Part shown: positions 1 to 64,000 of the stretch, piece by piece | Numbering within the stretch: the stretch's first letter is position 1 | How the letters are laid out: each line of letters begins with the position of its first letter | NCBI RefSeq assembly: GCF_026210795.1 | Contig: NC_089440.1 | Coordinates: forward strand, 1,178,001 to 1,242,000 | Reading direction: 5' to 3' | Origin: Rhizophagus irregularis | Taxonomy: Eukaryota; Glomeromycota; Glomeromycetes; Glomerales; Glomeraceae | Length of the DNA: 64,000 nucleotides | Program-made: the position numbers and the translations under genes | Notes under the pieces: generated by a model | Database searches by the model: none | Seen by the model: the letters and a program-made list of their open reading frames with translations, nothing else | What the model was told of the DNA's origin: nothing

Positions 1-322
1 TACTTATTGTAAAGTAGATGAATAAAAAATATAATAATTGTAACATGTGTAATGTGTAATAACTATAACGTGTTCAATTCAGTGATCAGATTTAGCTTTT
101 TTGTTCTTTATATAATTCTATAAATATTACAACTACGTTAAAAAATGTGAAAAAAACTCTTTTTAACTCTGGTCAAAATTATAATTCAGCCAAAATTAAA
201 TGGTGAAAATCACCTACAGTGAGATTTAGCAACGCCCTTTAAAAAAACCCTCACCTAGTTAAGTATTCTAAAATATTGATTATTTACAAAAAAGAAAATA
301 AACGAAATAATTAATAAAGGTA

Positions 323-474
323 CTGTCAGATATTACCTAATATTTTAGGGAAAGGGGGTAACTAAAGATCTTAGATTACAAATAATATTATATAAGGAAT
401 TATATATATAACATACCTTACCTAGAGGTGGGGTAAGCTCTTATATTAAAATGATATTAGGTAATATCTGACAG
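323..474. mobile_element. 152-bp MITE-like inverted-repeat element
   Basis: The two ends are near-perfect inverted repeats beginning CTGTCAGATATTACCTAATA and ending with its complement at 455-474. The interior is short and AT-rich and has no open reading frame. The left end is preceded by TA and the right end followed by TG, so a TA duplication is possible but not intact. A non-autonomous DNA transposon is the simplest reading; the superfamily cannot be assigned. Confidence 0.6.
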
Positions 475-654
475 TGACCTAATCATTTCATTAACAAAGA
501 ATTCTTTAAAAAAAACTTATATCTGTTCATATTCTTATCTAAAAACTCAAAAATTTGGCTTTCTAAAAAAAGAAATATCAGAACTTAGTAAATGTTCTAT
601 TAAAATGAATACTAAGGTAAAATAATAAATACCCTTACCTATATAAATCATTAA

Positions 655-690
655 AAAAAAAATAAATAAATAAATAAATAAATAAATACC
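655..690. repeat. (AAAT)n microsatellite
   Basis: A run of about seven AAAT/TAAA units in otherwise AT-rich non-coding DNA. Nothing suggests a function. Confidence 0.8.
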
Positions 691-974
691 CTTATCGAAA
701 TTTTTTGCACCTAAACAAATTATCTAAAAATGGAAGAAAACGAATATTAGTGACCTTTGCTAAAAGAAACAAATTAAATTAAAAAAATACTTACAAATCC
801 GCATCCAAGAAGTTTGAAAAAACCAACTAAAAAAAAATAAAATGTCAATAAATGTTTTATTAATATTTCATTAAAAATTATAAAAATTTGAAGTTTTATC
901 TTCAAAAACTTATATAACCAATCAGCCTTGAAACTAGTATAACAAAATTTTCAAAATTTAAAATAGGTTCTGAG

Positions 975-1241
975 TAGTGTTGCGATCCATTAATTCATCA
1001 ATTCATCAATCTGCAGATTTATCTAATTTGAAACTCATCCGGATCATCCATGAATCTGTTTTTTGCTTATCCAGATCAATCTGTCATCTGTTACTTCTAT
1101 GTTTTAACAGATTAGATCTGAATCATCCGAATTGTATATATAACTTTCTCATCCGAATTAAATCCAGATTTTCATCCAGATCATCCGTTTATTTTTGAAC
1201 TAGATTAAATGGATGACGGATTCATTCAGATCATAACACTA
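975..1241. mobile_element. hAT-like MITE, imperfect 8-bp duplication
   Basis: The left end TAGTGTTGCGATC and right end GATCATAACACTA are inverted repeats. The flanks GTTCTGAG (left) and GTTCTGGA (right) match at six of eight positions, as for an aged 8-bp target duplication. The interior repeats ATCCGGATC-like and CATCC words in both orientations. A 73-codon open frame inside is not convincing as a gene. Confidence 0.5.
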
Positions 1242-1309
1242 GTTCTGGACTTGTTTTAAAAGCCATTTAATTCATGAAATCATAATGTACGTTTTGATAA
1301 TATTGAAAG

Positions 1310-1740
1310 CTGTGACAAACTTTACAGAAACTTACCATTTTTAATCAATATAGAATCAATATCGTTAAGTTTATCTTAACGGTATCATTTCGATATCATT
1401 ATAATATCATTTCAATATCGATTTAATATCGATACAATATCGAAATAAAGTATTATCACTTCGATATCATTTCGATATTAAATTGATATTGAAATGATAT
1501 CGAAATGATAATCAAAATGATATCGAAATGACATCTTTAAATTAAACTTAAAAATGTTGTTTTGATATCATTTCTATTATTATTTTAATATCATTTCAAT
1601 ATCAATTTAATATCGAAATGATATCGAAGTGATAATACTTTATTTCGATATCGTATCGATATTAAATCGATATTGAAATGATATCAAAATGATATCAAAA
1701 TGATATCACTTGAAAACTTAAAGTTTCTGTAAAGAATGGA
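1310..1740. repeat. Foldback repeat rich in GATATCATTT words
   Basis: A left arm (about 1315-1515) and a right arm (about 1560-1735) are long imperfect inverted copies built from GATATCATTTCGATAT-type words. The outer ends share TTTACAGAAACTT. The arms could form a hairpin of about 180 bp. No coding potential or clear target duplication was seen, so it is called a foldback element. Confidence 0.65.
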
Positions 1741-1997
1741 GATTTAGAAATTTATTGATAAAAAAAACATTGTGTGATTTTAATCAATAAGCAATATAAA
1801 TAAATTTATAGCAAAATCAGTTGATTTTCAAATGTAATATTGTGATTATTAGTGTTTCCAATTATCAATCTTGTAGTATCATACAAGTTGACTATTGGTT
1901 TACCTGTATAAGTAAGTAAAACTACTATGTAAAATTTGTAATTAATTACGTATTTCTGTAATTATTTACATATTTTTATAATTAATTATGTATTTCC

Positions 1998-2099
1998 ACA
2001 GGTTGAAAAGTAAAAAATCAGACATCAATCAGTCACCAATCAGTCACCAATCAGTCACCAATCAGGTATGATACCTGATTTTTTACTTTTTAACCTGTG
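1998..2099. repeat. Short hairpin with three 11-bp tandem repeats
   Basis: Inverted arms of about 24 bp (1998-2021 and 2075-2099, core AAGTAAAAAATCA) enclose a loop containing three tandem copies of CAGTCACCAAT. It resembles a small palindromic element. The function is unknown. Confidence 0.6.
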
Positions 2100-2330
2100 T
2101 TCGTAAAATTAGACAAATATTTTAAAATATTTACAGCAATTAAGAATACATAGTAATTTCTTATTATAAAATTAATTTCAGCTACAATTATACCAATATA
2201 TTCTTGACTTTACTTATAATATTTGGCAATTTTATTTAGTTTTTTTATTAATTATTTAATTAAAAGTTACATTATTTTTTTATAGCAACTTTTTCCAATG
2301 GACATATAATGGTTATCTGTATGTCTGAAT

Positions 2331-3197
2331 TAAGGTTGCTTGCCGAAATTAGGTAATTTAGGCCAAGGCCGAAACTTTCTTGTAGCTGAAAGTTTAGGCA
2401 ATCAAAAATAAATTTGCCGAAATTTATAATGCTGAAATTATTGCCAAAAGTCCGAAATTTGACCAAAATTATTGGTATAATTCTGGCCATTTTTAGGATG
2501 TAATTCTGGCCTGAGAAAGATCGACATTATAAATTTCCTTTTTTGGACATTTGTGTGACCTTTGTGAAACCGATTTCACCAATTTTACTGGGAAACAAAA
2601 TTTCCTTTTTTGGAGGTCGTCTAAAGCGGGGGCAAATCACGTGATTCGGTGTAATTTTAATTAGATTAATTTTTTATAAAGAAAGATTAATAGAAACTTT
2701 AAAATCATAATATAAGCGTATTTTTATCTGCTTTGCAAGTTTACTTAAGGAAAAAAAGTGGATTATGAATATTGTTTTTTACTTTACATATGAATGAACG
2801 AAACTTTGCCGATCATATCCAAAAATGGATAACGAAATTGAAAAAGTCAAATAAATCAAAAACAGCATTCAAAACCCTACTCTGCGCTCTAAGTAAACTT
2901 GCAGAGCAGGCAAAAATGCATTTAGAATATGTGTTTAAAATGGTTGAATATATGGTAAAAAGTTTTATTTTATGAAAACAATTTTTTTCGAAGTCACATG
3001 ATTTGCCCCTGCTTTAGACGACCTCCTTTTTTGGAAATTAGTGTAACGTCACGTGACACAATGACATAATTTCGGCCGAATTTTAATTTTGGGCAAAATT
3101 AAGACCGAGTTTCGGCCTAATTTCGGCATTTTCGGCATTTGATTTGATTGGCCAAAACCTTTTGGAATTTCCTTTTTAGTTTCAGCAGGCAACCTTA
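2331..3197. mobile_element. hAT-type MITE A (867 bp with insert)
   Basis: The ends are inverted repeats TAAGGTTGCTTGCCGAAA and its imperfect complement ending GCAACCTTA. A perfect 8-bp duplication GTCTGAAT flanks the element at 2323-2330 and 3198-3205, which is diagnostic of the hAT superfamily. The interior is GCCGAAA-rich, non-coding, and carries a second element at 2615-3023. It belongs to the same family as the elements at 3563, 31452 and 43906. Confidence 0.85.
2615..3023. mobile_element. MULE-derived non-autonomous insert
   Basis: The termini GGTCGTCTAAAGCGGGGGCA and its complement match the ends of the MULE at 39581-42146. The flanks share a 12-bp direct repeat TCCTTTTTTGGA (2603-2614, 3024-3035). 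The exact duplication length is ambiguous because the repeat overlaps the inverted ends. It sits inside MITE A. A 67-codon open frame within is probably not a gene. Confidence 0.75.
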
Positions 3198-3562
3198 GTC
3201 TGAATTATAACACATACTTAAGCAAAACTAGAATATTTTGAAATTAATCATTTATTAAAAGAGTTTAAGGAAATATTAATGAATTTAAAGTTAATTGCTA
3301 TAATTCATAACATAATATGAATAAGTTTAAAAATTATTTCAAATTAAATATAATTTTTAAGCTAATTAATTATTAATTTTATAGGTTTAACTTATGCATA
3401 TATTTTTACTAATATTGCTAATGCAATTGCTTATAAAAAAATATTTAATGCACTTTTTAATTGAATATATTAGCTAATTGCAATAAACCACAAATTTATT
3501 ACATTCATTAAAAAAGATAAAAATGCATTTTAGATAATTTAAATCAAATACAAGTTAATAAA

Positions 3563-3806
3563 TAAGGTTGCTTGCCGAAACCTAGGGGTTTAGGCAAGAT
3601 GGCGTTTCGCCGAAAAGTGAAATTCTGCCAAAACTATATTAAAGTTATATTAAAAAACTGGTAAAACTTTGGAGAAAGGCGAAACTGCCGAAACTTATTA
3701 TAAATGCCAAAACTGCTGAAACTCTGCCGAAACTATAATAAATCTATAGTAAAATTTTAATGAAACTAATCATAGGATTTTGAAGAGGTTTAGACAAGCA
3801 ACCTTA
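3563..3806. mobile_element. hAT-type MITE B (244 bp)
   Basis: A compact copy with ends TAAGGTTGCTTGCCGAAACC and GGTTTAGACAAGCAACCTTA. A perfect 8-bp duplication TTAATAAA lies at 3555-3562 and 3807-3814. By eye it is about 95% identical to the reverse complement of the copy at 31452-31694, so the family moved fairly recently. Confidence 0.9.
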
Positions 3807-4054
3807 TTAATAAAGGACTTGGAATGGCTTTACATAAAATATATAACTTTTTTATATAGAAAGAGCACTTGCTTCTTATTTATTACAATAAGTAAAATTA
3901 GAGTTTTACAATCTGATCTAACAGATTGAATAACCTAATAAGTTGATCTAAAATATTCAGATCAGATTATTAAATTTATAACTTAACTCAGGTTAAGTTA
4001 GTATTAGCCAGATATTTAACCTAATCTGTTGATTTGATAAGATCCCATCTACTA
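3807..4054. other. AT-rich spacer, no gene seen
   Basis: Low-complexity DNA with scattered CAGATC and AACCT words like those at 21.1-21.5 kb. No open frame or RNA gene was recognised. Confidence 0.5.
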
Positions 4055-4409
4055 TACTGGTCAAAAATCAGGCAAACGTGGCATAGTAGCCTTTATCTTT
4101 ATTAAATTTATTCGAACTTATACAATTTACAGAAATAAAAAGAAAGATATAAAAATAAAACTAACTAAAAACAAAGCTATATAGTCTCCTAAGAAAAAAT
4201 AAAGTAAAAAATTAATCTAAAAAAGAAAAATCGCATTACACTAAATTTCCCCAGATCTTCCCCCTTGATATATTCCAACCAAAGTAGAAGCAACTATGCT
4301 AACAAAATAACAAATAGCGCGCCCACTATAAAAATCGACACTCCATCCTGCAAAAGCTGTTATTAAGTAGCACCGTTAGACGACCCATAAAACCCGAAAA
4401 GTGATTAAA

Positions 4410-7400
4410 CTAAGGCAAACCATATTTTATCGAGTTCTTCAACCAATCGGTTCCGGAGTCATGTGAATCGTGTAGGGTCGGAGGTGGTAAAGATGAGTAA
4501 GGTATGTACGTCGACAATGGCAGATTAGATAGCTTCGGAGTAGTTTTCAACTTATAGGTAATGTTCATCGCGTTTTCCCATCTACTTTTCTCATAAGAAC
4601 GCGGATTCCAGATTCGTCTTCTGAATTTCTGGACAAAATTGTTATGAATAGCAGCGATAATTTTAATCGCAGAAGTGCTTGGAATAGATAGATCAACAAA
4701 TAAGTCGATGAAGAGTTTGGGTAAGCAACCACAGATAAGGGCAAAGGAGGACCAATTTGTAGAAGAAAAGGACCAGCATGAAAGAGAAGTAAGTTTAGCT
4801 ATAAATGGAGTAGGATCAATATCAGCCAAATTGCTCGCTTCCAGAAGTTTGAAAATCAAATGATTTTGATAAGACTGGAGAATTTGTTGCATAGGTAGAC
4901 GTCGCTTTTTGCACATAAAAAGGTGCATCAGGTCTTCCATGCGGTCGATACAAGAACGGCAAGTTAATTCGTCTATGTATAAGTCTGGTCGGGTCCGTTT
5001 AAGCTTTTCCAATGTAGGCAAATCATCCAAGAAAAGTTTGAATTTAAAGGTTAAGTGTCTTGAAGCGTGCTCAGGAGTAAAGGACGCGTCATGGGAGGGC
5101 TTGAAATTTAGAGTGAACCAAGTAAGTTCCCAGTCAACAATATAATCTATATTAGTTGATAATAAAGAAATAAAGTGAAATCGCGTTAAATTTAACAATT
5201 CACGCATTAACTGCGTTTGATAATATTGTTTTAGAAGGTGTCGCGGATTAAATTCACAGACAACATCATTGTCATAAATTAAGACAAAATCATGGGCAGA
5301 GGCCAGGTCCATTCCAGAGATCAAAATACTGGATGACGCGGTATGAGCAGTATTGGCCAAGGAATCAGCAAAATCGTTTAAATAATTGCCAGAATGAGCT
5401 TTAACTTTGACGGGAAGGACAGTCAAATTTTTAGAGAAGATGGTTCGCTCGATAATAGCCCAAAGTTCAAAATTTGTAGTTTTATAGTACAAACGACTAT
5501 TTGAGTAGATAGAGGAAAAACAACTTCGAAGACCATCAATGGCAGTTTGTGAGTCAGTATAAATAGTAACTTCAGAGTCGCGAGGAGAGATAGTTAAAAC
5601 AGCGTAAATAGCAGCAGCTTCAGCTCGAGAAGAAGAAGGGTTATCACGAATAAGACCGTGAGCATAAGTGGCGATGGAGTTGGGAAAGCCTGCATCAGGG
5701 ACTATTTGCATCCAAGACCAGCCCATAGAAACATCGGGAGTGCCTAAATTAATAAGAGACCCATCAGTGAAAAAGGTGTAACGCGAGTCTGAAGAAATGA
5801 CCAACGGGGAGTTAGCAAAAACAGCAGTAGCCGATGATTCAATAGTAACAGGAGTAACGGAAGCTACAGTGGTATTTGCTGGAGAAAAATCAATGTCAAT
5901 TTCCAATCGACTATAATAAAGACGGACACCATCTTCTATATCAGCCCAAGTAAAAAGGGAAGTCATTTCAGAAGTAGTACGTTTAATCCGCTCGTTGGTA
6001 GTAGGCAGAATAAGCGAATGTTGTAGAGAGACCGTAGGTGTACAAAGGGTTAAATCAGCATTCCGTTTTTTGGAAGGAGGCAAAGGAATGTGAGCAACGC
6101 AACCAGGACAAGGAGAAAGTCTGATGAGATCACCAGGTGAAGATTCACAATCAGAAGAAATCCAGTGAACAATAGAACAAGTACTACGACTAGCTTGGAC
6201 TAGAAGTTGTTTGCCAAAAAAGGGAGAACCATAATCGTCCAACGTGACAATCCAATTTTTTGTAGTAGGAGGAGAAGATAAACAAGGAGTCAAATCATAA
6301 AAGGAAGAGTCAATCGTAGGCGTAAAATTAAACTGATCCAGCAAACGATTATTGGAGTCAGGAATAGTGGTAACTTGTTGAATATCTTTGTACCAATAAG
6401 GGATACGGCCAGGGCCACGTTGTCCAACCAAATTGTCATAGTAAGCCTTCCAGGAAATTAAATGAGTTCCTTGGGGAGTAACAAGCTGAGATAAATAAAA
6501 CAGTTGTCGTTTACGCAGGATGGGAAGATAGGCTTTAAAGGCTTTAGGCGTCATGCATTCAAATAAAGGAACACGTCCATTTAACAAGGACAAATTCGGA
6601 AGCTTCGATAATTGAGTGTGAAGCAAACAAAAAGGAGTAGAAGACAAGAGAGCAATAGTGCATGCGATATAATCTTTCTTGAAAGAAAATAGAGAAGACC
6701 ATATAGACCAATCTTTAATTAAAAGGGGAGAAATAGGAATCAAGAAATTATATTGAATTAAATTCAATCTATAAATAAAAAGAGATTGAATAAAAACAGA
6801 AGAAGAATTAGCCATTAAAAATAAATTAGTAATATGACATTGTCGTTGATGAGCAAACAAATTAATCAAGCCCAAGGCATGAGACAAAAATAAAATGGAA
6901 TTGGGTAAAGAACAAGAAAAGTTTGCTTTATGCTTTACAACAGATCGTATACTTCTCGTTATTAGGTGGCAGTCGGAATCAGATAAGTGAGTAACTTGCA
7001 TCCGGTATTCAAGTTTCGGTATAAGGACGGCATTATGTAAATACACAACTTGTTTGGAAGAGAGCTTTGCGGGGCGAATAGTCGCTGCGAATAAGCAGCA
7101 TTCACGTTTGAGTTGCTTTTTGACAAAATCCCGGGAACTTTTAATGTTGAACCAGACACCTAAAAAACGAAAAGAAGTTGTCATGGAAATTGGGGTAATA
7201 ATAATGGAAGGAACACTATTTAAAGAGGATAAATCCAAATTAAAAGTAATAGGGGATATAACGGAATTCGAAGTCAAGGGCAACGAATTAGTAATTAACA
7301 CATATTTGTTATGATTAGCGGAAGTGTTATTGATCTGATAAAATTCTTCAGTAATGGATAACATAAATTCCATGCCAGCTTTTGACGAGGAAATAAGAGT

Positions 7401-7793
7401 AGAGTCATCCATAAATACTAAATTATTAATCTTCAAATCAAGAGAAGGACTTAGAGAATCAATTAAAGACGGTGTAGAAAGAACATAAGGGTCCATCATC
7501 TCATTCTTCAGAATAGTAAGTAAGGGATCAATATAAATGACCCATAAGAGAGGAGAAATAACTTCGCCTTGGTCAATGCCAATGCGAACCCTATAGGCAG
7601 GCGTAGATCCATGAGCAGTGAAAACGCGATTAGTGCGTTTCATAAAAAGTGAAAGGATGAACTTAACAGCGGAGGCTGGAAGACGTATACGTTCTAAAGC
7701 GAAACGTAACATCGTTAGATCAACTGAATCAAAAGCTTTAGAAATATCTTGGGAAAAGAATCCAAAGTGGGTTTTTGTTGATATCAGCATCAT
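4410..7793 (-). CDS. LINE ORF2 C-terminal part: RT plus RNase H
   Basis: A continuous 1127-codon frame. It enters the reverse transcriptase at motif A (DISKAFDS, about residues 16-23) and continues through GIDQGEVISPLL (72-83) and the catalytic FMDD box (127-130). A long thumb/connection region follows. RNase H spans about 674-815, with the acidic residues in FTDGS (D677), SRAEAAA (E725), YTDSQ (D747) and a KAH..DFADS tail. A C-x2-C-x8-H-x4-C zinc-like motif lies at 945-961. The catalytic residues of both domains are present. The upstream part of ORF2 is out of frame at about 7765, so this is the 3' piece of a broken ORF and the first dozen residues come from the wrong frame. It copies LINE RNA into DNA at the nicked target site when functional. 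Confidence 0.85.
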   Translation of the reverse strand: MMLISTKTHFGFFSQDISKAFDSVDLTMLRFALERIRLPASAVKFILSLFMKRTNRVFTAHGSTPAYRVRIGIDQGEVISPLLWVIYIDPLLTILKNEMMDPYVLSTPSLIDSLSPSLDLKINNLVFMDDSTLISSSKAGMEFMLSITEEFYQINNTSANHNKYVLITNSLPLTSNSVISPITFNLDLSSLNSVPSIIITPISMTTSFRFLGVWFNIKSSRDFVKKQLKRECCLFAATIRPAKLSSKQVVYLHNAVLIPKLEYRMQVTHLSDSDCHLITRSIRSVVKHKANFSCSLPNSILFLSHALGLINLFAHQRQCHITNLFLMANSSSVFIQSLFIYRLNLIQYNFLIPISPLLIKDWSIWSSLFSFKKDYIACTIALLSSTPFCLLHTQLSKLPNLSLLNGRVPLFECMTPKAFKAYLPILRKRQLFYLSQLVTPQGTHLISWKAYYDNLVGQRGPGRIPYWYKDIQQVTTIPDSNNRLLDQFNFTPTIDSSFYDLTPCLSSPPTTKNWIVTLDDYGSPFFGKQLLVQASRSTCSIVHWISSDCESSPGDLIRLSPCPGCVAHIPLPPSKKRNADLTLCTPTVSLQHSLILPTTNERIKRTTSEMTSLFTWADIEDGVRLYYSRLEIDIDFSPANTTVASVTPVTIESSATAVFANSPLVISSDSRYTFFTDGSLINLGTPDVSMGWSWMQIVPDAGFPNSIATYAHGLIRDNPSSSRAEAAAIYAVLTISPRDSEVTIYTDSQTAIDGLRSCFSSIYSNSRLYYKTTNFELWAIIERTIFSKNLTVLPVKVKAHSGNYLNDFADSLANTAHTASSSILISGMDLASAHDFVLIYDNDVVCEFNPRHLLKQYYQTQLMRELLNLTRFHFISLLSTNIDYIVDWELTWFTLNFKPSHDASFTPEHASRHLTFKFKLFLDDLPTLEKLKRTRPDLYIDELTCRSCIDRMEDLMHLFMCKKRRLPMQQILQSYQNHLIFKLLEASNLADIDPTPFIAKLTSLSCWSFSSTNWSSFALICGCLPKLFIDLFVDLSIPSTSAIKIIAAIHNNFVQKFRRRIWNPRSYEKSRWENAMNITYKLKTTPKLSNLPLSTYIPYSSLPPPTLHDSHDSGTDWLKNSIKYGLP

Positions 7794-8013
7794 GGATAAT
7801 AGATTCTAAAGTAATAATAGGGTCGCGGCAAGAACCTCCAGGAAGACCAGCGAAGTTACCACCTTTAAGGACATCATGTGAAGCCATAATGGTAGAAAGG
7901 CGATTATAAAAGAGTTTGACAAGAGATTTCCTAATCACTTCAAGTAGGGTAATAGGGCGAGTATTTTTTAATTGACACTTCCATTCGTGAGGTTTGGGGA
8001 TGGGAAAAACCAT
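7738..8013 (-). pseudogene. LINE ORF2 fragment: RT finger region
   Basis: A short frame carrying the RT motifs just before motif A, with RPITLLEVIRK and the GG..GLPGGS region. The same protein stretch is continuous with upstream sequence in the copy at 15500-16795, so small frameshifts near 8060 and near 7765 isolate it here. The last residues before the stop are out of frame. Confidence 0.8.
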
Positions 8014-9080
8014 TGCTTGTCGCCATAAGTCAGGAATATCAGCTTTGGAAAGCGTGCTTGAATCAAAATGAGGAGTAAAGCCGAGGTACGAGATCCAAGA
8101 TGTTTGAGCATTTCATAGATAATCATGGAAGGACCAGATGCTTTACCGTTAGGAGTAGAAGAAACGGTGGATAACCATTCATCAAGGGTAGGGGGATTCA
8201 TTAAAGAATCATAGATGGAGGAGGACACATCATCCATAGGTTGATAGGCAGAAGACCATCTATCAGGTAGTGTATCAATAGATACAGGAGGAGTGGACTT
8301 TATAGGTACAAAGTTTTGGAAATGGTTAACAACAGCATCATCTATGTCCTTAGGAGCAGTTAACAACTGAGGTTGAGAAGGATGGTCGATGAAGACACGG
8401 TCCAGAGTGATACGGTGACGGGTGCGAGAAAGCGCTGAATCAATAAAGGAGGAAAGGTCAGTTTCAAAATTATTATTCCTATCGTCCAAGTGAGCACGGA
8501 TGGAGGAGTCTTGGAATTCTTTTTCTTGAAGTAAATGAAATCCCCGTAAGGATTTTGAAATATTGGATAAATCATCAAGAAGTGACTTGAAATTATCTTG
8601 TCGACATGATGAAAGAGAAAAGGGCAGAGTAGGAATGAAAGTAAAAACTTTCTTATATAATTGAAGAATGTTTTGAAGTCGATGCAAATGTATAGACCAC
8701 TTATGTTCATGAGCAGCAGAATAAGTTAAAGGATATTTGCGCAATAGACGTATCGAATGCATTAGGCGATTTAAAAACTGATAATTTTGAGTTAAAATTT
8801 CCAGATCTTTAGGAACCTTAGGAGTATAATTATTGCCAACAGTAGAAGAAGGTAAAGTAGCGTTGGCGGATTTAAGGATTCGCGATTGAAGATATTCGCA
8901 CATCTGATTGATATGCCAGGAGGAAAAGGTTGAAAGTGAAACATCACATAAGGCATCAGCTTTGTCAGCAAATTCCGTCCATTGAGTATCAGTTACAGAA
9001 TCAAATTTGAAAACGCGACGGGTTTGGCGCTTAAGTTGACGAGCGCGAGCCAATTTGGTAGAGGCAAAAAGTAAAGACAT
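7968..9080 (-). pseudogene. LINE ORF2 fragment: endonuclease-RT linker
   Basis: This 370-codon frame holds the linker after the endonuclease and the first RT motifs, including GKASGPSMIIYEMLKHL. It is nearly identical in protein sequence to residues 1-340 of the frame at 15500. It runs out of frame at about 8060, so its last 25 residues are spurious. The chosen methionine is simply the first in frame, since the natural ORF2 begins further upstream in the endonuclease. Confidence 0.82.
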
Positions 9081-9640
9081 ATCATAATATGTGATGACAG
9101 GGTTATGATCAGATGTGCAGATGTCTTGAGCATTGAAAATACAAGCAGTAAGAGCAAATCCTTTGAGAAGAGGGCAGGACCATACATAATCAACACGAGT
9201 AATGTGGTATTGCGATGAAAAGGACTACTAAAGAAATCGGAAAGATTAATGGGCGTAAAATCTTCATAACCGTGAAAGGAGATGAAAAAGTAATCGGCGT
9301 ATATGTTTTGAAGCAATTTGGGGTTGATTAAAATAAATAGGATAATATTTATCTAAATGCATATTAAAATCGCCGCAAACGAGCGCTGATAAAAACCAGC
9401 TTGTTTAGTAAGGATAAGTTGTTGAATAAGCAAATCAATAGTGTCGGTGCGCAGAACGCTTTCAGCAGGGAGGGGATATAAATAACAAATATACGCAATT
9501 TAACATTGCCTTTGAAATATAAATCAACAAGCCAGTCGTGAAGAATGGGATTTAAAGTCTTGTACGTGTGATGCGAAATTTTCTATAAATGAGGAAACGC
9601 ACTTAGAAGAAAGAATTTGTTTAGAAGTATCAAATTCGAA
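9081..9640 (-). pseudogene. LINE ORF2 fragment: EEP endonuclease
   Basis: Read on the minus strand this stretch encodes hallmark pieces of the exonuclease-endonuclease-phosphatase fold: GDFNMH, then RVDYVW and SDHNPV just before position 9080. These are the conserved catalytic and structural motifs of the LINE endonuclease that nicks the target. At least one frameshift near 9210 separates the middle from the SDHNPV segment. The N-terminal half of the domain is not readable in one frame. Confidence 0.75.
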
Positions 9641-10322
9641 GAAAATACAGTATAATTAGAAAGTCGTTTGGATAAAAACTTCATTTGTTTAGGGTGGATA
9701 TGAGTATCAACAATACGCCAAAGGAAATATGTTTTAAAAGAAAAGAAGGTAGAAATCTCTTACAATTTAGTGCGACCGTACATTTTAAGGTAAATTGACA
9801 TTAAAGAGGAAATATTAAATGAATTGGGGATAGGAAGGTATTACTAGGAGGAAAATAATGATTCATGTGAAAAAGTTCAGTAACATTATCGGGGGTTGGG
9901 AGGGTTTCGTACGAGGTGTCGCCAATTAAAATTATTGTCAGACATTAAAACGCAATGATAAAAACAGTCGGAGAGATAAGATTTGAAGAAGAAATTTAAA
10001 CGAAGAAGCTGAATCAGCTTGTTCCAGGGAAATTTCATAATGGAGCTAATGAATTGTTTGATATGACCAGTAAGTTGGTCCAATTTACTTTCAATAACGA
10101 CTCTACTATTTTTGAGATCGTTAATTTCTTCTTGCGTGGCGGAAATAGGGGTAAAAGAAGGAGCGTTGGGGGAGAGGTGAGAAGGAGGAAGTGACGTGTT
10201 GGGAACAAGAATAGTAGGAGGCGGAGGTCGCGATAAAATACTTCTGGGGGGTAAGGGAGATGTATTGGAGGCTGAATGTTAAGTGGAACATGTGATACGG
10301 GGCATCTGCGCCCGGGTCCAAG

Positions 10323-11600
10323 TCAGATTCGTGATGGGGCTTGGGGAGCGGATCGAGCCAGGTGTGATTCGATACGAGTCATCCATTGGTCGGCAAGTTC
10401 AAGAGCGGAAATGCGTTTGTGAAAATTAGCAACTTCACATTGCAATTCGCGCAAGAGGTTTAAAATATTGTTAGCATCATCAGGAGATAATGCTGAGTTG
10501 GGGGTTTGTCGGGGCAAAGGACGTGTTGTAGAACGAGAGGAGGAAGAAAATGAGACCGATCTTTCTTTACTATTATGGCGGGCACGTTGAGAAGGATTGG
10601 GATTTGATTTGTTATGATTTTTATCATTATTAGTGCGGTCATGGGAAATGTTTTTATCACGTCCGGAATCATGAGTAGATCGATCTTTGGATTTTGAGCG
10701 AGATCGGGAGCGAGAACGTGTGTTAGCAGCATTAGGGTAGGCTGACGAGGTTGATTGACATTAAATCGTTCTTTAAGTTTTGCTACAGGGTCACGAGTGC
10801 GACTTCTACCTCTGGATTGTTTTAGTGGGCAAAAATTTGGAGCGCAACCTAATTTGCCACATGCAGCGAGCAAAAGCTTGTTGGTATTATCCGGGAGGGA
10901 CCAGAAAAGTACCTTTCGGCGAAGCTGACAGTTTGTTCAGCAACGGCATCCATGGTTTCTTGGGAATTGAGGTGACGTAAGCCCATCTTTTGGGCTTGTA
11001 AGAGTTTAGAGAAAGCAGTACATTGACAGCTTTAGCGCCAAGTACAGTAAGGGGAGCCAAATTGATATCCTTACTGGTGGGGGGAAGTTGGGTGAGGGTG
11101 GCAACGTATTGATAGCGCGCAGCCTTTTGATCCGCGGTATAAGAACGTGGAGTAATTCTGAGACAGGTGGAGAAACAGTACGCCCATTGGTCGGTAAAAC
11201 GAGCAATAGAATCGGCGTGATCGCATAAAACGGTGCGGGGCTTGCTGAACTTTGGAATTAGGCCTGGAGAAAAGGCGGCAAGAGGTGATATTACCAAATT
11301 TCTTAAAATAAGCCATGAGGTTGTCTTTTTTAATGAAGAAAGGGATATCAGTAACTTGGATAGCCCGGAGATCTTCATTGGATCGGAGCTGGCGAGGGTC
11401 GTAATGCGTGAAAGATTAAGTTAGGGGAGCGGGATGGGTGGAACCAATGCACAAATCGCGTGCTTCAGCGGTATGGAAGTGGATAACGAGGCGTTTGGCT
11501 TCGCCAGAGCCAGTCATACGTGCTTTTCCAGTAAACGACTCGTAAGTTTCTAAAAAAAGGTTATTAACAGCCTCAATAAGGGCTTTGTTGGTAGGGAATT
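10323..11600 (-). pseudogene. LINE ORF1 remnant: RRM-like and Cys-rich
   Basis: The minus-strand frames between 11.6 and 10.3 kb form one broken ORF1. At 11376-11240 the sequence reads as an RRM-like fold (QVTDIPFF, then NLMAYFKKFGNI). At about 10873-10790 a Cys-rich motif CGKLGCAPNFCP is followed by an Arg-rich stretch and then a Ser/Arg/Asp-rich tail. The pieces lie in different frames (10887-11378, 11071-11316, 10460-10873, 10323-10517). ORF1 proteins bind LINE RNA and are needed for its packaging. Confidence 0.65.
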
Positions 11601-12251
11601 TCTTAAGAGATTCAGGGGCAGCATTCGGCGCAGCCGCAGCCTGAAAATCATCTCTGGTTATGGCGAGGGTCGCGCTGGATCTGGAGTTTGATCGTCATCT
11701 GGAGCACCATTGGTGGCATCCAAATTGGGCGACGCGTTAGGGGGTTGTTGCAAGTCTTTGTTTGAAGGTGCGTACGTGGACGCGTCCACGTTTCAGAAGA
11801 CGCGACGTATTTGGCGCAGTTGGCGCAGCAGATTTTTCGGGGAGGAGGTCAAAGTATTTTCGCCAGAGGTATTTTGTTGAGGAGAAGAGGAAGGTCCATC
11901 TACTCCAACGTCAGCCGTCTGGTCATCGGCAACGTAGTGCTTCTTCCATAGAATTTTCGGTAATCGTGCGATTACGTTTACGGCTGGACAGTGTTTTCGC
12001 CGTCGGAGCTTGAGTTATCGAGTTATTATTTTTTCGTTCTTGACGGGAAGCTTTCCTACTGTTAGGGTTATGACTTCCACGGCCTCTCTGCGCGTAGTTA
12101 CGGGAGCATTAGTAGAGAACTTTGAGTTGGGGAATATATAAAATATAAAATTTTATTAGTAGCTTGTATTATTTTTAAAATAATAAAAATTATTTTCGTC
12201 GGAATTTTCGTTTTTGAAAAATTCAGGAGAGAGTACTACTACTGGTCACTA

Positions 12252-12533
12252 CTGGTCAAAAATCAATATATCGGGTAGCAGATATGTATCAGATATGTAC
12301 CCGATATGTGTAGTATTAATGCAGAAAATCGGGTACCCGATATGTGTAAGATATGTGTAAATATATATATCGTCTACATACCATTTACATATCATATACA
12401 TATATCGGTACCTGATATGTATATGATATATATATTTACATATATCTTACATATCGGGTACCCATTACTACGTCTTCTGCATATCGAATGCGTATCGATA
12501 AATATACGCACGCTCAAATATTGATTTGACCAG
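12252..12533. mobile_element. 282-bp palindromic TIR element at LINE junction
   Basis: The ends CTGGTCAAAAATC and GATTTGACCAG are inverted repeats bordered by TA on each side (12250-12251, 12534-12535), as for Tc1/mariner-type elements. The interior is an almost complete palindrome of ATCGGGTACCCGAT and ATATGTATATG words centred near 12392. It has no credible coding frame. The terminal sequence is the one duplicated at the far ends of both flanking LINEs. Confidence 0.7.
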
Positions 12534-12699
12534 TAATAGCTACTACCCGCAGATTTTGGCAATTCCGGCAATAATTTTTTATTATTTTATAAAATAATAC
12601 AAAATACTAATAAAATTTTATATTTGCCTGTTCCCAATAAGCCTACCTATGTCTCAATTGCTTAATGCCAAGGAGGCGTGAAGTAAAATAGCCTGCGGT

Positions 12700-14360
12700 A
12701 GGAAAACTTCGTCGAAAACAAAAAAATGTGACTCACGACACAATTCGAACCCGTGCGGAGGTTGCAGAGGCGTGTCATTGTACGATTACTGAAATTCTAG
12801 CCTGGGCAACAAAATGACCAGACGTTGTTGTGGGTAGATGGACACCATGTAAAAACCAGCTAGAATATCTGCAGCAAAATGCCGACACCACTCCACGAAA
12901 AAAAATTGCCAATAGCCAAGCTCGCCCGAGCGTCGCGTCTTCTCGAAAATGTGGACGGCGTCCGCTCGGCCACCTTTTAAAAGACCGCAACACGATGCGC
13001 CCAGTTGGATGCCCGACGTTAGCCAGGCGGGCGATTAACTCCAGATCGTGTTTTCGCCATGCTTCCGTGATTTTCCGGGCTGCGCTGCGCCGTCACTGCC
13101 CGGTCTGCCCAAATTCTCTGGCAACAAAACCCCACTTATTGAGGGCTGTTGGCAACCTTTTTTAGAAACTTACGAGTCGTTTACTGAAGCGCGTATGTTT
13201 GGGTGCAGTGAGCCAAGCATGGCCTCGTTAGCTCCCCGCCCCATAAGCGAGCACGCGTTGTGCATTGGTTCCGTCCCTGAGTTCCCTGACTGTCTTTCAT
13301 GCATGACACCCGCCAACTCGATCTGAAGATCTGCAGGCCTCCAGGGCCACCCCGGCTGTCCCTGGCTCGACCAAAGACAACTCGTGGCTTTATTCCAAGT
13401 TTGGTGGCTCCTTTCTTGCCGCTCCCTTCAGGTCTCATGCCAAAGTGCAGCGAGCCCGCTGTGTGTGTAGTCGCGCCGTTCAGTAGCCTCGTTGCCGACA
13501 ATGGAGCAGTATGTTTCTCCACTGCCTCAGGGTACTCCTCGTGCAGTGCAGTGCAGTGGATCGAAACTGCGCGCGTCATGCCGTCGCCTGCCGACTCAGC
13601 CGCAATGTTGGGATATGACTTGTCCCTGCGCTCGTAACATAAAAGCAATGTGCCACTCTCTAAATTCTTACAAACCCAAAAGATGGGCTTTATGTCACTT
13701 TCAATTACAAGAATAAATGGATATGGTATAAACAAACTATCGAGCTCGGGGGCGAAAATGCTTTTCTGGTCCTGCAGATAATACTGTAAACTTTGTCTGG
13801 ATGTGGCAAATTAGGTTGCGCTCGGGCTACAGCGCTCAAACCAAACCAGGAGTAAGAGTCGCACTCGCGACCCTGTTGCCCAAAAACCGAAGGCGGTTGC
13901 AATGTCAATCCTGCGCCGCGCTGGCTCCCCAACTACCAATACTGCGTGCTTGCTCCCGTGCAAACAAAATACTAAAGATCGATCTGCTTCCAATTCTGGG
14001 CCGATGATAATAATATTTCCCATGACCGCACTAATCATGATAAAAAAATCATAACATACTAATACAGTGCTTCGAGCGTCTTATAGCATAACTGAATGAT
14101 CAATGCAACTACTAAGCTCCTCTCGTTGCAGCTGCGTCAGCTACTGTGAGCTCAAAATTGCATTATCTCACGATGATGCTAACAATATTTTAAACCTTTT
14201 GCAGCGAATTGCAATCGCTAGTTTCACAAGCGCACCATGCTGGGCTGCTGGCCGAAAGGACCGTGTTAGTCGCACCTTGACTTTGTCCGCTTATACGCTA
14301 ATGAGCCTGACTTGGATCTCATGCAGAGATACCCACCAGCATCTCATGTTCGCTTAATAT
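12700..14360 (+). pseudogene. LINE ORF1 remnant, heavily degraded
   Basis: Patches align with ORF1 of copy L, for example the FLETYESFT segment around 13160 and the LNSYKPKRWA segment around 13665. Between the patches the sequence is scrambled by substitutions and indels, and it is more GC-rich than most of the window. Several open frames of 70-180 codons occur here on both strands, but none reproduces a continuous ORF1 and they are regarded as accidental. Confidence 0.6.
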
Positions 14361-14989
14361 TCAGCAACTCACATGCCTGCACAAATGCACATCGTTTCCA
14401 CTCTAAAGCAATTGTTGCACAGCAACATTAAACTCCTTTCTTAAATGCTTCCCAAATGTTTTATTAACACTCTTTTCACTATGAAATCCAACGTCTCAAA
14501 ATATTAGAGTGATTATTGAAAGTAAATTGGACCAGCTCACCTGATGCATCCAAACAGTTCATTAACTTTGTTAGTGGTCAACACAGACAGCTTTGATTCA
14601 GCTTCTTCTGTTTATTTCTTCTCCAACGACTGTTTTATAAATTCTTCTGAGAACACAATTATGATACGCCTCAAAGCCCTCCCAACACAATGTTGCTGAA
14701 GAATTTTTAGCTGTGAATCACTTATTTTCTTGCGCAGGCCAACGCTTCTTACATTACAAACTCTTTTAATATTTCCATAAACATGTTAATGGCAAAATGC
14801 GTGGTCGAACAAATTAGAAAGAGTTTCTTCAACAACTTTCCTTAAAACATATTTTAAACAGTGTATCGTTAATGCACAAATCTCCCACACAAACAAATGA
14901 AGTTTTTATCGAATGTTTTTCTAATTATACTGTGTTTTCTTCGAATTTGTCTTACAAACAGGGTTCTTTCTTCTGGTGGTATTTGCACA

Positions 14990-15500
14990 TAGGTAATTCT
15001 TTTTAGCATACGCATGTCTAATTTTAAATCCCATTCTTCACGGTGTACTTCTGTTGATTTATATTTTAAAGGCAATGTTAAATTGCGTATTTTTGTTATT
15101 TATATCCCTCCCCCTGCTGAAAGTGTTTTGCGCTCTGATACTATTGATCTGCTTATTCAACAACTTACCCTTACTAAACAAGCTGGTTTTTATCATGCTG
15201 TTTGTGGCGATTTTAATATGCATTTAGATAAATATTATCCTATTTATTTTAATCAACCTCAAATTGCTTCAAAACATATTCACTGATTGTTTTTTCATCT
15301 CCTTTCTCACGGATATGAAGACTTTACACCCGTTAATCTTTCCGACTCTTTGAGTACCTTTCATCGCAATCGACCACATTACTCGTGTTTGACATGATGG
15401 CCTTCGCCTCTTCTCAAAGGATTTGCTCTTACTGCTTGCATTTTTAATGCCTAAGACATTTGCACATCTGATCATAACCCTGTCATCACATACTATGATA
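14990..15500 (+). pseudogene. LINE ORF2 fragment: EEP endonuclease
   Basis: The frame 15014-15286 reads LRIFVIYIPPP and then CGDFNMHLD, the central part of an EEP endonuclease. Downstream, around 15440-15480, the TSDHNPVITYYDM segment is present in another frame. Frameshifts and a stop at 15284 break the domain. Confidence 0.75.
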
Positions 15501-16795
15501 TGTCTTTACTTTATGCCTCTACCAAATTGGCTCGTGCTCGACAACTTAAGCGCCAAACCCGTCGCGTCTTCAAATTTGATTCTGTTACTGATACTCAATG
15601 GACAGAATTCGCTGACATAGCTGATGCTTTATGTGACGTCTTGCCTTCAACCTTTTCCTCCTGGCATATTAATCAAATGTGTGAATATCTTCAATCACGA
15701 ATCCTCAAAGCTGCCAACGCTATTTTACCTTCTTCTATTGTTGGCAACAATTATACTCCTAAGGTCCCTAAAGATCTGGAAATTTTAACTCAATATTATC
15801 GGTTTTTAAATCGTCTAATGCATTCGATACGTTTATTGCGCAAATATCCTTTAACTTATTCTGTTGCTCATGAACATAAGTGGTCTATACATTTGCATAG
15901 ACTTCAAAACATCTTTCAATTATACAAGAAAGTTTTTACTTTCATTCCTGTTTTACCCTTTTCTCTTTCATCATGTCGACAAGACAATTTTAAATCACTT
16001 CTTGATGATTTATCCAATATTTCAAAATCCTTACGGGGATTTCATTTACTTCAAGAAAAAGAATTCCAAGACTCCTCCATCCGTGCTCACTTGGACGATA
16101 GGAATAATAATTTTGAAACTAGCCTTTCTTCCTTTATCGATTCAGCGCTTTCTCGCACTCGTCGCCGTATCACTTTGGACCGTGTCTTCATCGACCATCC
16201 TACTCAACCTCAGTTGTTAACTGATCCTAAGGACATAGATGATGCTGTTGTTAACCATTTCCAAAATTTTGTACCTATAAAGTCCACTCCTCCTGTATCT
16301 ATTGATACATTACCTGATAGTTGGTCTTCTGCCTATCAATCTATGGATGATGTGTCCTCCTCCATCTATGATTCTTTAATGAATCCCCCTACCCTTGATG
16401 AATGGTTATCCACCGTTTCTTCTACTCCTAACGGTAAAGCTTCCGGTCCTTCTATGATTACCTATGAAATGCTCAAACATCTCAAATCTCGTACCTCGAC
16501 TTTACTCCTTATTTTGATTCAAGCATGCCTTTCCAAAGCGGATATTCCTGACTTATGGCGACAAGCAATGGTTTTCCCCATCCCCAAACCTCACGAATGG
16601 AAATGTCAATTAAAAAACACTCGCCCTATCACCCTACTTGAAGTGATTAGAAAATCTCTTGTCAAACTCTTTTATAATCGCCTTTCTACTATTATGGCCT
16701 CACATGATGTCCTTAAAGGGGGTAACTTCGCTGGTCTTCCTGGTGGTTCTTGCCGCGACCCTATTATTACTTTAGAATCTATTATCCATGACTGA
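15500..16795 (+). CDS. LINE ORF2 fragment: linker and RT fingers
   Basis: A continuous 431-codon frame with the post-endonuclease linker and the first RT motifs: GKASGPSMI (about 330-340), AMVFPIPKP, RPITLLEVIRK and GLPGGSCRDP. It is longer in frame than the matching region of copy L. It stops where an alanine codon and neighbouring bases seem lost, just before motif A, so the RT is split from the next frame. This is not a functional protein by itself. Confidence 0.8.
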   Translation: MSLLYASTKLARARQLKRQTRRVFKFDSVTDTQWTEFADIADALCDVLPSTFSSWHINQMCEYLQSRILKAANAILPSSIVGNNYTPKVPKDLEILTQYYRFLNRLMHSIRLLRKYPLTYSVAHEHKWSIHLHRLQNIFQLYKKVFTFIPVLPFSLSSCRQDNFKSLLDDLSNISKSLRGFHLLQEKEFQDSSIRAHLDDRNNNFETSLSSFIDSALSRTRRRITLDRVFIDHPTQPQLLTDPKDIDDAVVNHFQNFVPIKSTPPVSIDTLPDSWSSAYQSMDDVSSSIYDSLMNPPTLDEWLSTVSSTPNGKASGPSMITYEMLKHLKSRTSTLLLILIQACLSKADIPDLWRQAMVFPIPKPHEWKCQLKNTRPITLLEVIRKSLVKLFYNRLSTIMASHDVLKGGNFAGLPGGSCRDPIITLESIIHD

Positions 16796-17616
16796 TGTCC
16801 AACAAAAAACACACTTTGGAATTCTTTCAAGATATCTCTAAAGCTTTTGACTCAGTTGATCTAACAATGTTACGTTTCGCTTTAGAACGTATACGTCTTC
16901 CAGCCTCCGCTGTCAAGTTTATCCTTTCCCTTTTCACGAAACGCACTAATCGCATTTTTACTGCTCATGGGTCTACGCCTGCTTATAGGGTTCGCATTGG
17001 TATTGACCAAGGCGAAGTTATCTCTCCTCTTTTATGGGTTATTTATATTGATCCCTTACTTACTGTTTTGAAGAATGAAATGATAGACCCTTATATTCTT
17101 TCTATACCGTCTTTAATTAATTCTTCAACCTCTTCTCCTGATTTGAAGATTAATAATTTAGTTTTTATGGATGACTCTACTCTTATTTCTTCGTCAAAAG
17201 CTGGCATGGAATTTATGTTATCCATTACTGAAGAATTTTATCAAATCAATAACACTTCTGCCAATCATAACAAATATGTGTTAATCACTAATTCGTTGCC
17301 TTTGACTTCGAATTCCACTTTACTTCCTATTACTTTTAACTTGGATTTAACCTCTTTAAATAGTGTTCCTTCCATTACTATTACCCCAATTTCCATGACA
17401 ACTTCTTTTCGTTTTTTAGGTATTTGGTTTAACATTAGAAGCTCCCGTGATTTTATCAAAAAGCAACTCACACGCGAATGCTGCTCCTTTGCTGCGACCA
17501 TCCGACCAGCAAAGCTCTCTCCCAAACAAGTCGTGTATTTACATAATGCTATTCTTATACCAAAACTTGAATACCGATGCAAGCTTACTCACTGTCCGAA
17601 TCTGACTGCCACCTAA
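16795..17616 (+). pseudogene. LINE ORF2 fragment: RT palm and thumb
   Basis: A 273-codon frame with motif A (DISKAFDS), GIDQGEVISPLL and the FMDD catalytic box. It is collinear with residues 14-270 of the long frame in copy L. It ends at an early stop after a frameshift near 17575. Confidence 0.82.
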
Positions 17617-19763
17617 TAACGTAAGTATACGATCTGTTGTAAAGCACAAAGCAAATTTTTCTCGTTCTTTACCCAATTCTATTCTATTTTTATCTCAATT
17701 CTTGGGCTTGATTAATTTGTTTGCTCATCAGCGACAATGTCATATTACTAATTTATTTTTAATGGCTAATTCTTCTTCTTCCTTTATTCAATCTTTGTTT
17801 ATTTATAGATTGTGTTTAATTCAATATCTTTTTTTGATTCCTATTTCTCCTCTTTTAATTAAGGACTGGACTATATGGTCTTCTTTATTTTCCTTTAAGA
17901 AAGATTATATCGCATGCACTATTGCTCTTTTAACTTCTACTCCTTTCCGTTTGCTTCATACTCAACTTTCGAAGCTTCCGAACTTATCCCTGTTAGACAG
18001 ACGCGTTCCTCTATTTGAATGCATGACACCTAAAGCCTTTAAAGCCTATCTTCCCATTCTGCGTAAATGACAGCTGTTTTATCTATCTCAGCTTGTTACT
18101 CCTCAAGGAACTCATTTGATTTCCTGGAAGGCTTACTATGACAATTTGGTTGGACGTCGTGGCCCTGGCCGTATCTCTTATTGGTACAAAGATATTCAAC
18201 AAGCTACCACTATTCCTGACTCCAACAATCATTTGCTGGATTATTTTATTATTACGCCTATGATTGTCTCTTTATCTTATGAATTGGCTCCTTGTTTGTC
18301 CTCTCCTCCTACTACAAAATTGGATCATCACGTTGGATGATTATGGCTCCTATTTTTGGCAAACAACTTTGATTCAAGTAAAAGCATGGTGATTGTTCTA
18401 TTGTTCAGCTGGATTTCTCCCGATTGCGAATCTTCGCCTGGTAATCTCATCAAACTTTCTCCTTGTCCTGGTTGCGCTGCCCATACTCCTTTGCCTCCTT
18501 CCAAAAAACGGAATGCTGATTTAACCCTTTGTACGCCTACGGTCTCTCTACAACATTCGCTTATTCTACCCACTACCAATGAGCGGATTAGACGTACTAC
18601 TTCTGAAGTGACTTCCCCTTTTCTTGGGCTGATATAGAAGATGGTGTTCGACTTTATTATAGTAGATTGGATTTTGATTCTGATTTTCTTTTTGCAGATA
18701 CCGCTGTAGCTATTGCTCCTGTTACTATTGAATCCTCGGCTGCTGCTGTTTTTGCAAATTCCCCGCTGGTCGGTTTCCCTCGGATTCGCGCTATATTTTT
18801 TTCACTGATGGGTCTCTTATTAATTTAAGCACTCCCGACGTTTCTATGGGCTGGTCTTCAATGCAAATAGCCCCTCGATGCAGGTTTTCCTAACTCCATC
18901 GCCACTTACGCTCACGGCCTTATACGAGATAATCCTTCTTCTTCGAGCTGAAGCTGCTGCTATTTACGCAGTTTTAACTATTTTTCTACGCGACTCAAGT
19001 TACTATTTATACTGACTCGCAAACTGCCATTGATGGTCTTCGAAGCTGCTCTTCTTTTGTCTACTCAAATAGTCGTCTATATTTCAAAACTACAAATTTT
19101 GAGCTTTGGGCTATTATTGAACGAACCATCCTCTCCAAGAATTTAACCGTCCTTCCCGTCAAAGTTAAAGCTCATTCTGGCAATTATTTAAACGATTTTG
19201 CTCGATTCCTATCATCGCTCATACTGCGTTATCCAGTATTTTGATTTCTGGGATGGACCTGGCCTCTGCTCATGATTTTGTCCTAACTTATGATAATGAT
19301 GTTGTCTGTGAATCTAATCCGCGGCACCTTCTTAAACAATATTATCAAACGCAGTTAATGCGTGATTTGTTAGACTTAACGCGATTTCACTTTATTTCTT
19401 TATTATCATCTAATATAGATTATATTGTCGACTGGGATCTTACCTGGTTCACTTTAAATTTACGCTTTATGATGCATCAGCCTTTCCTACCTGGCTTCAA
19501 GACACCTAACCTTTAAATTCAAACTTTTCTTAGATGATTTGCCTACATTGGAAAAGCTTAAACGAACTCGACCAGACTTATACATGGACGAATTAACTTG
19601 CCATTCCTGTATCGACCGCATGGAAGACCTGATGCACCTTTTTATGTGCAAAAGACGTCGTCTGCCTATGCAACAGATTCTTCAATCTTATCAAACTCAT
19701 TTGATTTCTAAACTTCTGGAAGCCGGTAATATGGCTGACATGGCATCTCCACTTATTAGCTAA
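17617..19763 (+). pseudogene. LINE ORF2 fragment: connection, RNase H, CCHC
   Basis: This region aligns throughout with residues 300-1000 of the copy L frame but is spread over several frames (17702-18070, 18116-18340, 18356-18637, 19241-19516, 19539-19763). The RNase H part (about 18790-19240) contains recognisable FTDGS, YTDSQ and KVKAHSGNYLNDF pieces separated by frameshifts. The CCHC-like motif is preserved at about 19600-19650. The 3' UTR-like remainder runs to 20444. Confidence 0.78.
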
Positions 19764-20459
19764 AGCTTACTTCTACATACTGGTCCTTTTCTTTTACAAA
19801 TTGGTCCTCCTTATGCCCTTGTACGAGGTTGTCTACCCAGGCTCTTTATCGACTTATTTGTTGATTTATCTATTCCAAGAAATTCTGCGATAAAGGTTGT
19901 CGCTGCTATTCATAACAATTTTGTTCAAAAATTCAGACGCCGAATTTGGAATCCATGTTCTTATAAAAAAAGTAGATGGGAAAACGCGATGAATATTACT
20001 TATAAGTTGAAAACTACTCGAAGCTTCTAATTTGCCTTTGTCGACGTACGTACGCTACTCGAAACCGATTGGTTGAAGAAGCTCGATGAAATATGGTTTG
20101 CACTTGGTTTAATCGCTTTTCGGGTTTTATGGGTCGTCTAACGGTGCTACTTAATAACAGCTTTTGCAGGATGGAGTGTCGATTTTTATAGTGGGCGCGC
20201 TATTCGTTATTTTGTTAGCATAGTTAACCTAACTTTGGTTGGAATATATCGAGGGGAAGATCTGAGAAAATTTAGTGTAATGCGATTTTTCTTTTTTAGA
20301 TTAATTTTTACTTTATTTTTTCTTAGGAGACTATATAGCTTTGTTTTTAGTTAGTTTTATTTTTATATTTTTCTTTTTATTTTTGTAAATTGTAAAGTTC
20401 GAATAAATTTAATAAAGATAAAGGCTACTATGCCATGTTTGCCTGATTTTTGACCAGTG

Positions 20460-21235
20460 CTATTAAGATAGGTCATCCTGTGGCCCACTCAAGGTAAGGT
20501 TTACATGTAAAATTCTTTAAAGATTCTACTATAAAAGGAAATTTTATGTTACATTGTTATGATTTTTTTCCTTTTTAGTTAATTAACCAATAGAATTTAA
20601 GTAAATCCCAAGGTAAGGTTTCATATAAAAATGAAATTTCTACCAGTAATATATCTTAGTAGTAAGCAAAGTCCTAATCTGACATACATTTGGATTAATA
20701 CTTGAGAGAAAGAAAAATTCACATAAATTTTTCTTAAAAGTTTAATAAAAATATTACAAAATATTTTTTTAATAGATATTTGAATTTCAATAAAAATGTT
20801 GCAAAAATATTTTTTATTTTAAAAAAATGTTTTGCAATATTTTTTAAAATTTTAATAAAAAACATTACGAAAACATTTTTTTAATAAATACTTTAATAAA
20901 AAAACAGTTTGCAATGTTTTTTTTGAAAATTTATTAAAAAATATTGCAAAAATATTTTTTAATAAAAAATTTAATAAAAAAATATTTTCACATCATTTTT
21001 TTTGTTAATTAAATAATAAATACTTTAATAAAAAAAACATTTGGCAACATTTTTTTAAAAATTTATTAAAAAATGTTGCAAAAATGTTTTTTTTATTATA
21101 ATAATTTTTAATTAAAAAAAACATTTTTTAATAAATTTATTATGATTTAATTACCTGAAGCAATCAGGTTACCTGAAGTGATTTGAATTAATCTGAACCA
21201 ATAGATCAGGTCAGATTAAAGTAGGTTATCCAACC
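20460..21235. other. AT-rich spacer with ATGTTGC repeats
   Basis: No gene was seen. About 20740-21130 is built from AAAAATGTTGCAAAAAT-type words in both orientations, a repeat also present near 35.0 kb. About 21140-21235 contains CCTGA/TCAGG words that resume after the small MITE. Confidence 0.6.
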
Positions 21236-21386
21236 TAGAGCTCCTAATAAGTCGAGTTGAGTTGAGTCGCGAGTCAAAAACCTTAATTTTAAAGTACTTT
21301 TTATTAAGTTAGAATATAATTAAACAAAAATTTACAATTATGCGAGTCAAAAATGCGAGTTTATGCAAGTCATTTTTGGAGCTCTA
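21236..21386. mobile_element. 151-bp hAT-type MITE with TAGAGCTC ends
   Basis: The ends TAGAGCTCC and GGAGCTCTA are inverted repeats, and a perfect 8-bp duplication ATCCAACC flanks them (21228-21235, 21387-21394). The interior repeats GAGTCGAGT-like words. The eight terminal bases resemble those of the larger element at 32665-35245. Confidence 0.8.
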
Positions 21387-21846
21387 ATCCAACCTGAACC
21401 AACCTGAAAAAAAATATCAGTTCAGGTTAACCAGGTAATCTAACCTGACCAGATCTGTGCAGAGTTCTAGGTGGGTTAACTGTATTATAATTTGATTAGT
21501 TATTAAATTTTAAAAAAAGTAAGCCTATAATATTAAATTAAATATAATAAATATGACATAATATGTGTAATGTATCTTCTAATAATAATAAAAAAATTGG
21601 TTCAAAAAGTTGGTTTTTTAAGCATTTTAGGTCAACAAAAAATAAAGATCACGTGATAGAAAATTTTGACGTACCCGAGGGGGTACGGAAGTGCCGTAGT
21701 GATACGGTGTGACAGTAAGTATCTTTTATGATGATCGGCAAATAGCCAACGATTATATTTGACGTTTTTATATTTTCTTAGATCTTTGATCTAACGTAGA
21801 CCGACGTGTATACCATACCATCAATACCTTCAATACCATCGTAACG
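21387..21846. promoter_or_regulatory. Upstream region of BRE1
   Basis: About 460 bp precede the BRE1 start. It is AT-rich up to about 21640, then has a more GC-rich segment (21660-21730) with an ATCACGTGAT palindrome at about 21648 and a GGGGGTAC block. A promoter is expected here, but no canonical TATA box stands out. Confidence 0.4.
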
Positions 21847-22453
21847 ATGGAAGACAGAAAAAGAACTTATGCTGAACAAAGTTCATCTTCGTCGGACAAA
21901 AGCCCTCCCCCTAAGAGACAACTTTTGTCATCACAACAATCAAGGTCAAATCACGGTGTAAATGGCCAAGCCACCACTTCCTCAAGTAGCTCAAATAGTT
22001 ACCAGGATTATGCTAATATAGATATTTCTGATCCAAAATGGCTTGAGGTTGAGTTTTAAAAATTCAGTTAGTTCTTATTTTGCTTTTAGATACAAGAATC
22101 TGAACTTTATATTTATTTTTAATAATGTTTAGCTTTATCAAAAAGAGGCTATTATACGTGCTTTACGCGAATATAAACGGGAAAGTGAGCGGATAAATAA
22201 GTGGAATGAGCAACTTAAAGAGAAACAGATTAATTATGAAGACCATTTAAGTGTTGTAAATAGGTGCTGGAATAAGGTATTTATTGTTTTAACTTTCACT
22301 AATGATTTGTTGTTATAATACATACGTATTTTAAATAACTTTATAAATAAAATTTTCAGCTATTAAATGATTTACGATTGATTGTCTCCAAAATTGAAGA
22401 TGATGGAAAATTATCGAGCTTAATTCCTTCAGATGGTAATTGATATAATAGTG

Positions 22454-22487
<34 letters not shown>

Positions 22488-25400
22488 TAATAATATTTTA
22501 TAGTTATAATCTTTATTTGTTTTTATCTCTTACAAAAAATTTATCTTTATAGTAATGTTTTAATATCTGGTATAATTGTTAATTCATAAATTTTTTTGAT
22601 GCTATTCAAGAACAACTTCGAGAATCAAAATTCCTTGCTCAAATATCACAATTTGAGCAAAATGATGAAATTATCGAAAGGATTGAAGAATCGCTAACAG
22701 AAAAATTTGCAACTACTAAAAGGGTTATTAATACTCTGCTTGAGAAGATTATTGCGTGGATAGAACAAAGAAATAAATTAATAAAGGTTTTACAAAATGA
22801 AAAAGACCCAGTGTTGAAAGAGAGTAAAGTAATTCATAATCTTAAGGGTGAAAATGAAAATCTAAACCTTCTCATCGCACGCAATCAGAAGGAACTGGAT
22901 GAATTACAAGCACAGCATCACACAGTATCATTTGAGGTACATCATACCTGTTGAACTAAATATTGTTTTTTTTAAATAATATATATATTTATCAAATAAT
23001 AATAATTTATTATAAAAAAAAATAGAAAAGTACTATTAAAGACGAGTTAGAGAAGACTAAAAATCGACTTGAAGTAGCAGAAGAACGTCTTGAAGTCGCT
23101 AAAGATGAACTTGTTCAGGCAGAAAAACGTTTAGATAGATCTAAAAGTGTAACTCTTGGATATTGGACACATCCTGGAAGTAATGTATTTGGATCATCAA
23201 CCACTTCTGAAAGTGATAAGGTTACTTTTTTTATAATATTTTCCGTATATTAAATTATTTTACATTAATCCCGATCGTTTATTATTTAATTCCAATAGCC
23301 AAGCCATAATAATCGCCAAACAGACGAAAATTTAAAACAATTTAAATTTTTGGCCGAATCACGATTAAAAGAATTAGAAGAATTGACTAATGAACGATCT
23401 AAGTTAAAGGAAGAAATTCATCATCTCCGAGAACAAGTATTAATTTTTAAATGTTTTATTTCATTTATAACATTATATTTTATACGTTAATAATTCTTTT
23501 TCTATAAATGATGTATTAAAGTTTAAAAACCTTCCTGAAGATCGTATAATAGAATCTCAAGTGTATCGAAATTTACAAGTGCAATATTTTCACTGTAAAG
23601 ACAATTTAGATTATATACGAACAGTTATGGAACAAAATAGTCGAGATATGGAAAAAATGACAGCAACACGAAATTCAGCAACAAATCAAATACAAGTGAG
23701 ATTTCTATCCTTTATTCTTTATAACAAGGGAATTACAATAGAAAGGGATATATTCTTATTTAATCTAGTTGATAATTCAAGATAATTATTATAACGTCAT
23801 TCTAATTCCTTTATATAATTAGGAAGAAACAAAACAAACTGTTAAGGAGATGGAAGATCAACTAAATAAGCTGCTTCTTGATTTAAATCGAATTCGTGCT
23901 CAAAGGGATGATGTATTAATGGAGGTGGATAAATTGAGAGCAATGTTACCGCAAGAATTTCGTCAAATATCTGCTCTGCGGGTACTTGCTAATGATAGGA
24001 AAACAATAATACGTCAGTTAATGACTGAGATTCAGAGACTTAATATGAAGATTGCTGCTAATGAGGGTAATAAGCAAGCAATGGATTTTTATTGTACACC
24101 TGCGGAACCACCGGACGTTTCTTATGAGGAAATTCAACAAGGAAAAAATTCATTTGAGCTAATAAAAAGACAATTATCTTATGACCATCATTTACAGGAA
24201 GAATTAAAGTATTTTTTTTTTTAGCTTGACTTTAATATACTTGTGGGTTAATACTTGTTAAATAACATATTAAATCATCTTTTAAAATATATATCTTTAT
24301 AGTAAATCAGAAAAAAAAAAGGCGGAGCTTCAAAAAGAATTGGATGAGCTGAAAAACACTTTGAACCTTAATAATATGGGAGAATATCATGAAATTATAC
24401 ATTCCGAAACTAGATTAAAACAAGAAGTTGAAGAATTAAAGAGTAGGCTGGACGAATATGATGAGAAATATGGTATTAAGGACCCTGGAGATGATCCGTT
24501 ACATATTCTCACCACTAAAATCGAAGAAGCGGAGAAAAAAATCGAGAAAATAGAGTCAGAATGTGATTATTTAAGAAAAGTATGTAAACAAATAATTTTT
24601 TTTTTTGTTAATAAATTAATATAAATTAATATTTATCATTTTATTTCATTATTATAGAATGAAAAGCAATTATTACAAGAACTTGAAGTTCTGGGTGATC
24701 ATTGGGCACGTCAAGACCAGGAAAATACTGTCAAAGTGTTTGAAATTATAGCACATGATGAAAAATTGCAAAACGCGCGGGAATCGGTATGAAATAAGTT
24801 GTTAGAAAATATCAAAATTTAATAAATTACGATTGATTATAATTATATTGAATAGGAAGCAAAAGTGAAACAGAAATTAAACTCTATATGGATGGAAAAT
24901 GTTTCTTTGAAAAAACAGAAGAATCATTTATCTACAGTTATTCAAAATCAAACAGATCTCTTGCGACAAAAAGGCTATCTCGAAGAAAATCTTAAATCAC
25001 AACTGGTTTGAAATTACTAACATTACTATTTTTATAATCTGAGGTTGATTTATTAATTTTTAAATTTTTTGCAGGATAATGCCAACAAAGAATTAGCGTG
25101 TTCCAGACAAGTTGTGGATGTTCATAAGCTTAAATTGCATGAATTTACACAACAGAATAAGGATTTAAAGGAAAAAATTGAAAGAAGTGTGACTTCATAC
25201 AATGAGGTGTGATATTTTAAATTCTTTGAAAGTAAATATTCAGCTTTTAGCTCATGTGTTTGACGAGATTACGTTTACACCAACAAATTTTAGAACTCCA
25301 AGAAACTTGAGGAGAGCATAAAATTATATGAAAAAGAAGCTCATAAGTCAAGAAGAAGTGCTGAAGAAACTGAGATGTATAAGAGACAAGTTGAAGATCT

Positions 25401-25699
25401 CCGAAGGACACAAGTATCGGACACTACTGAACAACAATTAATTCAGAGTTATGAGGTACTTTTATTTCTATTAATATATTGTTTTTAAATAGAAAAAAAA
25501 TACTAATTATTTGTTTAATAATAAGAAACTACTTAAATGTTCGTCATGTGCTATTCGATTCAAATCACATTGCTTATTAAAATGTATGCATACGTTTTGT
25601 AAAGAATGTCTTGAAGCACAAGAAAAAGCACGTAATCGTAAATGTGCAAAATGTGGGCTTCCATTTAGTAGTACTGATATCAAGCAATTGTTTCATTAG
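21847..25699 (+). CDS. bre1: BRE1-type E3 ubiquitin ligase (histone H2B)
   Basis: Fourteen exons joined by GT-AG introns give 887 residues without a stop: 21847-22047, 22133-22276, 22360-22435, 22611-22936, 23026-23220, 23299-23436, 23522-23695, 23823-24208, 24303-24579, 24658-24786, 24856-25005, 25075-25206, 25294-25455, 25526-25699. The N-terminus is Ser-rich and basic. An early conserved block (KEAIIRALREYK, then RCWNKLLNDLRLI) matches Bre1 proteins, followed by some 600 residues of coiled coil. The last exon is a C-terminal C3HC4 RING (CSSC at about 835, CMHTFCKEC, CAKCGLPF). In the family, Bre1 pairs with Rad6 to monoubiquitinate H2B in the nucleus, which leads to H3K4 and H3K79 methylation. 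The length and RING position are typical. Confidence is high for the family; exact splice sites are inferred. Confidence 0.93.
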
Positions 25700-26090
25700 A
25701 GCTCGATTAATACAATATTTTTTATTTCTGAAATACTATATTCAAAATTATTTGATTATAATTATGTTTATAACAATTTTGGTTTTATGATCTATCAAAT
25801 TTTTTTGGATTAGTATCGTTTTGTTTTTCTTATGAGTAAATTTTTTATTACTTTTCTTTGTACAAATTTTCCTAACATTTGTTCATTTTTTAATTATTCA
25901 ATAAATCATTTCACCAGAAATAAAAATAAAATGATAATATCCTCCTTGATTTGCAGAAATAGAAATTATGATACGCAAATTAACTGATATGCGATTGCCA
26001 TAAATAATTTTGGCCAGAATTATGAGATCACATGATGTAACTTTTTTGCTAAATTAGCAGCATTATAACGAGACCAAACTATAAACCATA
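25700..26090. promoter_or_regulatory. BRE1-DnaJ intergenic region
   Basis: This 390-bp stretch should hold the BRE1 terminator and the promoter of the J-protein gene. At 26010-26045 it contains a segment (TGGCCAGAATTATGAGATCA) that matches the arms of the foldback repeat at 33139-33524. No other feature was recognised. Confidence 0.5.
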
Positions 26091-26929
26091 ATGAATACAG
26101 AAGAAAATGACTTAGATCTTTACGAACTTCTTGGAGTTAATTACAATAGCACGAAAGAAGAAATTGATAAAGCATATCGTCGTAAAGCTATAAAATTTCA
26201 TCCCGATAAAAATCGAGATAACGTAGAAGCAGGTTTGTTATTGTGTTATACCGCTCTTAATAGATTGACAATTCATTTATTTTGTATAAATGTCCAAATA
26301 GCTACAAAATTTTTTCATCAAATATCGGCTGCTTATAAAACTTTAACCGATCCACAGAAAAAATTAGAATATGATAAAATTCATAAAGCAAAGATTGAGA
26401 GTAAGAAGAGATTTGAAAAGCTGGATGCTAAACGAAAGGCTTTGAAAGAAGGTAATTGGATTTGCTATATTATGCTTATTGTTATTTACTTAGTTACTTA
26501 CATAAATTTATTATTAAAGAACTTGAAGAAAGAGAGAAAGCCGTAAAACAATCAAAAAAGACACCGGTTTATACACAAGAATCTTGCGAGGCAAAGATTG
26601 AACGGATCAAGGAGGAAACAGCCCGAAGAAGACGAGAAAGAGAAGAAAAATTGCGACTATCAGCTGATCAAAGATCAAAAGCATCAACAACATATAGAAC
26701 CAATTTGACACCACCATCATCATCAAAAAATTCCATTAAAGTTCCAGGACCTTCTGTAAGTTTTAATCTATCATTATTTTATTATAAAAACTTTTTATGT
26801 GTCGTTAGTGATTGTATTCCTTTATAGAAGCCACTATTTGGATATAGACAAGGAAGTGATTTTGAATCAATTGTTTTGAATAAAATGATTGAACAAGGAA
26901 AATTAGAAAAAGAAAAACAACAAAGTTAA
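26091..26929 (+). CDS. DNAJC17/Cwf23-like J-domain protein
   Basis: Four exons (26091-26232, 26302-26451, 26520-26755, 26828-26929) encode 209 residues in frame. The N-terminal J domain has YELLGV, AYRRKA and the HPD triad (37-39), followed by [11 protein letters not shown] and EYDK. A charged Arg/Glu/Lys coiled region follows, and a C-terminal block with [10 protein letters not shown] is shared with DNAJC17 and yeast Cwf23. These family members are spliceosome-associated Hsp70 co-chaperones. Known members usually carry an RRM between the coiled coil and the C-terminal block; here only about 30 low-complexity residues occupy that place. It follows BRE1 on the same strand. Splice sites were chosen to keep the frame and conserved motifs. 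Confidence 0.85.
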
Positions 26930-28107
26930 CAGTTTAGAGGGAGCTATTAGATAGTAGTAATCAGTAATAATTTATTGGTAATGTCATTAATAATTTAAGA
27001 TTATATTTTAAATATATTAATTTTCTTTGAAATTTTTAGAATTTAGATGTTTGAATTTTTCTAATAGTTTATAAAACATTCTTGTTATAAAATCAATCCA
27101 TTAAAAATATATTTTGGTTTAATTTAAAAGCCTTCTTATATTTTTACATATTTGAATAACTACCTTATTGTTTTTCAAATCCATTAAAATTGTGTTTTTC
27201 ATATATTTACATTTTTTAAAAGTTTTTTTACAATTAAAATATTATTAATTATTCAAAAATAGGTATTTTATAATAACATTTAATCCTTTTAATTTCTTAA
27301 TACATTGCATATATTTTATTACATATATATAATATATTAATTATTTACTATATATATGGTATTATAAAATAAGTAAAAATATATTAATAAGTATTTATAA
27401 ATTGTAAAATGACATTCTTTAGATCGCTGTAAGGTGGAAATTGAACTCTAAAATGATTATATAATTAGATTATGTAATAATAATCATATGATAGAATAAA
27501 AGATTTTCTTAGAAGAATTTTATATAAATAAATAATTAGAAGAATTATAGAAGAATAGTTAAAATTATAAATTATAATAAGTTATAATAATATAATCAGA
27601 ATTATTTCTAGTTACATCCATAACCATTTTTTTCAATAATATTTTTTTATTTTTTTCATTTTTTTAAATATTTTCTTTAAGCTTCTTTATATTTTAAATA
27701 CACTTTCTTATTTAATATTCTTTTTCTTTTTAATATTAGTAATCTTTTCTTTTTTAAACTGGATAAAATCTTTATTTAAAGGTAAACAATAAAAAAGTTA
27801 AATTGAAAGTGTACTAGAACAAGAATATAAAGACAGAATGTATATAGAGGATAATAACCTTTAAGCAACAACATTATGATAACTATTAAGTAGCTTTAGA
27901 AATACTTTTAGTGAAAACTTTGGATATGAAAAGAGCTTATAATAAAGATCTTATTACTAAAGACTTTATTACCTATTTATAACAAAACACTCTTTATACC
28001 AATAAACCAATACTCTTTATGATACTAAAAGAGGACCCTGAATAATACTAATATAACTCACAAGTAAACTTTAAGTATCGAAGTAAAAATACATTTTATG
28101 ACATAAC
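26930..28107. other. AT-rich spacer, no gene seen
   Basis: Very AT-rich DNA downstream of the J-protein gene. Polyadenylation of that gene is expected within the first 150 bases. No open frame above background, RNA gene or clear repeat was recognised. Confidence 0.6.
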
Positions 28108-28255
28108 TAGGGTTGCTTGCTAAAACCCATCTGGCCTAACGTGAAATGCCGAAACTCATACATAATGCCGAAACTGCCAAAATGCCAAAACTGCCAAAAC
28201 TGTTTCGGCATTTCAGCATTTTGGCAGTTTTGGCATTTTGACAGTTTTGGCATAA
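28108..28255. mobile_element. Truncated copy of the hAT-type MITE family
   Basis: The left end GGTTGCTTGCTAAAACCC matches the MITE family at 3563 and 31452. The interior is a palindrome of GCCGAAACTGCCAAAA words. The right terminal repeat and target duplication are missing. An overlapping short open frame is a by-product of the repeat. Confidence 0.6.
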
Positions 28256-29458
28256 GTAATACTAATATTTTAATAGAGTTTCAGCATATTTTCATCATGT
28301 TAATAGTATCCGACAGTATTTATTGTATTTATTATATGTAATCCAATGATAAAAACTAGCAACTAAATTCAAATTTATCACTAAAGAAATAAAATCCCAG
28401 TTAAAAAAGTTCACCATTTTATTTTTATTTTATTTAATTTTGATAAAAAAAAAATATTTTTTCTTGTTCACTACTATTTTAAAAATAGTACCCGAGTTGA
28501 CGATTATTAATAAATTTAGTTTGTGTAATATACAAGTCAATTATTAAGTAAATTAAGCCACACATTAAAATAAAAAAAAAATAAAAACTTTACCGCCTAT
28601 TCTTTACATGCTACCCGGACGTCAGTATCAATTCACAGCCCAAAAAAATGTGCCGATATTTGGTGCCTAGCTATTCACTATAAAATAATATAATAAAATT
28701 AATAAATTATCTTCAGTGACGATATGTAGGTAGGTTCTTGCCCTCCTACGATTCAAACAAACGAATTGATTGAATTAAAGATGATAATTCTATTTTTAAC
28801 ATATTTAACTTATACATATGAACCTTTGTGCGATTGACCTCCAGAATCTCGATCGATCTCTCCTGTATTCATTATGGAATTCGTCATTTCTTTTTCTTCT
28901 TTCTTCCACCAAGTAATCGGTGTATTTTACCAATAAAAATATTATCAGGTACTTTAAGTAAACTTGCCAAAGATTAAGGTGTCATGACATAAAAAGACCA
29001 CTTCTCTCATTACTTTTGGAATGGGTCAATAAACATCAAACCATTGAATAGGACGAGGGCGGACGATGAAGGTGACGATTGGGCATATTTACAAAATTAA
29101 GAAATTAAGAAAATTCAAATGTTAAAAATTTGTTTAAAAGATGTAAGGAAAAAACGCAAAAAGAATGAGATATGAGTAAGTTTTATAAATAAAATTTGGA
29201 CAATTCCTTTTTGTTCCTTTTCTTCAAAATACTGATTTATTAGTTTGCATCATTAAATTTAAATATCATCCTTAAAATAATAAATCTTTGTTTGTTCTCT
29301 TTGTTCTTAAAAAAATCTTTTTTTTTTAAATTTCGTCACACATAAAAATTTTTTAATTTAAACTTAAATAAATCAATATATAAACTTATTTACAAATTTA
29401 TTTTATTAATAAAAAAAATTATTATTATAATAATTACCTAAAAATAAAGAAAAAATTA
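28256..29458. other. Non-coding spacer with a dispersed repeat
   Basis: No gene was found. The segment 28621-28674 (GTCAGTATCAATTCACAGCC, then GCCGATATTTGGTGCCTAGC) reappears inverted at 47803-47872, so it is a dispersed repeat. The stretch 28790-29080 is less AT-rich but has no convincing frame. The end of the hAT pseudogene lies at 29459. Confidence 0.5.
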
Positions 29459-31993
29459 TTATTCTTCATCTACATCATCTACATCGATAAATTCATTCAA
29501 TAAATCCTCTACATTATAGTTAAAATTTCCTTCTCCATCGCTTTCTTGTTCGCTTTCTTGCTCATTATCATTACTATCATCCGTATTAATTTTTTCATAT
29601 TCTTCTTCAGATTCATCTAAAATATCGTCTGGGATCTCTCCAATTTCTTCAATTATTAATTTGTGTGATAAATCAACAAATTTATCAATCCATACATGTT
29701 CTATTAGGACAACACAATTATCTGGAGGAATTGTAATTTGATTAGGTAAACTTTTATTTGATAAAACATCACATTCATCATCATCATCATTGGTTTCTCG
29801 CTAGAGCCTCTGCAATTCGAATGTTCATTTCAGTTTTGCTAATACAAGTATCATTTTTTTCTATACCGTAAAAACTGAGCTTTTTTTTAGCATTGGATTT
29901 CCAATGCAGCCATAGATTCTAGTCGGCTTATATTTAAATTTAAACGCCAATCATTAAATAGCCAGCCAAGTGTTGAGAATCCTCGTTCACAACTTGCAAA
30001 ATTTGGACAAATCGCTAATAGATGGCGAGCGACTCTTGGGAGGCTGTTCGGTTGAGAGTCAGTATCAATCAAATTCCACCAATTTAGAGGATCGTCTAGA
30101 GAGCAAGATTCATCAAGATCAAAAGGTGGTTTATTATTATGATAGTCCTTAATTTGTTCGCATAGAGCCCTGGATTCTTTAAGATCAAATCCTAACCTTT
30201 TACCAATTGTAGTAGCGTACCTCACGATCTTTGAATAAGCTTTGGCTGTGAGAGGCCTACTCCTAAATTGGGAATCTAGGAAAAAGCAGGTTATATATTT
30301 GTCATCATCGAACTCTTTGAATCTTTCATTCATCACGTTAAAATAATGGTTACAGAAATTTTAATTAAATGATTTGGGTAATTTTTTCAAAACTGCTGAT
30401 AGTCGTATCAAACTTAAAAAACAGTCTCCAAGCGTTGCTGATCTTGATTTTAAAGCCAAGACAGCTTTTCTCAGTGGATCTAAAATGAAAGAAAGAATTC
30501 GTAAATCAGAAAAAAAATTCCGTGTTTGGATAACACGTTTGACCTTATCGTTTAACAAATTACTTTCATTAGTAATATCTGTTCTAGTACTGGTTCCAAC
30601 CTAATTACCGAATCCACTGATTCACTAGCTGTTATTCATCGCGTCTTACAATACAACTTTATGCCTCCTCCATGAATACTATTTTCTTTGATGAGTTGTG
30701 TGAGTTTGGCTCCAGCTTGATGAGAATTTTTAAAAAATGAAGCTAATGTATTAACTTTTCGTAATAAACGATCTCTAAAACTTTCTTTAAGCATATCACA
30801 CGCAATAAGATTAACCACATGAGCTATACATCGTACATTTTCGATGTTAGAATATTTCTCTTCAATAATTTTGCGTGCATTCTGAATGTTTGAAGCATTA
30901 TCAGACACAATAGCCAATATTTTATTTGGACCGATCTTTTCAATTACTTCTCCAATCACTTCGGCTATGTAATTACCTGTATGCGAATGTTCTGACAAAT
31001 CTTGAAGTTTATACAAATACTCTTCTCTCGAGTGAGTCATAATAACAAAATTCCATATGGAACGATGAGTGGGGGATGTCCAACCATCGAACGCTAAATT
31101 ATATTAATATTAATATTATTACTTAAAAACACATTAATAATATTGTTTTAAAAAAATAAAAAAAAGTATATTAAAAACCTAAAGTTAAATTAGCTTCATT
31201 TTCAATGACGGATGTGACAGTTGAATTCACCATTACTAATTCCCGCTCAAGTAACTGATCTGACAAAAATTCTCTGGTTGGCAGCTCATACAAAGAAGTT
31301 AAGCTTTCCTTCACGAAGTTAATAAAAAAAGGATCTTTCGAACTTATCCGGAATAAATACCACATGCAACGAAAATTTAGCCAAGGCACAATTAATCCTT
31401 GTTACTCTACCATTAGGAATTTTGTTGGAATCATGATAGTTTGTCATAGTTAAGGTTGCTTGTCTAAACCTCTTCAAAATCCTACGATTAGTTTCATCAA
31501 AATTTTACTATAGATTTATTATAGTTTCGGCAGAGTTTCGGCAGTTTCGGCATTTATAATAAGTTTCAGCAGTTTCACCATTCTCCAAAGTTTCGCCAGT
31601 TTTTTAATATAACTTTAATATAGTTTCGGCAGAATTTCGCTTTTCGGCGAAACGCCATCTTGCCTAAACCCCTAGGTTTCGGCAAGCAACCTTAGTCATA
31701 GTTAACTGATTATTTCCAACAATTTTTCTTTTTTTATTAACTTTATCTTCACGCTCTAATATTTTATTTAAATATTTTCTAACAATAGATCCTGGAGCTT
31801 CCGAGCAGTAGTTCGCAAAGTGCTCTTCAAGTTTTGATATATTACCTTGCGACCATGAAAAATTACAAGATTTACAAGTGGCATGATATTTTCCTGAACT
31901 AACGGGATTTCCTCTAATAGCGTCCTTCCAGATAGAGCTGGGAGGCCTACCACCTTTACTTTTATTTTTTTCTAAATCTAAAGTGCTAGTCAT
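29459..31993 (-). pseudogene. hAT transposase with BED zinc finger, disrupted
   Basis: Read from 31993 the gene encodes a BED-type finger (CKSCNFSWS..KLEEH). The hAT core follows: PFFINFVKESL, then FDGWTSP after a probable intron at about 31098-31170, SDNASNIQNAR, RCIAHVVNL, and the C-terminal dimerisation block WWNL..LARHLLAI..SCERGFSTL. An acidic tail runs to a stop at 29459. Active members bind DNA ends and catalyse cut-and-paste transposition. This copy is dead: a MITE is inserted at 31452-31694, there is an in-frame stop near 30635 where Trp is expected, and frameshifts lie near 31330, 30350, 29890 and 29800. The element's own terminal repeats were not found. Confidence 0.85.
31452..31694. 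mobile_element. hAT-type MITE C inside the hAT pseudogene
   Basis: A 243-bp copy with TAAGGTTGCTTG ends and a perfect 8-bp duplication GTCATAGT (31444-31451, 31695-31702). It is nearly the reverse complement of the copy at 3563-3806. It interrupts the transposase between the BED finger and the catalytic core, so it arrived after the gene was in place. Confidence 0.9.
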
Positions 31994-32664
31994 ATTAAAA
32001 TGTGTATAAAGTTTTTTTATTTTGTACGTGTTTAAGTAAAAAAAGTAATGCAAAGCGAACACGAAGTAATTTAAGATATCCATAACAGATAATTATATGA
32101 TTTGTTCAAATTTCAGGGTATAGTTGTAATAGTTGGGGATTAAAAACAGTAAAATGATAAATAAAAAAAGGAGTTAAAGGAGTTAAAGGACAAAAAGTAA
32201 TTGATTATCTTTGATATTATCATATTGATGATGTCAGATCATTTCCTGAATGACCGTCAGATATGATTGGTTATGTGTTATGTATTTATTTTCGTTACAC
32301 TACTTACACTACTTACACCTATTAGAAAAATGAAACAATGCCGAAACTATATTAAAGTATTAATATGTATTATGCCAAAACTATGCCGAAATGCCAAAAC
32401 TATTTTGGCATTTTGGCAGTTTTGGCAGTTTTGGCATTTCAGCATTTTTGGCTACTTGCCAAAACCTAGTTTCAGCAGTTTCAGCAGTTTCAGCAGTTTC
32501 AGCATGCCAAAACTCATTAGTTTTAGCAAGCAACCTTAAATATAACTCTGTCAATATTGAAGCTAGGAATTCGATTTTACTACCATTAGAATCCTCTCAT
32601 CGAGACGAATCCAATGATATAAATTTTATTAAAATTGAATTACTGGTTGTGTTAAAAATAGGGG
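31994..32664. other. Spacer with truncated MITE copy
   Basis: This is the upstream region of the hAT pseudogene. The stretch 32333-32538 is another degraded member of the MITE family, ending GCAAGCAACCTTA and containing four tandem TTTCAGCAG units. Two open frames of about 90 codons here are repeat-derived. Confidence 0.55.
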
Positions 32665-33138
32665 TAGGGCTCTGATTAGTTTTGGTAATTATTGAACTGA
32701 ACTGATCAGTTTCAGTATCAGAACGGTTTCAGTATTCTGATTTATCGAACTTAACTTTTCAGTAAATTTACTGATCAGTTTTGGTAATTTTGGTTTTGGT
32801 ATCGGTTTTGCGATTTACTGAACTGAATTATTGAACTGATACTTTCAGTATCAGTTTCAGTAATTTTACTAACCATTTCGGTAGATTTTACCGATCATTT
32901 TAGAAGATTTTACCGGTCAGTTTTGGTAGATTTTACTGATCATTTTAGTAAATTTACTGAACTGATTTGCTGAACTTTTCACATTATGAATGTATTTTGA
33001 CAGATAATTTATTTTTTATAAACGTAATTTATTTTAATAAATAGTTTATTTAACAAGTAATTTGTTTATGACGGTTTTAATATATTAAAGCTATTTTTTA
33101 TTAGTATTACAGCTATTTTCTAAATTATTGACCCCCCC

Positions 33139-33524
33139 TGTTATTTTTAAAAAATTTTTCAGACACAGTCAGACGCAATCAGACACAGTAATTCAGACTA
33201 ACTTATAGTGCCGGCCAGAATTATGAGTCATGTGGTTACACAAATTCCAAAAGGAAATTTTTGAATTTGCAAAAATCACAAAAAATATTTTTTTTTTGTA
33301 GAACGGGTATCACCCAAAAAGGAAATTTAACACGATATTATTTTTTTTTTTGGGTGATACCCATTCCACAAAATATTTTTTGTGATTTTTGCAAATTCAA
33401 AAATTTCCTTTTTTGGAATTTGTGTAACCACATGACTCATAATTCCGGCCGGCACTATAAGTCAGCCCGAATTACTGTATCTGACTGCATCTGACTGTGT
33501 CTGAAAAATTTTTTAAAAATAACA
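33139..33524. repeat. Foldback element, near-perfect 190-bp arms
   Basis: Left and right arms of about 190 bp are inverted copies that differ at only a handful of positions. The tips read TGTTATTTTTAAAAAATTTT, followed by AGACACAGTCAGA. The arms contain GGCCGGAATTATGAGTCATG, a motif that recurs in weaker form at 26010 and 46090. The loop is about 40 bp with poly-A/T runs. No coding capacity. Confidence 0.85.
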
Positions 33525-34138
33525 TAGAATAATTTTAAAATACGTAAATTAAAATTTTATTAAAATTTGATTAAACCTACAAAAAAAGTAAAAGAATGTT
33601 GTGGCACGCCGCCCATAGGATATTAAAATAAAATATTATATGTTGCCACCGACGTGTTGAGTTCGAATAATATCTATGCTTGGTTTGAAATAAAATAAAA
33701 AAAATTAATTACAAAAATTACAAAACATTATTTTCTTATCAAAATATTAATATTATTTTTATTTATTTATTTTTAAAATTTAACTTCAAACTTGAACTTA
33801 ATAATATAATATTAATTAATTCTCAAGCGTACAATGAGTATATTCATAATTGAATAAATTTTAATAATTAATATTTTAATATTATTTTTATTGGGCCAAA
33901 AATTGACTACTGAATTTCCTATCGAAATCCACTTGTATTTATACATTTTAAGAAAAATATTTCTAATATTTACTATCTTTTTTCTAATAAAATTTGAAGA
34001 TCTATTATCATATGACTATCTCGTTATATTAAACTAAACTATAAATATAATTTTATTGGCTAATTATTTACCCATCAGTTAACTATTTATCCTTCGGCTA
34101 ATTATTTATCCTTTTTATTGTATTTTCGGTTATTACAA

Positions 34139-34900
34139 TGTTAATAAACGTTCTTACATAAAGAAAAATTAAAAAATCTGCTTCCCCCTTTGAAAATACT
34201 CACCTCTGATCTCTATTTCCAAATTCTGGGCTAAAATCTATAAAAAAAAGTAGTAAAAGAACGTTAATAAACATTTTTACATAAATAAAATAAAAAAATC
34301 CCAATTTTAAAAATATTCACTGATCTTCATTTGAGTTTCAGGCCAAAATTTACAAAAAAATAGAAACAAAAGAATATTAATAAATATTCTTACATAAAGA
34401 AAAATTAAAAAATCTGCTTTTCCCCTTTGAAAATACTCACCACCTGTCTCTAGGCCAAAATCTACAAAAAAAAAGTAAAAGAATGTTAATAAACGTTCTT
34501 ACATAAAGAAATAAAAAAACCCCTACTTTTCCAAATACTCACCAGTCTCTATTTTCGAGTTGCAGGCTAAAATCTACAAAAAAAAGTAAAGAACATTAAT
34601 ATACGTTCTTATATAAAAAAAAAACAAAAAAACCTCCTCCTGTTTTTCCTTTTAAAAACATTTACTAATCCTCATTTTCAAGTTCCCAGGCTGAAACCTA
34701 CAAAAAGAAAAAAAGTAAAAAAACGTTATTAATAAACGTTCTTATATAAGAAAACATAAAAAAACTTGCTATCTCCTTTTAAAAATACTCACCAGTCTCC
34801 ATTTCCAAGTTCTGGCCGAAATCTATAAAAAAAAGAAGTAAAAGAACGTTTAATAAACATTCTTACATAAAAAAAACAAAAAAAATTTTGGAGACACTTA
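34139..34900. repeat. Tandem array, about seven units of 106-134 bp
   Basis: Units begin at about 34139, 34263, 34375, 34480, 34592, 34726 and 34850, each with TTAATAAACGTTCTTACATA and then AAAATACTCACC and CTAAAATCTACAAAAAAAAG. The unit length varies through A-run changes. It looks like a minisatellite within the 2.58-kb element. Confidence 0.8.
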
Positions 34901-35245
34901 TCCGTCTCCATTTTCAAAAATAAAAAAAAAAAATTGCCGTAATTATGTAGATCGGCCAATCAAATGTGTGATACATCGAACAGCCAGATCAGCAATTAAT
35001 TTATTTAAAAAAATGTTTCATAACATTTTTTTAATAATTTAATAAAAATGTTGCGAAACATTTTTAAAACTGAATCGATAATGAATTGGTAAATCAGTTC
35101 AGTTTTCAGTAATTACTGGTCGGTAATGGTATTTATGATTATTGAAACTGATCAGTTTTGGTAATTAGCAATACCGTTACTGATCAATTCAATTCAGTTT
35201 CAGTTTTGGCAAAAATCGTACTGAACCGAACTGATCAGAGCTCTA

Positions 35246-37385
35246 AACAGGGGTATGTAGGATTACAAAATTTTAAAAATACCTCTATCAGGAAATTTTA
35301 TAGTGCGAAAAGTTGCACAAGTTTACGTATCATAATATTTCGTAAGTTTTCAGACCTGTTACAACTTTGTGTAAACAACTTTTTAAAATATTTTGAAATA
35401 TTACTGTATGCAAAACTTTGTAATTTTTACGATTTGTAATATTTCATAATTTTACATAGCATTTCGCAAGTTTTCAGACCCATTGCAAGTGTACGTAAGT
35501 GTAATATTTTGTAGCTTTTTAAAATATTTTGAAATATTATTTTTTTTTTTTAAAAAACTGTAACGCATCTTTATTTAGTTATGATGATAGAATTATCATG
35601 TAATCAATAAAAAGATACATAGAGCCATTCATGCAAATCACGAGATAATCCTATAACAGAATATAAACTATAACTAAAAAAAACACATTACAAATATACC
35701 TAAAAAAATAAATACTTACTTCCTAAACCATAATGAAAATAAAATAAAACTAGCAGACTACCTATTTATGAAACCTAACTTTTAAGAATTCTAATTTAAT
35801 ATGTAGGAGAAAAGAAGGAAATATGTAATAACGTTCAGTCTGCTAAATGCAGTTTCAAAGATGAGTCCCAACGGCCTCACATCAAAACAATTTATTCCAT
35901 CAGATCTCCCTTATTCCTACAAAAAATAAAAATTAGTATTCTAAATTAAATTCTACACTGCTAATACGAATTATATTTTTAAATTCTTTGTTATCAGAAA
36001 ATATATTTTTACTATTTTGAAATATTACAATATGCAAAACTTCGTAATTTTACAGTTCATAATATTCTGTAATTTTATTGTGTAATACTTCACAACTTTT
36101 TAAAATATTCAAAATTCTATGATGTGTAATACTCCATAATTTGACGCATTTGTAATATTCTGTGATTTTACATAATGTATTATTTCATAATGTTTTAAAT
36201 ATTTTAATAAATAATACTTCATTTTCACTTTATAATAGTAATACACAAATTTTGGTAAATTTATATAATGTATATTTTATTAGATATAATTTTAAAAAAT
36301 TACAAATATTTATTAATATATACAGAATATATAAAAGTAAAAAAAAGAATCAGCTATAGTAATGTTAGTATTAATATTAGTATTAGTTACAAAGATAAAG
36401 GAAATATTATTAGTGTTGTTAGTATTAAGATAAAAAGAGTTAAATAAACAGTAAAAAAGTAAAAGAAACATGGATATTATTGTTAGTATTAGGAATAAAA
36501 AAAACGTAGATAGTATTATTAGTATTACAATCAGTGTTTTACACGAATCAAATTTCTTCTTTAAAATTCGATTCGATTTAGACTCGATTTGACCTCCAAA
36601 AATTATTATCTCAGGATCTAGTAATCCAATTTTGATAATCTTTTTTAATTGATAGGTCTCATTGCCCTGATCAAAATAAAAAAAATCATTGAAATCGGAC
36701 CGCTAGATCAAAAGTTATTCGCAAAATACGTTTTTATTATTGAGGAGCAATCAGGGTTATACCATGTTATGAATCGATTCATGCAGAATACTAATTACGA
36801 TATAAAGTAACAAAGAGGTAAAAAAATGCGTTAATATTAAAATAATTAGTATTAATAAACAAATATTTCTATACCTGCAAAGCAATAAATTATGAAATAT
36901 ATGTAAATATTTTGTATGTAATTAAAAAATATTGAACAAAAGAATAAAGAAATAAAAGAAAGAGGAGGCAAAATAAAAAAATAAACACATATTGCTAGTA
37001 TTAAAATAAAAGGAGTAAAAAAACATAGTTAGTATTGTTAGTATAATTAGTATTAAAGTACAAGTAAAAAGAAATAAAGGAAACATGTATATTATTGTCA
37101 GTATTACAATACAAAGTAAAAAAAAAGTAAAAAATAATGAAATAATTAGTATTGATAAACAAATATTTCTATACCTGCAAAGCAATAAATTATGAAATAT
37201 AAGTAAATATTCTGTATATAATTAAAAAATATTGAACAAAAGAATAAAGAAATAATAAAAAGAAGAGAAAAATATTGAATAAAAAAATAAAAAAATAAAG
37301 AGACAAAAAATAAATAGGACAAAAAATGCATGCAGATTAAAACACATACAAGGATCAGCTTAATTTAATTGGCTAGAAAATACAA
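35246..37385. other. AT-rich spacer with local duplications
   Basis: No gene was found. The stretch 35330-36180 repeats TTTTCAGACC and GTAATATTTCATAATTTTA words related to the array at 48.1 kb. A direct repeat of about 115 bp occurs at 36844 and again at 37144 (core ATATTTCTATACCTGCAAAG). The stretch 36540-36780 contains a fragment with GAATCGATTC words. Minus-strand open frames at 36922-37331 are low-complexity artefacts. Confidence 0.55.
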
Positions 37386-38232
37386 TTCATCCTCTCGTGA
37401 TAAATAAAAATTACCAGCACAAATTCAACATAAATTTAACAAATTTAACGAAATTTGGCCAAAATTAATAATTTTTTACCAGAATTATCAACACAAATTG
37501 AACACAAATTGAACACAAATTTCAGTCACGATTTATTTATGTCACACTAACAGGGCAGACATACCCTATATCACATGTTAATCATTTGCCGATCATAATA
37601 AATGTGATATCACATTAACTTTGAAGTCTTATCTCAAGCCATAAATGTTCTAAAAATTATATTTAACTGTTTTGTTTAATAATTTAGGTTATCAATAATT
37701 AAATATAAAAGTATTGTGGCAAAATAAAATGTGGTTCCAAATTTAGCTTTAAGCTGAAATTTTCAATAATTCATATATACTGTATGCTGATCATCTGCTA
37801 ATTTGACTTTGAAGCTTTGGGCCAAGCCACAGAACTTCGGGTTAAACTTGAAACTTTCACAGTATGCTATTTAGATATTCAAGAATTAGTGATTAAAATA
37901 AACCTGAATAATTTTTGATAACCCAAAAGTTATCATTAAATAAATACTTGCAATTATTATAAGATTAATAGGGCTAATTTATGACAAACTTTTATGAGCT
38001 ATTTTAAGAATTTATTATTAACAATAAATAAAGTAAAATGATTAAAATTATATTGTTCATTTTTTTATAAATAGTTCTTCTAAAATTCACAAAAAAATTT
38101 ATAAAAATTAATATTATTCTTAATATAAAATTATATTACTATTTATTAATAGCATTATTTTTCCAACTTCTAAGATATAAACAACATTTCAGTTTGTTTT
38201 AACTTAAAATTTTAAAAAAATTTATTCAAAAA

Positions 38233-39402
38233 ATGTCAACAGAATCTACTTGCAGTTTTAATTCAACTGATTGTAAAGAAACAATTAAATCAATTACTAA
38301 TAATACAAGAATTTCAATAACACAAAAAGAATTTATTCTAGCTGGTATGAAATTATATTAAACTCACTATAATAAATTTATTATTAATGAAGCTCATAAC
38401 CTTAAAAATAATGAAACTTGTTCTCATCCAAAGCATAATGAATATAAAAGTCAATCAAAAAATTCAGATAAATAATCAAAAAACCTTAACCTAGAAAAGT
38501 TTCAGAAAGATTAATTCCAATTTTAAATTTAGATAAAAATGCTAAAATTTGTAGCTTGTGCAGAAAAAAGACAGATAGTGATCCTGATTATAATATGTTA
38601 GAAGAATACAATGCACCAATTTCCAGAAAACAAGATGACAGTGATAATATTTTAAAAGTAAGAAATTATACTTATTCATTCAGAAAAGATGTTTTATATA
38701 CTGGTGAAGAATTAAAACAAATTGAATCAGATTATCAAGAAATGATGGCATAATTAATAATTACAGTTTAAGTGATAAGATTAAAAAAATGTCTAGTGTT
38801 CTTTATAAAAATCAAAAAATATTAAAACAAAAAACAATTTATGATTCTGATAAATTTAAAAATATGTTAGAAATGGGTGATGTAGATTTAATTGGGTTTT
38901 TTGATGAATTATATCAAGGAACCAATCCTAATACCAAATCTGATAAAACAAATAATAATAATAAGAAAAAATTAGTTTCTTTATATTACTTTTTATCTAG
39001 TATTCAGTCTCTTTATAAGATGCAAAATGCAAATACATTTTTTAATGAAAAAAAAGATTTCGTAGACAATAAAATGCAGACCGGTTTTGCTAGATTTATG
39101 AGTTGTCTGGATTCATATTTAGATTTACTTGATGGTTTTACAATTATTGGTGAAACCCAAATAAATATATACGAATCAGTAACACTGGAAAATGGTGTCA
39201 TAATGCGTGCTACAAATAGATATCATAATAAAGTATGGTTTAGCGACATAGCTATTTCAATGGATTCTGAAGAACATATGGGCTGATTTGTCTACTCTGC
39301 ATTAAAAAGAGTTATTGAATTGATTTGCACAATTTTTGTTACTCAAAATTGTTTTGTAATACCAAAAAATCATCTGATTGATGATCACTTAACTAAATAA
39401 TA
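38233..39402 (+). pseudogene. Broken gene of unknown family
   Basis: Three consecutive pieces read like one protein. The first is 38233-38474, with ITQKEFILAGMKLY, an in-frame stop, then a CSHPKH motif. The second is 38545-38751, with ICSLCRKKTDSDPDYN. The third is 38789-39286, with FFDELYQGTN, SCLDSYLDLLDGF and WFSDIAISMDSEE. A TATAAATA box lies at about 38068. The Cys/His pairs suggest a zinc-binding N-terminus. Stops and frameshifts separate the pieces. I do not recognise the family. Its place inside long inverted repeats suggests a transposon-borne gene. Confidence 0.5.
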
Positions 39403-39580
39403 AATTGAACAAAAATTTACATTTGCGAAACTTAAATTATTAAATGTAAAAAAGGTGTGAAAAAACCCATTTCACTAATAAAAAACCCATTTCTTATATA
39501 TATGGAATTTTTAACATATATTATTAAAAGGAAATAAAATTTGTACGCACTCACGCATGTGCGCACCCCTCCATTTTTGG

Positions 39581-42146
39581 GGGTTGTCTAAAGCGGGGGC
39601 AAATCACGTGATACGATTTCGGGATTAGCCGGAAGTTTCCCGTGATTTCTCGAAAATAACAAACGATTATTGGTTTAATTGGTATCAACATTACAACATC
39701 GCGCATTTTACTCATTTTCTAAGTAAAAAAAACTTTTCACTTTATTATGTCTTTTCCATTAACTGTTACTCCTGTGTTTTTAGCTCCCGCTCCTTTAATT
39801 ATAACGTCAACATCAAATCTCACACCAAACGAAAAGCGGGATCTTCTTTTTGATGTAGACCGTACTTTAGAAATCCCAATGGAGGTTTTTAATGACGAGT
39901 GGTGGCCGTTAGTTTCGAATATTTGGACGAAATGGGACTCGTATGAATATGTAAACGGTGATATTCGGAAAACTTTCACCTGTCATTTTATGAAGCACCG
40001 CGAATCAAGTACCTGAGAAAAAGAAAATGTTCCAAACGAAAAACGCCGAATAACCAAGACACGACCACCTGACGTATGTTCTGCGATGATTAAAGTTTTA
40101 TGGATAGCTTCTTCAGAGGTAGTTCAAGTAGAGCGATATAAAAACTCCCCAACCATACACATTCTTTATCAGAAGTCGATAGGCTGAAACGGCCAAAGTC
40201 ATTAGAAGTTTAGTTGAAATAGAAGTGGCCAAAAATTATCCTCCTCCAGCTATCACATCTGCCGTCAAAGAATACGTGACGTTAGAATTAGATCTTGGTG
40301 AATGTGTGCGCGAGCTGAAGCGCAAAGAAGTAACGAACATTAAATACAAAATTTGTGGGCTTACGGAAACCCGTTTTATTGGGAATTCGAACTTAAAATC
40401 AGACATTTTGGAATCTGTTTCTTTTTTAACAGAACAGGGGTATCTTGTTGAAAATTTCCGCGTCTTCCAACGATCTACTAAAGGTACCGTGTTTGCGCAC
40501 CCAGAGCAACTAAAGAAACTTGAACGCCATGGATGGTTGACGCTTATAGATTCAACACATAAGACCAACCGGTACGACTGGCGTCTATTTACTCTTTACG
40601 TTCGTGACACTTTCGGATGTTAGAACGTAGGCGCCCATTTTTTCGTAAGCAATGAGGATGCAGATACAGTTGCAGAAGCTTTAACAATAATCTGCAATAA
40701 GTATTGTCGTTGGTCCCCCCGTTACATACTTGCGGATCATAGTAACATCGAAGCTAAGAGCATTAAAAAGACATTTCCTGGCATAGATGCTGGTGAACAA
40801 GAGTGCCAAGTCTTCCTTTGTGTTGTTCATGTCATGAGAACGTGGATGCAAAAAATTAATGAAAAAAAAACTCGAGACACCATGATCGCGGCGATGCATA
40901 AAAGAACAAAGATTGGATGTGAAAATCTTGTTCAGGATGCTATTAATCATTGTTCCGTTCCTTATATACAAAATTACATTAAAAGAAATTATACGAAAAA
41001 TACGGAAAAATGGGGCTTATGGACTCGTCAACATTCCCCCTGCTTTTACAGGTCACATCAACGAATTCGTTAGAATCTTTCCATAGCGAATTAAAGAAAA
41101 TAACGTCTTCATTACACGGTTTGATTGGTACTTGACGATTTTTCTTTGTTATTTCACCCGCATGCCAACTCAAACTTTTTATATTTTAGGTGCCGTTCAC
41201 AACATTGTCAATATCGATTACAAAAAAAGATCCGAAGCCGAAATTGCATTCTTTGATTTTCGTATCAAGAAAATATCCACGTATGGTGTTGACGATGATA
41301 TTCTCGAAGAAATCAAAAAATTCCCCTTCCCGTTTCAACAATTAATCATTAAAGAGGCCTGTGCTGTGATGAATAGACTTGAAAAAGGAAAAGGTGTTCC
41401 AGGTCTGGCTTCTCTCGATTGTCACTGCTTGTTTCGCCATCGATATTTATTACCGTGTAAACACATTTTTTACGAACACATATACGGCAATAAGTTGTTG
41501 ACTTCCGACGTATGGCAAATGTTTCGTGAAATTTTTGAAGAAAGCGGATTTGAAGTGTATGAAAGTCGAGAGTCGTTTATAGAATATGTTCAAACGGAGC
41601 AACAGAAAAGAGCTGAAGATCGAAGAATTGCTGTGGGTGAATTAACCGAAAGAATGCGTGACAGGTATTGGCGTGTTGAAGAGACAGGCGATGCCGAGAG
41701 GACGCAATCTTTCATTTCTATGTTAGAAGCTACTGTGAATCCGATTATCTCACGTTTTGATAATAATTCAAACGAAAAAACGTAGAATTATATATTAACA
41801 TTTAGTATTCAGGTTATATTAAAATTGTATAGGCTTGGCCTCAATTAAAATTATTTTGAATTTTAATATGTAAATATTAAAAAAAAATTACATTTAAAAT
41901 TTTTAAATTTAAATAAAACAATAAATATGGGCGGGTTTTATTAATTTTTTTTTTTTGTTTATGAAACCTTATAATTTTATAATTTTTTTACTGATTTACT
42001 GATTTATTGATATTTTTAATATTTTTTACTTCGTTAGTACGTATTTTTTTGTTCAATAATCGTTTGTTATTTTCCGAGAAATCACGTGATACTTCCGGCT
42101 AATCCCGAAATCATATCACGTGATTTGCCCCCGCTTTAGACGACCC
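39581..42146 (+). mobile_element. Mutator-like element (MULE-1), 2.57 kb
   Basis: Terminal inverted repeats of about 100 bp start GGGTTGTCTAAAGCGGGGGC on the left and GGGTCGTCTAAAGCGGGGGC on the right, and match almost throughout. A perfect 9-bp duplication CATTTTTGG is present (39572-39580, 42147-42155). One transposase gene fills the interior. The TIR identity suggests recent movement although the gene is broken. Confidence 0.92.
39747..41785 (+). pseudogene. MULE-1 transposase with SWIM finger, broken
   Basis: The frame from 39747 is cut by a TGA at about 40014. A frameshift near 40170 leads to the 40225-40623 frame, which includes TLIDSTHKTNRY, the first catalytic Asp region. A TAG follows at 40621 where Trp is expected, then the second Asp region (LADHSNIEAKS). 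After a frameshift near 41035 comes SLESFHSELK, probably the catalytic Glu region. A probable intron (about 41128-41189) joins to AVHNIVNIDYKK and a SWIM finger CHC..CKH at about 41420-41465. MULE transposases bind the TIRs and cut DNA. At least four lesions make it inactive. Confidence 0.85.
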
Positions 42147-42155
42147 CATTTTTGG

Positions 42156-43792
42156 TAATTTTTATATAGTAAATTTGTCGATCATTATTTATCATGTGAC
42201 TTTAGTAAAATCCTGATTTTTTAAATATTCATGCCGCTGTAAATAGTCGAATATTAAGCGTGAACAAATAATATACCAAAGGGACAAATGTGAACATCAA
42301 ATACTAAGTACGAACGAACTAATCTTAAATCAGCGTGAATGGATAAATGATTAGCCGAAAAGGATAAACATTTAGGAAAAGGAATGATCTACATGATATA
42401 ATATTTATTGAATGATTAATAAGGAACCAATAGATTAAGTAAGGAGTCGATCAATTGTGGCTTAGCAACTAGTTTATTGAGTTTAACAATAAAAACAATT
42501 AGAAGAAATAATTATAAGTCACAAAAGATAAATTATAAGGAAAACATATAAAATGGAAGGATAGCGGATTAAGGGAACACGTATGATAAAAATACATAAA
42601 ACAACAATATAAAAGATAATATAAAAGATAATATAAAAGATAATATGAAAAGATAATATAAAAGATAATATAAAAGATAATATAAAAAGATAATAAAAAA
42701 GATAATATAAAAAGATAATACGAAAAGATATAAGCCACAAAAGATGGAATATAACATATTAAAAATAGAAAGATAATATATTAAAAAGATGGAACATAAA
42801 AGATAGCATATAATATATTAAAAATAGAAAGATAGTATATTAAAAAGATAACATATTAAAAGATAGCATATTAAAAAATGGTATATTAAAAGATAGCATA
42901 GCATATTAAAAGATAGTATATCAAAAGATAGCATATTAAAAATAGTATATTAAAAAGATAACATATTAGAAAGATAACATATAAAAAAGAACGTAAAAGA
43001 TAGTATATATTAGAATAGAAAATATAAAGAAGTTTGTATAAATAGAGAGCAGAATTCAAAGTAATTCCATATATCTCATCCACAATGTAATTTAGGAAGT
43101 TCAGAGAAACTCAATTTAATTATTTTTAATAAAGTATAATATTAATTAAAGGTAATAGGTTCGCCCTAAACTTTAATTAATGTTCGCTTAATTAATTTTA
43201 ATTGAATAAAATGATAATTATGAGATGAATTAAATAGATACACTTTTGCAATGAGAATTATCAAAATTTTGAAGTTAAAATAAATAAAATATTTTGTAGC
43301 GAGAGCTATTGAAGTTTGAAATTAAAGGTAAAGTGAATAAAAATTGAGGAAAATTTAGAGAAGTTAAATTTAATTTTATATCGCTTGATGTTTTATATTA
43401 CTAACGCTATTTATGTTGTAAACCAAGAATGTTATTGTTGTATATTGTTGTTATATGTTGTTGCATGTCGTTGTTATATGTTGTTGTATGTTGTTTGTTG
43501 ATTATTTGCTTGTTTTATTGTTCGTTCATTTGTTTATTCGTTCGTTCGACCATGAGAATGCTTATTTGATGTGGCAACTCTGTAAATTGATGACAGAGGG
43601 AATAGGGGAATCTCACTGCAACTCTTACGTACATATTATAGAGCCTTAATAATTTATTTACTATGCGCATTTTTGCCTATTCAACAACTTTATTTAATGA
43701 GCCATGAAGGGTTTAGAATGTCATTTTTGACTTTTATATATAATATATCTATGGGATGCGCACATGCGTAGGTGCGCACAAATTTTAAACCC
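42156..43792. other. Low-complexity right part of the nested element
   Basis: No gene. The stretch 42598-42990 is a variable array of AAAGATAATATA words, and minus-strand open frames across it are artefacts. The stretch 43037-43150 has a TATAAATA box followed by AATAAA-type signals, reminiscent of a promoter and end module. The stretch 43430-43560 is TTG-rich simple sequence. Confidence 0.6.
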
Positions 43793-43905
43793 TTATTAAA
43801 AAGTAAGTATATTTTAATAAAATATAAAGTAAAATAAAAATTTATATAGTCTTAGTAGCTATAAATGTTTATAAAAGTATAATAAAAATATCATATAAAA
43901 GATGG

Positions 43906-44140
43906 TAAGTTTGCTGGAGAAACTAGGGGGTTTTGGCAAGTTGGCAAAATGCTGAAATGCTGAAACTTTGCCAAAACTATATAAAAGTTTTATTAAAAAG
44001 TTGGCAAAACTCTGGAGAAAAGCGAAACCTGATGAAACTTATTATAAATGCCAAAATTGGCTGAAACTATAATAAAACTATAGTAAAATTTTGGAGAAAC
44101 TAATTGTAGAATTTTGGAAAGGTTTAGACAGGCAACCTTA
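43906..44140. mobile_element. hAT-type MITE D (235 bp)
   Basis: The ends TAAGTTTGCTGG and CCTGTC-like complement ending GCAACCTTA are inverted. A perfect 8-bp duplication AAAGATGG flanks the copy (43898-43905, 44141-44148). The sequence is a more diverged member of the family at 3563 and 31452. Confidence 0.85.
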
Positions 44141-44195
44141 AAAGATGGTATCATAATAGATATTTTCAAACAATAAAAATAAAGATAAATCTAAT

Positions 44196-44495
44196 TGTAA
44201 CATCCTGTTACGCATCTTATTTGTAACAACCCCAATTTTATCCAATTAAAATTTAAGATTAGGCGTAATGTAAACAAAAACAAAAGATCAGTCGTGTAAC
44301 TAAGACAAAAAAATTTCAAGAAACTGCTTATAACTTAAATTTTGTCTATGAAACTGTCTTAAGTACATTAAGTAAAAGTTTTCCAAATTAAATTTTGCAT
44401 ATAAAAATTTTATTTGTGAAACACATATTAAATTTATTATTAAAAAAAAATAAAAAAAAGGATGTTACAAATAAGATATGTAACAGGCTGTTACA
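44196..44495. mobile_element. 300-bp MITE with TGTAACA ends
   Basis: The left end TGTAACATCCTGTTACGCAT and the right end are inverted copies over more than 30 bp, each holding two TGTAACA words. AAT occurs on both sides and may be a 3-bp duplication. No coding frame. Confidence 0.6.
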
Positions 44496-44555
44496 AATAC
44501 ATTTTTTCTAAAAATAATTATTTTATGTCAGAATTTGTATTACCATCTTTAGACG

Positions 44556-44870
44556 CAAATATATCAAGATTCACTGATCCGTTTTCTATAATTTTAGGCT
44601 CGTTGGAAAGCCCTTGTTCTGGACTTTATAGGCGAAAAAAGAGCTTGCTGATTGAACCATTAGATCTAGAGATATTTACGTTTAAAGTTGAGGTATGAAC
44701 TTTTTAACATGCTTAAATGCAAATATCTTGGGATCCACTGATCCGTTATTTATAAATTTAGGCTCTTCGGAAAGCCCTTGATCTGGTCTATATGAGCGAA
44801 AAAAAAGCTTGCCGATTGGATCATTAGAACTGGAGATATTTACATTTAAAGTTGAGATACAAATTTTTAA
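44556..44870. repeat. Two tandem copies, about 180-bp period
   Basis: The two units (about 44556-44697 and 44735-44870) share CACTGATCCGTT, TTTAGGCTC, GGAAAGCCCTTG and GAGATATTTAC words. The first unit is open on the + strand, but the second is not in the same state, so this is read as a duplicated repeat fragment. Confidence 0.6.
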
Positions 44871-45901
44871 TATATATAGTAAGTGCTAAGAATTATATTA
44901 ATTTAAAAGAAATATTTACCAACTTATAGTATAATAACATTAAATAAAAGTTTTTTAATACTCACCCCAATTTACTGTATATTATATAGTATTTTGTATA
45001 ATAAAAATGTAATAAAATCAATATTTTAATTAAAGGTAGACAAATCAGCCCATATGATCAAATGATTATATATCAGACAAATGACTTTGTTATGGACAGT
45101 ATTTTTCCAATTTATGTAATAATTTATTATAAAAGTATTAATAAATATTTATTATTTATAGGCCTTATTGTTAGCAGAAGTATTAACAGACCCACCGCTA
45201 AATCTCGCATTAATTCAATGATACGATTTTAAATCTAAAAGGAACCTATATTTATATGGATGTCCTCACTTAAAATTGATAGAATTATATAACTTTGTAG
45301 CTATAGAGTCTATACATAATGTCGTTCACATAGTACCCTGATTTGATAAGCAAAATGAATATTTTGCAAATAAATATATTTTTTAGTCATTTGATATAGG
45401 GGTTTTGATTTATTTTAATAAAATTATATCTTTAAAAGAATTTATGGTCACGTTTCCCATATTATAAATAAAATGCAGATTTATTTATTTAATTATTAAC
45501 AACACGGGTGTGACATAAATAAATTGTGATTGAAATTTGTATTTAATTTGTGTTCAATTTATGTTGATAATTCTGGTAAAAAATTATTAATTTTAGTCAA
45601 ATTTCGTTAAATTTATTAAATTTGTGTTGTGTGTTGCATAATTTTTTATTTATTACAAGGGGATGATATTTAATAATTGCATGTACGATGTACAAGATTT
45701 TTTTTATGATTTTTTTAAGAAATGTATGCAAAATATTTAATCAGAATATAATTGTTTTATTTTTAAATATGATATATTGATGATTTTTTTTTTAAAAAAA
45801 AAAATTGATTTTTTTAAATTCAATAGAATGTGCTAATAATAAATTGTTTTGTTTTTAAATATGATATATTGATATTTATATTTAAAACAATTAAACATAT
45901 A

Positions 45902-46382
45902 CAGTCAGACCCCATACAGTCATACCCTATACAGTCACACCTCTTTATAAGAACTCGATTTTAAGAAACAGTTTTAAATACTATCAAATTACCCCTCTAT
46001 AATCACAATTTGACTATAATCACTATCACCGCATAATTCCAAACGGATATATCATTTCTATTAATGATTAGACCTTTATTAATTACATCATAATTTCGGC
46101 CAAAAAGCAATTTCGCCCAGAATTACGAAACATATAATTTTTTCTTTCCTTTTTAGAAATTAATGTTACATGACATTCCAACACAAAATCGGCAAAAAAA
46201 TTTTTTGTGAAACGGCTATCACTAAAAAAGGAAATATCCGTAGTGATCACATAATTTTATAAATTATAATTTACTAATTTCAGCCAAAATTAAGATATAG
46301 TACCTGTATATAAGCACACCCCTATACAATCACTGATTTTATGGAAACCAATTAGGTAGTGGACTATATGGGGGTCTAACTG
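45902..46382. mobile_element. Tc1/pogo-like MITE (481 bp)
   Basis: The ends CAGTCAGACCCCATA and TATGGGGGTCTAACTG are inverted repeats, each bordered by TA. CAGT ends with a TA duplication are characteristic of Tc1/mariner-pogo elements. The interior repeats the CAGTCA..ACCCC motif and holds a further palindromic segment at about 46080-46300 related to the foldback repeat at 33.1 kb. No transposase. Confidence 0.75.
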
Positions 46383-46659
46383 TACATAATTTTCAATTAT
46401 TTTTAATTGAAATGAAACTGAAATCAAACTAAGATTTTTATGATATTTATATTTAGATAATCCATATCCGCATAAGATTTAATTAATATGTTTAATAATG
46501 AAAAGTGTAATAAATTAAATTTTAATTGAAACGAGAAATAAAATTAAACCAAAGAGGTATTGTTCAAATTTTATTTAAAGTGACATTTTATGACTTTCTT
46601 TTTACCCAAATTTTTACTCATCCCAAAATTAAATTATAAAAATCAAATCTAATCTAATA

Positions 46660-46827
46660 ATGCCTCACCATACACGTTCACATCATTCTTACTATAACAT
46701 CCATTGGAACTGGGTTATGATGAATGAGCTGGTTGACATACGCCGAGACAGAAACTGCACCTACCACAATATTAATGGTAAAAGCCACCATGATTTTTGG
46801 GACTCTGTTGCCAATAGGTTTATATGA
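46660..46827 (+). pseudogene. Myb/SANT-like domain fragment
   Basis: A 55-codon frame begins MPHHTRSHHSYYN and continues with WNWVMMNELVDIRRDRN and HHDFWDSVANR, spaced like the first part of a Myb/SANT-like DNA-binding domain (Trp, then Trp, then a late FW). It stops at 46825. Further coding-like pieces lie downstream (to about 47220) in other frames, so the gene is probably decayed. No strong function can be given. Confidence 0.45.
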
Positions 46828-48136
46828 CTAATATCTATAATTTCTTTAAGAAAGAATTTAAATTCAAATTATTAACCAATCCATTTAATTGAATCAGAAT
46901 AAATAGAATATTTCATACGAGGGTTTCTGGACAACAGTGCAGCCAAAAGTAGAGGAACTTCATCAGGAACTACTATGTAAGTAAATAAATAAAATTACAT
47001 TTATATAAATTAAATGTATTTATCAAATATTCAAACTGATTTTGATATTTAGAACTATGTTCTTTATCATAATGAAAACTCTGGGCGGTGGCTGTAAACG
47101 CATACCGACCAAAGATATTATTGCGAATTTAGAACAAAATTTTAGGAGAGGCCAGGTAATTATTGTCCGAAGTATGAGGATATTCTACTTCTACGCATTT
47201 CAAATGCAATGTCGTTCTGTACTATAGCTGATCGACGAATGAAATTTTGTGTTACATATATACAAATTTAGCCACATATTACAGATAATATATTAATATT
47301 GATTTTGCAATTTGCGTAGCTAAAAAATAATATGCAAGCACGTAACCGTGTAACTCCGTGATATTAATAAAACTTTAATAAATAAATAAGTAAAACTTTA
47401 AGCAGAAAGGGCTAAACTTTTACTTATTTTGATAGAAATACTATTAAAAAAATTATATTAAGAGTGAAAACTGATTATATTGTGACTTAGAACAAAAGTC
47501 TTTAGTGAGATATCTTAGACGAATATTACACAAGAATTTTTAATATGATCGGCAATGTACAATTTTTTTTTGTACAATTATTTATGATCATATAATTATG
47601 CAATTATACTGAATACTTCGGACGCTCAACGGTTCCCGTTTCCTAGTACTATAATAAAATTTATAATTAATATTTACGTTCATGTTTTAAATTTGATAAA
47701 TTTGATCAATTTTAGTCATCTGTAATAATTGTAGGAGAAGGAGAAACTTACTTATATATCATAGAAAATAATTATTTTTATTTTTTTATTTATTAAGTAA
47801 GTAGCTAGGCCAATCCATACCAAATATCGGCTGGAGACTCACGTTTTTTTTGGACTGTGACTGATACTGACATTCACGCCGTACAGCCTAGGTACTATTT
47901 TATAAAATAATAGCGAATAAGTATCAAATGTGTATTTTTTTATTAAGTTATAATAAAAATTAGAATTTACTTTAATTTTTAATATAAAAATTGTAAATAA
48001 TAAAAAATTCGTAAATAAAAATAAATTTGCTTTTCCAAACTTAAAAGAAAAGGTGTTTATATTATTTTTGATTATTCAATAGTATCACATGCCTTTGTAT
48101 ACGTTCTACTGTATACGCAACTTTAACGATCAAATA
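46828..48136. other. AT-rich spacer with dispersed repeat
   Basis: Possible remains of the Myb/SANT-like gene extend to about 47220, including an open frame at 47042-47227. The segment 47803-47872 is the inverted partner of the repeat at 28621. Nothing else was recognised. Confidence 0.45.
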
Positions 48137-48540
48137 GTAATATTATGCAGGTTTACAATCTTGTAAATTTTCAAAATATTTTAACCGTAATATTACACAG
48201 GTTTACAGTTTTGTAAATTTTTGAAATATTTCAACCATAATATTACGCAGGTTTACAGTCTCATAAATTTTGAAATATTTTAACTGTAATATCACGCAGG
48301 TTTACAATCTCGTAAATTTTCAAAATATTTCAACTATAATATTACGCAGATTTAAATTTTTAAAATATTTTAACCGTAATATTACGCAGATTTACAGTTT
48401 TGTAAATTTGCAGAATATTTTGACCGTAATATTGCATAAATCTTACGATATTGAAAACTTGTGTAATATTTTAACCGTAATATCACATAAATCTTATGAA
48501 ATTGTAAACTTATGTAATATTTTGAAATTTTTCGAAATAT
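48137..48540. repeat. Tandem array, about eight units of 49 bp
   Basis: Units of 47-51 bp contain CCGTAATATTACGCAGGTTT, then ACAGT..TGTAAATTTT and AAATATTTTAACC. The unit start recurs at about 48138, 48187, 48236, 48284, 48331, 48373, 48424 and 48474. The array creates a 96-codon open frame that is not a gene. Confidence 0.8.
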
Positions 48541-50041
48541 TATGCCATAAACTTTTGTAAATTTACAAAATCATAAACTTACGCAATTTTTCATGCTATA
48601 AAATTTCCTGATGATATATATTTACTAATATTATAATATTCTTATATTTTTAAAACTTTACCAATTCAAATTCAAGTTAAGATCAAAATTGATAGACCTA
48701 TAAAATAAAGAAAAAAAATTAAATACTTTTAAATATTAAAAAAATATTTTAAAATGAAACTTTTTGAAACTTATCATTACATTATTCAAATTAAATTTAA
48801 AGTTTAGTATTGGCAGTATTGGATTTTGAACTTGTCCAATTGGTTTTTTTAATTGGATAATTTTGGATTGTCCAAAATCAGTTTTGGATATAGTTTTGGA
48901 TATAGATTTGAATTGTTTAAAACTGCTCAAAAATCCTAATATTCATCAATTGAAACTAAAAATAAAATAAAAATATAATATTAAAATGTTAAAAAAGTAA
49001 ATATTTAATAAATTAAATGATAAAAAATTAATGTAAAATCAAATAATATTATTTAAAGATTTTTGAAGTAATTTAATAATTGAACTAAAATTAAAATTAG
49101 CTAAAATTAGTTATAATTCTAGCCAAAGTTAAATTTTTTGTTATGTGATCTGTCCAAAACCTGTCTAATGAAAAAAGGTTTTAGTTTTGAACAAATTTTG
49201 GACAAGTTTTGGACAAATGTTCAAAACGTCCAATTATCTAATTGCCCAATACTAGTATTGGTACTTACAAAATAAAAAAATAAAATTAAATATAAAATAT
49301 AAATATAAAAAAAAATATTAAATATAGTTTCAAAGTGAAGCTTTAAAATTTACCAATTCAAATTTAAGTCCAAGATTAAAGTTAATAGTAACTAAAAAAT
49401 AAAGAAAAAAAATTAAATATATTTTTAAGTATTTTTAATTTGTAATCTGTCTAAAAAGTAAAGAATTTAATTAATAAAATTTGGGAAAAAGTATAAAATC
49501 ATAAAATAAATCTTTATATAAATTTCTTTATCAAAAGTTGATTTAATACTAATTTTTATATTAATATAGAGTAAATTTTACTTTTTAAACTTTTGTATAA
49601 TATCATTTAATGATGCATACATGCAAGTTAAAAGTCATATATATAATTACACAGGAATTTGCAATTGTTATACAGGAATCTGTGAGTGTTATACAAAAAT
49701 TTTACCATATATAAAACATTTTTTATTTCTTTAGAAAAGGCACCAAATTTTAAGTAAGTATATGCATTTATATATATTTAGCTTTATATTTGAAATTATA
49801 TTTAAAAATATATACTTATATATAAAGAAAAAACATATCCGCCGATTTGCGGAATTAACAAAATTCGTCTAAATTAAGGAATTTGACAATAATTTAATAA
49901 AAATTAGGTAAATTAAGTTTTGCAAAAATGATCACACTTGTGCTACATGATCATATGACAGATATTAAGAAATTACTTCAATAAAAAGTAGCGTTAAAAA
50001 AATTTTTTTCTTTCATAAACTTCCTATTGTTAAAATAGAAA
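48541..50041. other. AT-rich spacer, no gene seen
   Basis: Low-complexity DNA with an internal duplication of AATTCAAATT..AAGATTAAA words near 48660 and 49370. No open frame above background, RNA gene or element end was recognised. Confidence 0.5.
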
Positions 50042-51219
50042 TGTGGCGCAGTAATTTTATGTAGATCAATTTTGTAGATCATTTTGTAAATCCCTTGATT
50101 TTTTCGATTTTCTTGATTTTCTTGATTTTCTTGATTTATTTGATAAATCTGATAAATCTGATAAATTTGATATATTTGATTTATTTATTTTATTAATTTT
50201 ATTTATTTTATTTGTTATATATTATTTATTGGATATATTTATTTTATCTTATTTATTTATTTTATTTTATTTATTTTATTTATTTATTATATTTGATTTA
50301 TTTATTTTATCAAATATTCTTGATTTTTATTTTATTATAAATAGTGATAGGATTTTACCAAGTAGGAGGAGGTCAGTTAGTTAGTTAGTTAGTTAGTTAA
50401 TTAGTTAAGAATTGTATTGTAGTTTTCGAGTTATACGAAAAGAGTATTATTCCCAGTAGTATAATTCAAGATAGTTAATTTCGCAACCAAGAGATTATCT
50501 ATATTTTTCGTCGTATCTAAAATCTTACATTATTTTAATAAAAACCTATTTTCTTTAACTGAACATCCAACGTTATTTCACGTGATTATTTGTGATCAAC
50601 TTAAGACTCTCCTATTAAATTAAACTCCAGTTAACCTGTTAAAGCGTTAAAGTTTTTCAGTCAGCTTTAATTGTTGACAGGATAACACTATTAAACTCCC
50701 CATTAACTCCCTATCAACTTTTTAAACAGTTTTTACATCAAGTAAGTTAAGAATTTTTGCAAGTATATTTGTAATTATTTTATATTAGATACAACTTGAA
50801 GCTGTTTTTTTATTTTTTTTTTATAGTTTATAGAAAAAATTTATTTAGAAAGCAAAATTATTCAAAAAAAATCTTTTCAATAAATAAATAACTCTAAATA
50901 TTAATAACGATATTTTAGCGAATTTAGATTATGTATTGATTAGTTGTTTAATTAAAATCTATTTGATATTTATTATTAATTATTTTTCAGTTAATTTATT
51001 AAATACTCTGAATTTTGTAAAATTTTTCTTTTGTTTTTTTTTAATAAACTAACTTTATAATATTTTTTTCCTTTTTTTTCTAGAAACTCCTTTTACTGGC
51101 TTCAGGTTAAAGAGGTAAATATTTTGGGAGAGGTCTTAAAAGTTTTTTTATATATTTTTTGATATTTTTTCTTACGTAGGAACGGGTTTTGATTAATTTT
51201 AATCAGTACTGCGCCACAT
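50042..51219. mobile_element. LTR-like unit with 12-bp inverted ends
   Basis: The unit begins TGTGGCGCAGTA and ends TACTGCGCCACA, so it has TG..CA ends in perfect 12-bp inversion. Inside are AT-rich simple sequence (50100-50335), a TATAAATAG box at 50336, seven to eight GTTA repeats at about 50375, and AATAAA-type signals at about 50535. This layout fits a solo LTR of 1.18 kb. No target duplication was seen and no internal retrotransposon lies next to it, so a TIR element is the alternative. Confidence 0.45.
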
Positions 51220-51431
51220 AACTGATGATTGGCAAATTCCACAAATCAGCGAATATGAATAACAAAATTTCCCCAATTTTTAATAGTTAAATTCTCTACT
51301 TTTTATATGGATCACAAATTTAATATTAAATAAAAGTAAAAAAAGTTTCAAAATTGAAAGTTTTTGAAACTTACTATTATCTAAGTCTAAAAATTAATAC
51401 TATATCAACAAAATAAAGAAAATTATTAAAT

Positions 51432-52520
51432 AGGACCCCGGATATTACATATACAATTCAGTGGCAACTCTTTCGCAGATTGACCTAAATTTCACAAAAA
51501 AAAATCAGTTTTTTGCAATTATCTCTGGTTCAATTTGTATGAACTTTTTTTTGTTTTATAGCTCTCATCAAGCTCTACAAAATAAAAAAAATCCGCATGA
51601 ATCAGATTACTGGATACTGAGATAATCGCAAAAAATGGAAAATAAAAAAAGAGCAAATTGGGTTTTTTTTTGGCAAAAAGTCAGTTGTGAGTTCTATAAG
51701 AAATGTCTGGAATTCTTATTAAATATATTTTTTTTAAAAAAAATATTACATTTCATTTTGAAATTTACTGATCAAAAATTAAAAATCTAAATCCAGGATT
51801 AGAACTGATAGTTTCTACAGGATCCCAGACATTACATATACAACTCAGTAGCAACTTTTTTGCATATTGACCTAAATTTCATAAAAAAAAAATCAGTTTT
51901 TTGCAATTATCTCAGCATCTAGTGGTCCAATTTGTACAAACTTTTTTTTTGTTTTGTAGCTTTTATCAAGCTCTACAAAATAAAAAAAATTCGCATGAAT
52001 CAGATTACTGGATACCGTGATAATCACAAAAAACAGAAAATAAAAAAAGTGCAAATTAGATTTTTTTGGCAAAAAGTCAGTTGTGAGTTCTATAAGAGAT
52101 GTCCGGAATTCTTATTAAATATATTTTTTTTAAAAAAAAAATATTACATTTCATTTTGAACTTTACTGATCAAAAATTAAAAATCTAAATCCAGGATTAG
52201 AACTGATAGTTTCTACAGGACCCCAGACATTACATATACAACTCAGTAGCAACTTTTTCGCATATTGACCTAAATTTCATAAAAAAAAAAATCAGTTTTT
52301 TGCGATTATCTCAGCATCTAGTAGTTCAATTTGTACAAACTTTTTTTTTGTTTTGTAGCTTTCATCAAGCTCTACAAAATAAAAAAAAATCCACATGAAT
52401 CAGATTACTGGATACCGTGATAATCGCAAAAAACATAAAATAAAAAAAGTGCAAATTAGATTTTTTTTGGCAAAAAGTCAGTTGTGAGTTCTATAAGAGA
52501 TGTCTGGGGTTCTGTTTCTA
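51432..52520. repeat. Three tandem units with MULE-2-like ends
   Basis: Units start at about 51432, 51819 and 52217 (periods 387 and 398 bp). Each opens with AGGACCCCAGACATTACATA and closes about 290 bp later with GAGATGTCTGGGGT-type sequence, the inverse of the start. These termini match those of the transposon at 52710-56473. A spacer of about 100 bp separates the units. Confidence 0.75.
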
Positions 52521-53353
52521 CAAAATAATGAAAAAAAAATATTTTAAAAAATAATTTTAAATTAAAACTTACCAATCCAAATTCAAAAGAAGGATTCCAA
52601 AAGAAAACAAATACTTATAAAAAAAAAGAAAATTAAAAAAAGGAAATTTTTTTAAAAAAAATATATTTAAGCTTTCAAAAAAACTTACTTAATATTTATT
52701 AGGATCTGGAGGACCTCGGACATCACATATATAACTCACATTTGAGTTTTAGCAAATTCAATTAAAATTAGGTTAAACTCATAATTTTAGAAAGAGCAAA
52801 TTGATTGAAAATTAATTAATAGTTATAATTATGAGTTTTAGCAAATTGTATTGATTTTACAAAGTCATATTTTATATTTGAGCAAATTGGTACTTTTTTT
52901 TAAATTTAACTTATCCTTTGTTTTTAACTTTATAAATAATATTTTTAAAAATATTAGTTTCGGGTCCGGGTCATATTTTGGCCAAAATTAAGTATAATTC
53001 CGGCCAAAATTAAGCATAATGCGGGCCAAAAACTGTCCGTTTAGTTTCGCAACATTTTATTTTTTGAATTTAATCATTTATCGCATATGCGATTTGTCGC
53101 TAGTCCCTTAATATCACGTGAATTTTTGGTTGATCATATGATTTACTTTTTAACTATAAATCAGCTGATTTACACAAATAAATTGATTAATTGATTACTA
53201 ATAATCTCGTTGATCGACTCTCTCTCTCACGTTTGCTTTTTTTCATCTATTTTAATTTTTTCAACTAATTACAGATTGTTTTTTTTGATTCCCTTTTATT
53301 TGTTCTTTTTGATAATCTATTTATTTGCCATTAATAATACGGATGTCATTAAT

Positions 53354-55936
53354 ATGGATAATGAAAATTTTAACGAACCTCTTATTTCCGATGTTATCAA
53401 TGGTATGTTTTATTTTTTTGGCATTTTCTTGGAGTAACATTAGTCAGTAAAGCCTAGAGTTAGGTTAGGGTTAGGGTTAGGGTTAGTTAGAGTTAGGGTT
53501 AGGGTTAGGATTAGGATTAGTTTATATTTTCTTTTTAATAATCTCTTCTTTTTTTTATTAATATGTATAGATTATAATAAAACAACCTTATCTAACGAAA
53601 ATGAACATGCATTGTTGTATTCAAAGAAGAAGTTTACATCATGGGATGAGTGCGAAATCTTTTTAAATGAATGGGCCAAAAGACAAGGATTTCGAATTAT
53701 TAAAGATCGTGTAACTCGTGATGATGGTATTATTCGCCGACGTACATATATTTGTTCTCATAGTCGTGTTTATGAATCTAATTCCACCAAAGATACTAGT
53801 ACAAAAAAGATTGGTTGTCCGTTTTTAGTTAATGTTTCATGCCCAAAGTCAAAGAATGACGAAAATTCAGTATTCATTAATAAGATTAATGACCAACACA
53901 ATCATTCACTAAGTACATCAAGTATTATATTTGAAGAATCTAAGAAATTTACTCCTTCAATGATTGATGATATTAAATTTATGACTACATCTTGCAAATT
54001 TGGTGTTACAGCACAGAGAAAATTTCTTGAAGGGAAATATCCTTCACATCCTATAGATTCAAAGGATCTTTATGCTACAATTCAAAGTTTTCGTCCTACT
54101 AGTAAATCATTATTAAATGATGCTGCAATGATTTCAAATTGGCTTGATGAACAAAAAGAAAATGATTCACGTTGGGTAGTTGCTCGTGGATGGGATAATG
54201 ATAATACATTGACACATTTATTATGGATGGCTCCAACCCAAGTTGAAAATTGGATACAATATACTGACTGTGTCCTTAATGATGTTACCCATAAAACCAA
54301 TAGATATGGGATGGCACTGTCATTGTTTGTCGGATTTGATAATAATCGTCATAATATCTTACTCGCTCAAGCACTTTTAGCAGATGAAAGTATTGAATCT
54401 CATGTATGGATGTTTAATCAACTAGTGCAATTAACTGGTGTATATCCATCTGTTATAATTACAGACGCAGATCCTGCTGTAGATGCTGCTGTTTGTCAGG
54501 TTTTTCACTCAACTTACCCTATTCATTGCGCTTATCATATAAGTCAGAATCTACACAAGAATCTTAAAAAGTCACTAAGCAATAATTATGAAAAATTTCT
54601 TGAAGATTTTTATAGATGTCGTAATAATTTGTCTGAAAGTGGCTTTGAACAACTATTTGATAAACTTATTCAAGATTATCCAAATGCTAAATCTTACCTT
54701 GAATTTTTGTATAGAACAAAGATGTACTGGGCGCACTGTTTTACCAGTTATAAGTTTACAGGAGGGATGATAGCCAGTTCCCGTGTTGAGTCTGTAAATT
54801 CATGTTTGAAACGTTTGCTACAAAATCAAATATTTCATTATGTAATCTTATGACGGAAATTCACAGAATGCTTGATATGCAAGATAAGGAAAATGAATAT
54901 AATTTTTGGCGTATGTCAATTCCAATCAAAAAGAATCCAAAAACAGTTAACTTTTTATTCACTAAAGTTGATGAGTGTCTTCAAAAATTTCTTACACCTA
55001 CAATGCTAAAAATGCATCAAGATGAAATGAATCAATCAGTTTATTATATAGCGAATTTAGTAGATTTAGAAAGTATTGAAATTTTAGATGAGGTAACTAT
55101 CATTTACTTTTTTATTATCTATTGACTATTGTACGTTATACATGCTTATTTAATTCAATAAATTCAAATAGGAAAATGTGACTTTATTACACGATGATAT
55201 TGACACTCCACAAACGACACTAAAGCAGATGATTAAATTTGTTGAATTTCAAAATATTAAAGAAATATGGTCAATTAGCGTTGGAAACTCATCAAAAGTC
55301 AAGCACTATGTCATTTTATTGCAAAATAATGGACATATATGTTCATGTCTTTCAATTTTACGATGTGGAATTGTATGTCGACATTATTTTCAAGTAATGT
55401 TGGCTACAAGCAATGCAATGTTTCATATAAGACTTATTCCAACACGATGGTATAATGGTGAGAGAAATGGTTCAAATGAGTTATTTATATTTGCTGACAA
55501 GTATATGCAAGAACAACTTATTATTACATCTGATTATCATGATGCAGTACCATACTTGTGCTCTATTAAAGATTATCGAGAAGAAAGTTTATCATTTTTA
55601 GAACAGAAAATTGCTTATGGGAAATTGCATAGTGCGTATAAAAAAGCATTAAAAAAGGCATTACAGACAGATTTTAATTCACAAAATCTTATTAATTTAC
55701 TTGAAGAATTTGCTGAGAATGATAATATTGATGAGCAGTCAGAATCTGATGAATATGAGGATGATATCAATGATAAAGAAAATGTTAATCCGACGTTGTT
55801 GAAAAATCCAAAACCTCATCGTGGAAAAGGTCGGCCAATGGGAACAAAAAGAATCAAATCAGCTCATGAAATTCCGAATCAAAGAACAAAGCATCAACGT
55901 CGATGTAAAAAGTGCGGAAACATTGGTCATTATTAA
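53354..55936 (+). pseudogene. MULE-2 transposase, FAR1-SWIM-zinc knuckle, decayed
   Basis: Exons 53354-53402, 53571-55092 and 55172-55936. The N-terminal FAR1-like finger is followed by the MULE catalytic core: LNDVTHKTNRY (first Asp), IITDADPA (second Asp) and SSRVESVNSCLK (Glu). A SWIM finger CSC..CRH lies at about 55350-55385 and an acidic tail precedes a CCHC knuckle. A one-base frameshift near 54815 splits the core from NISLCNLMTEIHRML. The knuckle is cut by a TAA at 55934, between His and the last Cys, which still follows in frame. Few lesions imply recent inactivation. It would have bound the element ends and moved the transposon. Confidence 0.88.
53460..53520. repeat. TTAGGG telomere-type repeats in an intron
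   Basis: About ten units of TTAGGG and close variants (TTAGGT, TTAGGA, TTAGAG) run through 53460-53520, inside the first intron (53403-53570) of the MULE-2 transposase gene. TTAGGG is the common fungal telomere repeat. The region is interstitial because coding sequence continues on both sides. Confidence 0.9.
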
Positions 55937-56481
55937 AAAAACTGCAAGATTCAACGTACAAGTGAACAGTAGAAAATATTGTTTATATTGCTTGTTAACG
56001 TTAATTAGGGTTAATAACTAGACAATGTATTGTATTTGCTTGTTTGTAATATAATATTTTAAATCGTAAATTTAATAAATACATATTTATTTGTATAAAA
56101 CGAAATCACATGACATTTTAATAAATCATGTGATGGAGGGTACTAGCGATAAATCGCTATAGCGATAAAAAACAAAACTCTTATTTTTTAATAATTATTT
56201 ATTTAATTTATTATTTTTATTAATTATTATTTTATCTATAATCTACATATTTTAATTATAAAAATTGGCAGTTTAATTTATATTAATCATTTATTTTTTT
56301 ATTGATAATAAAAAAAAAGATTATTAATTCATATTTTGAGTTTTAGCAAATTAGTATAGATTTGAAATGTGATAATTTGATTTTTAGCAAATTAGGTCTA
56401 TTTTAGCAGGAGCAAAAAGTACTTAAATTCATGCAGATCAGTTATGAGTTATATATGTGATGTCTGGGGTCCTGGATCTGG

Positions 56482-57828
56482 TATCTCAACTTTAAAGTGA
56501 GTTTTTACAAAAAAAAGAAATATTAAACCTGTTTTTAACAATGCAACAAATTTTCTTTCCTATTTATCTTATTATCTAAAATCCAGTAAAGGATGGGTGT
56601 AACAAGTACAGCAGGATTACTAATCATAGGTAAAAGTTGTCTTTTTTTCTTTCTTGATGAGACCCAAATTTATGTTTAATGCATAAACATCTTTATGATT
56701 ACTTCTATCCATGCTTTTTGCATCATATTATTAATTAATAACTTTTAAAGAATTTATCTTGAGAATTTTTTAAAAATACTTCAAAATTATTTACTTGCTA
56801 ATAATTACATTTATTATATATTTGGTTAAATTTTACAAAGAATTTTCAATAAATTTTACAAGTTGTTTATTTTCAAATACTATACAAATATAATATTACT
56901 TATTTTTAATAAAATATAGTAAAATCTTTTAGTTTAAAATATTTTTTTATTTATATATAAGATATTCAAATATAGATTTTTAAAAAAAGTAAATTTTTAT
57001 AATAGAATCAGGAAAATTAAATAAAGATTACTGTAATAATTTCAGAAAAACTATATAATATAAATTATCTTATAATTGGTCAGTTAGTTGTTTATTTATA
57101 TAGCTTATTTTAGATATATGAGTAAGTTATAGTAGGGTGTGAAGTGGTATCAGGATTTTATCAAAATTCTCTAAACTAATGCAAAAAATCTTAAAGTTAC
57201 CAGATGTAATAGCTGGAGTTCTTTATAGTTGTATAGCTTATACCTACACTTACTATTACTATGAAGAATGTGAGTTTTTTATGGAAAAAAAATGAAATAT
57301 AAAAAATGGATTGACTTTTTTTACAGAGCTACCTTCAGATATAATATAATAGTATAATTAAAAAAAAGAAAAATTATTATAAAATTTTCTTATTTTACCA
57401 AACATTTTTATTTAAAAGTATTTTTACAGTAATTTTTTTTGAAAATTTAATATAACTTTAAATTATGAAATTCTATTAATAGTTTTTTTAAAATTAAATT
57501 TGATAAAAAAAACAGAATTTATTAAATAAATCAAAATTAATATTTAAAATTAACTTTTATAATAATACTTTTAAAAGTAAATTTGCAAAATAAATAAAAA
57601 TACAAATACTATATTTTTTCTATTTATTAAAGTTATTTTTATTTATTTTTTTTATAAAGTTATATGATTTTTCGATATAATTGTTACCAGAAGTTTAACA
57701 TAAGTTCCAAAAAAGGTAAATTTTTATGCTAGTTGCTTAATGTTGGCCGGAATTAAATTTAGCGAAAAAAACAAGAAAAAAAAGATTTAAAAGGCAAAAA
57801 TGACATTCAAAAAACTAGGTGTGACACA
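56482..57828. other. AT-rich spacer, no gene seen
   Basis: Low-complexity DNA between MULE-2 and the Hfl1-like gene. A GGCCGGAATTAAATT segment near 57743 resembles the dispersed motif at 26010 and 33210. No gene was recognised. Confidence 0.5.
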
Positions 57829-57868
57829 TGTGATAACGCGTGATTCTGCCCCGCTTTTAGACGTCCCC
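57829..57868. mobile_element. Solo MULE-1-like terminus
   Basis: Read on the minus strand it gives GGGGACGTCTAAAAGCGGGG, then AATCACG, close to the MULE-1 end. The partner end was not found nearby. It lies 85-200 bp upstream of the possible start codons of the next gene, so it may be part of its promoter. Confidence 0.55.
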
Positions 57869-58027
57869 TAATATAGTAATGATCGACCTATCAACCAACC
57901 ATTTTTTATCGTGGCATTATACAAAAGGAAATATCTACACTTTTTCTTTGTTATGCGTCATGAAAATCAATACATTTTTCTTTTAGAAGGACGAGTATTT
58001 GAGTGTAAGACTGGACTTATTAAAAGA

Positions 58028-60344
58028 ATGTCGGGTCTTTCGATTACGGAGAATTTACTCCAAAAGAATAGTGGTTCACTTGATGGCGGAGGCGGCGGAT
58101 CTGGCGGATCTTCGGAAAATTTCCGTAACCCTGATTCGGTACGAGCTATCGCGGCTTTTTTTGCCATTTTAGCTACAACTCTATCAACATTATCTGTTTG
58201 GTCTCATCTCAAAAACTACAGAAAACCGGTACGTTCTTTTTGAAGTTTAGTTATATAATTTCTAAAAAAAGGGGGTAAAGAAAAGAGAAAAAGAGGAAAA
58301 TTATATATCAACCTTTGGAAATGAGCAAAGTTTTGCCTGTTTTGAAAATGAAGCTTCCAATTATTTAGTTTTTTCATACTTACTTCATATTTTTTATAAT
58401 AATTTACTAGTCCTTACAAAGATATGTAGTGAGAATAATAATTATGTAAGTCAGGTTCAACTATATTTGTTAAAATAATATATCATTATAAATTAATTAT
58501 CGATTCCTCTAAAGGGTGCCGATTTATGCAATTTCATCGTATATTAGCTTGGCATCAACTAGTGCAGCAGTTTACGTTGACGGTATAAGAGATATGTATG
58601 AGGTTAGTTATAAAATATGATTGTTTACTTTTAAATAATCAAATTAATGAAATTAAAGTTAATCTTCAATTAATTTAATTTATTCAATTTATTCAGGCAT
58701 TTGTAATATATTGTTTTTTCAACTTACTTGTGAATTACTTGGGTGGTGAAAGGTCATTGTTGATTTTATTACATGGACGTCCCCCAACGCCTCATCTTTT
58801 TCCTGTCAATATTTTTATTAAAGATATGGATGTCGGAGATCCTTATGCTTTTCTGTTTCTCAAACGTGGTATCCTTCAATATGTTTATTTGAAACCGATT
58901 ATAACAGTTCTCACAATGATATTAAAGTGGGCCGACACTTACGGAGAAGGTCATATTGAAGTTAAAAACGGTTATATTTGGATTTCCCTGGTATACAATG
59001 TTAGCTGTTCGTTATGTTTTTATTGTTTAATAATTTTCTATGTTTGTACCAAGGATGACTTGAAGCCATATCGGTGAGTTTTTCTGACGTCTTTATTTAC
59101 TTTAATTAACGATCATTAATTTTTTTATTTAAAAAAAAAGACCTGTGCCAAAATTCTTGTGTGTAAAAGCTATAATCTTCTTTTCATTTTGGCAAAGCTT
59201 TGCGCTTTCAATTCTTGTGTCTCTAGGAATTATTCATGATAGTAGGTCATAAATTTCTTGAAGTATTTTATGCTTAAGTTTGTACGTTATTTATTTTAAA
59301 TTATTTTGATTTTTAGCTGATGAAGGATCTGCAGAAAGTTTCTCGGTATCAATTCAGGATTTTTTAATAACAATTGAAATGTTCTTTGCAGCTTTGGCTC
59401 ATAATTACGCGTTTTCTTATAAAGATTATATCGAACCAAAGATTCAATCAGGTCGTATGCCGATTAAATATGCCTTCAAAGATTGTATGGGATTTAAAGA
59501 TGTAATTGAAGACACTATGGAAACAATTCGAGGTTCACGATTTAATTATCGAACTTTTGAACCGGCTGAAGGTATGGCACATATTGGACCTAGTAGAACT
59601 GCAAGGATTATGGCTGGTTTAAGATTTACAGGTGGTGGTGCTGGAAAATATTGGCTCCCTGATCAACGGACGGCATTATTGGATGATGATAGAAGGAGTT
59701 TAAATTTTCCTGACCCAGATACGGATGATGAGATTGAGGCTATGTATGAGCATAGCAGAAAATTAGGAGAATATGGAGATTATAATTTCCCAGTGATTTA
59801 TTCAAATATGGGTGGATATCCTAGTCGACCAAAACCCAAGAGAAAACGTACCATGTCTAAAAGGAAACAGAAAGGTAAAAGTAAAGCTCAGAGCATCTTT
59901 GATACGGAAGAAAGTAATTCAGAGGAAGATATTGAAAATGGGTTAAACGTAAAATCTGGAAGAAAAGAACGACAAATAAGCGATCTTCCGCCGTATAGAG
60001 AAGGTTGTGTTGATCTCATCAGAGAAGTTCCTAACGGGTACGGTAAGCGATATGAAAGTTATGCCGACAGGTTAGGTACTTCGCTTCCCACTTCATCAAA
60101 TAAATCTTCAACAATGCTACCATATTCTTCTGCATCAATGAGGGATCCATTTATTCAAATTCCAACTACTTCTAATAATACCTTACAACCTTTACAAATT
60201 AACCAAGTGTCTAAAGAGGAGACAGAATCAGATGAAAATAATGAAAATGACGATCCTCTTCGTTCGAATCGTGCAAGTTATCTTAGCACATCAATACAAT
60301 CATTAGAAAAGAATATTTGGAACGATGATATCTGGAAATTATGA
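58028..60344 (+). CDS. DUF300/TMEM184 membrane protein (Hfl1-like)
   Basis: Six exons (58028-58228, 58411-58445, 58515-58602, 58697-59073, 59141-59241, 59317-60344) give 609 residues. The start at 58028 (MSGLSITENLL) is preferred; an in-frame ATG at 57953 would add 25. Family motifs are in order: HLKNYRKP, LQRYVVRI, MVPIYAIS, IRDMYEAFVIY, LGGERSLL, LKPIITVLTMILK, YNVSCSLCFY, KAIIFFSFWQSFALSIL and DFLITIEMFFAALAHNYAF. This gives about seven membrane segments and a 300-residue cytosolic tail with a Lys/Arg stretch and acidic blocks. Hfl1 of yeasts sits in the vacuole membrane and binds Atg8; TMEM184 and Ost-alpha relatives are linked to solute transport. It converges on the BUB2-like gene. Family is sure; transport activity is not. 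Confidence 0.9.
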
Positions 60345-61141
60345 TCATCCCAATTTAATTTAATTTAATTTAGTGAAAAAAAAAATACAAATAAGAACCA
60401 TTTTAAGTAAATTTGTGAAAGATAAGTATCAACAAAGCATCGAAAACAGACAATAAACTGAATCTGAGCTTAATTATTGAATGGGTTTGAATCATCAAAT
60501 CCTATCCAAATCCTAACCATTAGTAAAATTAAGGAACTAGTGTTTTTATTTATTTTATTTTATTTTATTTTATTTTATATATATATATATATTTTTTTTA
60601 AAAAAAAAATAGACTGTAAATTCTTTGTTGAAAGGGACACTGGAAATTCAAATAGTTTTTTATTGTAAATTTTATTTAACGAACGATTGATTATCAGTTT
60701 TCTGAATTTTTTTCTTTTCTGTAAATTATTTTATATATATACACTTTTTTTTTGTTTTGGGGTTACATAATATTTTTTTTTCAAAATTAAAAAAAAAAAT
60801 TTTTATAATCGATTTTCTGTTTTATTGCATTTTGACTAACAAAAGAAATTGAATTTTATTGAAATACTTACAAAATGAAAATTACAAATACAAACCTAGT
60901 AATACACAAAAGAAAGAAAAAGAAAAAAAAATAAATAATAGTACAAAAAAAAAATTTCTAGTTTTTTTTAAAGAAAATCTATATAGTATTCTTATTCTAC
61001 AGAGAAAAAAAAAATTTACAATAAAAAACATCACGTCAAGTGAACAATGAAATTTGAAAATCTTTAAATAAATAAATAAATACTAAATAGACTAATCTTT
61101 TTTTATATTTCGAACCCTTTTTATAATTTGTCTATCTTTTT
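60345..61141. terminator. Convergent 3' ends, 800-bp spacer
   Basis: The Hfl1-like and BUB2-like genes end towards each other here. The spacer holds a TTTTA microsatellite (60550-60580), several A and T runs and AATAAA-type signals on both strands. No further gene was seen, and two open frames of 63 codons are low complexity. Confidence 0.5.
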
Positions 61142-62782
61142 TTATGTAAATTGATTTTTTTTTTTAAGAGCATTTTCAACAGAAGAATCAAATGGATGTC
61201 TAACAAGTAAATCATATAATTTGTCAGGAATTTGTTGAACAAGCTGTACAGTTAAACTTATAACAGATTTGGCATTTAACTCTGGCATAGTTCTCAAAAG
61301 TTTCATTGGGCTAAATAATAAAATATGATTTAATAAGTATTAAAAATAAATATACATATACATAAAATAAAAATTTAAACATACCTTTGCGCTTCTAAAA
61401 GTTGATCTCTTATTAAGATAAGTTGTGCAATAACACATAAAATATTTAAATGAACTCCATAAGCAAATAAAAAATCCCATAATTTTAATACTTGTTCAAG
61501 AGGTGGTGTACAGGCACAAAGTGTAAGCACAGCTAGAGAGATACAAAAATGATATTTAGTTTATACATATAAAGTGAAAAAGAAAAAATTAAAATTAAAC
61601 GTTACTAACATGATAATGCATATATTTCTGCAGTAAGGTTTTTGGATTTTAAGTAATTAAATAATTTTGGATCAAGAATTTGGAGACATTGATCCAAAAG
61701 CTATACAGAAAATAAAAAAAGAAAATGATTAACATAATTTTTAAATTCAAAACTATATATATTAGGAAATCTTACCTTCAACCCGCAATGAACTCCTTGT
61801 AAAGTAGGAGTTACATACAAGGGACAACAAGTCTGAATAAATGTTGCAAAAGAAAAAAACGCATCAATTTCTGACATCGTAAATAAGAACGGCGCCGCAA
61901 GAACATTCATTCCTTGGACATAGGTAATTGGTTGATTTCCACAAGTCGAGAATGATTTCATTTTCCATGCGAGCGCATTTAGAACGCGAATTAACATTTC
62001 TTCGTTAACTCGCTCTAAAAATTTTTTGTCTGTAGCTAATGTTCTAAAAGTATCATTCCGAACTTTATCATATACACAAGATTTACCCTTCTTTATAAGG
62101 TGAACATATTCATTTGCAGATACATGATATACTCCGAGAAAATGTTTCCAAATTTTTGAACGAAGAGATGTAGGTCTTATTAAATGTTGAACCGAAGGAG
62201 CCAATTTTGGTAGATTCTATTAAAATAAATTTAAATATATATATTTATCCAATTTTTTAATGTGATGATATAGAAATAATCAAAAATAAATACCTCTTCA
62301 GGTAAACCTTCAATGAGAACCATTCGCCTTAATTTAGATAATGATGCTTTAACTTCTCTTTCAGTTCTATGTGTAGTATTTAAAATTTCTTCAAAAGTAT
62401 TTGGTGGTTTATCATTTTGTTGAGAAAAAGTTCTTCTTAAGTGTGCGGAACTTAAAGCTGGTGTTATTATATTATTTTTAGTCCAAGCAATAGAACGTTG
62501 ACGTAAGTTACCAGGGCTTGAAGATGATTGAGTCTTTGATGATGATTTATGTTTGTTTTCTGTTATTGTCTGTTTATTAGTAGTACCACTTAATGGAATA
62601 TTTTCTTCGGAATTCAATCTCATTGTTGTAAGATTCGTATTTGACCGTCTGAACATTTTGTTTTGTTGTTGAGAAGAGAGTTGTGTTGTTGATGAATTTA
62701 TTAAATTTGAAGGTTTTTCGTGTAATGCGCTTCCGTATGGTGATAAACAAAGTGCTGGAGGAAGAATAAGAACTGGAGCCAT
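61142..62782 (-). CDS. bub2: BUB2/Cdc16-type TBC GTPase-activating protein
   Basis: Five exons on the minus strand (62782-62294, 62216-61776, 61700-61610, 61532-61385, 61310-61142) encode 445 residues. Residues 1-163 are a Ser/Thr/Asn-rich, probably disordered extension. The TBC domain follows with PTSLRSKIW, the arginine finger in RNDTFRTL (about R221), the glutamine finger in YVQGMN (about Q264), DAFFSFATFIQ, LLDQCLQILDP, LTLCACTPPLEQVLKLWDF and LILIRDQLLE. Sequence order matches Bub2/Cdc16, which with Bfa1/Byr4 acts as GAP for Tem1/Spg1 at spindle poles and delays mitotic exit or septation. Yeast forms are about 300 residues, so the N-terminal extension is unusual. Both catalytic fingers are intact. 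Confidence 0.92.
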
Positions 62783-64000
62783 ATTATTTTTGGAAAAATT
62801 TACAGAATTCGGATAACAAAATGATAAATTAAAAAAAAAAGAAAAGAAAAGAAAAGAAGGAAAAGGAAAAGAAAGGTAAAGTTATATATATATAAATAGC
62901 TTTTTTGTTTTTTTTAAAAAAAAAGTATAATTATTTCCGGTATAAAAAGCAAAGAAAGTTTGTTCTATTTAATAAAGTTTCTAACATTTAGTAAATTGAA
63001 ACAAATAAATATTTTATCAATTATGCAGCAAGTTTACGGTGAGAAAGTTATGCTGCAGGGTATTGTCTACTAGTTTCTATATATAGTATTATAATTTTAT
63101 TTTGCCTGCAGGAAAATTAAATAAGAAAACGAGAAAAATAAGAGAAAATTTTTTTTTTTTACGAACTTTCTAGAGATAAATTTATCATAAATAACCTGAT
63201 TTTCATAAAAAAAAACCTGTTCAGATAAAATAATGATACGATAAATAGGAAAGTGAAAAAAAAAATTATTTCATCGTGAGAAGACAAATATTTATGTAAA
63301 CAACAAATTCTTTTAAAAAAAAAAGATTTACATTAAGGGACGTGCAACAAAAATAAAAAAAAAAGAAATAATTATGCTTTTTTTCCCGCCCCAAATTGAA
63401 TAATTGAATCACTGATGAATAAAATAGAGAAGGCGGGAAATTTTTTGTTGCCCATTGTCCTTTTTTAGTTCGATTTATACAAGTATACTAACCCTTTGTT
63501 GAAAGTAAAAAATCTTGATGACAGATATGATCAAATGATCAAATCATCTAATAATCTTATATTCTATTATTTCAAATAATGCTTTAATATTACCTAAAAT
63601 TTGATAAGATTTGCTTTTTTTTTCGTGACAGGTATAAAAAAAACTGTTCCATGATTTTTAACAAGTTCTCACTCCTGAATTTTATGTTCATTGATGATAT
63701 TTCGTTAGTACGTACTATATTTATATAATGATATTTTATGATATCACGATTTTCGTGTAACTTTGATTCGCGTCGATTCGGTTGATTTGAAAAAAAAAGT
63801 ATAAAAAATTGCGATGTATGACCCTTTTTTTTGACCTCTAAAATAACAAATCATTTTAAGAAAACAAATTCACGTTCTTGAAATCGATTAAATTTAAAAT
63901 GACTATAATATTTATATACAATAAATATATAAAATATAGCATATCGGATATATAAATATATTTAGTGATACAAATGTAAATATGGTATTTTATTTTATTG
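62783..64000. promoter_or_regulatory. BUB2 upstream region, no further gene
   Basis: The upstream DNA is AT-rich with long A runs. Two E2F/MBF-type sites (TTTCCCGCC at 63382, GGCGGGAAA at 63432) are the only clear motifs. No coding frame was recognised to the window end; a divergent gene may begin beyond it. Confidence 0.5.
63382..63440. promoter_or_regulatory. Inverted pair of E2F/MBF-type sites
   Basis: TTTCCCGCC (63382-63390) and its exact complement GGCGGGAAA (63432-63440) lie 41 bases apart in AT-rich DNA, about 600-660 bp upstream of the BUB2 start. Such sites drive G1/S genes in fungi and animals. The target could be BUB2 or an unseen divergent gene. Confidence 0.5.

Follow-up and report, generated by a model that had tools for sequence, protein, structure and literature searches.

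A LINE that very probably integrates at the ends of a palindromic CACTA-like MITE in Rhizophagus irregularis

The window, a 64,000-nucleotide stretch of the Rhizophagus irregularis genome, contains two LINEs, L and R, which lie in opposite orientation at the two ends of one small palindromic element (Table 1), and this arrangement raises the question of whether the LINE selects the ends of that element as its landing site or whether the pair arose in another way. A sequence-only reading of the locus had proposed that the LINE targets the terminal sequence of the element and that two independent insertions, each with a target duplication, gave the head-to-head pair. The borders on which that proposal rested are right to the base: both LINEs are flanked on both sides by the terminal sequence, with the outer ends at 4056–4069 and 20445–20458. 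As had been claimed, target duplications are present at both LINEs; each LINE has duplicated the terminal 14–15 bp of the element, (T)GGTTTTTGACCAGT, and the inner copy at R is two T shorter. The sequence CTGGTCAAAAATC occurs without mismatch in the window at 4057 and 12252 on the forward strand and at 20445 on the reverse strand; when up to two mismatches are allowed, 13 matches are found against 2.6 expected, a number reached in none of 100 shuffles. Small departures from the MITE family are also seen, in that base 4055 is T where the family has C (base 20459 is G) and the right part of the window MITE (approximately 12464–12534) diverges from other members. The 5′-end of L includes AGT repeats and a partial extra GACCAGT.

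Table 1. Features of the two LINEs and their target MITE in the window
Feature	Position	Strand	Remarks
Left CTA flanking the original MITE (3-bp target duplication)	4052–4054	.	Equals CTA at 20460–20462; 24 of 26 clusters alike
MITE outer left end	4055–4069	+	Terminal base 4055 and 14-bp duplicated motif 4056–4069 (ACTGGTCAAAAATC)
LINE copy L	4070–12250	-	3′-end 4070, 5′-end ~12250; 93.6% to another copy over 8.2 kb
ORF of L, reverse transcriptase and RNase H domains	4410–7793	-	1127 aa
ORF of L upstream of reverse transcriptase	7968–9080	-	370 aa; by itself gives no Pfam match
Inner (5′-side) copy of the target duplication of L	12251–12264	+	MITE left end
Palindromic CACTA-like MITE	12251–12534	.	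Target element between the LINE 5′-ends
Inner (5′-side) copy of the target duplication of R	12523–12534	+	MITE right end, GATTTGACCAGT, two T fewer
LINE copy R	12535–20444	+	
ORF of R	15500–16795	+	431 aa; by itself gives no Pfam match
MITE outer right end	20445–20459	+	14-bp duplicated motif GATTTTTGACCAGT (20445–20458) and terminal G
Right CTA flanking the MITE (3-bp target duplication)	20460–20462	.	Pairs with 4052–4054

The inserted element is a non-LTR retrotransposon, with a reverse transcriptase of the LINE kind, a target-site duplication and 5′-truncated copies. The reverse transcriptase matches RVT_1 (E 5e-14 to 1e-21), its best-scoring solved relatives include R2 and LINE-1 ORF2, and an RNase H domain lies downstream of it (PF00075; 44.2, 41.5 and 43.9 bits, with the cut-off at 25.8). 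In the region that precedes the reverse transcriptase, two other copies match the endonuclease family PF14529 (E ~1e-4) at 22.8 and 22.3 bits, below the curated 27.4; the PDB gave no match for the endonuclease part, and NCBIfam gave nothing above cut-off. The domain match suggests that the endonuclease is probably of the AP type.

The target is a palindromic MITE of approximately 290 bp with the ends CACTGG...CCAGTG and 3-bp duplications; in one member of 295 bp, the sequence and its reverse complement are 91% identical. Empty sites, which were sought as the sequence-only reading had suggested, are found: among 28 fetched MITEs with both ends readable, 15 have no attached element, and all 15 have identical 3-bp flanks, with CACTGG or CACTAG at the left end (15/15) and the complement at the right end (14/15). 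The small palindromic element is thus a DNA transposon, as had been supposed, and its type can be added, because CACTR ends and a 3-bp target duplication are those of CACTA/EnSpm-like elements. A Tc1/mariner assignment with a TA duplication, based on TACTGG in the window, was dropped because CACTGG ends flanked by 3-bp repeats were seen in the empty copies. Three long stretches from one MITE end to another (L174, L175 and L176) were considered as possible autonomous elements, and all are interrupted MITE copies: in L174, an insertion with hAT-like ORFs (judged by eye) separates two parts of a MITE that overlap by 9 bp, and from the appearance of their ORFs the three intervals seem to contain other insertions. 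The motif extended by the terminal G (RRTTTTTGACYAGTG) is matched exactly at 184 places and its reversed control at 31, counted irrespective of whether a place lies in these elements.

Genome-wide, the junctions fall repeatedly at this sequence. The 56 LINE 5′-ends examined (55 exact matches and one from a fetched locus) include 53 at a MITE end or at a motif copied by an earlier insertion: 32 were placed by script after a MITE end, 17 after the 3′-end of another LINE and three after the end of a second element, and one further end (C5:1983144) adjoins, by eye, a decayed LINE end. The remaining three (C8, C11 and C27:1956322) lie away from the motif. At the other side, TTTGCCT followed by the motif gave 100 exact 3′-ends, at least one of which (C27:1513612) is the end of the second element, against 0 for the reversed control. 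When LINE tails were collected without requiring the motif (n = 83), a base-exact junction to the motif was present in 63, and in 41 of these the next base is G, as at the MITE end. The remaining 20 comprise two motif-like junctions and 18 others, namely seven to TRAYAAGGACTGA, two to AAAAGTGTGACTT and nine to various sequences, one of them a broken motif. Family assignment covers eight of these 18, for which 8.3-kb regions were fetched; seven belong to other LINE families and one (C11) to the same family off target. A separate set of 38 fetched 3′-ends, from the best 40 of 263 candidates, is biased toward the motif because the query itself contained it and only the best candidates were taken.

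The insertions have a constant orientation, with the 5′-end toward the MITE and the 3′-end outward. 5′-Truncated copies occupy the same insertion place, including a 33-bp remnant with the motif on both sides (C1:90220–90252), tandem copies lie at the duplicated motif, and head-to-head pairs recur elsewhere. Landing at the ends of the element is supported, although as a description it is incomplete, since the motif copied at the 3′-end of another LINE also serves. The element is a target-specific LINE, with one exact site in a repeat and with empty sites present, and its specificity is strong but not absolute, as copies in unrelated sequence amount to one clear case (C11). It could be supposed that chromatin or protein tethering brings the LINE into MITE-rich regions, where it cuts loosely and selection leaves mostly the insertions in MITEs, and the off-target copy and the three of 56 5′-ends elsewhere would fit such a process. 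However, 63 of the 83 tails meet the motif at exactly the same base, and a related family is equally exact at a different sequence, which makes this explanation very improbable.

Whether the motif belongs to the target or to the LINE can be judged from its variants. Of 34 copies, 32 have the identical variant on both sides of the LINE, whereas shuffling gives an expectation of 9.0 (the observed number was reached in 0 of 200,000 shuffles), and in the MITE context agreement is 19/19 against 4.8 expected; this comparison is confined to copies with a readable motif on both sides and 3′-ends that fit the motif pattern, so that decayed ends are absent. The GATTTTT variant occurs in two of the 100 3′-ends, both from the window, whose MITE also has GATTTTT. 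The off-target copy in C11 (~3561645–3569874), which is 95.7% identical to another copy, lies at a different site with its own 14-bp duplication and ends in TTTGCC(T) followed by non-motif sequence; the motif is therefore the target and not the LINE. If instead the motif were terminal to the LINE at both ends, and its likeness to the MITE end were due to common ancestry or capture, its presence at 100 exact 3′-ends and between abutting tandem copies would be accounted for. This possibility, which the earlier reading had named as a refutation of its own proposal, is contradicted by the matching of variants to the MITE end hit and by the other duplication at the off-target copy, and also by the truncated remnant that keeps the motif on both sides and by related LINE families that end at TTTGCC(T) and then adjoin other targets; it has almost nothing left to recommend it.

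The 3-bp duplication of the MITE provides a further test, because it should lie outside the outermost LINEs. It was found there in 17 of 18 clusters and then in seven of eight predictions written before fetching (one for C18 was left out of the eight, its edge being decayed), which gives 24 of 26 clusters, all assembled by hand, against 2.6 expected; the failures are C25 and C6.

In the window, L and R are inverted copies with 87% identity over approximately 6.1 kb (10122–4056 against 14490–20458), and in the first 2.8 kb their identity is only 63–69%. Against three other copies, R is 63–71% identical in its first 2.8 kb and 82–96% in the remainder. Although L and R mirror each other across a palindrome, their origin by a single palindromic duplication of one LINE–MITE unit is hardly credible, as their divergence is 13% within the 6.1-kb alignment and 31–37% in the first 2.8 kb, other MITEs have a LINE at a single end or none at all, and the outer CTA/CTA repeat fits one MITE insertion. 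Two independent insertions into one element, as originally proposed, are in agreement with the uneven divergence, the recurrence of pairs and the one-sided and empty MITEs. The view that L is younger than R likewise fits its longer open frames and the divergence to a third copy (93.6% identity for L, 83.5% for R), which together suggest the more recent arrival of L.

The LINE thus very probably integrates by target-primed reverse transcription at the terminal 14–15 bp of the palindromic CACTA-like MITE, as the nucleotide sequences of the junctions indicate. In this process, the endonuclease would introduce a nick at CACTGGTCAAAAACC^AATATAT, where the motif borders the interior of the MITE; the CC left with a free 3′-end would then serve as primer for cDNA synthesis, with LINE RNA that terminates in GTTTGCC(T) as template, and the cut in the second strand would lie one base before the end of the transposon. 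As insertion duplicates the motif, every LINE has an intact landing site on either side. Each MITE provides two such sites in inverted orientation, and therefore head-to-head pairs form and arrays can grow; use of the copied motif at the 3′-end of another LINE leads to tandem arrays.

A related family, with 64–77% protein identity in the endonuclease, reverse transcriptase and RNase H parts, targets a different sequence, which is called a minisatellite because the genome search showed short arrays with steps of ~52–61 bp; Tandem Repeats Finder detected no array in one short locus of this target. A 1.26-kb non-coding element, the second element mentioned above, is present at the sites of more than one LINE family; as a candidate SINE, it was compared with the LINEs and shares with them the short tail GTTTRCC(T). 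For its locus, Rfam gave only matches below gathering scores, all in the MITE part, outside the element. There is perhaps an even chance that related LINEs kept one 3′-tail while switching landing sites (family A to CACTA-like MITE ends, family B to the minisatellite and more distant LINEs to AAAAGTGTGACTT), that each LINE carries the 1.26-kb element to its own site, and that the MITE transposase might still mobilize entire LINE arrays, since the outer 15 bp of the MITE are re-formed by the duplication. If this is true, the same RNA is found at different targets, and the protein rather than the RNA would choose the site.

LINE families listed for R. irregularis include L1-Tx1, L1-R1 and I (PMC11075540); the main text of that paper contains neither "target" nor "MITE" as a whole word, and the passages surveyed contain nothing on LINE target specificity. 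The 3′ UTR of SART1, whose target is telomeric, has been proposed to anneal to the target (PMC7265360). In the titles, abstract openings and passages surveyed, this LINE system is not described. LINEs with an exact target sequence are studied as natural genome writers and as parasites that choose a harmless home. The end of a DNA transposon is an unusual home, being multicopy, genome-wide, present twice per element in inverted orientation and re-created with each insertion. An internal comparison is available in the same genome, as related LINE families have different exact sites and share a non-coding passenger, found where more than one of them inserts; which part of the protein sets the target is therefore directly testable.

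The nearest known precedent is Tx1L in Tx1D of Xenopus laevis, and the target specificities of two related LINEs, Tx1L and Tx2L, have reportedly been compared. Like Tx1L, which belongs to the Tx1 clade, the present LINE probably has its own endonuclease and uses a specific site in a DNA transposon family. Unlike in that system, the site is the very end of the inverted repeat, the target is a palindromic CACTA-like MITE, the LINE has an RNase H domain, which Tx1 elements usually lack, the organism is another one, and head-to-head pairs, tandem arrays and a shared non-coding passenger are found. MoTeR LINEs of Magnaporthe oryzae are telomere-targeted, have a restriction-like endonuclease and form tandem insertions; they resemble the present element as fungal target-specific LINEs with tandem insertions and differ from it in their telomeric target. 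R1, TRAS and SART use an AP-type endonuclease at an exact site in rDNA or telomeric repeats, and the present LINE likewise occupies an exact site in a repeat, whereas its target is a DNA transposon.

The window (29.7% G+C) corresponds to G000:C12:1178001-1242000, contig C12 of the G000 assembly (146.7 Mb, 32 contigs). A short palindromic MITE lies here between the 5′ ends of two oppositely oriented LINEs, L and R. The motif, that is the terminal 14-15 bp of the MITE, occurs as CTGGTCAAAAATC without mismatch at 4057+, 12252+ and 20445- of the window, and its fourth copy, at the 5′ junction of R, is GATTTGACCAGT, which is shorter by two T. The 3-bp duplication of this MITE is CTA/CTA, at 4052-4054 and 20460-20462, with the left terminal base altered. 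The first 2.8 kb of R (12535-15400) are 63-71% identical to L and two other copies, and the remainder 82-96%; the divergent start may represent a mosaic or an old subfamily. AT-rich tandem-like repeats (20697-21149) are located directly beyond the right end of the cluster, and a dispersed 244-bp repeat is found at 3563-3806, near the left edge, and at 31451-31694 and 43906-44140 (identities of 95% and 79%).

Positions of the two window LINEs and of the 1.26-kb repeat sharing their short 3′ tail
Feature	Position	Strand	Remarks
LINE L	4070-12250 (window)	minus	5′ end toward palindromic element
LINE R	12535-20444 (window)	plus	5′ end toward palindromic element
1.26-kb element	L105:165-1422 = G000:C5:1506464-1507721		at least 41 matches (best of 179 candidates), mostly of uniform length

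When 12252-12540 was used as the query, 80 matches of approximately 291 bp were obtained, corresponding to about 40 scored copies (the best of 227 candidates), each matched on both strands; as with all repeat counts from the genome searches here, this is a lower bound. Thirty-nine MITE copies were fetched with their flanks, and both termini were readable by script in 28. Empty sites exist: in 15 of these nothing is attached to the MITE, and the 3-bp flanks are identical in every one; in the remaining 13, judged by eye, one or both ends bear a LINE or the second element (the 1.26-kb repeat). The empty MITEs end in CACTGG or CACTAG and the complement, with the single exception of CCAGTA, and one MITE copy and its reverse complement share 91% identity. 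Judged on its ends and duplication length, the MITE is CACTA-like, and no transposase relative was found in the three long intervals between MITE ends that were read. One MITE (locus L174, G000:C1:3882700-3887330) is split, with an overlap of 9 bp, by an insertion of 4.2 kb whose ORFs resemble hAT transposase by eye. Nesting of LINE and MITE may occur in both directions, because an empty MITE with a TTT repeat (locus L047) sits, by eye, inside apparent LINE coding sequence.

The sequence-only reading had proposed that the LINE targets the MITE terminal sequence, and across the genomic copies both junctions fall repeatedly in the motif, which upholds that proposal. Exact 5′ ends numbered 55, and one more was added from a fetched locus; by script, 32 of these 56 follow a MITE end (a few decayed), 17 the 3′ end of another LINE and 3 the end of the second element. 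The 5′ end at C5:1983144 is preceded by a decayed LINE end (by eye), and three fall outside these classes (C11:3569866, which is off target, C8:2294437 and C27:1956322). The C8 end (L103, G000:C8:2294437) and a LINE 3′ end on C11 (G000:C11:2973458) both adjoin ATAGTAAAATATCA, perhaps a further recurrent site. At the 3′ side, 83 LINE-type tails were collected through TATGCCAYGTTTGCCT with the following bases (only a sample, the pattern ending in W, but one drawn independently of the motif), and they join the motif (63), motif-like sequence (2), TRAYAAGGACTGA (7), AAAAGTGTGACTT (2) or other sequence (9, one of them a broken motif). In 37 of the 38 fetched 3′ ends, which are not an independent sample because the query itself held the motif, TTTGCCT is followed by (GG/AG/GA)TTTTT(G/A)AC(C/T)AGT; the exception, L030, is broken within the motif. 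TTTGCCT plus motif had 100 exact matches genome-wide in a pattern search, at least one being a second-element end (C27:1513612), versus 0 for the reversed control, and the motif with terminal G had 184, all contexts pooled, versus 31. The motif is followed by G and then other sequence, by a further LINE starting at its 5′ end, or by different repeat sequence. The 5′ junctions are variable in their AGT repeats and also carry parts of additional motifs. Because T precedes the duplication in the MITE as well as at the LINE end, the duplicated stretch measures 14 or 15 bp.

Alternatively, the motif could be an integral part of the LINE at both ends. If it is instead a duplicated target, its variants must agree on the two sides of each LINE. 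Among the 56 copies, 38 had a listed 3′ end at 7.6-9.0 kb and 34 were readable on both sides; the 3′ list was built with the motif pattern, leaving decayed ends out, and where several motifs preceded a 5′ end the script used the first within 75 bases. The motif is identical on both sides in 32 of these 34 (expected 9.0; none of 200,000 shuffles as high) and in 19/19 LINEs in MITE context (expected 4.8). The GATTTTT variant occurs in just two of the 100 3′ ends, both in the window, and the inner left side of the window MITE carries the same variant. Furthermore, the off-target C11 copy, which is 95.7% identical to a copy of family A (the LINE at MITE ends, including L and R) over 8.25 kb, has its own duplication, AGATCACTTTTAAC, and is a true off-target insertion; the LINE therefore ends before the motif. 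This duplication and the agreement of variants contradict an integral motif. As for copies in unrelated sequence, family A has one clear case among the eight off-motif regions that were fetched, C11.

Because LINEs that target the MITE would sit within its terminal motif, the 3-bp duplication of the MITE must flank the outermost motif of each cluster. It does so in 17 of 18 clusters with both outer ends readable. Nine predictions on further clusters were written before fetching; the MITE edge on C18 was decayed, and 7 of the 8 scored predictions were exact, the exception being CCT versus CTT (expected 1.1 for these eight alone; 19 of 200,000 shuffles as high). Pooled, 24/26 clusters agree (expected 2.6; 0/200,000 shuffles as high). 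The clusters were assembled by hand from their ends, with the LINE bodies between mostly unread; C27:1223392/1234802 and C6:2521193/2529717 were counted without inspecting the interior for a MITE, the three bases following a terminal A were used at C6:3118949 and C11:3499283, and C32:431446 (left edge decayed), which agrees by eye, was omitted.

The LINE 5′ end faces the MITE in all 32 MITE-end cases, and none of the 83 sampled tails is joined to the MITE interior; such uniform orientation is expected if the motif sets the strand that is cut. Head-to-head pairs recur (e.g., C27:1504110/1521803, C12:2486937/2505975 and C1:287553/296346), and tandem copies are spaced by about 8.2 kb, consistent with a motif on both sides of each LINE. 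At C1:90220-90252, a 33-bp remnant of the LINE 3′ end has a motif on either side, as expected from 5′ truncation.

Regions of 8.3 kb were fetched for 8 of the 18 off-motif tails. Four copies (L177, L178, L181 and L188), which share 94-98% identity over 8.2 kb, constitute a related family B, whose 3′ ends are all at TRAYAAGGACTGA. This second exact target is part of a minisatellite, whose short arrays have steps of about 52-61 bp; one array borders the fetched C2 copy at its start. The DNA identity of B to A is 66-74%, which separates the families except in the first 2.8 kb of R. Protein identities of B to one family A copy, rough values summed from pieces, are 68-77% in the endonuclease and reverse transcriptase parts, 64-65% in RNase H and 44-49% in the first ORF; the two families cannot be told apart by this measure alone, because the frame-broken L and R have similar values (endonuclease part, 74% and 78%; RNase H part, 66% for R). 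In two copies at AAAAGTGTGACTT, the similarity to family A lies mostly close to the 3′ end; the last of the eight regions (C1) contains yet another LINE family.

The short 3′ tail of the 1.26-kb element, GTTTACC(T), resembles that of the LINEs, and the element has no long ORF, the longest stop-to-stop frame in its locus being 110 aa. Eighteen distinct copies, nine hand-picked avoiding known MITE neighbours and nine further from a pattern search yielding 11, are at the family B site (9), the MITE motif (4), CGAAAGTGTGACTT (1) or elsewhere (4). More copies at the MITE motif were met within LINE clusters (C5:1506464, C1:264136 and C27:1512661), and a C16 copy starts beside a LINE tail at AAAAGTGTGACTT. 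Its duplications are about 13-17 bp at MITE ends, the minisatellite and other sites. Most simply, this element would be mobilised by several LINE families, each of which takes it to its own site.

L encodes reverse transcriptase and RNase H, and in two other copies a match to an AP-type endonuclease lies 5′ of the reverse transcriptase (E about 1e-4, below the curated cut-off). R2 and LINE-1 ORF2 are among the relatives of the reverse transcriptase that have solved structures. Nicking, priming and the RNA 3′ ends of the LINE are inferred from the junctions. In the first LINE ORF (L173:5958-7190, minus), a match slightly below the cut-off (PF07145, E 5e-4) points to a PAM2-like motif; motifs of this type bind poly(A)-binding protein.

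Insertion of Tx1L in Tx1D is a precedent for a LINE that targets another transposable element. The ability of non-LTR elements to do so is mentioned in the introduction of PMC8869645. A survey of transposable elements in Rhizophagus irregularis describes many LINE families, and its main text lacks the whole words target and MITE (PMC11075540). Literature searches, several of them covering part of the matching papers, found no LINE-at-MITE-end system.
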